A DNA stretch of 43,901 nucleotides from a virus: IMG/VR virus record IMGVR_UViG_3300042691_027037, positions 1 through 43,901 of that record. One strand, written 5' to 3'. Shown one piece after another: positions 1 through 43,901 of the stretch (positions are counted from its first letter, which is position 1; each line of letters starts with the position of its first letter). The translations under genes were made by a program, and so were the position numbers. Below the pieces are notes generated by a model. The model saw nothing but the letters and a program-made list of their open reading frames with translations. It was not told where the DNA came from and searched no databases.

Positions 1-1372
1 GACTCATATAAGCTCTATCTTCAATTTGCTTATCGTAAGAAACGATTAAGTTGTTGTGAAGTGTGTTAGATATTTTAGAGTTTAGTTCCAATACTGCTGA
101 ACGAGTATTATCTTGAATGATGTATCCACTATTTTGGAAACTCATTGCGTTAAATTGTGTAGTTCTATTACCAGCACCTGCTGATTGAGAGTTTGAAATA
201 TTAATTTCTGCATTTGAATTATGATGAACATAACGAGCGGTTAATTTATTCTTATCATTAATGTTCCAGTCAGTTCTAATCAAAAACTTTTTAGAAGCAT
301 TTGTATTAGAATATCCTTCCCAAGGACCTGTAACATATCCAAATTTATCTTTCATAAAATTAGATAATGCTACCATATCAGCGTATTTAACTCTACTGAT
401 TTGAGTACCTGTAAGTGGTGAACCATCTGAAATCCAGTTAGTTCCAGGTTCAGTTCTTTCAATTTGCTCGTAGTTACCAAAAATGAATAATTTATTTTTG
501 ATAATCGGTGCTCCTAATCTGAAACCTTGTACTTTTTCATCAAACTTAGCTGCAGTAACTGTAGTACCTCTAGCATTATCACCCACATATGTAGATGAAT
601 TGTTTCGTTGAGTTTGATAAACACTACCTTCAATTTCATTCGAACCTGAACGAGTTACAGCATTGATACCTGCGCCTGTGAAACCACTTTGGCGAATATC
701 AAATGGTGCAACATTCACCTGTAATTGGTCAATTGCATCCAATGAAATCGCGGAAGCACCAGTTCTACCACCGGCTTGTGCGGAAGAACCTAATCCGAAA
801 TTGTTGTTAAATTGTGAACCATCAATTGTAAAGTTGTTCAAACGAGAATCTTGAGCTCCGAAAGAGTTGCCACTACCAAATGGATTGTACTTAGTGATTC
901 CATCAATGGTTCTAGCGCCTGTAATCGGAATTGTTGTCAATTCTCTACGTCCAAATTGTTGAGCCGCACCAGTCTTTTCTTTTGAGAAAATTCCATATTT
1001 GTTTGCGGTTACAACTACTTCTTTCAATTCCAATGTAGATTCAATTAAAACGAATTGTACGTTTTCAGTCAAACCCAAAGATGTATTAATATCTTTAAGT
1101 TCACCTTTTTTGAATCCAACAAATGAAGCGTGAATTGTGTAAGGACCACCTGGTCTTACCGCTGGTATTACAAATACACCACCTTTGTTTGTGGTAGAAT
1201 AATAATTCGTACCAGTTGGTTCGTGTGATGCATGGATTGTAACACCCGGTAAAGGTTCTCCTTTCTGGTCTTTGACAACACCAGAAATTGTTGAGGTTGT
1301 AATCTGCGCAAACCCCGAAATCGCTGTCATCACCATAAGTAATAACATTAATCCTGCTTTTTTCATACGCAT
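1..1372 (-). CDS. TonB-dependent receptor, N-terminal part (partial)
   Basis: Outer-membrane receptor of the carboxypeptidase-regulatory-like/TonB type. Translating the minus strand gives an uninterrupted frame of 457 residues that runs off the left edge. It opens with a signal peptide (MRMKKAGLMLL...ISGFAQ, Gln at the mature end), then a carboxypeptidase-like regulatory domain at about residues 25-115 (SGVVKDQKGEPLPGVTI). A plug domain follows, with LKEVVVTANK, DSRLNNFTIDG and GINAVTRSGSNEIEG, and then the first barrel strands. The start could be 1372 or 1366. The family takes up large substrates with TonB energy and is very common in Bacteroidota chromosomes. It is the only typical bacterial chromosomal gene here and lies opposite to every phage gene. 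It may be host DNA at a prophage edge, a captured gene or an assembly join. Confidence 0.93.
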   Translation of the reverse strand, partial: MRMKKAGLMLLLMVMTAISGFAQITTSTISGVVKDQKGEPLPGVTIHASHEPTGTNYYSTTNKGGVFVIPAVRPGGPYTIHASFVGFKKGELKDINTSLGLTENVQFVLIESTLELKEVVVTANKYGIFSKEKTGAAQQFGRRELTTIPITGARTIDGITKYNPFGSGNSFGAQDSRLNNFTIDGSQFNNNFGLGSSAQAGGRTGASAISLDAIDQLQVNVAPFDIRQSGFTGAGINAVTRSGSNEIEGSVYQTQRNNSSTYVGDNARGTTVTAAKFDEKVQGFRLGAPIIKNKLFIFGNYEQIERTEPGTNWISDGSPLTGTQISRVKYADMVALSNFMKDKFGYVTGPWEGYSNTNASKKFLIRTDWNINDKNKLTARYVHHNSNAEINISNSQSAGAGNRTTQFNAMSFQNSGYIIQDNTRSAVLELNSKISNTLHNNLIVSYDKQIEDRAYMS

Positions 1373-1399
1373 GTTTTTTGTTAAAGTTTATAACTTGTT

Positions 1400-1432
1400 A
1401 AAATAAAAAATGCTCGATGATTAAGTCGAGCA
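1400..1432 (-). terminator. Rho-independent terminator upstream of the receptor gene
   Basis: A perfect 7-bp stem (TGCTCGA with TCGAGCA, 8-base loop, 1411-1432) is followed on the minus strand by ATTTTTTATTTT. The stop codon of the small minus-strand ORF falls in the loop. The T-tract ends only 28 bases before the receptor start codon, so this either ends the small gene or attenuates receptor transcription. Confidence 0.75.
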
Positions 1433-1603
1433 TTCAGTTGTTAAAAATTTAGTATTAACCAAATTTCTAAGATTTTTAGTAAAGTTTTCCGTTATATAAT
1501 TACTATATGTAAACTGACACAATTGGTTTTGGTCCGAAGCCATTACCTTTGAGAAATCAAGTAACATATTAGTTTGAATCATAGAGGTGTCATCTTTACT
1601 CAT
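1421..1603 (-). CDS. Small protein of unknown function, 60 aa, upstream of the receptor
   Basis: Unrecognised ORF beginning MSKDDTSMIQTNM and ending FLTTECST. ATG at 1603 was chosen because the in-frame TTG further upstream lies inside the predicted -7 element. It has its own good promoter 33 bases upstream and a terminator overlapping its stop codon, which supports a real transcription unit. It has no signal peptide or membrane segment. It could be a genuine small protein, or a leader peptide for the receptor gene that follows on the same strand. Coding status is uncertain because the ORF is short and has no recognised relative. Confidence 0.45.
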   Translation of the reverse strand: MSKDDTSMIQTNMLLDFSKVMASDQNQLCQFTYSNYITENFTKNLRNLVNTKFLTTECST

Positions 1604-1636
1604 CCGAAATAAATAGATGGTTTTTTTAAATTTTAA

Positions 1637-1667
1637 CAAATATACGAAAAAAAAATGTTATATCAAA
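1637..1667 (-). promoter_or_regulatory. Bacteroidota-type promoter, minus strand
   Basis: On the minus strand TTTG (1667-1664), 19 bases, then TATATTTG (1644-1637) match the Bacteroidota sigma-A consensus of TTTG near -33 and TAnnTTTG near -7. It drives the small ORF at 1603 and, by read-through, possibly the receptor gene. It diverges from the + strand promoter at 1731-1762. Confidence 0.75.
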
Positions 1668-1687
1668 ATTTATTTTTACCTAACTTG

Positions 1688-1700
1688 TTGATAATCAATA
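1688..1700. repeat. Palindromic 13-mer, copy 1 of 2
   Basis: TTGATAATCAATA recurs exactly at 7179-7191. The core TTGAT-A-ATCAA is a perfect inverted repeat. Both copies lie shortly upstream of an early-type promoter (1731 and 7247), which suggests an operator. The flanking TGTTGATAA also resembles a DnaA box, so the meaning is open. Confidence 0.4.
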
Positions 1701-1730
1701 CAAAAAAATTAGCAAAAAACCAAACAAGTA

Positions 1731-1762
1731 TTTGGAAATCCGAAAAATTATTCGTATATTTA
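1731..1762 (+). promoter_or_regulatory. Early-type promoter P1
   Basis: TTTG (1731-1734), 20 bases, TATATTTA (1755-1762). It shares TTTGGAA and TCGTATATTT with the promoters at 11500 and 17381. The -7 element ends 24 bases before the start codon at 1787. Confidence 0.8.
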
Positions 1763-1786
1763 CATAGTAATAAAGAGATATAGGTT

Positions 1787-2137
1787 ATGAAACAAAACGA
1801 TGAAAAAGCTGTAAAGTACTTAGAGGGAAATCCTTTAGTTGCTCAATTTATTGAAAAGGTAAATGTTGAACGTTTGGCTTACTATGAAAAATGTAATATG
1901 CCAAATCAATACAAACCCTTAACCATTGATGTTGGTAATAAATTTATCCGCATTTGGTGTGGAAGTACTTGTTGGGGATTTATCAGTAGAGTTGATGGTA
2001 ACTTAAAAGGAGCCCCAATTAAAAAAGGTGACCTTTTAAAAGCAGCATCTTGGAAATCGCCCGCTAAGCACGCTAGAGGTAATATTATTGATGGAACTGC
2101 TAAATATGGTGAGTATGGTCCATCATACTTAATGTAA
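1787..2137 (+). CDS. Conserved-looking phage protein of unknown function
   Basis: A 116-residue protein and the first phage gene after the divergent junction, placed 24 bases after a strong early-type promoter. It has no signal peptide or membrane segment. The C-terminal half is dense in Trp, Gly and basic residues (RIWCGSTCWGFISRV, KGAPIKKGDLLKAASW, KHARGNIIDGTAKY). This looks like a compact conserved domain, and I recall similar stretches in unnamed T4-like phage proteins without a function. The gene ends 4 bases before the helicase gene, so the two are probably co-transcribed and expressed early. Confidence 0.85.
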   Translation: MKQNDEKAVKYLEGNPLVAQFIEKVNVERLAYYEKCNMPNQYKPLTIDVGNKFIRIWCGSTCWGFISRVDGNLKGAPIKKGDLLKAASWKSPAKHARGNIIDGTAKYGEYGPSYLM

Positions 2138-2141
2138 TTGA

Positions 2142-3518
2142 ATGGAATTAAGACCGAATCAAATAGAGCCTGTTAAAAAAGGTGTGGAATTTTTTAAAAC
2201 AAAAAAACCACATCCATCAATTATTGTTGCTCCAACCGCATTTGGTAAAAGTATTGTTATTGCAAAAATTGCTCACGAACTAAATGAGAAGTTGTTGGTA
2301 ATTCAACCATCCAAAGAATTGTTAGAGCAAAACTATAACAAATTTATAAACTTAGGTGGTAAGGCAAAAATATATTCAGCATCAATGAATGAAAAAGAAA
2401 TTGGTGAGGTGACATATGCTACAATTGGTTCTATTGTAAACGTTGCATATAAGTTTAAAGATTTGGGTATAACAAAAGTTATTATTGATGAGTGTGATAG
2501 GTTTCCACGTGAACCTGATGGTATGTTACGAAGATTTTTAACTGCCGCCAAAATAACTCATGTCTTAGGATTAACTGCAACTCCATTGAAGTTACAAACA
2601 AATATAGATGAGTATTTTCAACCATTTTCAAAATTGGTAATGCTTACATCTAAAAGTAAAAAAGGTAATTACTTTAAGGACATAATTCACGTTGCACAAA
2701 TTAAAGAAATGTGTGATTTGGGATTTTGGTCACCATTAGAGTATGAATCATATGATTTTGAAACTGGTGATTTGGTTTACAATTCTACAAAAGCAGATTT
2801 TACCGATGATAGTATTAAACGTGCTTATAAGCAAAATGATATCGCAGGTAAGATAATTAAGAGAATATCAGAATTACCGGATAGAAAATCTATTCTTATT
2901 GCTGTACCTTCAATTGAAGAAGCAAAAGAATTATCCACACGCCTTCCAAGTTGTGAGGCTGTATTTAGTGGAATGGCGGATTCCGATAGAAATCGTATTA
3001 TTGATGATTTTAAATCTCTTAAATTAAGGATAGTTGTTCAGGTTACTATTCTATCAGTTGGATTTGACCATCCAGAATTAGATTGTATAATAACAGGCAG
3101 ACCAACCGCATCTTTAAGTTGGTGGTATCAGTTTGTTGGTAGGGTAACTCGTATTCACCCTAATAAAAAAAATGGATTGGTAATAGATTTTGTTGGTAGT
3201 GTACCTAAATTTGGAAAAGTGGAAGATTTATATTTCAAATATGAAGCCCCCCTTTGGAAATTATATGGAGAAGAACAAAAGTTACTTACGGGTATTCCGC
3301 TACATGAAATAGGATTACATAAAGAAAACCAACCAGACCCTCACGATGTAGCGGCACAAGGACCTGTTGTTAAAATGACATTTGGAAAATACAAAGATAC
3401 CGAAGTTCGTAAAATACCTGTTTGGTATCGTAATTGGTTGTTGGATAACATCAAATGGAATCCATTCAATAAACCCATTCAGCAAGAACTTTTAAGATTA
3501 AAATCAATAGGTATATAG
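2142..3518 (+). CDS. uvsW: UvsW-like superfamily 2 DNA helicase with C-terminal DUF3820-like domain
   Basis: DEAD/DEAH-type SF2 helicase of 458 residues. Walker A is APTAFGKS (about residues 30-37), motif II is DECD (116-119), motif III-like is TATP (145-148), and motif VI is QFVGRVTRIHP in the second RecA lobe. In T4, UvsW processes recombination intermediates and stalled forks and helps shift from origin to recombination-dependent replication. The length is near that of UvsW. After the helicase core, about residues 405-458 (MTFGKYKDTEVRKIPVWYRN) resemble a DUF3820 domain, which is an unusual addition. The gene lies in an early operon with the gene at 1787 and ends in a strong terminator. 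It could instead be a more general phage UvrB/RecG-like helicase. Confidence 0.85.
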   Translation: MELRPNQIEPVKKGVEFFKTKKPHPSIIVAPTAFGKSIVIAKIAHELNEKLLVIQPSKELLEQNYNKFINLGGKAKIYSASMNEKEIGEVTYATIGSIVNVAYKFKDLGITKVIIDECDRFPREPDGMLRRFLTAAKITHVLGLTATPLKLQTNIDEYFQPFSKLVMLTSKSKKGNYFKDIIHVAQIKEMCDLGFWSPLEYESYDFETGDLVYNSTKADFTDDSIKRAYKQNDIAGKIIKRISELPDRKSILIAVPSIEEAKELSTRLPSCEAVFSGMADSDRNRIIDDFKSLKLRIVVQVTILSVGFDHPELDCIITGRPTASLSWWYQFVGRVTRIHPNKKNGLVIDFVGSVPKFGKVEDLYFKYEAPLWKLYGEEQKLLTGIPLHEIGLHKENQPDPHDVAAQGPVVKMTFGKYKDTEVRKIPVWYRNWLLDNIKWNPFNKPIQQELLRLKSIGI

Positions 3519-3523
3519 TAAAG

Positions 3524-3550
3524 ACCCAACTTCGGTTGGGTTTTTTATTT
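3524..3550 (+). terminator. Rho-independent terminator after the helicase gene
   Basis: Stem ACCCAAC/GTTGGGT closes a UUCG tetraloop (3531-3534) and is followed by TTTTTTATTT. It ends the early transcript from P1. Confidence 0.92.
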
Positions 3551-3556
3551 GGCTTA

Positions 3557-3566
3557 AATATTTATA
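3557..3566 (+). promoter_or_regulatory. Candidate late promoter, AATATTTATA
   Basis: AATATTTATA lies directly after the terminator and 16 bases before the start codon at 3583. No TTTG occurs about 20 bases upstream, unlike the early-type promoters. It is one of a family of identical sites in this window. Confidence 0.6.
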
Positions 3567-3582
3567 CTAAATTAGAAAAGTA

Positions 3583-3816
3583 ATGGCTTATTTTATACAT
3601 AAACAATTAATACCCGTAGACCAAAATATGGGTGACCCTAATTGGGCTAAAAGACAAATTTGGGTTTTAAAATTAAATCCAAATGATAGTATTGATGAAT
3701 TTCAAACATTAGAAGAAGCTCAATCTAAAAGAGATGAGTTAGATGCAGGAGACCCAACGCCAAGAGTTTACAAAGTTGTATTCAGAAACGAAGATGGGAG
3801 TTTTTCAGACATATAG
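3583..3816 (+). CDS. Small phage protein of unknown function, 77 aa
   Basis: Unrecognised soluble protein beginning MAYFIHKQLIPVDQNMG, mixed in charge with several Trp and Asp residues. It has no signal peptide or membrane segment. It sits alone between a terminator and a 200-base non-coding stretch, with its own candidate late promoter 16 bases upstream, so it is probably a one-gene unit. Its codon use resembles the neighbouring phage genes. Confidence 0.75.
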   Translation: MAYFIHKQLIPVDQNMGDPNWAKRQIWVLKLNPNDSIDEFQTLEEAQSKRDELDAGDPTPRVYKVVFRNEDGSFSDI

Positions 3817-3963
3817 ACCTGCTTTCCTGGTTATTGTCTAAGTCTTTATTTATACTGCTTCAAGTGTCCCAGTGTCCAAGTGTCATAAATATATATACAG
3901 AGCGCTGTCAAAAAGCTGAAATGTTTAAAACTTTTTTTAAAAAATAAAATAAAGTTGGTTTTG
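3817..3963. other. Non-coding intergenic stretch
   Basis: This gap upstream of the promoter at 3964 holds no convincing gene. It contains three tandem copies of an AGTGTC(C/A) octamer (3863-3885), an AT-rich run at 3925-3955, and no clear terminator for the gene at 3583. Confidence 0.6.
3863..3885. repeat. Three tandem AGTGTCC-type octamers
   Basis: AGTGTCC at 3863-3869, AGTGTCC at 3871-3877 and AGTGTCA at 3879-3885 are spaced exactly 8 bases apart. They lie about 80 bases upstream of promoter P2 and could bind a regulator, though an 8-base period does not keep the sites on one helix face. Confidence 0.45.
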
Positions 3964-3995
3964 TTTGGATTATTGGATTTTCTTTCGTATATTTG
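3964..3995 (+). promoter_or_regulatory. Early-type promoter P2
   Basis: TTTG (3964-3967), 20 bases, TATATTTG (3988-3995), ending 21 bases before the start codon at 4017. The -7 region TTCGTATATTTG is identical to that at 11520-11531. Confidence 0.85.
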
Positions 3996-4016
3996 TTGTT
4001 AAACACAAAAAGTATT

Positions 4017-4382
4017 ATGAGCGAAGATAAAGTAATTTACGAAAACGAAACCGCAGTTGAGTTCTGCGAAAGGGTGTATCCACAAACAACTGAAGAGTTT
4101 AAAAAAATTTTAGATGAAATGTATATTACGTTTTGTAAGAAGCAAAGAAACTATGGACCTGGCAACATTTCGGTTGGTACGCCATTGGAATCAAAAGATG
4201 ATATCAAACTATCACTTACAGGACTATGGTTTAGAATCAATGATAAAGTTCAGAGATTGAAGCAATTAGTAGTGTTAGGTCAGCCTGATGAAGTTGGTGA
4301 ATCTATTCAAGATACTTATGAAGATTTGTCTGTTTATGGTGTAATTGCTCAATTAGTTCAACGTGGTAAATGGGCTAAGTAA
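4017..4382 (+). CDS. Nmad1/DUF1599-like protein
   Basis: A 121-residue protein. ATG 4017 was chosen because the in-frame TTG at 3993 lies within the -7 promoter element. The core KKQRNYGPGNISVGTPLES, then KLSLTGLWFRINDKVQRLKQL, fits the DUF1599 or nucleotide-modification-associated domain 1 pattern (a YG-N-I motif, then an RlnDKl.RL helix). The family is small, helical and mostly found in phages, with a predicted but unproven link to nucleotide or DNA modification. A MazG-like or dUTPase-like all-alpha fold is an alternative. It starts an early operon with the small ORF at 4382 and the dCMP deaminase. Its stop overlaps the next start (TAATG). Confidence 0.7.
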   Translation: MSEDKVIYENETAVEFCERVYPQTTEEFKKILDEMYITFCKKQRNYGPGNISVGTPLESKDDIKLSLTGLWFRINDKVQRLKQLVVLGQPDEVGESIQDTYEDLSVYGVIAQLVQRGKWAK

Positions 4383-4519
4383 TGAAAATATTCATAAGTT
4401 CAGTTTACGGACAAATTTATTTATTACCATATTTAAAGATAACCCACACTAGAAAACTTAATGGTGATTTGGAAATCATTATTGGGTGGTTAAAATGGGA
4501 ATTTATATTAGCAATATGA
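4382..4519 (+). CDS. Small phage protein, 45 aa, coupled to both neighbours
   Basis: Short ORF MKIFISSVYGQIYLLPYLKI... ending GWLKWEFILAI. It starts in a TAATG overlap with the stop of the Nmad1-like gene and ends in an ATGA overlap with the most likely deaminase start (4516). This double overlap is typical of translationally coupled phage genes and supports it as real. The sequence is hydrophobic and aromatic with a Trp-rich end, but has no clean transmembrane helix. The function is unknown. Confidence 0.6.
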   Translation: MKIFISSVYGQIYLLPYLKITHTRKLNGDLEIIIGWLKWEFILAI

Positions 4520-4956
4520 ATTGGGATGAATATTTCATTAATATAGCAGAGCAAGTAAAGCTCAAATCAAAAGATAGGAATACTCAAATAGGAGTGGTTA
4601 TAGTTGGTAAAGATAATGAGATTGTTTCTACCGGCTATAATTCATTTCCAAGAGGAATCAATGATGATGTTGCTGAAAGACAAGAAAAGCCTGAAAAGTA
4701 CTTTTGGTTCGAACATGCTGAAAGAAACGCTATTTATAACGCAGCAAGAATAGGTGTATCCACACTAGGAACTACAATGTATATGACTTGTGGTATCAGT
4801 TGTGCAGATTGTGCCCGAGCAATTATCAATTCGGGAATTTCAAAAATAGTTCTAAGAGAGGGAAAAGGTGCCACAAACTCTAAATGGCAAGAATCCGCAC
4901 AACGGTCCGAACAAATGTTTAAAGAAGCTGGTATCATCGTAGAATATTACGATTAA
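4516..4956 (+). CDS. dCMP deaminase
   Basis: Zinc-dependent deoxycytidylate deaminase, 146 residues, converting dCMP to dUMP for thymidylate synthase (13620). The zinc site is readable: HAER (His67, catalytic Glu69) and SCADC (Cys96, Cys99). The N-terminal AEQVKLKSKDRNTQIGVV matches the family core. ATG 4516 is preferred over 4486 because it gives the usual MNWDEYFINIA start and an ATGA overlap with the preceding small ORF. In T4 the equivalent enzyme is Cd. It is the last gene of the P2 operon. Confidence 0.93.
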   Translation: MNWDEYFINIAEQVKLKSKDRNTQIGVVIVGKDNEIVSTGYNSFPRGINDDVAERQEKPEKYFWFEHAERNAIYNAARIGVSTLGTTMYMTCGISCADCARAIINSGISKIVLREGKGATNSKWQESAQRSEQMFKEAGIIVEYYD

Positions 4957-4958
4957 CC

Positions 4959-4967
4959 ATATTTATA
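4959..4967 (+). promoter_or_regulatory. ATATTTATA motif (late promoter-like)
   Basis: Exact match to the candidate late motif, but it ends only 3 bases before ATG 4971. If it were a -10 element, transcription would begin inside the gene, so this copy may be inactive or serve another purpose. Confidence 0.3.
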
Positions 4968-4970
4968 GAT

Positions 4971-5894
4971 ATGGATTATATCAGATTACCAGAGTTAATT
5001 AACACATATCCTCAGCCAGGCAACTATATCAGACAAAGTAAAGATAAAACTGCTTTGTTTGGAATTTACAGTGATGTCAATAAGCTCGAATTCGATTTAC
5101 CAAATATAGATGATATAAAAATAGTAAATAATACTACATTTAGGTTTATATTAGGAATCAGAAAAAACTCATCTGATAAAGATGTAAAATATTACACATC
5201 TAGAAGATTTATGCTAGATTTGAGAGAATCTCAGCAAGAAGGTAATCCATATTTTTCTAAATTTGCAGTTCTGAATTCATACATAGTATTTGTTGAATGG
5301 GAGACATTTGACTTATTATTTGGTGATATTGTACCAATTGAATTTAAGCAAGGTGTGTTGATGCAAGTTAATAATTGTATTCAAAAAGAAACACCATCAT
5401 CGCAAACTACTTTCGTAAATTATGAATTATTAGTTAAATACATTGATTGGGTTGTGAGTCCACCATCTCCAAATGAATTAGGTTCTGATGGCGTAATACC
5501 GGCATATGGATTGGGTGGTTGGTATGAAGGAAACTACAATCCAACAAAAGGATACTTTGAATTTAACGAAGCTGAATTAGCTCAACCACAAGGAACTGGA
5601 TTAGAGCCTGATTATGGTAAAAAATCGTTTCAATCTGACCCTAAAATAAAATATCAACCATTTGGTGTTAAGGGTAAAGATTTGGAATTTAAAAAAGTAG
5701 AAAAAAGTGGAATATATTACTATTGGAACGAAAGTTTACAATTTTGGCAAAAGTATGGATTAGAAGAACCACCAAAAGTTGAAACATCGGCTGCAAGTGG
5801 TACAAACGGTACTTCTGGTGTGAGTGGTACAACTGGTACTCCTCGTAATCCAAGAGGTGGTAATGGACCGGGTGGTAGAAGAGGTGGTTTGTAA
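4971..5894 (+). CDS. Phage protein with Gly/Thr/Ser-rich tail, function unknown
   Basis: Unrecognised 307-residue protein. Residues 1-275 look globular, with many aromatics (PAYGLGGWYEGNYNPTKG, GIYYYWNESLQFWQKYG). The end is a low-complexity tail (GTNGTSGVSGTTGTP, then Arg/Gly-rich). Such flexible tails occur in phage structural or fibre-associated proteins. It has no signal peptide or membrane segment. It lies between early genes, with an ATATTTATA motif immediately before the start codon. A structural role is only a guess from the tail composition. Confidence 0.8.
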   Translation: MDYIRLPELINTYPQPGNYIRQSKDKTALFGIYSDVNKLEFDLPNIDDIKIVNNTTFRFILGIRKNSSDKDVKYYTSRRFMLDLRESQQEGNPYFSKFAVLNSYIVFVEWETFDLLFGDIVPIEFKQGVLMQVNNCIQKETPSSQTTFVNYELLVKYIDWVVSPPSPNELGSDGVIPAYGLGGWYEGNYNPTKGYFEFNEAELAQPQGTGLEPDYGKKSFQSDPKIKYQPFGVKGKDLEFKKVEKSGIYYYWNESLQFWQKYGLEEPPKVETSAASGTNGTSGVSGTTGTPRNPRGGNGPGGRRGGL

Positions 5895-5911
5895 CGTATA
5901 AAACGTTTCAT

Positions 5912-5921
5912 AATATTTATT
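5912..5921 (+). promoter_or_regulatory. Weak late promoter-like site, AATATTTATT
   Basis: One mismatch from the candidate late motif and 38 bases before the start at 5960, which is further away than the typical 16-28. Low weight. Confidence 0.3.
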
Positions 5922-5959
5922 GTTATACAAACTTAGTTTTGTTAATTAAATAGGGTGGA

Positions 5960-6301
5960 ATGGCTGTATATTCAAACGTAAAATGGAATAGATACTTCAA
6001 CTTAAAAAATCCCACCATTAACAGCTACTTACGAAAGTACGGAAATTCTTTTATAGAGCAAACGTTTAATAGAATTTGTTTAGCTCATAAAACAAAAAAA
6101 TCACAAATAATTTTAATAAGATTCAGAGATTCTGATATAGTTTCTATTTTAGAAAGTAAAGACTATATTAAGGCTTTAGAAATGCTTTTAGCTCTTTGTA
6201 TCAAAATAGAATACTATGAGATGTGTTCTGATATACAAATTCAAATTAGAAAAATGAAAGGAAGAAAACGAAAAGTTATGGAAAGAAAAATTAGAGTTTA
6301 A
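5960..6301 (+). CDS. Small basic phage protein of unknown function
   Basis: A 113-residue protein, strongly basic, with a Lys/Arg-rich C-terminus (KMKGRKRKVMERKIRV). The middle is predicted helical (ESKDYIKALEMLLALCIKI). The basic tail suggests nucleic-acid binding, but no family is recognised. A GGGTGGA stretch before the ATG could act as a weak ribosome-binding site. It lies 39 bases upstream of PhoH and is probably co-transcribed with it. Confidence 0.8.
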   Translation: MAVYSNVKWNRYFNLKNPTINSYLRKYGNSFIEQTFNRICLAHKTKKSQIILIRFRDSDIVSILESKDYIKALEMLLALCIKIEYYEMCSDIQIQIRKMKGRKRKVMERKIRV

Positions 6302-6340
6302 TTTGTAGTTACAAACTTAATAATTAACAAATAAAATAAT

Positions 6341-7174
6341 ATGGCTAGGAGAAAAGAAGTAATTGCTGAACAAATTGTTGAACCAATTCACTCAATACCA
6401 AAAGTTATAAAGAAAATTAAATTTAAAACTAAAAACCAAAAAAGATTTTATAAAGCCATAGAGAACACAGCTAATAATATTATAATGGCTCATGCATTAG
6501 CTGGTGCTGGAAAAACATATGTATCTATTCAAAAAGGTTTAGAGATGATGTTAAATAAAGGTGAGCAAATTGATAAGATGATTATAATAAATCCAACTGT
6601 TGATGTTGGTAATGAAGATAAGTTAGGGCATTTGCCTGGTGATTTAATGAGTAAAATAGAAGTACATAACGAATCATCAATTTATATACTAAATAAAATA
6701 ATAGGACCGGTTGAGACGAAAAAACTTATTGAAAATGGTAAGATTGAATTCAGAGTATTAAACTTTCTTAGAGGTATCAACTTTGAAAAGGCATTTATTA
6801 TTTTAGATGAAGCACAAAACGCATCACCTCTACAACTAAAAACGTTAATAACTCGTATATCCGATGATTCTAAATTAATTATTGAAGGTGACCTTTCACA
6901 ATGTGATAAATATCGAACCAATGGTTCACCTGCTTATACAAAAAGTGGATTCTTTGATGTTTGGAATAGATTGGCTGGCGTAAAGGGTGTTTATCAAGTT
7001 GAGTTTACTAAAGAAGATTGTATTCGTTCCGGTATAGTTAAAAGGGTATTGGAAAAGTATGAGGAAGAGGAGCAAATATACTTAGGAGAAACCAACCCAT
7101 TTCAGTTAGATATTGATTTTGTACCCCTTGTAGATGGTATGGAAATGGAAATCATTGATAGTCAACCCTTCTAA
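6341..7174 (+). CDS. phoH: PhoH family ATPase
   Basis: P-loop ATPase of the PhoH type, 277 residues. Walker A is AGAGKTY (about 54-60). NEDKLGHLPGDLMSKI and the Walker B FIILDEAQNAS (about 150) are hallmark PhoH segments, and EGDLSQCD matches the conserved Gly-Asp motif. PhoH-like proteins are widespread in T4-like phages. Their role is unsettled, with RNA helicase-like activity or host stress manipulation proposed. A basic N-terminal extension of about 30 residues precedes the core. The gene is followed by a 10-bp stem terminator. Confidence 0.92.
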   Translation: MARRKEVIAEQIVEPIHSIPKVIKKIKFKTKNQKRFYKAIENTANNIIMAHALAGAGKTYVSIQKGLEMMLNKGEQIDKMIIINPTVDVGNEDKLGHLPGDLMSKIEVHNESSIYILNKIIGPVETKKLIENGKIEFRVLNFLRGINFEKAFIILDEAQNASPLQLKTLITRISDDSKLIIEGDLSQCDKYRTNGSPAYTKSGFFDVWNRLAGVKGVYQVEFTKEDCIRSGIVKRVLEKYEEEEQIYLGETNPFQLDIDFVPLVDGMEMEIIDSQPF

Positions 7175-7176
7175 TG

Positions 7177-7191
7177 TATTGATAATCAATA
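7177..7191. repeat. Perfect 15-bp palindrome, copy 2 of the 13-mer
   Basis: TATTGATAATCAATA is a perfect 7+1+7 inverted repeat. It contains the same 13-mer as 1688-1700 and lies 56 bases upstream of promoter P3. Confidence 0.45.
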
Positions 7192-7207
7192 AGTTATAAA
7201 TTTAGTA

Positions 7208-7238
7208 TAAGCCCTTGAGAACCAAGGGCTTATTTTTT
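7208..7238 (+). terminator. Rho-independent terminator after phoH
   Basis: A 10-bp perfect stem, TAAGCCCTTG/CAAGGGCTTA, with loop AGAAC, is followed by a TTTTTT run. Confidence 0.92.
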
Positions 7239-7246
7239 ACAAAAAA

Positions 7247-7278
7247 TTTGGAAATGTTACATATATTTTGTATATTTG
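7247..7278 (+). promoter_or_regulatory. Early-type promoter P3
   Basis: TTTG (7247-7250), 20 bases, TATATTTG (7271-7278), 21 bases before the start codon at 7300. TTTGGAAAT resembles the -33 region at 1731. Confidence 0.85.
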
Positions 7279-7299
7279 ATAGTAATAATTGATGAGAAT

Positions 7300-7776
7300 A
7301 TGAAGAAAGTAATATGGATTGACATGGATGGTGTATTGGTTGACTTCTCTAAGCAAGTGGAAAATACAATATCAAAAAACCCCTTTCTAAAAGATGCATA
7401 CAAAGGTAGATATGACCATATTCCTGGCATATTCAGAAATCCACCACCAATAGAGGGGGCAGTAGAAGCCGTTAAAAAATTAGCAGAAAGTGGTAAATAT
7501 GAATTGTATATCGCTACCGCAGCACCTTGGGGAAATCCGATGGCAGCTATGGACAAACGATTTTGGATTGAAGAACACTTTGGTAACTTGTTTAAAAAGA
7601 AAATGTGTATTACCCATTTAAAAAATATGTTAATTGGTGATTATCTTATTGATGATAGAACTGCAAATGGAGCTGGTGGATTTGGTGGAGAACTGTTACG
7701 ATTTGGATGGTCTTATGAAACTGAAACCTTTAACGAATACCCTAATTGGGAATCAATTCTGAACAAACTTTTATGA
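7300..7776 (+). CDS. 5'(3')-deoxyribonucleotidase
   Basis: HAD-superfamily 5'-deoxyribonucleotidase, 158 residues, dephosphorylating deoxynucleoside monophosphates. It opens with DMDGVLVDF (Asp nucleophile and general acid at about residues 8 and 10). TATAAPWGNP in the middle supplies the motif II Thr/Ser, and LIDDRTANG is the metal-binding acidic motif. ATG 7300 was chosen because the upstream TTG at 7276 lies in the -7 element. It is the first gene of an operon with a lipoprotein and an unknown acidic protein. It may balance host-derived nucleotide pools with dCMP deaminase and ThyA. Confidence 0.88.
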   Translation: MKKVIWIDMDGVLVDFSKQVENTISKNPFLKDAYKGRYDHIPGIFRNPPPIEGAVEAVKKLAESGKYELYIATAAPWGNPMAAMDKRFWIEEHFGNLFKKKMCITHLKNMLIGDYLIDDRTANGAGGFGGELLRFGWSYETETFNEYPNWESILNKLL

Positions 7777-8318
7777 AAAACATTTTAACCCCATTTATTT
7801 TTTCGCTATTTCTTATAAGTTGCGAAAAAGAAGTTATTTTAGAACCAATAAGATATGAACTATCTATTGATTCAGTACTAACACAAAACGGACTAAAATC
7901 ATTGCCAAAGGATTCAAATGGTTTTTATAAATTAAAGTTTGTTTCTAATGGTACACCACAATCGCATAGAGTTGTTGGAAAAATATTAGCAAATGGTAAA
8001 GAACCATATCCACCACAAAAAGTTACATTCGAAAGTAATTTATATTGGTGGTTAAGACAAGGAGATACTACGGCTACGATTACTCAAGCCTATGTAAATT
8101 ATTTTACAGGTCAATATACGATAGTTAATTTACCACCAATGATTGCTAATAAAGATGAATTAGTCCCAACAACAAATTGTTGTTCATATAGTGGTAGAAA
8201 TGGTGAGATTAATACCATAATTGCACCTATTAAAGAAATGATTGGAGATACATTGATTCTGAAAGCCAGCCATTACACATCTGATACAATAGTTTACATA
8301 AAGGTTATTATAGAATGA
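7773..8318 (+). CDS. Predicted lipoprotein of unknown function
   Basis: A 181-residue protein with a short lipoprotein signal peptide, MKNILTPFIFSLFLISC, whose lipobox ends at Cys17. Glu and Lys follow, as is common in Bacteroidota lipoproteins. The mature part is beta-rich in character (FYKLKFVSNGTPQSHRV, IYIK-type strands) with a CC pair near residue 137. ATG 7773 was chosen for its ATGA overlap with the nucleotidase stop and because it places the signal peptide at the N-terminus. No family is recognised. It is odd within a nucleotide-metabolism block. Superinfection exclusion is one inferred possibility. Confidence 0.82.
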   Translation: MKNILTPFIFSLFLISCEKEVILEPIRYELSIDSVLTQNGLKSLPKDSNGFYKLKFVSNGTPQSHRVVGKILANGKEPYPPQKVTFESNLYWWLRQGDTTATITQAYVNYFTGQYTIVNLPPMIANKDELVPTTNCCSYSGRNGEINTIIAPIKEMIGDTLILKASHYTSDTIVYIKVIIE

Positions 8319-8695
8319 GAAAAAAAGAAGTTAAACTACCACTTACCCCAATAACTGAAAAAACTTTTGAAAGACAAGGTTGGGTGAAACACAATGTTGG
8401 CGATATTATTATAGATGAATCAGAGGATGATTCTACCGAATCAGAAGGTGATATTTTTTATTATACATTATCTTTACCAAAAGAAAGAGATGATGAATAC
8501 GCTCCCCAACTAATATCTAACGCAACTGATGAATTAGGTATATTAAAAGATATAGGATTAAAGCCTGGTCAATTTTTTGTTGAAATAGCAAATACCGATG
8601 GATTGGGTTTATGTACAAGTGAGGAAGAATTGGAAATATTGTACAAAGCATTAGTAGGTGAAGATATTGAAGAAAATTTTGAAAATCAAGAATAA
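8315..8695 (+). CDS. Acidic phage protein of unknown function
   Basis: A 126-residue acidic protein with a basic first ten residues (MRKKEVKLPL), starting in an ATGA overlap with the lipoprotein stop. It has an acidic linker (DESEDDSTESEGD) and then a small globular region ending ALVGEDIEENFENQE. No signal or membrane segment. Its 3' end contains the -33 element of the next promoter. Function not recognised. Confidence 0.8.
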   Translation: MRKKEVKLPLTPITEKTFERQGWVKHNVGDIIIDESEDDSTESEGDIFYYTLSLPKERDDEYAPQLISNATDELGILKDIGLKPGQFFVEIANTDGLGLCTSEEELEILYKALVGEDIEENFENQE

Positions 8696-8708
8696 ATTTG
8701 TATATTTG
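8678..8708 (+). promoter_or_regulatory. Early-type promoter P4, leaderless arrangement
   Basis: TTTG (8678-8681, inside the preceding gene), 19 bases, TATATTTG (8701-8708). The -7 element ends only 4 bases before ATG 8713, so the transcript should begin at or next to the start codon. Confidence 0.65.
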
Positions 8709-8712
8709 TATT

Positions 8713-9375
8713 ATGAGAAATTACACAGAAGAACAACTAAAAGAAAATTACGAAAAATTTCTAAATTTTATTAGAAAGGCATTTGCTAATCAGCCCGAAA
8801 GGATGGAAAAGCTATTACATATGTACTCCGAAGATGAATTGGGTATGGAACTAATTGTAGCACCTGCTAGTGGTAAACTACATTTCCATTCAGCTTATGT
8901 TGGTGGATATATGGACCACGTTATGAACGTTTGCAAAAACGCACATGGTATGATGAAGCAATTTCAAGCTGGTGGTGGTATTGTTGATTTTGATGTTGAG
9001 GAACTTATGTTTGCGGCATTACATCACGATTTAGGAAAATTGGGAGATGGTACGAAACCATATTATGTTCCACAAGATAATGATTGGGCTCGTAAAAACA
9101 AAAATGAGTATTTTATCCAAAATGGTGAACTCCATTATATGGATGTAACACATAGAGCATTGTGGTTACTAAACCAATATGGAATTCCTTATACTCAAAA
9201 GGAAATGATTGGTATTATGTTAGCAGATGGTTTGTATAATAAAGCAAATGAAAAATATTTCATTTCATACAGCGAAGATTATCAATTAAAAACTGAACTT
9301 CCTTATTTACTACATTGGGCAGACCATATGAGTTGCCGAATTGAAAATAGTGAATATAAAAATGGTTTGGCTTAA
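8713..9375 (+). CDS. HD-domain phosphohydrolase
   Basis: HD-superfamily metal-dependent phosphohydrolase, 220 residues. The metal ligands can be placed at His59 or His69 (HFHSAYVGGYMDHV), His104-His105-Asp106 in ALHHDLGK, and a later Asp in HWADHMS. Phage HD proteins often act on nucleotides or cyclic signals; the substrate here is not readable. ATG 8713 was chosen over the TTG at 8698, which is part of the promoter, giving a probably leaderless message. It forms a single-gene unit between P4 and the Hsp20 leader. Confidence 0.85.
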   Translation: MRNYTEEQLKENYEKFLNFIRKAFANQPERMEKLLHMYSEDELGMELIVAPASGKLHFHSAYVGGYMDHVMNVCKNAHGMMKQFQAGGGIVDFDVEELMFAALHHDLGKLGDGTKPYYVPQDNDWARKNKNEYFIQNGELHYMDVTHRALWLLNQYGIPYTQKEMIGIMLADGLYNKANEKYFISYSEDYQLKTELPYLLHWADHMSCRIENSEYKNGLA

Positions 9376-9390
9376 AAATTAAGTTAAATT

Positions 9391-9399
9391 ATATTTATA
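9391..9399 (+). promoter_or_regulatory. Candidate late promoter before the Hsp20 leader
   Basis: ATATTTATA, an exact match to the late motif. A start site 6-8 bases downstream would fall at the first hairpin of the leader (9403), giving an unusually long 5' UTR of about 70 bases. Confidence 0.5.
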
Positions 9400-9402
9400 T
9401 AA

Positions 9403-9449
9403 CGATGGGGCTGGCCAGCACATCGCCGTATTCGCCCAAAAGGGAATAC
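9403..9449 (+). promoter_or_regulatory. Structured 5' leader of the Hsp20 gene
   Basis: Two adjacent stem-loops lie in locally GC-rich sequence. The first pairs CGATG (9403-9407) with CATCG (9421-9425) around the palindrome GCTGGCCAGC (9410-9419). The second pairs GTATT..CCC (9428-9437) with GGGAATAC (9442-9449) around an AAAA loop. A Shine-Dalgarno-like AAAAAAGG lies before ATG 9476. The structure suggests post-transcriptional control, perhaps an RNA thermometer, but it does not visibly pair with the AAGG. Confidence 0.55.
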
Positions 9450-9475
9450 ACTTAACGCTTAAAAAAGGTAAAATT

Positions 9476-9952
9476 ATGAAACCACAAATTCAAAGGGGAT
9501 TCCCTACCCCATTTCATAGGGATGAGTTCTTAACACCATTCGATACTTTGTTTGACAGAATGTTTTCAAACACATTCCCAGAGTTAGCAAAAGAAGTAGG
9601 TGTTGATGTTTTTCAAAAAGGTGCATATCCAAAATGTGATATCATCAACTTCGATGACAGAATCGAAATAATCGCTGAAATTCCTGGTATAAGTAAAGAA
9701 CAACTATCAATTGATATTGATGGTGATGTTATTTCTTTAAAAGGTGAAAAAGGCGGACAAACTGAAGTTACAGGCGGTGAGTATTTAAGAAGAGAACTGA
9801 AACGTTCTTCATTCCAACGAAGCTTTACAGCAGATTCTAAAATATTTAATTTAGATTCAATTAAAGCTAAGTTTGAGGATGGTATCTTAGAACTTACAAT
9901 TCCAAAAAGAGAACCAGAAAAGCCTAAAAAAAGAACAATTACAATAGGTTAA
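9476..9952 (+). CDS. Small heat-shock protein (Hsp20 family)
   Basis: A 158-residue alpha-crystallin-domain chaperone. The N-terminal arm (FPTPFHRDEFLTPFDTLFDR) is followed by the crystallin domain at about 48-150. EIPGISKEQLSIDIDGD and the hallmark AKFEDGILELTIPK are present, then an I-x-I motif at the end (TITIG). These proteins hold unfolding clients. Hsp20 genes are recurrent in T4-like phages, perhaps aiding virion assembly. It is the only gene here with a long structured leader, and it is followed by a strong terminator, so it forms its own transcription unit. Confidence 0.96.
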   Translation: MKPQIQRGFPTPFHRDEFLTPFDTLFDRMFSNTFPELAKEVGVDVFQKGAYPKCDIINFDDRIEIIAEIPGISKEQLSIDIDGDVISLKGEKGGQTEVTGGEYLRRELKRSSFQRSFTADSKIFNLDSIKAKFEDGILELTIPKREPEKPKKRTITIG

Positions 9953-9969
9953 TCTGATAATATAGAATG

Positions 9970-10004
9970 GGGTGGGTATCAAAATCCCACCCTTTTCTTT
10001 TTTT
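9970..10004 (+). terminator. Rho-independent terminator after hsp20
   Basis: A 7-bp stem GGGTGGG/CCCACCC (9970-9976, 9986-9992) is followed by TTTTCTTTTTTT. Confidence 0.93.
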
Positions 10005-10007
10005 AAT

Positions 10008-10016
10008 ATATTTATA
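10008..10016 (+). promoter_or_regulatory. Candidate late promoter
   Basis: ATATTTATA lies directly after the terminator and 22 bases before ATG 10039. It has no -33 TTTG. Confidence 0.6.
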
Positions 10017-10038
10017 TATTGAACATAAATAAAAAATT

Positions 10039-10218
10039 ATGAAGCCAGAATATAAAATTAGAGCTCAAGAAAACTTAGAAGCTATTGCAAAAAGAGCATC
10101 GGTTATAAGTGAAATGTTAGAGGGAAAAAGACCAGCTAATCAAGCAGAAGCAATTAAGCTATCTAAAGAAATAGAAAGATTAGTAGAACTTACTACAAAT
10201 ATTGTAGACTTAGGATAA
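10039..10218 (+). CDS. Small helical phage protein, 59 aa
   Basis: Short ORF MKPEYKIRAQENLEAIAKRA... ending VELTTNIVDLG. It is highly charged and predicted almost wholly helical. ATG 10039 lies 22 bases after a late-type motif. The stop is 3 bases before the next start, so it is probably co-transcribed with the membrane protein. No family recognised; coding is supported by position, spacing and typical codon use. Confidence 0.7.
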   Translation: MKPEYKIRAQENLEAIAKRASVISEMLEGKRPANQAEAIKLSKEIERLVELTTNIVDLG

Positions 10219-10221
10219 AAT

Positions 10222-11493
10222 ATGAATTGGTTAAAAGTATTAGTAGGATTTTCAGCAGTCCTTGTTGCTGGATGTGCGGCGTACTTTTCAGTAACCGGAT
10301 TGGGTGTACTATTTGCAGGTGCATCCGTATCTGTAATGGTAATGGCCGGTTCTTTAGAACTCGCTAAGTTAGTTGCCGCAACATATCTAAAGCAAGAATG
10401 GGATTCACTTAAAGGATTTAACAAATGGTATTTAACTATATCAGTTGGTACTTTAATGCTTATCACATCAGCTGGTATCTTTGGTTACCTTTCAAATGCT
10501 TTCCAACAACAAAACCTTTCACTACAAAAAGTAGAAAGAGATATTGCAGTTTATCAAACACAAATTGATAAAAACGATAAAGAGATTGAAAGATATACAA
10601 CTCAATTAACCAATCAACAAAATATTCGTAATTCTCAAGAAGCTAACTTATCTAAACAAATTGATAAGGATAAATCAACATCAAGGGTATCACAAATGAT
10701 TCGTACTGCTGATAAAGAAATAAGTTCTATATCTAAACGTATTGATGAATTAACGATACAAAATAATCTAGCTTTAGACTCAATTAACTCAATTAAAAAC
10801 AATAATATTGAATTAGAAAGAGAGGTTGGCGGATTCAGATTCGTAGCAGATGCATTTAATGTCCCACTTAACGATGTTGTAAAATTCTTTATTCTCATTA
10901 TCGTATTAGTATTTGACCCATTGGCTGTAGCATTGATTATTGCTTTCAACGGATTAATAATGAAACGTAAAGAAGAAAGTGGTATTGATGTTATTATAGA
11001 TGATGGTGGTATTTCCGATGTTCTCAAAAAAGAAAAAGAATATCAAGTTTATGGAGATAAGGAAAAGCAGAAAGAAGCAATTGTTGAAATGATGAAAGCT
11101 GATGAGGAATTGGGATTATATGATGAACCTACAATAGAGGCTGAAAAAAAAAAAGAAACTGATTCCACTTCAACAAATGTGGAGGAAACTACAATAGATG
11201 AAAATTTATCTGAATTAAAGCAAGATATTTCTCGTAGACCGATTGATTTAGATGGTGATGGTGCTATTGATGGTTGGGATACCGATGGTGATGGGTTGAT
11301 AGATGAAATTGCACCAAATTCATCAAATAGAAGATTATACGCAAAAAATACCAAACCATACTACGCTCAACCCGACTTTAATTGGGCAGACCGCAATAAG
11401 TGGATAAATGACCAAAACGCTGTAAATTATTGGTTCACCCACATTAGAAAGAATGAAAGATACCCCACAGACTTCGAATCTAAAACCTATTAA
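10222..11493 (+). CDS. Multi-pass membrane protein with coiled coil and DxDxDG motifs
   Basis: A 423-residue protein of unknown function. Three hydrophobic helices lie at about 4-24, 28-50 and 68-90. A long charged coiled coil follows (about 95-205, KVERDIAVYQTQIDKNDKEIE), then a fourth helix (about 222-246, FFILIIVLVFDPLAVALII), then an acidic cytoplasmic or periplasmic tail. Near 342-362 is a calcium-binding-like tandem, DLDGDGAIDGWDTDGDGLID, of the thrombospondin-3/dockerin-loop type. The same motif recurs in the unrelated membrane protein at 22259. It sits between late-type and early-type promoters. An inner-membrane role in lysis control or host takeover is conceivable but not shown. Confidence 0.85.
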   Translation: MNWLKVLVGFSAVLVAGCAAYFSVTGLGVLFAGASVSVMVMAGSLELAKLVAATYLKQEWDSLKGFNKWYLTISVGTLMLITSAGIFGYLSNAFQQQNLSLQKVERDIAVYQTQIDKNDKEIERYTTQLTNQQNIRNSQEANLSKQIDKDKSTSRVSQMIRTADKEISSISKRIDELTIQNNLALDSINSIKNNNIELEREVGGFRFVADAFNVPLNDVVKFFILIIVLVFDPLAVALIIAFNGLIMKRKEESGIDVIIDDGGISDVLKKEKEYQVYGDKEKQKEAIVEMMKADEELGLYDEPTIEAEKKKETDSTSTNVEETTIDENLSELKQDISRRPIDLDGDGAIDGWDTDGDGLIDEIAPNSSNRRLYAKNTKPYYAQPDFNWADRNKWINDQNAVNYWFTHIRKNERYPTDFESKTY

Positions 11494-11499
11494 AATTTA

Positions 11500-11531
11500 T
11501 TTGGAATTCCGAAATTAATTTCGTATATTTG
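11500..11531 (+). promoter_or_regulatory. Early-type promoter P5
   Basis: TTTG (11500-11503), 20 bases, TATATTTG (11524-11531), ending 23 bases before ATG 11555. TTTGGAATT is shared with P6 (17381). It probably drives the long nucleotide-metabolism operon to 17379. Confidence 0.87.
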
Positions 11532-11554
11532 TGTATAACAAATTGCACAAAATT

Positions 11555-12487
11555 ATGAACTTAGGATACGCATGTATCAATATGAGTATGGGAAAGCACG
11601 TTTCTACTAACCGAACTATGGTTAAAAGAACGTTTGAGTCAAAAGGATTGGATTATGTATCCGAACTTACCTTACTAAACGCAAAAGATATCATTAAGAT
11701 TTTAGAATGGAATCGTTTAAATGGTATAAAACTTTTCCGATTATCATCTGGTATTATTCCTTGGGGTGACCATTTAGATTTAACTCAATTAAAAGATTAC
11801 AAAGAAATTAAGTTTGAACTAAAGAAAGCAGGCGATTTTGCTAAGTTTTGGGGTATGCGTATTAATTCACATCCCGGCCCATTTGTTGTTCTAACATCAC
11901 CAAATGAAAAGGTTGTTTATAATGCAATTGCAGATTTGGAAATGCATGGTAAAATCTTTGATATGATGGGATTGGAAAAATCCCCATACAATAACATTAA
12001 CATTCATTGTAATGGTGTATATGGAGATAAACAATCTGCTATGGATAGATTCATCCAAAACTTTAAAAGATTATCACCATCAGTTCGTAAACGATTGACG
12101 GTTGAGAATGATGATAAAGCATCAATGTATTCCGTAAAAGATTTGATGTATATTCATAGCAAAACTAAAATTCCAATTGTATTTGATTACCATCATCACC
12201 AATTTTGTACAGGTGATTTATCCGAAGAAGCAGCGCTAAAACTAGCAGCAACAACTTGGCCCAAAGGTATTACACCTGAAGTACATTATTCGGAAAGTAA
12301 AGCATTGCATGAAAATGATACAAAACAAAAACCACAAGCCCATTCAGATTATATAAATGAACTACCAAACACATATGGTTTAGATGTTGATATTATGGTT
12401 GAAGCAAAAGCAAAAGAATTAGCTATTTTACCATTTGTAAAAAACAATAAATTAATTCCTTCAAAATATGAAACATCAATTATATAA
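11555..12487 (+). CDS. uvsE: UV-damage endonuclease (UvdE/UvsE family)
   Basis: TIM-barrel UV-damage endonuclease of 310 residues, which nicks 5' to pyrimidine dimers and other lesions. It has the family start MNLGYACINMSM and LFRLSSGIIPWGDH. NIHCNGVYGDK, LTVENDD and FDYHHHQFC supply the His/Glu/Asp metal ligands. ATG 11555 was chosen because the GTG at 11531 overlaps the -7 element. It is the first gene of operon P5 and presumably protects phage DNA. Its end overlaps the next gene by 20 bases. Confidence 0.93.
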   Translation: MNLGYACINMSMGKHVSTNRTMVKRTFESKGLDYVSELTLLNAKDIIKILEWNRLNGIKLFRLSSGIIPWGDHLDLTQLKDYKEIKFELKKAGDFAKFWGMRINSHPGPFVVLTSPNEKVVYNAIADLEMHGKIFDMMGLEKSPYNNINIHCNGVYGDKQSAMDRFIQNFKRLSPSVRKRLTVENDDKASMYSVKDLMYIHSKTKIPIVFDYHHHQFCTGDLSEEAALKLAATTWPKGITPEVHYSESKALHENDTKQKPQAHSDYINELPNTYGLDVDIMVEAKAKELAILPFVKNNKLIPSKYETSII

Positions 12488-13082
12488 TTTGTTTCCAACA
12501 CCTATTATGAAGTTTTCATTTGAAGATTCTATTTCAAACGAAATGCTTGGTTATGTAAATCATTATAAGAATGATTCATATAATAATTTTGGTAACAAAA
12601 CTACAAGAGATACTTTCATTTTGGAAAAAGAAGAATTTAAAGTATTAAAAGATTTTATAGGTAAGTGTTTATACGAATACGTTGAAAAAATCTATGGTTC
12701 AAACCCATATATGACTAAATTAAATGTAACTCAATCGTGGTTAAATTATACAAATAAAAATGAATATCACCATACACATAATCATCCAAACAGTTTAGTT
12801 TCTGGTGTATTTTATTTTAACGCAGATACTGATTATGATGAAATAGTATTTTTTAATCCAAAATATAATCAAATAGAACTTCCAATAATTAAATACACAG
12901 ATTATAATACGTTTGAGTGTGGGTTAAAAATAAAAACAGGAGATTTAATTTTATTTCCATCTTCTTTACAACATGCAGTACCAACTAAATCTGGTGATAA
13001 TGAAAGAATAAGTTTAGCATTTAACACATTTGTTACAGGAGAATTGGGAACTAAAGAACATTTAAATTATCTAAAAATATAA
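12468..13082 (+). CDS. Putative 2OG-Fe(II) oxygenase
   Basis: A 204-residue protein of the phage 2-oxoglutarate/Fe(II) oxygenase type (2OG-FeII_Oxy_5-like). The signature is WLNYTNKNEYHHTHNHPNSL (about 91-110) then VSGVFYFN. A second His lies in LQHAVPTKSG (His169), and Arg180 in NERISLAF could bind 2-oxoglutarate. The opening MKHQLYNLFPTPIMKF is typical of the family. Such enzymes hydroxylate proteins or nucleobases; the substrate is not readable here. It overlaps uvsE by 20 bases and is followed closely by a membrane protein. Confidence 0.85.
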   Translation: MKHQLYNLFPTPIMKFSFEDSISNEMLGYVNHYKNDSYNNFGNKTTRDTFILEKEEFKVLKDFIGKCLYEYVEKIYGSNPYMTKLNVTQSWLNYTNKNEYHHTHNHPNSLVSGVFYFNADTDYDEIVFFNPKYNQIELPIIKYTDYNTFECGLKIKTGDLILFPSSLQHAVPTKSGDNERISLAFNTFVTGELGTKEHLNYLKI

Positions 13083-13084
13083 AA

Positions 13085-13396
13085 TTGATAACATACACAG
13101 CCATATTAACCTTTCAGATATTATTTAATGTGTTTAAAACTATGGAAATAAAATACACATATGAAAACAAATTAAATAGTTTATTAATTAATTCAGTATG
13201 GATTAATTTAGTATCATTAGCTGGTATGTATTTTTCTTTACAACCACTATTATTTGAAAAAGATTTTTTGGTATTACCATTTTATATTGGTGGTAGTGTG
13301 TTGGGTAAATGGATAGCAATGACAAAGATGGATAATATTGAGTTTAAAATATTTTCTTTCTTTTCAAATAAAACACAAAAAACAAAAAAGAAATGA
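13085..13396 (+). CDS. Small membrane protein of unknown function (TTG start)
   Basis: A 103-residue protein with an N-terminal hydrophobic stretch (ITYTAILTFQILFNVF) and two further hydrophobic segments near 38-55 and 65-85 (FYIGGSVLGKWIAMTK), ending in a Lys-rich tail. TTG 13085 is preferred because it retains the first helix and lies 2 bases after the previous stop. The alternative ATG 13142 (Met20) would remove the helix. Unnamed membrane proteins of this look occur in other phages. The end overlaps the next gene by ATGA. Confidence 0.7.
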   Translation: MITYTAILTFQILFNVFKTMEIKYTYENKLNSLLINSVWINLVSLAGMYFSLQPLLFEKDFLVLPFYIGGSVLGKWIAMTKMDNIEFKIFSFFSNKTQKTKKK

Positions 13397-13623
13397 AAGC
13401 TATTTTAGAATTTAATCTACCTGAAGATAATACAGAGTTTGAATTAGCAACTAATGCATCAAAGATGTATTCAGTTCTTTGGGATATGGACCAATGGTTA
13501 AGAGCAGAATACAAATATATGCCCGATGAAAAATATAGTGAAGATAAATACAATGCTTATTATCAAGCTAGAGAAAAGTTAAGACAACTTCTTTTAGAGA
13601 ATAATGTAAATTTAGATATATGA
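13393..13623 (+). CDS. Small phage protein, 76 aa
   Basis: Starts in an ATGA overlap with the membrane protein and ends in an ATGA overlap with thyA. Sequence MKAILEFNLPEDNTEFELAT, then LWDMDQWLRAEYKYMPDEKY, helical and acidic. I recall unnamed proteins of this look in many phages, often near replication or nucleotide genes, without a known function. Translational coupling to thyA is likely. Confidence 0.82.
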   Translation: MKAILEFNLPEDNTEFELATNASKMYSVLWDMDQWLRAEYKYMPDEKYSEDKYNAYYQAREKLRQLLLENNVNLDI

Positions 13624-14648
13624 ACAATATAGATAAAAAATATCAACAATTATTAAGCGATATTATAGAGTTTGGTATAGAGAAAAAAGATAGAACTGGA
13701 ACGGGTACTATTTCGGTATTCGGTAGACAAATAAGACATAAAATGAGTGAAGGGTTTCCACTTCTCACAACAAAGAAAATGGCTTGGAAAACTATGGTAA
13801 CTGAATTACTATGGTTTTTAAGAGGTGATACTAATATTAAATTTTTGGTTGATAATGGGTGTCGCATTTGGGATGGTGATGCATATAAAAATTATTTAAC
13901 TAAGATTGACAAACAATTTCCAAATGCTCTTCGTTTTAGCAAAGAAGAATTTATTAATGAGATTAAAACCGATTATGAATTTGCTAAAATATGGGGTGAG
14001 TTAGGACCAATCTATGGTAAGCAATGGAGAGATTGGAATGGTTTAGACCAAATTAAAAATCTAATAAACGAACTCAAAACAAATCCCGATAGTAGAAGAT
14101 TGATGGTAAATGCTTGGAATGTAGGTGAATTAGACCAAATGGTTCTTCCGCCTTGTCATTATGGATTTCAAGTATACACTAGAAAATTAACAGGAGAAGA
14201 GATGTGGGATTTATTAAAGAAAAAAGTTGGTGAGGAAAGATTTAAATCAATGGTTGATGATATAGTTCCATTTGGTGGTGGGTTGAGTGAAGAATTAGAA
14301 TCATATAACATACCTAAACGTGCAATCTCTTTAATGTGGAATCAAAGAAGTGTAGATACATTTTTAGGATTACCATTCAACATAGCATCTTACGGATTAC
14401 TTTTACATATTATAGCAAATGAAGTAAATATGATACCAGATGAATTGATTGGTAATTTGGGTGATACTCATTTGTATTTGAATCATATTGAACAAGCTAA
14501 AGAACAAATTGTTAGAGAGCCGTTTGAGTTACCTACATTAGCTATAATAAATTACTCTGAATTGAACTTTGATGAATTCACTTTAGATAATTTTAAATTG
14601 ATACAATACCAAGCACATCCAACAATTAAAGCACCTTTAAGTAATTAA
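13620..14648 (+). CDS. thyA: Thymidylate synthase
   Basis: ThyA-type thymidylate synthase, methylating dUMP to dTMP with methylenetetrahydrofolate. KKDRTGTGTISVFGRQIR gives the phosphate-binding loop, LPPCHYGFQ holds catalytic Cys179, and NQRSVDTFLGLPFNIASY carries Asn254. Asn at this position marks dUMP specificity, whereas T4 dCMP hydroxymethylase has Asp. At 342 residues it is longer than the usual 264-290. The extra length is mostly an insert at about 191-233 (TGEEMWDLLKKKVGEERFKS onward) and a loop around 92-125. It works downstream of dCMP deaminase (4516) and overlaps the previous gene by ATGA. Confidence 0.97.
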   Translation: MNNIDKKYQQLLSDIIEFGIEKKDRTGTGTISVFGRQIRHKMSEGFPLLTTKKMAWKTMVTELLWFLRGDTNIKFLVDNGCRIWDGDAYKNYLTKIDKQFPNALRFSKEEFINEIKTDYEFAKIWGELGPIYGKQWRDWNGLDQIKNLINELKTNPDSRRLMVNAWNVGELDQMVLPPCHYGFQVYTRKLTGEEMWDLLKKKVGEERFKSMVDDIVPFGGGLSEELESYNIPKRAISLMWNQRSVDTFLGLPFNIASYGLLLHIIANEVNMIPDELIGNLGDTHLYLNHIEQAKEQIVREPFELPTLAIINYSELNFDEFTLDNFKLIQYQAHPTIKAPLSN

Positions 14649-14650
14649 TT

Positions 14651-15040
14651 ATGGCAAACTTTGATGTAAAAATAAAATCTCCAAAGAGAGTTGAAAAAAA
14701 ATGGGGATATGAATTATGGATTCATAATGATTCTCAATATTGTGGAAAGCTGTTAGTATTCAATAAAAGTGGCGATAAGTTTTCTATGCACTACCACATG
14801 ATAAAAAATGAAACTTGGTATGTGCAAGAAGGAGCATTTCAGTTTGATTGGATTGATACCGAATCAGCTGAAAGATGTTACACACAATTACAAAAAGGTG
14901 ATGTTGTTTATATAGAAAAAGGATTACCACATCAATTAACCGCACTTACTGATAATGCTACGGTATTTGAGGTTAGTACGGAACACTTTGATGAAGATAG
15001 TTATAGAATTTATAGAAATGGACCAAAAGATTTAGAATGA
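14651..15040 (+). CDS. Cupin-domain protein
   Basis: Single-domain cupin of 129 residues. Metal ligands are His47, His49 and Glu54 in FSMHYHMIKNETWYV, and His94 in KGLPHQLTAL, with the GDVVYIEKG second motif. It resembles the C-terminal cupin of mannose-6-phosphate isomerase/mannose-1-phosphate guanylyltransferase (KKWGYELWI at the start is typical). Such proteins may bind or isomerise sugar phosphates; its substrate is not evident. It lies between thyA and guaB in one operon, with ATGA coupling to the next gene. Confidence 0.85.
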   Translation: MANFDVKIKSPKRVEKKWGYELWIHNDSQYCGKLLVFNKSGDKFSMHYHMIKNETWYVQEGAFQFDWIDTESAERCYTQLQKGDVVYIEKGLPHQLTALTDNATVFEVSTEHFDEDSYRIYRNGPKDLE

Positions 15041-16272
15041 CATATATTAACAAACACTTACCGAAATACGAAGATTTAAAAAAAGAATTAGAATCAAACC
15101 CTGATAATCTAAGATATTATATGAAGTATGAGGGGTTTATTGGTGACTCAGATTCTATGGCTTATTTAAACTTTAAAATTAACAAACTAACAAAGAAAAA
15201 ACAAATGAAAACATTTTTAACATATGATGATATCCAACTTGTCCCAGCGTATTCTGAAATTGAGACAAGAAAAAGTATCAAACTACAAACTTTAGTAACA
15301 AAACGATATGGTTTGAATACTCCATTAGTAGCATCACCTATGGATACAGTTTGTGGATTGGATATGGCTTATAAAATGATGATAATGGGTGGTGTTGGTT
15401 GTATTCACCGATTTATGAGTATTGAAGAACAATCCAATATCGTAAAGCATTTAAGATACAAAATATATGGTGATGGATTTGGTGGTCCATTTGAAGATTG
15501 GGGAATTATGTACGATGATTGGCATTCTGAAATTAAGGAAGTTCCTATTATGGCTGCTGTTGGTGCAAATGGTGATTATTTGGAAAGAGCTAAATCATTA
15601 ATTGAAGCAGGCGCTAATATTATTTTAATTGATGTAGCTCATGGACATCATTATAATGTAAAAGTTGCAATACAAAATATTAAATCACTAAATTCGCAAG
15701 TTGATGTAATAGCTGGAAATATTGCTACGGCAGAAGCAGCTATGGATTTACAAAGTTGGGGAGCTGATGGTTTGAGAGTTGGAGTTGGTGGTGGTTCACT
15801 TTGTACAACTCGTATTAAGACGGGATTTGGTGTACCAAATGTAACTTGTTTGGAAGAAATAATTTCAGTAGCAAAAGTTCCGGTTATGGCTGATGGTGGA
15901 ATTCGAACAAGTGGAGATATTTCCAAAGCATTGGCATTAGGAGCATCTTCGATTATGTTAGGTTCTTTGTTAGCCGGAACTGATGAAGCACCTGGTCAGA
16001 TTATTCAAAAGCAAAATGGACTATATAAACGATACAGAGGAGCCGCATCGTTAGAGACAAAGGTAACACACGGACAAGAAGCTAGAAATGTAGAAGGTGA
16101 ATCTACAATCATTCCATATAAAGGTGGTGTAAAATATATTATTACCGAACTATTGGATGGTGTACGTTCTTCTTTATCTTATGCTGGGGCAACATCTTTA
16201 AAAGAGTTCAACCCACAATATGTTGTTGTGACAAACGCTGGTATTACTGAAGCAAAACCACATTTACTATAA
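15037..16272 (+). CDS. guaB: IMP dehydrogenase-like protein lacking CBS domains
   Basis: IMP dehydrogenase/GMP reductase family TIM barrel, 411 residues. TYDDIQLVPAYSEI begins the core, GGGSLCTTR holds catalytic Cys256, VPVMADGGIRTSGDI follows, and YRGAAS plus IPYKGGV form the flap. NAGITEAKPHLL at the end resembles the IMPDH C-terminus more than GMP reductase. The CBS pair is replaced by about 30 residues (138-170). The first 56 residues precede the family core, so the enzyme may start at ATG 15205 (Met57). The ATGA overlap at 15037 supports translation from there. IMPDH catalyses the rate-limiting step to GMP and may boost dGTP supply. Confidence 0.9.
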   Translation: MTYINKHLPKYEDLKKELESNPDNLRYYMKYEGFIGDSDSMAYLNFKINKLTKKKQMKTFLTYDDIQLVPAYSEIETRKSIKLQTLVTKRYGLNTPLVASPMDTVCGLDMAYKMMIMGGVGCIHRFMSIEEQSNIVKHLRYKIYGDGFGGPFEDWGIMYDDWHSEIKEVPIMAAVGANGDYLERAKSLIEAGANIILIDVAHGHHYNVKVAIQNIKSLNSQVDVIAGNIATAEAAMDLQSWGADGLRVGVGGGSLCTTRIKTGFGVPNVTCLEEIISVAKVPVMADGGIRTSGDISKALALGASSIMLGSLLAGTDEAPGQIIQKQNGLYKRYRGAASLETKVTHGQEARNVEGESTIIPYKGGVKYIITELLDGVRSSLSYAGATSLKEFNPQYVVVTNAGITEAKPHLL

Positions 16273-16282
16273 AACAAAAATT

Positions 16283-16861
16283 ATGAAAATCAAAAAAATA
16301 GAACAATCAGAAATCACAGCAGATGATATCCAATTGTATAAAGACGCTATAAAAAAGTTAAAAGGATTCATTTTCACCGCAAATGATGTAAACATTAATA
16401 AGCGAATTATTACAATTCGTTTGGGCAATGTAGAAGATGAACTAACTTTAGTTAATCCAATGATAGCAAACTATTCAGATAAACCATTAGTTTATTTTGA
16501 AAAGGATTTTAATAAGAATAAGGTAAGAAAAACTGTAAGATATCCATATCTACTTATTGAAACTGATAATTTAGGTAAAGTTGAATTTAAAGCTGATAAT
16601 GAAAATGGTGATTGGAAGAACGCTGATGAATTTTTTGGAGATGCTGGATTATTGGAATGTGTATTAGCACAAAGAGCAATTGATGCAATTAACGGAATTG
16701 ATATTACAAGTCCATTAAGAGCTTATTCAGATACTGTTGTAAAAGAAAAACAGCCAGGTAGAAATGATAAACTTATGTTACAGGGACCCGAAGGCGATAT
16801 GATTTTTGTTAAACACAAAAAAGCAGAGTCTTATATAAAAATGGGATACAAAAAAGTTTAA
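16283..16861 (+). CDS. Phage protein of unknown function, 192 aa
   Basis: Unrecognised soluble protein with an alternating hydrophobic/charged pattern, beginning MKIKKIEQSEITADDI. It ends with KHKKAESYIKMGYKKV, which looks like a short C-terminal module. Ten bases after guaB, it is probably the same operon. No signal peptide, membrane segment or catalytic motif is apparent. Confidence 0.82.
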   Translation: MKIKKIEQSEITADDIQLYKDAIKKLKGFIFTANDVNINKRIITIRLGNVEDELTLVNPMIANYSDKPLVYFEKDFNKNKVRKTVRYPYLLIETDNLGKVEFKADNENGDWKNADEFFGDAGLLECVLAQRAIDAINGIDITSPLRAYSDTVVKEKQPGRNDKLMLQGPEGDMIFVKHKKAESYIKMGYKKV

Positions 16862-16874
16862 AAATTTTTGATAT

Positions 16875-17132
16875 ATGGCTAAGATGATATTTAACATAGA
16901 TAAGACAGATTTTAGAGAAGCGTTTAACATTGAATTATCTGTACCAGACGATATGAACATTTATGAGTTCAAAACTGTTTGTGTGAGAATGGCTTCGGCT
17001 ATGGGTTATACTGATTTATCTGTAAAAAAAGCATTCGGTAGTACTGAATACGAAACCAAAGAAGAATTGGATTTCAAAAATTTTATAAAATCAGTATTGG
17101 GTACAACGTCTGGTTCTTTACAAACAATTTAA
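16875..17132 (+). CDS. Small phage protein, 85 aa
   Basis: Unrecognised soluble protein MAKMIFNIDKTDFREAFNIE, with a central helix KTVCVRMASAMGYTD and a Ser/Gly-rich end. It is spaced 13 bases after the previous gene and 4 before the next, so it is operonic. Function not readable. Confidence 0.8.
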   Translation: MAKMIFNIDKTDFREAFNIELSVPDDMNIYEFKTVCVRMASAMGYTDLSVKKAFGSTEYETKEELDFKNFIKSVLGTTSGSLQTI

Positions 17133-17136
17133 AAAA

Positions 17137-17379
17137 ATGGATATAATACACACACATTTATTATCTCAACAAGAAGAAATGATTAAAATTCAAATTTTAC
17201 TTCACGCTCTTGTAGATGAATTGGTTGAAGCAAACCTAATCACAACAGAATCATTAGATGAGCGTTTAAAACAAAAGGTTGATTTGGTAAATAAAATAAT
17301 AGATAAACAAAAAGAAGAATTCAATACTACCAATATGGGTATTGGTAATATATTTGGCGGAGCTGTTGGTGAAGCTTAA
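17137..17379 (+). CDS. Small helical phage protein, 80 aa
   Basis: Predicted helical protein (LLSQQEEMIKIQILLHALVD, then LDERLKQKVDLVNKIIDKQK) ending in a Gly-rich tail GIGNIFGGAVGEA. The N-terminal helix pattern suggests a coiled coil or oligomer. It is the last gene of operon P5; its stop is one base before the -33 element of P6. Function unknown. Confidence 0.8.
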   Translation: MDIIHTHLLSQQEEMIKIQILLHALVDELVEANLITTESLDERLKQKVDLVNKIIDKQKEEFNTTNMGIGNIFGGAVGEA

Positions 17380-17380
17380 A

Positions 17381-17412
17381 TTTGGAATTTATAAAAAAAT
17401 ATCGTATATTTG
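17381..17412 (+). promoter_or_regulatory. Early-type promoter P6
   Basis: TTTG (17381-17384), 20 bases, TATATTTG (17405-17412), ending 22 bases before ATG 17435. TTTGGAATT and TCGTATATTTG match P5. Confidence 0.87.
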
Positions 17413-17434
17413 TATAATATACTTTTAAAAAAAT

Positions 17435-18010
17435 ATGAAAACTAGAGGTTCAAAAATATTATTCGTATTCTTTTGCTTAATAGTTTTGGGATATATTTCT
17501 AATATAACTAAAAAAGAAACAATCGCCGAAATAGAAAAAGTAGAGGATATAAAGTTAAATACTACTATTGTAGATTTGACAAATTATCCTTTAAAAAGAA
17601 TGAGCTCTTTTTTACGAGCAATTGGTAGAACTGAATCTGGAAATGATTATCAAGCAGTTAATAGATTCGGTTATTTGGGTAGATATCAATTTCATCCAAA
17701 AACAATTAATGGACTTGGTTACAATGTTGATGATTCTACGTTTTTAAATACACCAAGGCTACAAGACAAAGTAATGATAGATTATTTAAGATACAATAAA
17801 AAGGTATTAAAAAAATATATCAAAGAATGGAATGGTAAAATGGTTGGTGATAAGGTAATAACCGAAAGTGGTATATTAGCAGCAGCACATTTGGTAGGAC
17901 CTGGCGGAGTTATTGAGTACTTTGATAAAGGTATAGATTCATCAGATGCTAATGGAACAAAAGTAAGTAATTATTTGTTCAAATTTAGTGGATATAAAAT
18001 TAAAATATAA
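17435..18010 (+). CDS. Membrane-anchored lytic transglycosylase-like protein
   Basis: A 191-residue protein with an N-terminal anchor (ILFVFFCLIVLGYI) and a lysozyme-like domain. The probable catalytic Glu67 is in FLRAIGRTESGNDYQ. It is followed by GRYQFHPKTI and GILAAAHLVGPGG, the pattern of SLT/goose-lysozyme-type transglycosylases that cleave murein glycans. It could weaken the wall for lysis, act as a signal-anchor endolysin, or aid membrane complex assembly. It is transcribed from P6 with a membrane coiled-coil protein and the sigma factor. Confidence 0.78.
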   Translation: MKTRGSKILFVFFCLIVLGYISNITKKETIAEIEKVEDIKLNTTIVDLTNYPLKRMSSFLRAIGRTESGNDYQAVNRFGYLGRYQFHPKTINGLGYNVDDSTFLNTPRLQDKVMIDYLRYNKKVLKKYIKEWNGKMVGDKVITESGILAAAHLVGPGGVIEYFDKGIDSSDANGTKVSNYLFKFSGYKIKI

Positions 18011-18013
18011 ATT

Positions 18014-18301
18014 ATGGGCTTATTTGCTTATTTCCTATTATTAGTTGTTTTACCAGCTTCAATAATATTCAATGTATTACTCTTAATAAGGGGTTTGAAT
18101 ATTGTAAAGCAAAATGAACAACTATCAGATTTGTTAAATGAATATGATTTTAGACAATCTGACACATCCCAAAAATTGGAAACCATGCTTCAGACAATGA
18201 GGGACATAGATAGTAATGGAGCATTCGAATCAGATGATGAAGTTGGTTCGGTATTTAACCAACTAAAAGAGACTATCGAAATTTACCAAAAAGAAATCTA
18301 A
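18014..18301 (+). CDS. Small membrane protein with coiled coil
   Basis: A 95-residue protein with one N-terminal transmembrane helix (FAYFLLLVVLPASIIFNVLL) and a charged helical remainder. This topology resembles phage inner-membrane spanin-type proteins, but no partner gene overlaps it. It lies 3 bases after the transglycosylase-like gene and 2 before the sigma gene. The lysis role is inference. Confidence 0.78.
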   Translation: MGLFAYFLLLVVLPASIIFNVLLLIRGLNIVKQNEQLSDLLNEYDFRQSDTSQKLETMLQTMRDIDSNGAFESDDEVGSVFNQLKETIEIYQKEI

Positions 18302-18303
18302 AC

Positions 18304-19035
18304 ATGCCAAGAAAAAAGAAAAGTAAAGTGTATTTTACACAAGATACCGAAAACGCTATTATTGAATATAATAAAACAAAAGACCCATCAAAGCGTAACA
18401 AAATTTATGTAGAAAGTATCCAATATCCTTTTGAAAAACTTGCTGAAAACATTTTAAACACATTTAAATTTTCCTATTTTGATGTACCAAAGCAAGACGT
18501 TCAAATGGAGGTAGTATCTACTTTAATTGAAAAAATACATATGTTTAAAGAGGGTAAGGGTAAAGCATTCTCTTATTTTTCTATTGTTGCAAAAAACCAC
18601 CTTATTCTTAAAAATAACGGAAACTACAAAAGATTCAAAAAAACATCTCTACTTTCCGAAATGCCCGAAACATGGAATCCGGAAGATGATTTTAAAGATG
18701 TTGAATTAGGTAAAGAGTATAATGAATTCAAAGATTTAATGCTTAAATATTGGGACCAAAATCTTACAAAAGTATTTACAAAGAAAAGAGATATTCAAAT
18801 TGCAGATGCAGTATTGGAGTTGTTCAGAAGAAGTCAGTATATAGAAAATTTTAATAAGAAACACCTATATCTTTTAATTAGAGAAATGACCGATTGTAAA
18901 ACACATTATATTACAAAAGTTGTAAATGTAATGAAAGAGCATCAGCGAAGAATATTGAACGAATATTTGGATTATGGGTCTGTTACTAACCAAAGTAACG
19001 ATTTTTGGGAAGAAACATATTTATATGAGGAATAA
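18304..19035 (+). CDS. Probable late-transcription sigma factor (T4 gp55-like)
   Basis: A 243-residue protein with a basic start. NPFEKL-type helices and the stretch at about 55-105 (QMEVVSTLIEKIHMFKEGKG, then KAFSYFSIVAKNHLIL) match the sigma region 2-like pattern of T4 gp55: a conserved acidic helix, then F.YF..i..N. gp55 directs host RNA polymerase to late promoters that have a -10 but no -35 element. It is longer than T4 gp55 (185 aa), mostly at the C-terminus. The window contains a matching class of TTTG-less AT-rich motifs. The assignment rests on a short motif and gene order; a profile search would settle it. Confidence 0.65.
   Translation: MPRKKKSKVYFTQDTENAIIEYNKTKDPSKRNKIYVESIQYPFEKLAENILNTFKFSYFDVPKQDVQMEVVSTLIEKIHMFKEGKGKAFSYFSIVAKNHLILKNNGNYKRFKKTSLLSEMPETWNPEDDFKDVELGKEYNEFKDLMLKYWDQNLTKVFTKKRDIQIADAVLELFRRSQYIENFNKKHLYLLIREMTDCKTHYITKVVNVMKEHQRRILNEYLDYGSVTNQSNDFWEETYLYEE
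19017..19025 (+). promoter_or_regulatory. Candidate late promoter inside the sigma gene end
   Basis: ATATTTATA lies within the last codons of the sigma gene and 21 bases before ATG 19047, the same spacing as at 28871 and 34369. Confidence 0.55.
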
Positions 19036-19046
19036 AATCATATAGT

Positions 19047-19412
19047 ATGACAGATTTTTTATCAATGTTGTTGCACAGCCGCACTCAAGCGCATGTTTTT
19101 CATTTAAGGGTATCGCCTAAAGGATTGGCTCCACATTTAGCATTACAATCATATTACGATTCAATTATTCCATTAATAGATGAGCTCGCAGAAGGTTATC
19201 AGGGAATGGCTGGTTTAGTAGAATTTAAGCCGGTTAAAGGTTTGGATAACAATGCATCTATTGATAATATCATTTCCTACTTCGAAACTCTCCTTAAATT
19301 TATTCAGAGCGAAAGAAAATCAGAAGAAATATCAGCAAGCTGGATTCAAAACGAAATAGATAATATTGAAAAATTAATTTATCAAACGTTATATAAATTG
19401 AAAAATTTATAA
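19047..19412 (+). CDS. DUF5856/ferritin-like protein
   Basis: A 121-residue helical protein. LLHSRTQAHVFHL, then ALQSYYDSIIPLIDELAEGY, resembles the N-terminal helices of Dps/ferritin-like proteins and the phage family DUF5856. A second pair of helices follows (YFETLLKFIQSERKSEE; QNEIDNIEKLIYQTLYKL). His and Glu residues are placed as in metal-binding four-helix bundles, but a complete ferroxidase site is not evident. It has its own late-type motif. Confidence 0.7.
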   Translation: MTDFLSMLLHSRTQAHVFHLRVSPKGLAPHLALQSYYDSIIPLIDELAEGYQGMAGLVEFKPVKGLDNNASIDNIISYFETLLKFIQSERKSEEISASWIQNEIDNIEKLIYQTLYKLKNL

Positions 19413-19413
19413 T

Positions 19414-19431
19414 ATTTACTGTTAAAAGTAA
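19414..19431 (+). terminator. Weak hairpin after the ferritin-like gene
   Basis: TTTACT (19415-19420) pairs with AGTAAA (19427-19432) around GTTAAA, followed by a T-rich stretch. AT-only pairing makes it a weak terminator candidate. The rest of the 100-base gap shows no clear promoter. Confidence 0.3.
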
Positions 19432-19512
19432 ATAAGTTTTAAAAATAGTTAGTACCAATAAGTTTTTTTAAAGGTTTCTTTATGTGTTATATCAATAATA
19501 CAAAAGAATTAT

Positions 19513-19998
19513 ATGATGAAAAACTTATTGGTTTTTTTATTTACGTTATTTTTTATAAACGTAACTCAAGCACAAACCCAAATTTTTATTGGTGATATAA
19601 CCAATGGTATTAAAATTGGGCCTATGGTTGGTAATAAAAACCTAATATTAGGCTTGAGAAATATTGCAGAAGAAGCTCTTATGGATAAGGGCTTTGATAT
19701 AGTTGCTAAAAACGATTCTACACTTAAACTTAATATGGAAATTGTATATTTCGATATACTATCTACTAATGCGGGCGTAAGTGTATTTCATAAAACAAAC
19801 GCAGAAACTATCATCAGAATAAAAGGTACTATTGTAAAAGATGGTAAAAAAGCTAAAGAATATTTGGCAACTGGTAAATCATCTGAAATATCTACATCAA
19901 CAATGGTTATTGATGAAGGTGGTGGAATTAATCAACAAGCCGCCCGTTCCGCTCTCAAAAAAACAATTATAGAATTAATTGACAAACTAACCATATGA
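19513..19998 (+). CDS. Exported protein of unknown function
   Basis: A 161-residue protein with a Sec signal peptide (MKNLLVFLFTLFFINVTQA, then Gln) and a small alpha/beta mature domain (IAEEALMDKGFDIVAK, then NAETIIRIKGTIV). The pattern, two N-terminal helices then strands and a C-terminal helix KKTIIELIDKL, loosely recalls the YajG/CsgG-like periplasmic fold. No family can be fixed. Its end overlaps the next gene by ATGA, coupling it to the putative type IX cargo. It is the first gene of the envelope-targeted cluster. Confidence 0.8.
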   Translation: MMKNLLVFLFTLFFINVTQAQTQIFIGDITNGIKIGPMVGNKNLILGLRNIAEEALMDKGFDIVAKNDSTLKLNMEIVYFDILSTNAGVSVFHKTNAETIIRIKGTIVKDGKKAKEYLATGKSSEISTSTMVIDEGGGINQQAARSALKKTIIELIDKLTI

Positions 19999-21905
19999 AA
20001 AAACTATTATTATTAGCTGGATTACTAATCTCCAGCTTTTCGATTTTCGCACAGGCTCCATCAATTGGACACTTTCAACAATTAGCAACTGTAAAAAGAG
20101 GTGATACCTTAGAAGTTGCTTGGTATTACCAACCAGTATCGAATACTGACATTCGTACTTTCCAAGTAGATTTCCAATACAGAAAACAATTGTTAACTCA
20201 CATTTCTACAACTGTAGCTTCTACATATAGTGGACAAACTCCATATGTAGATTATCAGCAATTCAACAATTACAAATATGGTTCTTATACAAATGGAACT
20301 TATAATTACGTTGCCGATACAAACTGGACTGTAGCAAGAAACTATTTAATTTTAGCAAGTGGTAACGCTATAGCATCAAATTCTTATATTATTTATAACA
20401 AATATAAAATTAACGATGTACCTTCTAACTTCGCATCGGATACTGTAACTGTAAACTGGGCTAGATTATTTAAAGTTGATGGTACTTCTATTGGTGATAA
20501 TATAGCTAATTTAACAAACAAAAAATTAGCAATATATCTTAAAGGTAACTTTACAATTTATGGAAAGGTTTGGTTAGCAACAAATATGACTACTAAACCA
20601 ACTGTGGTTGCAACCGATTATAATACTGGCGCTATCGCATCTAGTGTAGTTGTAAATAATGATGGTACATACACTTTACCAAATATTGAAGAAAAAACAA
20701 AATACAAAATTAGTGTATTATTTCCACAAGATAGTTTGGTAAATATAAGAGATTATGCAGTAACTATAACTGATGGTACAAAAGCCTATGATGAATTTAC
20801 AAAAACCGATGTATCTCAACAATATAGTAGATTATACTTAAAATCAGGATTATCATATCTACAAGCAGATATTAACAAAACTGGTACATTCGATGGTGGT
20901 GATGCGTATGGTATATACGCTTCGGTTTCTGGATTGAAGAAGATTGATACTGCTAATTTAATTAGTGTATTCCATGCAAATGAATACGATTCTTTAGTTT
21001 TAGGTTCAAATCAATGGACTGCATGGGCTAACTATATCAATAGAGGAAACTTTGTAATTGATAGTGTTGGTACTACTAACTTAGATGTTCAACTCAAATA
21101 TTTTATTTTAGGTGATGTAAATAGAAGTCATTCATCTCCTGTATTCAATTCAACTGGCGGTGAAATATTAGCATACAATATAATTGGTAATATGGATGTG
21201 AATGTACCGGACACCTATACAGGTCCGGGTCAACCATTAGTAGTACCATTTAATGTAAGTTTTGCAAATAATAAACAAAATGCAGGACTTCAATTTGAAA
21301 TGAAATATGACCCAAGCAAAGTAAAGTTTGAAGAAATCATTTCAAATATTCAAGGGCCATGGCTACAATATGTAACACATGATGAGGTTAATGGTATTGT
21401 AAGATTTGGTGGAGTTAACAACCAAACATCAGGGTTTTTAAGTGGTAATTCAACACCATTTAGACTTAAATTCTCACCAATTGGTAATAACGATATAACT
21501 TCAAACATTTATATTAGAAGATTAATGGATGCGGCTGATATAAATGGTGACCCATTTGCAATATCATTAGTATCTGATAAAGTTACTATAAGTAATAAAG
21601 CAATGCCTGGATTTGTTAATGGTAATCCTAATAGAGAAATTACTGCAAAAGTTTTTCCTAATCCAAGCAACGGAATGTTTGAGCTAGTAGTAGATTTTCC
21701 ACAACCAAATATGTTTGTAATGGCTAACGTATATGATTTTGATGGTAATTTAATCAAAAGAATAGGTAAATTGCAAGCAGATGAATACTTATTGACAGCA
21801 CAAACTCGTGTTGAAATGCCAGGCGCTAGAGCCGGTGGTAGTTACTTTGTATCGTTACAATCTCCTGATGGACAAGCAGTTACGAAAAAATTATTAATAT
21901 TATAA
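19995..21905 (+). CDS. Exported modular protein with cohesin-like domain and type IX sorting signal
   Basis: A 636-residue protein with signal peptide MKKLLLLAGLLISSFSIFAQ. An N-terminal beta domain is followed by a carboxypeptidase-like strand region (about 185-240). A dockerin-like module follows with ADINKTGTFDGGDAY (about 290) and FILGDVNRSHSS (about 370). A cohesin-like domain comes next (about 400-535, LQFEMKYDPSKVKFEEI). The last 89 residues begin AKVFPNPSNGMFELVVDF and end KKLLIL, the pattern of the type A sorting domain of the type IX secretion system. If correct, the protein crosses the outer membrane by the host T9SS and is displayed or released. This is very unusual beside phage tail genes. 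It overlaps the previous gene by ATGA. Confidence 0.85.
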   Translation: MKKLLLLAGLLISSFSIFAQAPSIGHFQQLATVKRGDTLEVAWYYQPVSNTDIRTFQVDFQYRKQLLTHISTTVASTYSGQTPYVDYQQFNNYKYGSYTNGTYNYVADTNWTVARNYLILASGNAIASNSYIIYNKYKINDVPSNFASDTVTVNWARLFKVDGTSIGDNIANLTNKKLAIYLKGNFTIYGKVWLATNMTTKPTVVATDYNTGAIASSVVVNNDGTYTLPNIEEKTKYKISVLFPQDSLVNIRDYAVTITDGTKAYDEFTKTDVSQQYSRLYLKSGLSYLQADINKTGTFDGGDAYGIYASVSGLKKIDTANLISVFHANEYDSLVLGSNQWTAWANYINRGNFVIDSVGTTNLDVQLKYFILGDVNRSHSSPVFNSTGGEILAYNIIGNMDVNVPDTYTGPGQPLVVPFNVSFANNKQNAGLQFEMKYDPSKVKFEEIISNIQGPWLQYVTHDEVNGIVRFGGVNNQTSGFLSGNSTPFRLKFSPIGNNDITSNIYIRRLMDAADINGDPFAISLVSDKVTISNKAMPGFVNGNPNREITAKVFPNPSNGMFELVVDFPQPNMFVMANVYDFDGNLIKRIGKLQADEYLLTAQTRVEMPGARAGGSYFVSLQSPDGQAVTKKLLIL

Positions 21906-21916
21906 AATAAAATTTT

Positions 21917-22234
21917 ATGTCTGAAGAAGTACAAGAAAATGATGGAACTTGGTCTGGTTTGAAAAAGACTATTATAGGTGTAGTAACAACTGCAGTTATG
22001 GGTGTTGGAACTTGGGGTGTAACCCAAATCACAGGTGGTGATAAAGAAGAAGCCGCACCAGTTCAACAAGCAGCTCCAGTAATTAACATTACTAACTCAA
22101 ACCAACAATCTCAAGCAGCAGGTGGTGGTACAACTAAAATTATCGAAAGAGAAAAAGTTGTAGAAAAACCGGCAGCAGCTCCTGTTAAGAAAAAAGAGGG
22201 TGATGAATTCAAAGAAGAAGCACCAAAGTGGTAA
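21917..22234 (+). CDS. Small membrane protein with Gly-rich helix
   Basis: A 105-residue protein without a cleavable signal. A hydrophobic, Gly-spaced segment (TIIGVVTTAVMGVGTWGV, about 18-36) is followed by an Ala/Gln/Pro-rich linker and a charged tail. It suits a bitopic inner-membrane protein exposing a disordered tail. It starts the run of four small membrane proteins at 21917-23273. Holin accessory or envelope anchor are both possible. Confidence 0.78.
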   Translation: MSEEVQENDGTWSGLKKTIIGVVTTAVMGVGTWGVTQITGGDKEEAAPVQQAAPVINITNSNQQSQAAGGGTTKIIEREKVVEKPAAAPVKKKEGDEFKEEAPKW

Positions 22235-22258
22235 TTAACAAATAAAAATTTATATCAA

Positions 22259-22885
22259 ATGGCAGATAATAATCAACAACCACCCACCGGTTTTAAAGAA
22301 CTACTTAACTCAATGATGAAACGCAGATGGTGGATTACTGCGTTAGTGTTGGGTGGGTTTATGTTTATAATGGCTGGAATGTTCGCAGCTATTTTTATGA
22401 AATCTGACATAGCAGGAGAATGGAAAGAACTTCTCTTATTATTGTTAGGTGCTTTCATTGGTTCTTATGGTAAAATCATTGACTATTGGTTTAGTGATAC
22501 CGATAAAGATAAGATGTTAGTTCAAAAGATGGATGAAGAAGATGGTACATCGTTGAGTAATACAGCAGATTTACCAACACCACCACCAACAAATTCACCA
22601 ATAATACCGGAAGTATTTACCGCAGCAATTTCAAATTCACAATCAAAAGTAGTAGAATCTCAAATAACCGATGCGGTTACACAAGCTCCAACTAAAGCAT
22701 TCGTACCTGTTGAAATTGATGAGGATGGTGATGGTGTAATGGATGGGTTAGATACCGATGGGGATGGTGATATTGATGAATATTTTGAGCATAGACAATG
22801 TGAACACCTTTGGGGTGATTCCGATGGGGATGGTGATTTAGAGTGTTTAAAATGCGGAAAAATTAAAGACGATGAAGAAGGATAA
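22259..22885 (+). CDS. Membrane protein with DxDxDG repeats and CxxC tail
   Basis: A 208-residue protein. Two hydrophobic helices lie at about 30-50 and 58-76 (WWITALVLGGFMFIMAGMF; LLLLLLGAFIGSYGKI). A Pro/Ser/Thr-rich linker and an acidic tail follow. The tail has EDGDGVMDGLDTDGDGDID, then a possible zinc knuckle (QCEHLW ... ECLKCGK) containing another DSDGDGD. The calcium-loop-like motif also occurs in the membrane protein at 10222. Function unknown; metal-binding surface display is inferred. Confidence 0.82.
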   Translation: MADNNQQPPTGFKELLNSMMKRRWWITALVLGGFMFIMAGMFAAIFMKSDIAGEWKELLLLLLGAFIGSYGKIIDYWFSDTDKDKMLVQKMDEEDGTSLSNTADLPTPPPTNSPIIPEVFTAAISNSQSKVVESQITDAVTQAPTKAFVPVEIDEDGDGVMDGLDTDGDGDIDEYFEHRQCEHLWGDSDGDGDLECLKCGKIKDDEEG

Positions 22886-22985
22886 AATTAAAATTAACGA
22901 AAATACTAAAGCAAATATAATAGCTTTGGGTATAATCATTACCTGGTTTACATTAATGTTTGTTGTTGCGCAATATGTTGTATAA
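22872..22985 (+). CDS. Single-helix membrane peptide, 37 aa
   Basis: Short ORF MKKDKIKINENTKANIIALG, then IIITWFTLMFVVAQYVV: a charged N-terminus and one strong transmembrane helix. It overlaps the end of the preceding gene by 14 bases and lies 21 bases before the next. The size and topology resemble tiny phage membrane proteins linked to lysis. No homology is recognised; coding is supported by the clean topology and by lying in a membrane-gene run. Confidence 0.55.
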   Translation: MKKDKIKINENTKANIIALGIIITWFTLMFVVAQYVV

Positions 22986-23006
22986 TAAACGTTAAATAAC
23001 TTAAAA

Positions 23007-23273
23007 ATGGGATTTATTAAAGAATTATTTAAAGACAATAATGATATCAACGAAAAATCAGTAGTTGGTTTCTTATCATTTACAATGATGGTTATAGCTT
23101 TATTTGTAGACCTTATTACAGGCTATATGGGTAAAGAACTTTTGATTAACGAATATATCTTCAACGGATTTTTGGTAATTACTTTAGGTTCATTTGGTAT
23201 TGCTTCTGTTGATAAATACATCAATAGAAAAGCAGAAGGAAAAAAAGAAAGTTCAGAAGAAGAAATGGGATAA
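23007..23273 (+). CDS. Two-helix membrane protein, holin-like
   Basis: An 88-residue protein with two hydrophobic helices (about 20-40 GFLSFTMMVIALFVDLITGY; about 50-68 FNGFLVITLGSFGIASV) and a charged C-terminal tail KKESSEEEMG. Size and topology suit a class II holin, which would release a murein hydrolase, and candidate hydrolases exist at 17435, 32189 and 33367. It ends at a GC hairpin. The holin call is inference from topology. Confidence 0.7.
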   Translation: MGFIKELFKDNNDINEKSVVGFLSFTMMVIALFVDLITGYMGKELLINEYIFNGFLVITLGSFGIASVDKYINRKAEGKKESSEEEMG

Positions 23274-23277
23274 AGTA

Positions 23278-23297
23278 AAAGGGGGGTTTCCCCCTTT
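23278..23297 (+). terminator. Terminator-like GC hairpin
   Basis: AAAGGGGG (23278-23285) pairs with CCCCCTTT (23290-23297) around a GTTT loop. The downstream T-tract is short (TATACTT), so termination may be partial. Confidence 0.6.
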
Positions 23298-23319
23298 ATA
23301 CTTACTAAAAAATACTACT

Positions 23320-24039
23320 ATGAAAAAATTAAGTTTATTATTGAGTTTTATTTTAATTGTAAATTTGGGATTTGCTCAAACAATTGGTACAACAAAAACA
23401 GAGCAATATAAAGCATCATTTGAAACACAAATTGATATTTCACAATATATGGATTATGAAGGACCGCAAATTCCCATTCAAATTTTAAAATGTGGTATAT
23501 CTGATGAAATGTATGAATTATATCCTGAATTAAAAGAAAAAAGAGTAGGTTTGGGTGTAGCCAATATCTCAATGGAATATTTGGAAAACCTTAATCGTTT
23601 CAAATTTACCGAAGATAAAACTGAAATCAAAAATAGAATGGTTAAGCAATTCCAAGCATCTCAGGCTGGCATAGCTGAAAATCCATTAGATGGTAGAGGT
23701 AAAATAAATTTGGCTAAATACTTTGTAACAATCGAGTGTTACGATTATTCAGTATCGGAAGATGAGACGGTAAATCTTAAAGATGGTGTTAAAAATATGA
23801 TGGTAACTCGTATTGGTCTACAAGTTAGATTTACCGATGCGGAAACGGGTGTAGTATTTGGTGCAAGTGGATTGGGTGAAGCAACAACAACAAGAGAATT
23901 AACACTACTTTCAGATGCTACTGTTGACCCAGTTAAATTCAATCAATCAACTATTTCAATAGCAACTAAGAAAGCATTAGATATTGCTTGTGCACGAATC
24001 TTACAAAGAATGGTAAATAAAGGAATATTTACAAAATAA
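23320..24039 (+). CDS. CsgG-like exported protein
   Basis: A 239-residue protein. ATG 23320 was chosen because it begins the signal peptide MKKLSLLLSFILIVNLGFA, followed by Gln. The mature part follows the CsgG/curli-assembly lipoprotein pattern. It has VGLGVANISMEYLENLNRFK with helix MVKQFQASQAGIAEN, strands AKYFVTIECYDYSV and RIGLQVRFTDAETGVVFGAS, and a last helix ATKKALDIACARILQRM. CsgG proteins form outer-membrane export channels. This copy lacks the lipobox Cys of CsgG, so a soluble periplasmic relative is equally possible. It opens the second half of the envelope cluster. Confidence 0.65.
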   Translation: MKKLSLLLSFILIVNLGFAQTIGTTKTEQYKASFETQIDISQYMDYEGPQIPIQILKCGISDEMYELYPELKEKRVGLGVANISMEYLENLNRFKFTEDKTEIKNRMVKQFQASQAGIAENPLDGRGKINLAKYFVTIECYDYSVSEDETVNLKDGVKNMMVTRIGLQVRFTDAETGVVFGASGLGEATTTRELTLLSDATVDPVKFNQSTISIATKKALDIACARILQRMVNKGIFTK

Positions 24040-24094
24040 TAAGTTATTTTAAAATAAAGTTTCAAAACAACCAATTCAATGTACAGGTATATAG

Positions 24095-25663
24095 ATGAAA
24101 CGATGGCTAGTAACTCTTTTAACGATTGTTACATTTCTGATATCTAACAAGGTATCCGGCCAAATATTGTCTTATACTTTTATTGACCCTTGTACACAAG
24201 AGGTAACTATATTTACTATTCCAGCACAAGGAACAGTAGTTTTCTTTTTAAATAAATCTCGCTCATTTACATCCGCAGATGTAGCTAATGGTACTTTAGC
24301 AGCTTGGGTAAATCAAGTATATGCGGAATATAGAATGACAGCTCCATGTGGACAGCAACAAGGGCAAGTAACCCAAAATCAAATAACAACTCAAATTATT
24401 AGTAGTACTGTACAAAGTGTTGTTGGTAGTATTATGTCATCGGCTCAATCAGCATCTGCTGGTATGAATGTTAATTCAAGCTCCTCTGGTAATAACAATA
24501 AATCGGGTAATCATAACAATAATTCTAACTCAAATGGGGGTGGTAACACCAATTCTAATACATCCAATAGTTCCGCTGGGGGTGGAAGTTCATCAACCGC
24601 TAGTTCTGGGGGTTCTGGGAGCAATTCTGGGGGTTCTACGGGAAATGGTGGTAGTGGTTCAACTGGTAGTTCTGGAGGTTCTGGGGGTAGTTCTGGAGGT
24701 TCTGGAGGTGGTAATACCGGTGGAGGTTCTGGGGGTAGTTCTGGAGGTTCTGGGGGTGGTAATACCGGTGGGGGTTCTGGTGGTTCTACGGGCGGCGGTT
24801 CTACGGGAGGTGGGACAACTGGTGGTGGTACACAAACAGGCGGAACAACGGGTAATACTGAAACAGGCGGTCAGCAAAAAGCTGAAGAGGTTGCCGCTAC
24901 AACTACAATGAACGTTGATGCCCATAATGGGGGTGGTGGTGAGTCGAGCGGAGAATCCGGTGGTAGCGGAGGTGGTGGAAAAGGTGGAGGTAAATCTGGC
25001 TCAAAATCATCTAACTCAAACCCTATGTTAGTACAATCGGATTTGACAACGGCTCAAAATTTGGATAAAAGTTTTACACCAATTTTAAATTTAGGTATAT
25101 CACAATCATCGGTAACTGGTGCATCAAGTTGGGGATTGACATCAATGACTTGGTTAAATTTCAGACAATTTGCTTTAAGTGGAAGATACACTAGTATGAT
25201 ATTTAATAAAACGGGAAGTATAAAATATATTAGTAATTTTAATGTGACTGGTGTGTATTCTTATGGAAATATTTTAGGGTTTATAGGTTATAGTGGTATA
25301 TTAAATGCTGGAAAATATGGTGTAACTGGTTTTAATGCAAGTGTAGCTGGAACTTTGATATCGGAAGATAAATCATCTTTCTTTTCACCATCAATAACGG
25401 CATTTTATACAAGACCATTTGCAGCTGGGAAACGATTAACAATTTCACCTGAACTATATATAATATCAACACCATTAATTTATTCATCTAAAGAACAAGT
25501 GTTTCAAACGGATAGAACATTTAGTGGTTTTATTGGAAGTGGGTTCGATTACCAAATTTCTAAAAGATTTAAATTTAATATAAACTATAAAGCTAATTTG
25601 AGTACAAATCCTGAGTTTCCAATTTTATCATTTTTCTTAATTGGTAGTAAAGTAAATTTATAA
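24095..25663 (+). CDS. Gly/Ser/Asn-rich exported protein with C-terminal beta-barrel
   Basis: A 522-residue protein. The signal peptide (MKRWLVTLLTIVTFLISNKV, then SGQ) is followed by a small N-terminal domain with a Cys pair (DPCTQEV, TAPCGQQQG). About 185 residues of low-complexity Gly/Ser/Thr/Asn follow (about 125-310). The last about 200 residues show alternating hydrophobic strands (LNFRQFALSGRYTSMIF, YGVTGFNASVAGTL, FKFNINYKANLS), typical of an outer-membrane barrel. The Gly-rich DNA has an unusually high GC content and a 48-bp tandem duplication. It may lodge in the host outer membrane and expose a flexible glycine-rich brush. Its stop overlaps the next start (TAATG). Confidence 0.8.
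   Translation: MKRWLVTLLTIVTFLISNKVSGQILSYTFIDPCTQEVTIFTIPAQGTVVFFLNKSRSFTSADVANGTLAAWVNQVYAEYRMTAPCGQQQGQVTQNQITTQIISSTVQSVVGSIMSSAQSASAGMNVNSSSSGNNNKSGNHNNNSNSNGGGNTNSNTSNSSAGGGSSSTASSGGSGSNSGGSTGNGGSGSTGSSGGSGGSSGGSGGGNTGGGSGGSSGGSGGGNTGGGSGGSTGGGSTGGGTTGGGTQTGGTTGNTETGGQQKAEEVAATTTMNVDAHNGGGGESSGESGGSGGGGKGGGKSGSKSSNSNPMLVQSDLTTAQNLDKSFTPILNLGISQSSVTGASSWGLTSMTWLNFRQFALSGRYTSMIFNKTGSIKYISNFNVTGVYSYGNILGFIGYSGILNAGKYGVTGFNASVAGTLISEDKSSFFSPSITAFYTRPFAAGKRLTISPELYIISTPLIYSSKEQVFQTDRTFSGFIGSGFDYQISKRFKFNINYKANLSTNPEFPILSFFLIGSKVNL
24674..24769 (+). repeat. 48-bp tandem duplication in the Gly/Ser-rich gene
   Basis: 24674-24721 and 24722-24769 are identical except for one base. They encode two copies of GGSGGSSGGSGGGNTG. 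Less regular Gly/Ser repeats continue on both sides from about 24600 to 24850. In-frame units of 16 codons allow length change without frameshift. Confidence 0.88.
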
Positions 25664-27963
25664 TGAAAAGGTTATTAATAATATTATTGAGTTTTTTACC
25701 ATATTTGGTATTTTCTCAAGCAACAACAATATCATTAGGTACATCAAGTACAGGTGTATTATCATCCTCACATAATACATGGGTAAAGGTTGACCCAAAT
25801 ATAACCATAACAGCAAATGGTAATATTACAGGTTTTAGAGTTCAAATATCACAAAGTTTTTTTAGTGGAACTACGGGAGACCAATTAAGGTCAACTGCAA
25901 CTTTACCATCTGGTGTGGCTGTATCTACATTTAATACAACAACTGGTATTTTAGCGTTTAGTGGTTCTACATCGGCATCTAATTGGGAAACTATATTAAG
26001 AGGTGTTGAGTTTAAATCAACATCAAATACGTGTTATAGTTTACAAAGAAGAATAACATTTGTTGCAGGTACTGTATTTTATAATCCACTTACTGAACAT
26101 TTTTATGAATATGTTTCAGGTAGTACATCTTGGACAAATGCTAAAACATCCGCAGAAAATCGTTCATACTTTGGTAGGGCTGGATATTTGGCAACAATGT
26201 CATCTGAAGCTGAAAACAATTTTATTTGGAAATTAATGTCATCTGATGGTTGGTTTGGTGCATCGGATGAAGTATCGGTAGTAAATACGGCAAAGGGTAC
26301 AACAGCATATGCTTCACAATCTGCTGTTGAACAAAAATGGCATTGGGTTACTGGACCTGAAAAGGGAACTCAATTTTCGAATAGTGCAACGGCAGTAACG
26401 GGTCAATATGCAAAGTGGGCTGGTGGTGAACCAAATAATGCTGGTGGTGAACATTATGGTCAATTTTATTCGGGTAATCAGGGACAATGGAACGATTTAC
26501 CCAACACATCACTACCTGGTTATATTTGTGAATATGGTGATATGCCGGGAGATATAACATCATCAACTACAATTTTAACAAGAAATATTGAAATTAGTGG
26601 AGCATCAAGTGGTTATATAAGTGGCGGTGATATAAACGTATGTTCAGGTAGTAATAGTACAACACTAACTCTTAATGGTTATACCGGTAGTATCGTAAGA
26701 TGGGAATCTTCATTTGATAACTTCTTCACCGCAGGAACTGCAATATCAAATACATCATCAAGTATTACCGTTACCAACCTAACTAAAACCACATACTACC
26801 GAGCAATTGTGAATTCAACAAGTCCACAATCATGTTCAAACTTAGCAACATCAAGTGTATTCTTATCGGTTAAACCAACAAAATCAGGAACAATATTTGC
26901 TGCAAATAATTCTATTTGTGCTGGTGGTCAAGTTGAATTAACATTATCTGGACAGCAAGGTAATGTAAATAAATGGCAACGTTCAACTGATAATGTTAAT
27001 TGGACTGATATTTCAAATACAACAACAAGTCTTACCGAAACATTAAATAGTGCCGGAACATACTATTACAGAGTTGTAGTTCAAACCCCAAATTGTGGTG
27101 GTGCAATTAATTCTGATTCAAAAACAATTACTGTTACATCTGGTACACCTCCAGTTGGTGGTTCTGTTTCTTCTAAAAATCATTCGAGCACTACTAACTC
27201 TGGAACACTTACATTGACGGGTTACACTGGTACAATTGTAAAATGGCAACGCTCAACTAATGATGGGGTAACTTGGACAGATATAGTAAATACGAATACT
27301 ACATATTCTTACACAAACATAACAGCAAAAACTTTATTCAGAGTACAACTACAAAGTGGTACTTGTGGATTTGCATATTCTACTGCTGGTATTGTTAATA
27401 TTGTTTACACAATTTCAGGAACAATTACCCTACCAACATCAACAACACTATCTCCTATGATTACAATTAGTTTATATAAGGTTGTTGGTAGTACTGAAAC
27501 GTTAATTAAAAACGATACATTAAACTCAAATGGTACATATTCGTTTGATATACCTGAAAATGGTGTAAATTATAAGATAGTACCATCTTTGGAAATACAA
27601 GGTATTACATTAGATGATTTCAATCCTACATTTAATGAAGTTATGAATATAAACACACCAAATAACACAACCGCAGGTTTATATTTGAATTCTGGTAAAA
27701 AATGGAAAGCAGCAGATGTTAGTAGAAATGGATTTTTAGACTTAGGAGATGCATTTTTAATAGCAGCACATATAACTAATTTAGTTCCCATTAATAAAAT
27801 TTTATGGTTTACTGCAACTAATTATGATTCATTAACACAATCAAATTATGGTTCAGTAAATCCGGTTGATTCTTTTTCATTCACTTCAGTTAGTACAAGT
27901 GTTACACAAAATATAAAATATTGTATATTGGGTGATGTGAATCTTTCACATTCATCTAATTAA
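25663..27963 (+). CDS. Exported C-type lectin/Ig-like adhesin
   Basis: A 766-residue protein with signal peptide MKRLLIILLSFLPYLVFS, then Gln. After a beta domain (about 25-130), a canonical C-type lectin domain spans about 140-290 (GYLATMSSEAENNFIW, DGWFGASDE, WAGGEPNNAGGEHY, GQWNDLP, GYICEYG). The EPN and WND motifs fit calcium-dependent sugar binding. Three Ig-like repeats follow (about 305-575), two with KWQRSTDN/NDG..WTDI. A dockerin-like module (about 590-766) is related to residues 185-375 of the protein at 19995. The protein stops right after CILGDVNLSHSSN, where its relative continues into the cohesin-like and type IX sorting domains, so it looks C-terminally shortened. Confidence 0.87.
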   Translation: MKRLLIILLSFLPYLVFSQATTISLGTSSTGVLSSSHNTWVKVDPNITITANGNITGFRVQISQSFFSGTTGDQLRSTATLPSGVAVSTFNTTTGILAFSGSTSASNWETILRGVEFKSTSNTCYSLQRRITFVAGTVFYNPLTEHFYEYVSGSTSWTNAKTSAENRSYFGRAGYLATMSSEAENNFIWKLMSSDGWFGASDEVSVVNTAKGTTAYASQSAVEQKWHWVTGPEKGTQFSNSATAVTGQYAKWAGGEPNNAGGEHYGQFYSGNQGQWNDLPNTSLPGYICEYGDMPGDITSSTTILTRNIEISGASSGYISGGDINVCSGSNSTTLTLNGYTGSIVRWESSFDNFFTAGTAISNTSSSITVTNLTKTTYYRAIVNSTSPQSCSNLATSSVFLSVKPTKSGTIFAANNSICAGGQVELTLSGQQGNVNKWQRSTDNVNWTDISNTTTSLTETLNSAGTYYYRVVVQTPNCGGAINSDSKTITVTSGTPPVGGSVSSKNHSSTTNSGTLTLTGYTGTIVKWQRSTNDGVTWTDIVNTNTTYSYTNITAKTLFRVQLQSGTCGFAYSTAGIVNIVYTISGTITLPTSTTLSPMITISLYKVVGSTETLIKNDTLNSNGTYSFDIPENGVNYKIVPSLEIQGITLDDFNPTFNEVMNINTPNNTTAGLYLNSGKKWKAADVSRNGFLDLGDAFLIAAHITNLVPINKILWFTATNYDSLTQSNYGSVNPVDSFSFTSVSTSVTQNIKYCILGDVNLSHSSN

Positions 27964-27971
27964 TATTTATT
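27962..27971 (+). promoter_or_regulatory. Weak late promoter-like site, AATATTTATT
   Basis: One mismatch from the late motif, overlapping the preceding stop codon and only 9 bases before ATG 27981. Low weight. Confidence 0.25.
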
Positions 27972-27980
27972 AAAAAGATT

Positions 27981-28862
27981 ATGAAAAAGTTTATCTGTTT
28001 AATTGTATTGATATCACTACAAATTTCATCATTTTCCCAAACCAGTAGTTGGAGAAATCAATCTCAAAGTGGGAATAATCAATCAAACTCTGGTTCGACT
28101 TCATCAAATAGTAATGTTAGTAGCTGGAGAACACCGCAAACTCAGCAGATACAACAACCAATATACACACCACCAAGACAAAATCATAGATATTATGAAT
28201 CATATCCTAATTCAAATTTCTATGGTTGGAATAGATGGAATAATGTATATGGTGCACCTATGTATGGTTGGAATTTTTATGACCAGGCTTTTTACTATAA
28301 TAGATGGGGATATAGAGAGCCTGCCAGAATTTACTATTATGATAATGGTAATCAAGATACTATTAGAGGTAAAAGAATACATTTTTCATTTGGATTACAA
28401 AAACCCACATTCAAAAATCAAATGGGTATGTGGTTTACAATAGGTGATAGAATTTACTTTATAACTGATTATAACAATACTATAAATTCTGATAAATCTG
28501 AATATTTTCCTAATAAAAGTATATGGAATTATTATAATGATGTTATGACTGTAAATGGGGTATCTAAAAAAATAAGTGAATTATTTCCTCTATCTTCGGA
28601 TGTAATTATACAAGGTAATTTATATTTTGGATTGGGTAAAAAGTTTGGAAGATTTGGGACTCATATTAGTGTCGGTATGGTTAAAGAAACAATACGATAT
28701 AGATATAAAGATGATATAGGATATATTACATTTCCAAAATCAAACGATAGTTATTTAATTTATAAATTTGGTGGATTGTACGATTTAAAAAGCGCAACTT
28801 TAAAAGTTGATTATGACCCTATCTTAAAAGTTGGATATTTTGGAGCAGGTATTAACTTTTAA
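27981..28862 (+). CDS. Exported Tyr/Asn/Ser-rich protein, possible outer-membrane barrel
   Basis: A 293-residue protein with signal peptide MKKFICLIVLISLQISSFS, then Gln. A Ser/Asn/Gln-rich region with the duplicated motif SSWR (residues 22-50) is followed by a Tyr/Trp-rich segment (YYESYPNSNFYGWNRWNNVY). The C-terminal region shows alternating strands (KRIHFSFGLQKPTF, GTHISVGMVKETIRYRY, ATLKVDYDPILKVGYFGAG) suggestive of a small barrel. No family recognised. It completes the group of genes with cleavable signals. Confidence 0.8.
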   Translation: MKKFICLIVLISLQISSFSQTSSWRNQSQSGNNQSNSGSTSSNSNVSSWRTPQTQQIQQPIYTPPRQNHRYYESYPNSNFYGWNRWNNVYGAPMYGWNFYDQAFYYNRWGYREPARIYYYDNGNQDTIRGKRIHFSFGLQKPTFKNQMGMWFTIGDRIYFITDYNNTINSDKSEYFPNKSIWNYYNDVMTVNGVSKKISELFPLSSDVIIQGNLYFGLGKKFGRFGTHISVGMVKETIRYRYKDDIGYITFPKSNDSYLIYKFGGLYDLKSATLKVDYDPILKVGYFGAGINF

Positions 28863-28870
28863 TAACTTCC

Positions 28871-28880
28871 AATATTTATA
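28871..28880 (+). promoter_or_regulatory. Candidate late promoter, AATATTTATA
   Basis: Exact motif 21 bases before ATG 28902, with no TTTG 20 bases upstream. Confidence 0.65.
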
Positions 28881-28901
28881 TGTGTTAAAAAGTATTTAAA
28901 T

Positions 28902-29657
28902 ATGAAAAACAAATTACAACAAGAAGTTCAACAAAATGTTGAAAAGGTAAAAGAATTTAAAAATAATAACAAAAAACTACTTTTGGTAGCTGGAATTTTG
29001 TTATTGGGATTTTTGTTATGGGGTACGTTCTCCAACAAATATCATAAAAAAGAAATTAAAGCATTAGAAAAAGAAATAGAACTAGTTCAAGAAAAGTTTG
29101 AAGAAGCTGTAGTTGAAAAAGAAAGATTAAGAGATTCTTCGGAAGTCTATGAAACCCTTGCAGCTGAAGCTGAGCAAGAGGCTAATGAATTTAGACAAAA
29201 AGCTGCAAAAGAAAAGAAAGATAAAGAACAAGCATTAGCAGCACTCAAAAACTTACCAAAAGATGAAATTGATACATTTTTGGCTAAAAGATATGTAGCT
29301 GTTGAAAAAGCAGATATAAATTTAGATTTAGATAAAAATGTAGGAAACGCTATAGTAGTTGAATTAGTAGAAAAAGACCATTTAGTTGGACAATTGGCAA
29401 CTTCAGAAAATTTGAATGTAACATTGACTGGTCAGGTAAGTAGTTTAAAGACATCATTAGATTTTTCAAAAGCAGCTTTAGTTAGTGCTGATTCTGCAAT
29501 AGCTCATAAATCAAAGCAATTTGAGTTACAACAACAGGTAAGTGATTTACTTAAAAAAGACCTAAAGACTGCAAAGAAAAAAGCATTTTGGAATAAATTC
29601 AAAGGTGCTGGTGTTGGATTGGCAATTGGTTTAGGCGTTGGACTATTAGCTAAATAA
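28902..29657 (+). CDS. Membrane-anchored coiled-coil protein
   Basis: A 251-residue protein with a basic/helical N-terminus and one transmembrane helix (about 24-41, KLLLVAGILLLGFLLW). A long charged coiled coil follows (about 50-115), then a second helical region and a C-terminal Gly-spaced hydrophobic segment (GAGVGLAIGLGVGLLAK). A membrane-spanning protein with helices reaching across the periplasm would suit a spanin-like lysis role or an ejection channel. Neither is shown. It has its own late-type promoter and lies 8 bases before the Ntn-hydrolase-like gene. Confidence 0.8.
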   Translation: MKNKLQQEVQQNVEKVKEFKNNNKKLLLVAGILLLGFLLWGTFSNKYHKKEIKALEKEIELVQEKFEEAVVEKERLRDSSEVYETLAAEAEQEANEFRQKAAKEKKDKEQALAALKNLPKDEIDTFLAKRYVAVEKADINLDLDKNVGNAIVVELVEKDHLVGQLATSENLNVTLTGQVSSLKTSLDFSKAALVSADSAIAHKSKQFELQQQVSDLLKKDLKTAKKKAFWNKFKGAGVGLAIGLGVGLLAK

Positions 29658-29665
29658 TATAAAGA

Positions 29666-30481
29666 ATGCAACTTACCGAATGTATTATTGTTTCTAAAGA
29701 AGTAAATGATAAATTCATATTAGCAAAAAATAGAGATAGAGCTTACAATCCATCTTTAGAAATTGTACATACCATTATAGATGGTATAGAAGTTGCATAT
29801 TTACACGATTTAGTAACCGATTGGAGCGAGGGATTAAATGAAAAGGGAATTGGGGTTGTAAATTCTGCGTTACTTGTTGGACATGATGAGGCTGAGCATA
29901 AGATAGTTAAGAAAGGTGGTAAACCTGGACCTGATGGTGATAAGATGAGAAACATCATAAAGCAACCCACATTAGTTGATGCTATTCGAGCAGCTATAAA
30001 ATATAAAGGTAAAAGTGGCTTATCTTTAAAAGGACATACGTTTGTATCATCACCAAAGCATATGGTTAGTATTGAAACTACATCTAAACATAAGCCTGAT
30101 ATAAAAGTACAAAACTCTGAATCTCCGGTTGTTCGTACTAATCACGGACATATGTTTACCGATGCTGGATATACACATGGTGAAAAATACCTTTCATCTA
30201 AAATGAGAAAGATATCAGCTGAAAAATCTGTTGAAAAAGTTGATGATTGGACTGAAATAGCAGCGGCTATGAGAAAAGAATTCTTTCCAAATAGACCACA
30301 ACTTAATATGAAGAGAGATACTAAAGAGATGTCAACTTCTTCACAAACTGTAATGAACCTTACGGATAGAGTACTACAAATAACTTATTTTAAAGATAAG
30401 GTTAATGAATTTAAAGGTATCAATAATCAATTACCAAAAGATTATGAACCTAAAATTAAAATTGAAATAGTAGCTGTATAA
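29666..30481 (+). CDS. Ntn-hydrolase-like protein (choloylglycine hydrolase/C45 superfamily)
   Basis: A 271-residue protein whose start resembles Cys-Ntn hydrolases. Cys6 is in MQLTECIIVSK, then FILAKNRDRAY (the family R-N-x-D element), EVAYLHDLVTDWSEG, and GLNEKGIGVVNSAL (the N-E-K-G-L element). Members cleave C-N amide bonds of acylated substrates after exposing an N-terminal Cys, so five residues would need removal here. The substrate is unknown. It lies between membrane and tail genes, suggesting a late role such as processing a cell-envelope or virion component. Alternative: a catalytically inactive relative used structurally. Confidence 0.68.
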   Translation: MQLTECIIVSKEVNDKFILAKNRDRAYNPSLEIVHTIIDGIEVAYLHDLVTDWSEGLNEKGIGVVNSALLVGHDEAEHKIVKKGGKPGPDGDKMRNIIKQPTLVDAIRAAIKYKGKSGLSLKGHTFVSSPKHMVSIETTSKHKPDIKVQNSESPVVRTNHGHMFTDAGYTHGEKYLSSKMRKISAEKSVEKVDDWTEIAAAMRKEFFPNRPQLNMKRDTKEMSTSSQTVMNLTDRVLQITYFKDKVNEFKGINNQLPKDYEPKIKIEIVAV

Positions 30482-30502
30482 CTTTAAGTTTTTCTTTATT
30501 AC

Positions 30503-30511
30503 ATATTTATA
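30503..30511 (+). promoter_or_regulatory. Candidate late promoter
   Basis: ATATTTATA lies 28 bases before ATG 30540 at the head of the baseplate operon, with no -33 TTTG. Confidence 0.6.
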
Positions 30512-30539
30512 GATAAGCAAAATTAAAATATGTAATAGT

Positions 30540-30932
30540 ATGTCAACTGAATTTGAACTATTCAAAGGTAAATCGTTAAGTTCTCTTTTTGAGGATATTT
30601 ACAATAACCAAATACAAAAAAAAGCTAAAATAAGCGAGCTTATCAATGAATTAAAAAAGATGATAAAGCATGCTGGTGATATAGCTGTAATAGGTCCTAT
30701 TATTAAAGACCTAATAGAAACTTCCGTTAAAAACGATGACCAGCTAGTTAAATTGGCAACAATAGCACAAAGAATAATAGCAGGAGAAAAGAAAACTGAA
30801 GGACAGGAAGGATACCTATCTGCAGAAGAAAAAGCACAATTGTTAGCGGAAATAGATTCAATACAACAAGAGGTATCTAAGGTAGATGACCTTCAGTTTG
30901 AAATTGATGAAATTAAAGATAAAATAAATTAA
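30540..30932 (+). CDS. Helical phage protein, probably structural
   Basis: A 130-residue, almost entirely helical protein (KISELINELKKMIKHAGDIA; IQQEVSKVDDLQFEIDEIKD). It is first in the hub/baseplate run and one base before the hub gene. It could be a baseplate chaperone or small structural subunit. No family recognised. Confidence 0.78.
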   Translation: MSTEFELFKGKSLSSLFEDIYNNQIQKKAKISELINELKKMIKHAGDIAVIGPIIKDLIETSVKNDDQLVKLATIAQRIIAGEKKTEGQEGYLSAEEKAQLLAEIDSIQQEVSKVDDLQFEIDEIKDKIN

Positions 30933-30933
30933 T

Positions 30934-32187
30934 ATGGGTTTATTTAACGCTGGGGTTGCAAACGTAAGGGGAGCTCAAACTGGTACTACAACACCAATCA
31001 ATAAAAAAGGATTTGGTTATGTTTATAGTATTATTTTGGATGATACTCACCCAAGAATAAAAGAAAAGGTTGGTAATACTATTTCCGACCCTAATATGTC
31101 CTTAATAGGATGTATTGAGTTCAGATTCTCCAGTGATAATGTATCGGATGAAGAAAATCTAACATTAGCCTATCCATTTGATAAAAACTTTATAAATCTT
31201 CCTGTTAGAAACGAAACTGTAGAGATTTGGCAGGGAGAAGGTGGACAAAATTTTTATAGAAGAATTGGTGAAGATATAACACCAAATATTAATGCGGACG
31301 AAAAAGCAATTAGTAAAACTTTTGCACCAAAATCTACTAAAGAAAATTCATCAAAAAATTATCAAAAAGTAGAAGCAACATCCATTGCCAGAACCGATAA
31401 TAATGAATCATCTAAATACGATGGCTTTGGTGAATATTTTAAAACAGAAGCAGGTATTCATAAACTAAAACTTTATGAAGGTGATACCTTACTTCAAACT
31501 AGATTTGGTCAATCAATTAGATTTAGTGCTTTTAATAATAATGATAAAGTATTTTCTCCTGTTATAATATTAAGAAATTCTGAAAATGCTATATCAAAAA
31601 ATAAAGGTATAACACAACCTACCGAAGAAGATTTCAGTAGGGATGGTAGTACTATCGCATTTACTTCAAACCAATATCAAATAGCTTTCCAACCAGGAAC
31701 AGTAGATGATGGTGGTACTACGGATTTTGAAACCAAACCAAATTCATTTAAAGAGTTTCCTAAAAAACTGATTGGTGATAACATTTTAATTAACTCTGGT
31801 AGAATAATACTCTCAGCTAGAAATGCAGAAATGATGTTTTTTTCAAAGAAAAACTATGGATTTGTATCTGATGGTGCATTATCAATTGATAATAAATTAG
31901 GAGTAAATGTAAATGTTGGTGATAATACAAATTACACTACAAATGATAGGGATATCAATTTTAACACTGGAAATGGAAAAATAAATTTAGGTAATAAAGA
32001 ATTAGAACCAATTGTTAAAGGGCAAAAATTAGTAGATGTATTAAAAGAATTAATTGATGCAATAACACAACAAGTATTCTTAACACCATCGGGCCCAACC
32101 GCAACTGGACCCACAAATCTAGCAGATTTTAATAGTATAAAATCCAGATTAAATACGATACTTAGCGAACTAAATAAAACTTCTTAA
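30934..32187 (+). CDS. Baseplate hub protein (T4 gp5-like OB-fold, no lysozyme domain)
   Basis: A 417-residue protein. Residues about 10-130 form a beta-rich OB-like domain (FGYVYSIILDDTHPRI; LPVRNETVEIWQGEGG). Residues 180-320 have the phage hub signature EGDTLLQTRFGQSIRFSAF, then SPVIILRN, and a stretch of short strands like a spike region (RIILSARNAEMMFFSK). These fit gp5/hub proteins of T4-like phages that form the membrane-piercing spike. The lysozyme domain of T4 gp5 is absent; murein hydrolases follow as separate genes. It is the second gene of the run. Confidence 0.75.
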   Translation: MGLFNAGVANVRGAQTGTTTPINKKGFGYVYSIILDDTHPRIKEKVGNTISDPNMSLIGCIEFRFSSDNVSDEENLTLAYPFDKNFINLPVRNETVEIWQGEGGQNFYRRIGEDITPNINADEKAISKTFAPKSTKENSSKNYQKVEATSIARTDNNESSKYDGFGEYFKTEAGIHKLKLYEGDTLLQTRFGQSIRFSAFNNNDKVFSPVIILRNSENAISKNKGITQPTEEDFSRDGSTIAFTSNQYQIAFQPGTVDDGGTTDFETKPNSFKEFPKKLIGDNILINSGRIILSARNAEMMFFSKKNYGFVSDGALSIDNKLGVNVNVGDNTNYTTNDRDINFNTGNGKINLGNKELEPIVKGQKLVDVLKELIDAITQQVFLTPSGPTATGPTNLADFNSIKSRLNTILSELNKTS

Positions 32188-32188
32188 T

Positions 32189-33367
32189 ATGTCTTGGGCA
32201 TTATTCAAAGCAAATATTTTAAGATATGCTAATGACCCGGATAGCTTGCAAGATATTGATTCGGTTGCAAGACTTTGGGCAAAAGAATACGATGCGGCTA
32301 TTAAACGAGGTTATGATACAATAAACTTTGTAACAATAAAAAGAGGTAACGTTGAAATTATGGAAGAGTTGATTAAAGCAGCTCTACTAAAAGGACAAAC
32401 TTCTAGAGAACCTTATGATTTGGTTGGTGCTATGGGAAATGCGGTAAAAGCATATTGGGCTGGTGCTATATTAAATGAAGTACCAATACCATTAGTACCT
32501 GCGCCGGGAGCAACAGCAAATATAAGTGTTGTGTCAAACGTTGTTATTAATCCAGGAACATGGACTCCACCAACATCTAAACCATCGGTGGGTATATCAC
32601 CAAACCTAAATGGAACAGCAATAGAAACAGCACAAGACCCAACTATGTCAGAAGAAGAGTTGGCTGGTGCTAAAGAGGATTTGGCAGCAGCGGAAGCCGA
32701 TTTAGAAGAATATTCGGCAGCCGGATTAGAAGAGGAAGCGATAACCGCGGAGGAACAAATAAAGTATCAACAAGAGAGAATAGATTCGGAAGAAAACACA
32801 TCTATGTTTGTTGAGGATGCTAATCTTACAGAAGAGCAAAACGAACAAATAGAAGAGTTAAAAAATGATGATGAATCTGAACCTGTTTCCGATGATAATA
32901 TTGGAAAGAAAATAGTTGCTATGGCTCTCAAAGATTTAAATGTAAAAGAAGACCCATTACCACCAAAAACACCCGAAAACTCTGGTAAACGAGTTTTGGA
33001 AATGTTGGCAAATACTGGTATTAAAGGTCCTGCTTATTGGTGTGCAGCAGCTGTTACAACTTGGTACAAAGCTGCTGGTGCAGATTATCCTAAAAGTGGA
33101 GCAGCGTCGTGTGATGTGTGGATGGAATGGGCTAAGAAAAATAAATTGTTTAGTAAAACACCTGCTATTGGAGCAGCCATATTATATGGAAAACCATCGG
33201 ATGCACATCACATAGGTATTGTTGAAACAATCGTTGGTTCAAAAATAACAACTATTGAAGGTAATACTTCTGGTGGTGGTTTTAATAGAAATGGAGTTGG
33301 CGTATTTAGAAAAACACCAAATGCAGCAAATGCAGTGGGATTTGTACTACCAAAAAAGAAACAATAA
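32189..33367 (+). CDS. CHAP-like murein hydrolase, probable baseplate-associated
   Basis: A 392-residue protein. An N-terminal domain at about 1-100 (MSWALFKANILRYANDPDSL) is followed by a Pro-rich linker and an acidic Glu/Ala helical region (about 150-230). A CHAP/NlpC-like peptidase domain spans about 235-390. Cys285 in GPAYWCAAAVTTWYK, His341 in DAHHIGIVE and Glu/Asn in TTIEGNTSG form the expected catalytic set. It would cut peptide bonds in peptidoglycan during injection. It directly follows the lysozyme-less hub gene, consistent with a separate hub-attached enzyme, and overlaps the next gene (TAATG). Confidence 0.82.
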   Translation: MSWALFKANILRYANDPDSLQDIDSVARLWAKEYDAAIKRGYDTINFVTIKRGNVEIMEELIKAALLKGQTSREPYDLVGAMGNAVKAYWAGAILNEVPIPLVPAPGATANISVVSNVVINPGTWTPPTSKPSVGISPNLNGTAIETAQDPTMSEEELAGAKEDLAAAEADLEEYSAAGLEEEAITAEEQIKYQQERIDSEENTSMFVEDANLTEEQNEQIEELKNDDESEPVSDDNIGKKIVAMALKDLNVKEDPLPPKTPENSGKRVLEMLANTGIKGPAYWCAAAVTTWYKAAGADYPKSGAASCDVWMEWAKKNKLFSKTPAIGAAILYGKPSDAHHIGIVETIVGSKITTIEGNTSGGGFNRNGVGVFRKTPNAANAVGFVLPKKKQ

Positions 33368-34347
33368 TGTCAGTACTTCCACCATCAAATAACACTTCGG
33401 CAATAATAGATGATTTTATTAATTATGCCACACAACATTTAACAACGGTTAGTGGAGTAGTTACTACAGTATCTTTATATCCAGCCGTACCAACGCCGGT
33501 GCCTGGTCCTGGTGTTATTAATTGGACAGGATATACTGTTACACCCGCTACACCAACACCGCCATTCCCAACTGCAAACTTTGACCCGAACTCTGTTGAA
33601 ACCCCAATAGCAGATACAACATCAATAGAAATGACAGATTCTCAATTAGCAGCTTCGGAGCAGGCAAGCTTGAATGGTTCTAATATAAATGAAGCAACCG
33701 CTATAGCGTTCGAGAGTGATGAAGAACTTACGCCCAATCAAATAGAGTCTGTAGAAAGTGCGTTAATTGAGGATGCAAAAAATGAACCAACCCCATCAGA
33801 TGCAGAACCAATTGATGATGGTATCCAACAGGTGCCCAACTATAAAACAAATGTAAAAGTTCCACCTGAAATGGTAGTAGCTATGAGAAAGTACGGCGTT
33901 GGTAGAACTGCAATTCAACGAGCACATCTTTTAGCTCAATGTGCACATGAGTCTGGTGTTTGGATATATAAAGAAGAAATAGCTTCTGGAGCAGCTTATG
34001 AAGGTAGAAAAGATTTGGGAAATACTCAACCGGGAGATGGAAAACGATATAAAGGGAGAGGATATGTTCAGTTAACAGGTAGGGCTAACTATAAAAAGTA
34101 TGGGCCCGTTGCTGGTGCAGACTTTGAAAATAACCCAACAATAGTAGCTACAAAATATTTTGCTGATACGGCTTGTATGTTTTGGAAATCTAATAAATTA
34201 GATTCAAAAGCAGTAGATTCTTCAGAAACTACGATAAAAGTTGTTAGTAAACGGATTAATGGTGGTTATAATGGGTTGGCTGATAGAATGAAAAAATTTA
34301 AACTATATTGGACTGAGTTGCAAAAAGACCCTACATTGTGGAGTTAA
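33367..34347 (+). CDS. GH19 chitinase/lysozyme-like murein hydrolase
   Basis: A 326-residue protein. A short N-terminal domain with Pro-rich linker (PAVPTPVPGPGVINWTGY) and an acidic helical region (about 85-150) are followed by a GH19-type glycosidase at about 165-326. Catalytic Glu195 is in AQCAHESGVW and Glu212 in GAAYEGRKDLG. GRGYVQLTGRANY and INGGYNGLADR are family signatures. GH19 phage lysins cut murein glycan strands. The linker resembles that of the preceding CHAP protein, so the two probably share a hub-docking plan, one cutting peptides and one glycans. A free endolysin role is also possible. Confidence 0.88.
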   Translation: MSVLPPSNNTSAIIDDFINYATQHLTTVSGVVTTVSLYPAVPTPVPGPGVINWTGYTVTPATPTPPFPTANFDPNSVETPIADTTSIEMTDSQLAASEQASLNGSNINEATAIAFESDEELTPNQIESVESALIEDAKNEPTPSDAEPIDDGIQQVPNYKTNVKVPPEMVVAMRKYGVGRTAIQRAHLLAQCAHESGVWIYKEEIASGAAYEGRKDLGNTQPGDGKRYKGRGYVQLTGRANYKKYGPVAGADFENNPTIVATKYFADTACMFWKSNKLDSKAVDSSETTIKVVSKRINGGYNGLADRMKKFKLYWTELQKDPTLWS

Positions 34348-34368
34348 TACCCAAAAATACTTTATCCA

Positions 34369-34378
34369 AATATTTATA
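34369..34378 (+). promoter_or_regulatory. Candidate late promoter, AATATTTATA
   Basis: Exact motif 22 bases before ATG 34401 at the head of the wedge operon, with no -33 TTTG. Confidence 0.65.
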
Positions 34379-34400
34379 AACATAACAAAGATAAACGATT

Positions 34401-34904
34401 ATGGACACAGATAAATTGTTAAAAGCCATTCAAATTCTTATAAAAGAAGAACTTAAAGCAACACTTCCAAAATTAGTAAAGGAAAGTGTTAAAATGGAAG
34501 TAAAAAGAATTTTGGCTGAAAATAAAGTATCTCAACCAAAAAAAGCTGAAAATAGCCTATCTATGGCTAACGCTATATTAGGTAATGAGGATACTATATT
34601 AGAAAATGTAGAAAAGAAAGCTTACACAAAAAATAGTATGATTAATGATATTCTAAATGAAACCAGAATGCAATATGCTGGTGCACCATATGAAGTATCG
34701 GAATCTACTATGGTTTTTGATTCTTCTAACGTTCCTACTGGAAATGGTATATCACCTAATTTAAGAGCACAAATGGCAGCTAAAATGGGGTATAGTGATG
34801 TAGCTGGTCAAAAAACTGGATTGGGAGTTCAAACTGGTGTGGCTGAATTAGATAAGGCTTTTAATAGAGATTACTCTGAATTAGTAAAAAGATTTAAGAA
34901 ATAA
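34401..34904 (+). CDS. Phage structural or assembly protein, unknown
   Basis: A 167-residue protein with a helical, Lys/Glu-rich N-terminal half (LLKAIQILIKEELKATLPKL) and a more extended C-terminal half (GAPYEVSESTMVFDSS; GLGVQTGVAELDKAFNRDYS). It lies directly upstream of the gp25-like gene with a TAATG overlap, so it probably belongs to the baseplate module. I cannot name a family; a capsid/tail completion or scaffold-like role is a guess. Confidence 0.78.
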   Translation: MDTDKLLKAIQILIKEELKATLPKLVKESVKMEVKRILAENKVSQPKKAENSLSMANAILGNEDTILENVEKKAYTKNSMINDILNETRMQYAGAPYEVSESTMVFDSSNVPTGNGISPNLRAQMAAKMGYSDVAGQKTGLGVQTGVAELDKAFNRDYSELVKRFKK

Positions 34905-35326
34905 TGGCAATAGTATTAGGACAAAGAAAGGTTAAAGATTTAAAAGAATTTGAAGATTATGCGATTGGTATCACATTACCCATCCAAATTGGAAATACTG
35001 CTTTTAACCAATCTTTTAAGACTATTGACCAGGTAAAAACTAACATAAAGAATTTGTTATTAACTAAAAAAAGAGAAAGGGTAATGCAACCAAATTTAGG
35101 TAGTGGTTTGCAAGAACTTCTTTTTGATTTTAATGATGAAACGTTAGCACAAAAAATAGAGCAAACTATTACCGATGCTATACAAACTTGGTTACCATAT
35201 GTTAACATAGAAGAAATAAATGTACAACAAACAAATGAATTAAAAGATTCTAATACAGTAGATATATCATTATCATTTACTGTTGGTGATGAAGTTAATT
35301 TAAATAGCGTAAGCTTTACAATATAA
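34904..35326 (+). CDS. Baseplate wedge protein, gp25-like
   Basis: A 140-residue protein of the GPW/gp25 family, which forms part of the inner baseplate wedge and seeds the sheath in contractile tails. The core motif ERVMQPNLGSGLQELLFDF corresponds to the family E-R-x-x-x-P-x-x-G-x-x-L signature. It is followed by the helical stretch and final strands TVDISLSFTVGDEVNLNSVS. Length is typical of the family. Its gene lies immediately before the gp6-like gene, as expected for a wedge module. Confidence 0.9.
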   Translation: MAIVLGQRKVKDLKEFEDYAIGITLPIQIGNTAFNQSFKTIDQVKTNIKNLLLTKKRERVMQPNLGSGLQELLFDFNDETLAQKIEQTITDAIQTWLPYVNIEEINVQQTNELKDSNTVDISLSFTVGDEVNLNSVSFTI

Positions 35327-35331
35327 TAGAA

Positions 35332-37371
35332 ATGGCATTAACCACATCAAATAACAATTTTACAAATAGAGGTAAAGATATTAAATATCTAAATAAGGAT
35401 TTTGCTAGCTTTCGTGCAAACTTAATTGAGTTTACAAAAGCTTATTTTCCAAAAACTTATTCTGATTTTAATGAAACCTCACCTGGTATGATGTTTATTG
35501 AATTAGCATCATATGTTGGTGATTCTTTATCTTATTATGTAGATGATACATTAAAAGAATCTTTTTTAGCTTACGCAGAAGATATACAAAGTGTATTGGC
35601 ATTATCTCAATTTATGGGATATAAACCAAAAGTAACTTCACCTGCCATAACAACTCTTTCTTTGTATCAATTAGTACCATCAATTGGGACTGGAGTAAAT
35701 AATAGACCAGATTCAATGTATTATTTGAGAATCAAAGAAGGTATGAGAGTGGAATCATCTACAACTCCTAAAATAATATTTAGAACAACTGATGTTGTTG
35801 ATTTTTCGGAAGATTCAAATAGAGAAATAAGCGTTTATCAAAGAGATTCAATAACAGGCGAACCAACCTTTTATTTAGTTAAAAAACAAGTATCAGCTAT
35901 TTCAGCTGAAGAGATAACACAAACTTTTGATTTTGGTTCATATGAATCATTTAGAAAAATTACATTACCTGAAACCAACATAATTCAAATTTATGATGTA
36001 AGGGATGAGAATGATAATAAGTGGTATGAAGTACCATATTTGGCACAAGAAACAGTCTTTATTGAACAACCAAATACTGAAATAAATGACCAAGATTTAA
36101 ATCAGTTTAAATCAACTGTACCTTATATTTTAAAAACAATTAAAACATCTAAAAGGTTTACAACTTTAGTAAATCCTGATAGTACAACAACTATACAATT
36201 TGGCGTAGGTGACCCTTCAGCTAATGATGAATTACTTATACCAAATATGAAAAATGTAGGATTGGGATTACCAAATTCTATCAGCAGATTAGAAGAATCA
36301 TTTGACCCAACAAATTTCTTAAAAACAAAAACATATGGGGTATCACCGGCAAACACAACTTTGACTGTTAAATATTTTGTGGGTGGTGGTGTTGCATCAA
36401 ATGTAGCAAAAGGAACTTTGACAAGACTAAATGGGGTAGAGTATGAAGAAGATTTAACTAAATTTTCAGTACAAGAAAGAATACTATATACCACAGTTAA
36501 AAACTCATTAGCTGTAGATAACGAAATCCCTGCAGTTGGTGGAAGGGGTGGTGAAACTATTGAAGAAATCAGACAAAACGCATTAGCAAATTTTGGTTCA
36601 CAAAATAGAGCAGTTACTGCTAAAGATTATCAAGTAAGAGCATTATCAATGCCTGCTAGGTTTGGTGGTATTGCTAAAGCATACGCTACCGCAGATGGTA
36701 CATTAGACAACAATTCACCATCATCAATTCTAGCTTCACCAAATGTGTTGCAAGAATTTACTGATTTGGTTATGAGTTTTGTAAATAAACCTGATTCTGA
36801 AGAACCAAATCAACAATCGGTAAAGCAGGAAATTCAAAAGTTTTTAATTGGTAAAACTTCGAATGAAAATGAAAAAAATAACCCATTTGCTATAAATCTT
36901 TATTTGCTTGGATATGATAATAATGGTAGATTAACTCAATTAAACAGGGCAGTTAAAGAAAATCTAAAAACATATCTTAACGAATATAGAATACTAACGG
37001 ATGGTATTAATATTAATGATGGATTTATAATTAACATTGGTTTAGATTTTGAAGTGATTTGTTATCCAAGCTATAACAAAAGTGAAGTTGTAGCTAAATG
37101 TATATCTCAATTAAAAGATTATTTTAATATGGATAAATGGACATTTAATCAAACCATTAATTTAAGTGAAATTGAATTAGCATTGGCAAATGTGGAAGGA
37201 GTATCATCAGTTCCTATGGTAAAAGTTACAAATAAATGCGGTGGAAATTACACAAATAATTCATACAACATTGATGCAGCAACTAAAGGAAAAATTATAT
37301 ATCCTTCGTTAGACCCATCGGTTTTTGAAATTAAGTTTCCTGATTCAGATATTAAAGGGAGGGCAAGATAA
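35332..37371 (+). CDS. Baseplate wedge protein, gp6/baseplate J-like
   Basis: A 679-residue protein, similar in size to T4 gp6. NKDFASFRANLIEFTKAYFP, then FNETSPGMMFIELASYVGDS, is the signature start of gp6-like wedge proteins. RGGETIEEIRQNALANFGSQ, then NRAVTAKDYQ, matches the baseplate J core. gp6 forms the ring that holds the baseplate together. It lies 5 bases after the gp25-like gene and overlaps the next gene by one base. Confidence 0.92.
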   Translation: MALTTSNNNFTNRGKDIKYLNKDFASFRANLIEFTKAYFPKTYSDFNETSPGMMFIELASYVGDSLSYYVDDTLKESFLAYAEDIQSVLALSQFMGYKPKVTSPAITTLSLYQLVPSIGTGVNNRPDSMYYLRIKEGMRVESSTTPKIIFRTTDVVDFSEDSNREISVYQRDSITGEPTFYLVKKQVSAISAEEITQTFDFGSYESFRKITLPETNIIQIYDVRDENDNKWYEVPYLAQETVFIEQPNTEINDQDLNQFKSTVPYILKTIKTSKRFTTLVNPDSTTTIQFGVGDPSANDELLIPNMKNVGLGLPNSISRLEESFDPTNFLKTKTYGVSPANTTLTVKYFVGGGVASNVAKGTLTRLNGVEYEEDLTKFSVQERILYTTVKNSLAVDNEIPAVGGRGGETIEEIRQNALANFGSQNRAVTAKDYQVRALSMPARFGGIAKAYATADGTLDNNSPSSILASPNVLQEFTDLVMSFVNKPDSEEPNQQSVKQEIQKFLIGKTSNENEKNNPFAINLYLLGYDNNGRLTQLNRAVKENLKTYLNEYRILTDGININDGFIINIGLDFEVICYPSYNKSEVVAKCISQLKDYFNMDKWTFNQTINLSEIELALANVEGVSSVPMVKVTNKCGGNYTNNSYNIDAATKGKIIYPSLDPSVFEIKFPDSDIKGRAR

Positions 37372-38441
37372 TGGCATACTATTTTATGACAGCATCAAAA
37401 GATGCATCGGTATATCTACAACAGCCTAACCAAAACGCCGGGCTTGATGAAGTATTGGAGATAAGTAAAGTTTACTATGGTACTATTAAGGATGTATCAA
37501 GAGCACTAATTAAGTTTGATGTAAATTATTTATCATCATCTATCTCAAATGGTAACATTGGATTTGATGAAGCTAATTTAATTTTAAAAGAAACCCAAAG
37601 TGAAGAAATTCCATTAGAATACACAATATACGCATATGCTATTAGTGGTAGTTGGGAAATGGGTAAAGGTACTAGATTTGATGATGTATCAACTGCTGGT
37701 GTAACTTGGAATTATAGAGAAGGTGATTCAAAATTAGATTGGTTAGAAAACACATTAGCTAATGGAACAGATGCAAATCCAAACGATGGTAGTGGTGGAA
37801 CTTGGTATTTAGTAAGCGGTTCTACTCAATCATTTAATTATCAAACATCTGATATAGAAATGGATGTTAGAAATATGTTGAAAGTTTGGATGAGTGGTTC
37901 GTTACCAAATGATGGTATGATACTTAAACATTCGGATTCAAAAGAAAATGATACGCAAGATTATGGTATTGTAAAATTATTTAGTAAAGAAACAAATACA
38001 ATATATCAACCAAAAATAAGAATTGGATGGGATGACCAAACGTTTTCAACAGGCTCTTTATCAGCTCTTACGGCTGATGATATTGTTGTTGGTATAAAGA
38101 ATTTTAGAAAAGAATATAAGTTAGAAACAACACCAACGTTGAGAGTGTTTGCTAGAGAAAGATATCCTTTAAAAACTTTTTCTTCAACATTTCAATATAA
38201 CAATATAAAATATCTACCTGAAACATCATATTATCAAATAAAAGATTTTGCTTCAAATGATATTATTATACCTTTTTCTGATTATTCAAAAATAAGTTGT
38301 GATAGTGATGGTAACTTCATAAAGCTTAACTTATCAAATTGGGAATCTGATAGAGTATATAAAATTGAATTTAAAGTTGAATCGAATGGAAGTATTCAAT
38401 ACTTTGATGATGATTATACGTTTAGTGTAGTAAAAAAATAA
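37371..38441 (+). CDS. Tail/baseplate protein with DNRLRE-like domain
   Basis: A 356-residue protein. The first about 220 residues resemble the DNRLRE/disaggregatase-like beta-sandwich (ASKDASVYLQQPNQNAGLDE; VSRALIKFDVNYL; TGSGTW-type WYLVSGSTQSFNYQTSDIEM; DYGIVKLFSKETN). The rest is beta-rich (KISCDSDGNFIKLNLSNWES). It sits inside the wedge operon, so it is probably a structural component of the baseplate periphery or fibre attachment. The specific T4 counterpart is not clear. Confidence 0.78.
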   Translation: MAYYFMTASKDASVYLQQPNQNAGLDEVLEISKVYYGTIKDVSRALIKFDVNYLSSSISNGNIGFDEANLILKETQSEEIPLEYTIYAYAISGSWEMGKGTRFDDVSTAGVTWNYREGDSKLDWLENTLANGTDANPNDGSGGTWYLVSGSTQSFNYQTSDIEMDVRNMLKVWMSGSLPNDGMILKHSDSKENDTQDYGIVKLFSKETNTIYQPKIRIGWDDQTFSTGSLSALTADDIVVGIKNFRKEYKLETTPTLRVFARERYPLKTFSSTFQYNNIKYLPETSYYQIKDFASNDIIIPFSDYSKISCDSDGNFIKLNLSNWESDRVYKIEFKVESNGSIQYFDDDYTFSVVKK

Positions 38442-38442
38442 A

Positions 38443-39450
38443 ATGAGTAACAATACAGGACTTAAAAATGAGGCTCTGATTTCAGAGTTGTTAACCAGCG
38501 GTTCTTTGGCATTACCTGCTAAAAACGATTTTGGTGTCCATTTGTTTGATTCAAAAAATTTAGAAGATGGTGTTGTAAGTGGTAAATTAGTTAAACCAAA
38601 GTACAACGAAGAAGAGTTACTAAAGTCGGTTGATACTACAATTATTGAATTATTACCAATTGAAGCACCAGCTTTGCCTGATACTGTTTTGAGGTCAATT
38701 TATAATGAGGCAACACAATCGGTATTAGATTTAAGAGTAGAGGTACGAAGATTAAATAATGAAAATAATGATTTAAGAGCAAAGGTTCAAGAGTTAGAAA
38801 TTGTATCTCAAAGTTTAAGAGTTGAGTTAGATTCTAAAGAGTTAATTGTTGCGGCAGCTCAAAATCAATCATATCAAGCCAATTTAAAAGTATCATCAAC
38901 TATTACTGAATTACAAAATGCTATACAAAAAGCAACGGTAGAATCTATTCAGAGAGTTTCCTTATTTGCAAGAAATCAATCATTAGAACAAGAGTTAGTA
39001 AATTTAAGAGAACAATTGTTTGGTAAAGAAGGTAAAGCAGCAGAAGGTGCGGTAGTTAGTGACTCATTCTCAGCTAAAATTTTAGAAACAGCTAATAAAG
39101 ATTTGGGTAATATAGCTTACAGAGCTAGAGCAAATCAAAACACAGAAGAATGGATTAATGGACCTACATTGGAGTTAACAAACTTTACTACAAATAAAAC
39201 AATAAGCGTTACATTTACTGTAGAAACAAACCCAATTATAAATAAACCAAATCAAGTATCATTAGGACCTGGTGAAACCAAAAAAATTACATTAGTACCT
39301 AATTTAAATTGGATTAGAGACCAAAAACCAAAAAATAGTGTTGGTTTTGCTGGTGATAGAGAATATAGAGGTTCTTTAAAAGTAACACCAAATGAAGGTT
39401 CTCCAATATCCTTATCGGTTTATTTAAGTAAATTTAGAGGAAGCAGTTAA
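38443..39450 (+). CDS. Coiled-coil virion protein with Ig-like C-terminus
   Basis: A 335-residue protein. A short N-terminal attachment-like segment (SGSLALPAKNDFGVHLFDSK) is followed by a long coiled coil at about 80-195 (LRVEVRRLNNENNDLRAKVQ). A C-terminal beta-sandwich of Ig-like type spans about 230-335 (LTNFTTNKTISVTFTVETNP; PGETKKITLVPNLNWI). The layout suits a trimeric fibre or whisker attached to the baseplate. It lies one base after the DNRLRE-like gene. No specific family recognised. Confidence 0.8.
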   Translation: MSNNTGLKNEALISELLTSGSLALPAKNDFGVHLFDSKNLEDGVVSGKLVKPKYNEEELLKSVDTTIIELLPIEAPALPDTVLRSIYNEATQSVLDLRVEVRRLNNENNDLRAKVQELEIVSQSLRVELDSKELIVAAAQNQSYQANLKVSSTITELQNAIQKATVESIQRVSLFARNQSLEQELVNLREQLFGKEGKAAEGAVVSDSFSAKILETANKDLGNIAYRARANQNTEEWINGPTLELTNFTTNKTISVTFTVETNPIINKPNQVSLGPGETKKITLVPNLNWIRDQKPKNSVGFAGDREYRGSLKVTPNEGSPISLSVYLSKFRGSS

Positions 39451-39461
39451 TTATAAGTAAT

Positions 39462-40724
39462 ATGGCTATACAAACTATAAAAGAGGTAATTAACAATAAG
39501 GGATATCTTATAGACTCAAAGGATAGACAAATCTTTGAGACAGGAGACCTGCGTTCATTTTTTGGATTAAGTGCAAATGATTCCTTAGAATTTATAGTTT
39601 ATGATGCAAACGATAACCAGCTTCCACAATCCGATGGAAAGTTAGTAAGATACATTCCATTATCAACAGAAAATATAAGAGATTATTTATTAATTCCAGA
39701 TGGAACAATTTTCCAAAGATATCAATTACCAAAAGAATATTTTGTTGATGTTGAAAGATTGTTAAGAGAGGCTGGGTATGATAATGGTATTTTTAAAACA
39801 CAAATAACCTTAGTAAATAAAAGAGTTGGTAGTGAATACCCAACCGATAAATTATGGATATCTGAAATATCTCCATCAAGAACTGAAGTTAGATTGTTTC
39901 CTTTAAAGAAAAATCAGAGACCTGAAATTTTACAAAATTTACAGCAAAGATTTGATTTATTTAGAAGAGGTGGTAACTTTAGAGAGGATATTATAAATGA
40001 TGCATTTTCTTATGTTGAAAAAATAAATCCATCAACAATAGGTTCTTATATAAAAGCAGCTTATGGAGAAAGATGGTTTTCATCATTTGTTGATGAATAC
40101 AAAATTTCAGATTTTGATAAATTTATTACCAACGTACATAATAAATTTTTAGAAGGTTGTATTTTTGAATTTACAGACAGAATATCTGATATTGGTGATA
40201 TTAATTATGGGAAGCCTAAAAACACACAATCAACACTATCATTGGATATTAATATATTAAAATTAACAATTCAAAAAATTTTAGCAAAATCTCTAAACTT
40301 TTACTTATTGGAACCCGATGTAACTTCTAATACTCAATTAGATGTACAAAAACAAACTACATTGGATGAAATAGATAATATTTTAATATCCGCACAATCT
40401 GATGTATTGATAAAATCGGAAGTACCTGTTCTCAATAAAGTAACATTTAAAAAACCTGAACAAAACCTAATTAAAATAGAATTAGATAAATTAATACAAG
40501 ATGTTATAATTGATGTAGATGTTCCAATAAAAGTTGTAACACCAATAGATGAGCCCGATTATACTCCAATAGAAACACCTGTCTACACTCCAATAGAAAC
40601 ACCTATTTATTCTGGTGGTGGTAGAAGTGGTGGTGGAACTGCTATTCAAAGGGATTTCGGAACTGGGCTTGGTAGAGAACAAGTTTTTGAAACAAGTTTA
40701 AACGATAGACAAAATTTATTATAA
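39462..40724 (+). CDS. Baseplate/tail structural protein, unknown
   Basis: A 420-residue protein. The N-terminal part is beta-rich (GYLIDSKDRQIFETGDLRSF; RYIPLSTENIRDYLLIPDGT; WISEISPSRTEVRLFPLK), with a phrase (ISPSRTE-R) often seen in T4-like tail proteins. The middle is helical. Near the C-terminus is a repeated YTPIETP motif and a Gly/Ser linker. It belongs to the baseplate operon by position and probably joins the wedge to a fibre. The end lies 3 bases before the last gene. Confidence 0.75.
   Translation: MAIQTIKEVINNKGYLIDSKDRQIFETGDLRSFFGLSANDSLEFIVYDANDNQLPQSDGKLVRYIPLSTENIRDYLLIPDGTIFQRYQLPKEYFVDVERLLREAGYDNGIFKTQITLVNKRVGSEYPTDKLWISEISPSRTEVRLFPLKKNQRPEILQNLQQRFDLFRRGGNFREDIINDAFSYVEKINPSTIGSYIKAAYGERWFSSFVDEYKISDFDKFITNVHNKFLEGCIFEFTDRISDIGDINYGKPKNTQSTLSLDINILKLTIQKILAKSLNFYLLEPDVTSNTQLDVQKQTTLDEIDNILISAQSDVLIKSEVPVLNKVTFKKPEQNLIKIELDKLIQDVIIDVDVPIKVVTPIDEPDYTPIETPVYTPIETPIYSGGGRSGGGTAIQRDFGTGLGREQVFETSLNDRQNLL
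40563..40604 (+). repeat. 24-bp period repeat in a tail gene
   Basis: ACTCCAATAGAAACACCT occurs at 40563-40580 and again at 40587-40604, encoding two TPIETP units in a Pro-rich hinge. Confidence 0.8.
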
Positions 40725-40727
40725 TAG

Positions 40728-43700
40728 ATGCCTAGAATCATAGATACAGAACTTAATTTAGAACCAACAACTGATGCTCAATTTTTGGGAACAATCCCTG
40801 CTTTAGTTGGTGGTATTGATGTATCCGGTAATCCAATTGTAGTAAATCCAAATACTGGCATAGGGACACCTGTTAGTTCGGATGTAACTTTTGTTGGTAC
40901 AACAAAATACACTCAAGACTTTTCTTTTTATATAACAACATCACAACCACATTCGGTTATTTATATAAATGGTGAAAACACCTTTAAAATTACACCTAAT
41001 AGTTTAGTAATAAATGCGGCAGATGTAATTTCTAACTCTAACAAATATGTAATAGAAGTTAAGAAAGAAGGATATACAAACAATGAAAAATATCATGTGG
41101 AGGCTGTTTATAGTAGAACATATGTTGAAAATAGCGGAACTATAAACAGTCTAAACGATACAGTTGATACATATACAAAATACAATATAGATGGTACTAT
41201 AAGTTTAGATAGAAATTTTAATTCTGTAAAAACAACAGAACCAATCTATACATCAAAACCAGTCTATACATTAAGAGTAACTAAGTATGTAAATAATGAA
41301 GTAGTTCCATTTGAGTACAATGTTGATTCACAAATAAGAGAACTCGATTTTACAAATTTTACAAAAAATATTAGTGATATTTTAACACCGATAGAACCTA
41401 TTGTTTATAATGCTAGTGTTTTATTAAATGGAGCAGACCAATCGGTTTCATATACAATCAATTCTACTACACCGATTAATATATCATCTGGTAACTCTAT
41501 AATATCGGCACAAGATAATAGTGAAATTACAATATCTTCTTCCGATTTAAATCAGTTCAAAATAAGTAGAATAGTAATAACTGGTGCTATACAAAAAGTT
41601 TTAGAACCAACTACAATAGATGAAAGTGTAAGTACAACATTTAATCTTATAGGTAACGTTGGAATTGAAATAACAACTCAAGATGTTTTACAAGCTATAA
41701 GAAATGTACCGGTAATACAAGCTAATGTAACCGATACAAAGTATAATAAAAATTCACAAACAGGTTTCCCAATAGCAATATCGGTAACGGGTTTATTAGA
41801 AAAAATATCAGCATATATTGGTAATTCAAAAGTTGATTATACAAATTTATTTGATGGTTCAAATACATCAAATACTGTAATAGTAATTCCTCATAAATAC
41901 ATTTCTACAATTGGTAATTATAATATAACATTAGTACCAACAAATCAGAGTGGTGATGGTGAACCAATTTATGTATTGATAAATGTTGTTGATGAAAGTT
42001 TTGTTGGTACTCCTGATATAAGAAATATATCATACCCAGCATCTATTAAAGGACCTGATTTTGTAGGTACAAACGTTGATTTTGAAATGAGTTGGGATTC
42101 TATAAATTCTGACTATGTAAAAATTGGAAAGGTTGGTGGTTCATCAACGATGCAAGCACCTGCAAATGGTAGAGTAAAATTAAATGTATCTGATTTATTA
42201 AAATTAGATGGTACACCAATAGAAGAAAAAAATGGTAGTTTCTTAATATCTTTAAAATTAACACCATATTCAGTTGCTGGTGATAAATTATTAGTAGGTA
42301 AGGATGAGCTAATTAATATTACCTTTACTAAAGGTACATTAACAATACCAAAGTCTGTAGCTATTAATAGAATTAGTGATGCCTTCTTATCACAATTAGA
42401 TGATAGTATTTTTGAAGATGAAAATTCAAAATATCTTACTCATTTATTACATTTTGAAGGTGGTAATAATAAAGTAATAACTACATGGGTTGGTGATGGC
42501 GAATCGTTAATTTTAAAATTATACGAACCTCTTTCAACAACAATACAACCAAATCAACAAGTTTGGATTTCCAAAATTCAGGCAAACCCTATTGTTGAAA
42601 CTGTAACAATAACAGGTGAAGATTCTAAGTATTGTCCACCATTAAAAGGACCTAATTTTTCATTGGAGCCTGATAATGGAATTGGATATAGAATCTTTGA
42701 TGAATTAATTGCAAGTGGCTCAACAACATCAACAGCGTTAACAAATAGGTATTTAAGTTCAAATGGTATAGATACATCCGAATTAAACATTCAATATGTA
42801 AGTGGTTCTGAGTTTGTTTGGGATAATTTTGTACATTTTGGTTCTGCTGAAGAAAGAGTTAATAACTTTTTATACAAAGTAAAATTAATTGAAACGTATC
42901 AAAATAAATATGATAATTTAGTTTCGAGTTCTGCCTCTGGTTCTTTTTATTTAGAAAAAGAAAAAGATACTCTTCAAACAAATATTGCAAACGTTGTAAA
43001 TGTGTTTGATGGGTTTGAAAAATATCTCTATGAGCAAAGTTCATCATTAGCATATCCAAAAGTAGGTGGGTTATTAGTCCCATCTACAAGTACATTAGCA
43101 ACTGGGTGGGTTGAAAGTTTAGCTACTGAAGCTGCATCATTTGATAAAGATAACACAAACTATTTTGTAAACAATATACCTGAATTTATAAGAGATGATT
43201 ACGATAGTGCTCAATTCTTATTGTTTATGGATATGATTGGTCAACATTTTGATGTTATTTGGTCATACATTAATGCTATTAACAGAGCTAAGATTGTTGA
43301 TGAAGATAAAGAAATAGGTATACCTGATAAATTAGTTTGGCATTTATTAAAATCTTTAGGTTGGGAAGGTAAACGAGCTTTTGATTCACAATTCCTTTGG
43401 GAATATGCGTTTGGGCAATATAAAGATGGAACACAAAAATATTCAATTCCATTATATGATGCTAATAATCAAATTTGGAGAAGAATTGTAAATAACTTAC
43501 CATATTTGATGAAGCATAAAGGTACTGCTAGAGCAATGAAAGCAGTGATGGCTTGTTATGGTGTTCCACAATCTATGTTGACAATAATGGAATTTGGTGG
43601 ACCGCAAGACCCAACAAAAGGTGGAACTACTAAATTTACATTTGAAGATAGAACATCAGCAATACACTTAAAAGAACCATCTTTAATAAGAATACCTTGG

Positions 43701-43901
43701 CATAGTGTACCATCTACTGGAAATTATCCAAATGGTATCGAATTTAGAATTAAACCAGACGTTGTAGAAAGCTGTACTATATTATCCGGAAGTTTATTCA
43801 GTTTTGATATAGTACAAGAAACTGGCTCATATGCTAAATTAGAAATTAATTTAGGTGCTGGTAATAGCCCATATGTATTAAGTCCTTTTGTTAGTGCTTC
43901 T
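40728..43901 (+). CDS. Large tail/baseplate protein with P2-I-like region (partial)
   Basis: Frame open from ATG 40728 to the right edge, 1058 residues, no stop seen. The first about 700 residues are repetitive beta domains (VTFVGTTKYTQDFSFYI; EVKKEGYTNNEKYHVEA; FVGTNVDFEMSWDSI), like fibre or wedge extensions. From about 800, IPEFIRDDYDSAQFLLFMDM, WRRIVNNLPYLMKHKGTARA and CYGVPQSMLTIMEFGGPQ match the pattern of tail protein I-like modules (NLPY-L-K-KGT then YGvP). These occur in baseplate proteins such as T4 gp7-type or P2 gpI-type. It follows the previous gene by 3 bases. Confidence 0.82.
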   Translation, partial: MPRIIDTELNLEPTTDAQFLGTIPALVGGIDVSGNPIVVNPNTGIGTPVSSDVTFVGTTKYTQDFSFYITTSQPHSVIYINGENTFKITPNSLVINAADVISNSNKYVIEVKKEGYTNNEKYHVEAVYSRTYVENSGTINSLNDTVDTYTKYNIDGTISLDRNFNSVKTTEPIYTSKPVYTLRVTKYVNNEVVPFEYNVDSQIRELDFTNFTKNISDILTPIEPIVYNASVLLNGADQSVSYTINSTTPINISSGNSIISAQDNSEITISSSDLNQFKISRIVITGAIQKVLEPTTIDESVSTTFNLIGNVGIEITTQDVLQAIRNVPVIQANVTDTKYNKNSQTGFPIAISVTGLLEKISAYIGNSKVDYTNLFDGSNTSNTVIVIPHKYISTIGNYNITLVPTNQSGDGEPIYVLINVVDESFVGTPDIRNISYPASIKGPDFVGTNVDFEMSWDSINSDYVKIGKVGGSSTMQAPANGRVKLNVSDLLKLDGTPIEEKNGSFLISLKLTPYSVAGDKLLVGKDELINITFTKGTLTIPKSVAINRISDAFLSQLDDSIFEDENSKYLTHLLHFEGGNNKVITTWVGDGESLILKLYEPLSTTIQPNQQVWISKIQANPIVETVTITGEDSKYCPPLKGPNFSLEPDNGIGYRIFDELIASGSTTSTALTNRYLSSNGIDTSELNIQYVSGSEFVWDNFVHFGSAEERVNNFLYKVKLIETYQNKYDNLVSSSASGSFYLEKEKDTLQTNIANVVNVFDGFEKYLYEQSSSLAYPKVGGLLVPSTSTLATGWVESLATEAASFDKDNTNYFVNNIPEFIRDDYDSAQFLLFMDMIGQHFDVIWSYINAINRAKIVDEDKEIGIPDKLVWHLLKSLGWEGKRAFDSQFLWEYAFGQYKDGTQKYSIPLYDANNQIWRRIVNNLPYLMKHKGTARAMKAVMACYGVPQSMLTIMEFGGPQDPTKGGTTKFTFEDRTSAIHLKEPSLIRIPWHSVPSTGNYPNGIEFRIKPDVVESCTILSGSLFSFDIVQETGSYAKLEINLGAGNSPYVLSPFVSAS

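Follow-up and report, generated by a model that had tools for sequence, protein, structure and literature searches.

The 43,901-nucleotide stretch of viral DNA analysed here (the window; IMG/VR record IMGVR_UViG_3300042691_027037, positions 1 to 43,901) raises an unusual question: why would a phage carry, between positions 19513 and 29657, eleven consecutive genes whose products appear to be directed to the cell envelope?

Gene content of the block

All eleven genes are open reading frames on the plus strand, which is also the strand of the phage. Based on a simple hydropathy and motif rule rather than SignalP, their products are six Sec-signal proteins and five membrane proteins, which bears out the original prediction of an uninterrupted run of envelope-targeted genes. 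The genes are as follows (a slash marks predicted Sec cleavage):

A, 19513..19998, + strand: secreted alpha/beta protein of 161 aa, homologous to G (TQA/QTQ)
B, 19995..21905, + strand: secreted protein with a dockerin-like repeat, a cohesin domain and a putative C-terminal type IX sorting tail (IFA/QAP)
C, 21917..22234, + strand: single-pass inner-membrane protein; Pro/Asn-rich periplasmic tail with an invariant terminal Trp in the alignment
D, 22259..22885, + strand: membrane protein (TM segment) with an acidic, Zn-ribbon-like C-terminus; common but optional
E, 22872..22985, + strand: ORF of 37 aa with a single TM segment; optional, with a counterpart in contig L003
F, 23007..23273, + strand: two-TM holin-like protein (weak PHROG holin matches)
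G, 23320..24039, + strand: secreted protein with a CsgG/PelC/LptE-type fold, without the CsgG pore hairpins, by AlphaFold and fold searches (GFA/QTI)
H, 24095..25663, + strand: outer-membrane protein modelled with a small N-terminal domain, a helix, a disordered Gly-rich stretch of ~180 residues and a 12-stranded C-terminal barrel (VSG/QIL)
I, 25663..27963, + strand: secreted C-type lectin/Ig-like protein with a dockerin-like motif, GDVNLSHSSN, at its end (VFS/QAT)
J, 27981..28862, + strand: secreted, probable outer-membrane barrel with C-terminal GINF; accessory (SFS/QTS)
K, 28902..29657, + strand: single-TM coiled-coil protein, candidate Rz-like inner spanin (PHROG Rz-like spanin, 4.1e-4); accessory

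Cleavage is directly before Gln in 6/6 Sec signals; such cleavage is usual in Bacteroidota. Hydrophobic segments are found in C, D, E, F and K, that of C being modest and the E product being merely 37 residues long. In the rest of the 44 kb, envelope signals occur in only about four genes (7746, 10222, 17435 and 18014).

Linkage and distribution

The block is real, but it had been proposed as one set of eleven genes, and the unit is instead a core module of six (A, B, C, G, H and I), joined by optional and lysis genes. The full module, A included, was present in 74/74 G-seeded loci with full flanks. Among full-flank loci from other seeds, it was present in 32/32 C-seeded loci, and G and C were present in 21/21 H-seeded loci; C is therefore found throughout both independent scans. 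The linkage greatly exceeds what chance would give, and the same module is recovered from each seed gene. It occurs in at least four gene orders, always on one strand, with 702/702 module genes on the strand of G. Among the other genes, D occurs in 47/74 full-flank loci, and J has 12 relatives in the G-seeded loci, with more in C- and H-seeded loci.

Carriers of the module include contigs of 200–335 kb with T4-type capsid genes and a cultured 160-kb Flavobacterium phage, vB_FspM_immuto (immuto), in which gp13–gp19 (annotated as C-type lectin, cohesin and hypothetical proteins) are the same module. The Gp23 capsid protein was found in 21/26 records tested, and the module is essentially missing from bacterial genomes, being nearly absent from 84,980 genomes searched. 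The literature searched contained no description of the gene set, only pelagiphage and methylophage curli papers, in agreement with the suggestion that the system is undescribed.

Origin, mobility and selection

An origin of the block in a recent insertion from bacteria, or in a chimeric assembly, has next to no probability. One near relative of the window phage, G016, does lack the block at this position, but L003, an independently assembled contig, has the same block junctions as the window, no bacterial chromosomal copies were found, and the module is present in the many phage contigs, the cultured phage and the capsid-bearing records described above. These results, together with the genome scan, refute a bacterial origin or chimera, for which the earlier note had seen no obvious case. 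The site that is empty in G016 is accompanied by a diverged, reordered module elsewhere in that genome, indicating that the module moves between phages.

The core genes are under purifying selection: between the window and L003 their dN/dS values are 0.05–0.15, like those of neighbouring phage genes. The most conserved member of the module is G, at 85–90% identity, while B and I, which encode the lectin/cohesin proteins, change rapidly. Lectin diversification driven by a DGR was rejected, as no reverse transcriptase (RVT_1) was found in 24 records, several of which are perhaps fragments. Special variability of the lectin genes between immuto isolates was also rejected; SNP patches occur at many places.

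Module proteins

A and G are related by profile comparison (Prob 96.3, E 1.8e-9). In many relatives, A takes a form anchored in the inner membrane. A tblastn search with A against annotated phages gave no match, and immuto gp19 was detected as its homologue via comparison with the module loci. Sequence searches with G and A against PDB chains returned nothing useful. The top Foldseek match of G is CsgG (4.7e-7), with a VIA Z of about 10.5 that is tied with PelC/LptE-type folds. The predicted structure has one strand (residues 179–195) followed by a C-terminal helix and lacks the second membrane hairpin of CsgG, and an invariant acidic motif (E147-D148-E149) sits where the first hairpin would cross the membrane. 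In G of the window, a signal peptidase I site is present and a lipobox is missing. The earlier description of G as CsgG-like applies to its fold and does not extend to a pore. For H, the best folds are FapF (top Foldseek hit at 2.1e-7, VIA Z 19.4) and autotransporter barrels (Z 20–23).

In B of the window, the sorting tail (Por_Secre_tail, 1.3e-4 across 75/75 positions) and the cohesin domain (1.8e-4, 22.2 versus 24.1 bits needed) both fall just under the Pfam cut-offs. Relatives of B exceed the cut-off for the tail in immuto gp15, L112 and L145 (TIGR04183) and in L114 and L137 (Pfam), and for cohesin in L046, L114, L137 and immuto gp15. Dockerin_1 matches are below cut-off (best 0.0014), and the dockerin-like end motif is seen only in I of the window. 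Lectin_C is just below the Pfam cut-off in that protein (0.0027) and scores 3e-15 in immuto gp13. Among 33 B/I representatives, cohesin was found in 15, lectin in 12 and the Por tail in 11; the B/I proteins of the large-phage lineage have no type IX tail. Since the tail is sub-threshold in the window and absent from that lineage, type IX use is not universal. The predicted type IX cargo (B), lectin/Ig adhesin (I) and outer-membrane barrel with a glycine stretch (H) largely survive, the first two with support above cut-off in relatives and the third with the 12-stranded model.

Promoter-like motifs and timing

Two late-promoter-like motifs lie in or near the block:

ATATTTATA, 19017..19025, + strand: upstream of 19047 and the block
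ATATTTATA, 28872..28880, + strand: before K

In 24–44% of loci, a motif of the ATATTTATA type lies no more than 100 bp from the lead gene, compared with 0–3% for internal module genes and 2% in the reverse control. Simply counting TATAAATA across the window shows no enrichment (13 versus 12 expected); only its orientation and its placement before lead genes are informative. As motifs like that of the lead gene also precede the endolysin, module expression looks late.

Proposed function

We propose that the module is a late-expressed cassette, passed horizontally between phages, that builds an envelope-spanning display apparatus in the infected Bacteroidota cell, a reading to which we give an even chance. 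What was shown or computed comprises the genes and their linkage, the purifying selection on them, the exchange of the cassette, the promoter-like motif, the signal sequences and the fold predictions; we infer the payoff, delivery through type IX secretion and the assembly of the products into a single complex. C would be an inner-membrane anchor with a flexible periplasmic tail, while A and G would be periplasmic, probably ring-like parts of the CsgG/PelC type. H would place its barrel in the outer membrane, carrying the small N-terminal domain and the long disordered stretch. B and I may be exported glycan-binding proteins linked by cohesin/dockerin-type modules, in this lineage probably delivered to the surface via the host type IX system. 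The payoff we consider most likely is that the surface of the dying cell is made adhesive, or its glycans masked, so that progeny might reach new hosts or escape being lost to that cell or to debris from it.

Several other functions must be weighed against display. The displayed lectins could block superinfection or receptor loss by covering the phage receptors, whether these are glycans or outer-membrane proteins. A masking role comes naturally to lectins that are secreted and to barrels of the outer membrane, and the fast divergence of B and I relative to the stable G would be expected if these proteins track varying surfaces. Classical exclusion genes, however, act early, and the endolysin-like lead-gene motif makes such an early role less likely; the superinfection exclusion originally suggested is not supported, and we consider masking of this kind possible but rather unlikely. 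Late expression would also fit a lysis or release device that helps to open or destabilise the outer membrane, replacing spanins or acting beside them. An endolysin homologue occurs in 44/74 full-flank loci and the holin-like F in 44, often directly adjacent to the module; K is spanin-like, and a lysis-timing role has been proposed for phage CsgGF (PMC9004378). Even so, no part in lysis is obvious for the lectin, cohesin and type IX domains, and about 30 kb separate the module of immuto from its lysis genes, with the F homologue (at 43413) adjoining the endolysin far from the module. We regard a lysis device as distinctly unlikely. F itself is probably a lysis gene outside the core: F and K had been counted as surface-block membrane proteins, and their hydrophobic segments are confirmed, but they look more like lysis genes (weakly holin-like and Rz/spanin-like at E 4e-4, respectively). 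Endolysin and holin-like genes so frequently beside the module also fit release, which counts against the display reading.

A diverged phage curli or Fap amyloid system, in which H or G is the pore and the fibre subunit has escaped recognition, is very improbable. The fold of G, the ranking of FapF for H and the long low-complexity stretches of H are in its favour. Against it are the missing second hairpin and the invariant acidic EDE of G, the lack of a Sec-lipoprotein signal in G of the window, the lack of a recognisable CsgF or CsgA/B, and a barrel in H that resembles autotransporters at least equally well.

The set is kept intact in hundreds of uncultivated Bacteroidota phages and in at least one that is cultured, while its order is shuffled and it is moved between otherwise distant genomes, implying strong selection on the surface that the infected cell displays. 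With both immuto and the Flavobacterium sp. LMO8 that it infects in culture, an environmental strain can be used to test directly why phages carry envelope and curli-like genes.

Comparison with known systems

Phage-encoded curli (T8SS) modules have been described in pelagiphages and the methylophage Melnitz, with proposed roles in aggregation, exclusion and lysis timing (PMC7029224, PMC9599517, PMC9004378). Like these, the present module is a phage-borne envelope set, transferred from phage to phage, with a CsgG-fold protein. It differs in that no CsgF, CsgA/B, FecR or adenylate cyclase was recognised (for CsgF and CsgA/B, no Pfam or PHROG match among the block proteins, although diverged forms are possible), and in its added 12-stranded barrel, membrane tether, lectins, cohesin/dockerin modules, type IX tails and Bacteroidota hosts. 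CsgG is a lipoprotein with two pore-forming membrane hairpins per subunit, and G is predicted to be neither lipoprotein nor hairpin-bearing. H shares with FapF a fold of 12 strands plus an N-terminal helix region, but has no sequence match to Fap families, and no Pfam or PHROG matches to a FapC-type amyloid subunit or other Fap partners were found among the block proteins. The module is neither curli nor Fap.

G shares the fold of the PelC/LptE/CsgG group, to which A is linked by homology; G and A are nonetheless phage-specific families without close bacterial relatives, and have other partners. B and its relatives resemble Bacteroidota type IX cargo and cohesin/dockerin proteins in having a Sec signal, a cohesin domain, a dockerin-like repeat and a putative sorting tail of type A, but are phage-encoded, split or fused by lineage, and tailless in the large-phage lineage. 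Another counterpart is immuto gp13–gp19, the same module in a different gene order, for which no function is described in the records and papers found. The module may represent a previously undescribed phage organelle, a view we hold with slightly less than even confidence: a widespread, phage-specific trans-envelope apparatus, unrelated to curli in composition and swapped among phages, that would show cohesin/dockerin-linked lectins on infected Bacteroidota, in some lineages via host type IX secretion.

Composition of the envelope gene block

All the predicted ORFs of the block at 19513-29657 were found, each on the + strand. Six of the genes (A, B, C, G, H and I) make up the core module.

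19513, + strand: gene A, homologous to G
19995, + strand: gene B, of the lectin- and cohesin-bearing B/I families
21917, + strand: gene C, a single membrane pass with a Pro/Asn-rich tail and an invariant Trp as last residue
22259, + strand: gene D
22872, + strand: gene E
23007, + strand: gene F, outside the core; looks like a lysis gene
23320, + strand: gene G, CsgG-like in fold
24095, + strand: gene H, a predicted barrel
25663, + strand: gene I, of the B/I families
27981, + strand: gene J
28902, + strand: gene K, outside the core; looks like a lysis gene

The Sec signals proposed for six block ORFs were recovered, with Gln immediately after each, a pattern reported as the 'Q-rule' of Bacteroidota (PMC5837995). 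By a simple pattern rule, the same is seen in relatives of G (136/138), B-like proteins (234/246) and J (12/12). Outside the block, only about four other window genes carry envelope signals. GC content runs across the block without a sharp boundary, and the annotated neighbours are phage genes, such as a gp6-type baseplate wedge (35332) and an endolysin (33367). Just upstream, 17435-18010 encodes a transglycosylase-like membrane-anchored product (SLT, 6e-4; PHROG tail lysozyme, 1.9e-17), and the window also encodes the UV-endonuclease UvdE and an IMP dehydrogenase/GMP reductase (11531-12487 and 15037-16272).

Conservation and linkage

An IMG/VR scan returned 485 relatives of G; the G protein of the cultured Flavobacterium phage vB_FspM_immuto returned 113, which may overlap with the first set. 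When 161 loci were searched with block-gene profiles, all 161 had G, 153 had H, 143 I-like, 141 B-like, 141 C and 119 A; contig ends truncate many of these loci, and the counts for B and I are not independent because of shared domains. Where both flanks are complete, A, B/I, H and G are each present in 74/74 loci and C in 71/74 by ORF calling, with tblastn recovering C in two more (L061 and L076); the median module span is 6.9 kb. Module genes share the strand of G in 702/702 cases. Scans seeded with other genes, on contigs partly the same as those of the G-seeded set, gave A, B/I, G and H in 32/32 loci (C-seeded) and, among 21 H-seeded loci, G and C in all 21, B/I in 20 and A in 15. Gene order falls into several types, among them:

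Window type: A-B-C-D-F-G-H-I
Another type: A-I-B..C-D-F-G-(J)-H
Immuto type: I-B-B-C-G-H-A
Two more types: B-C-G-D-H-A-I; B-C-G-H-I-A

In immuto (MW353175, 160 kb) the module is gp13-gp19, whose annotations run C-type lectin, hypothetical, cohesin and then four hypotheticals. Over the first 45 kb, isolates MW353175 and MW353176 differ in clustered patches, one of which covers the nuclease, lectin, dockerin-like and cohesin genes; gp16-gp19 are without differences, and similar patches occur elsewhere between the two.

Predicted products

The AlphaFold model of G (pLDDT 74) has CsgG as its best solved fold (Foldseek 4.7e-7); by Z score (~10-11) there is no separating CsgG, PelC and the LptE-like Cj1090c, and the top match among viral models is a phage CsgG. 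The original prediction of a CsgG-like protein holds for the fold. It does not extend to the pore: E147-D148-E149 is invariant at the place of CsgG's first membrane hairpin, and the model has a single strand ahead of the C-terminal helix, making a CsgG-type pore unlikely. The probable outer-membrane barrel agrees with the model of H, a predicted 12-stranded barrel (pLDDT ~80 in the barrel) with a small N-terminal domain and a disordered stretch of ~180 residues, whose best fold matches are FapF and autotransporter barrels.

Among 33 diverse representatives of the B/I families, 15 have cohesin, 12 C-type lectin and 11 Por sorting tails. In the window and immuto, one protein has the cohesin domain and another a dockerin-like end; in large phages the two are fused. 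As to the suggested type IX cargo, the tail is clear in relatives (the immuto type, L112, L114, L137 and L145) and marginal in the window itself; none was found in the cohesin-ended proteins of the large-phage lineage. Large-phage modules (L004, L005, L011, L061, L070) have two extra small lipoproteins of 113-125 aa, one with the C-terminus GITDFNKL or similar, and several have an extra secreted protein of 295-297 aa, a possible barrel, ending in MIGTNFQF.

Phage residence and exchange

Module-bearing contigs come from real phages: Gp23, the major capsid family of T4-type phages, is present in 21/26 tested records, including 200-335 kb contigs and the MAG contig behind locus L164. G had just two matches in 84,980 bacterial and archaeal genomes, both on MAG contigs, and one in 199 sampled Flavobacterium genomes, on the L164 contig. 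That contig also gave the only strongly significant match to C among 296 sampled Bacteroidota genomes (two weak partial matches lay elsewhere) and, with one weak partial match, the only hits to H in sampled bacterial genomes.

The module moves between phages. The closest relative tested, the 271-kb contig G016 (gp6, 73%; helicase gene 2142, 72%), has a G just 57% identical to that of the window, in the order B-C-G-D-H-A-I; contigs with only 30-33% gp6 identity have G identities of 85-89%. In G016 the orthologues of 18304 and 29666 lie within ~320 bp of each other, so the 19.0-29.7 kb block is missing at that site, and its own module is located elsewhere on the contig. This empty site (7348-7705 of locus L165) holds a short ORF and a terminator-like hairpin. 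Locus L003, from a different metagenome, has the window's arrangement and neighbours; between the two, dN/dS of the core block genes is 0.05-0.15, comparable to the neighbours, and these genes are under purifying selection.

Putative late promoter

The motif ATATTTATA, which resembles a T4-type late promoter, is found 11-36 bp ahead of several window genes, 19047 and 28902 among them. Among relatives, the leading module gene has it upstream in 24% (A), 44% (B) and 28% (I) of loci, compared with 0-3% for A, B, C, H and I genes at internal positions and 2% in reverse orientation. Endolysin genes are preceded by it in 39% of cases with a shorter core and a 60-bp window, and in 6% with a stricter form and same-strand genes only. 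The motif probably serves as a late promoter. In the window, TATTTATA occurs 12 times on the + strand and once on the - strand; six copies (3559, 4960, 19018, 28873, 30504 and 34371) lie 11-36 bp before start codons, and the motif is a candidate for the late promoter in this group of phages.

Interpretation and comparison with curli

All the parts are most simply accounted for by a late trans-envelope apparatus that displays glycan-binding proteins, in which the module parts would assemble as one complex and the host T9SS would export B. Display might serve adhesion or aggregation, receptor masking or release, all live options; the phage-curli literature offers similar ones without deciding among them. 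No description of the module was found in the open-access literature searched. Among known systems, the phage-encoded curli of pelagiphages and a methylophage come closest. The module was checked for three defining features of curli and showed none of them, so we do not file it as curli; it may still work like curli.
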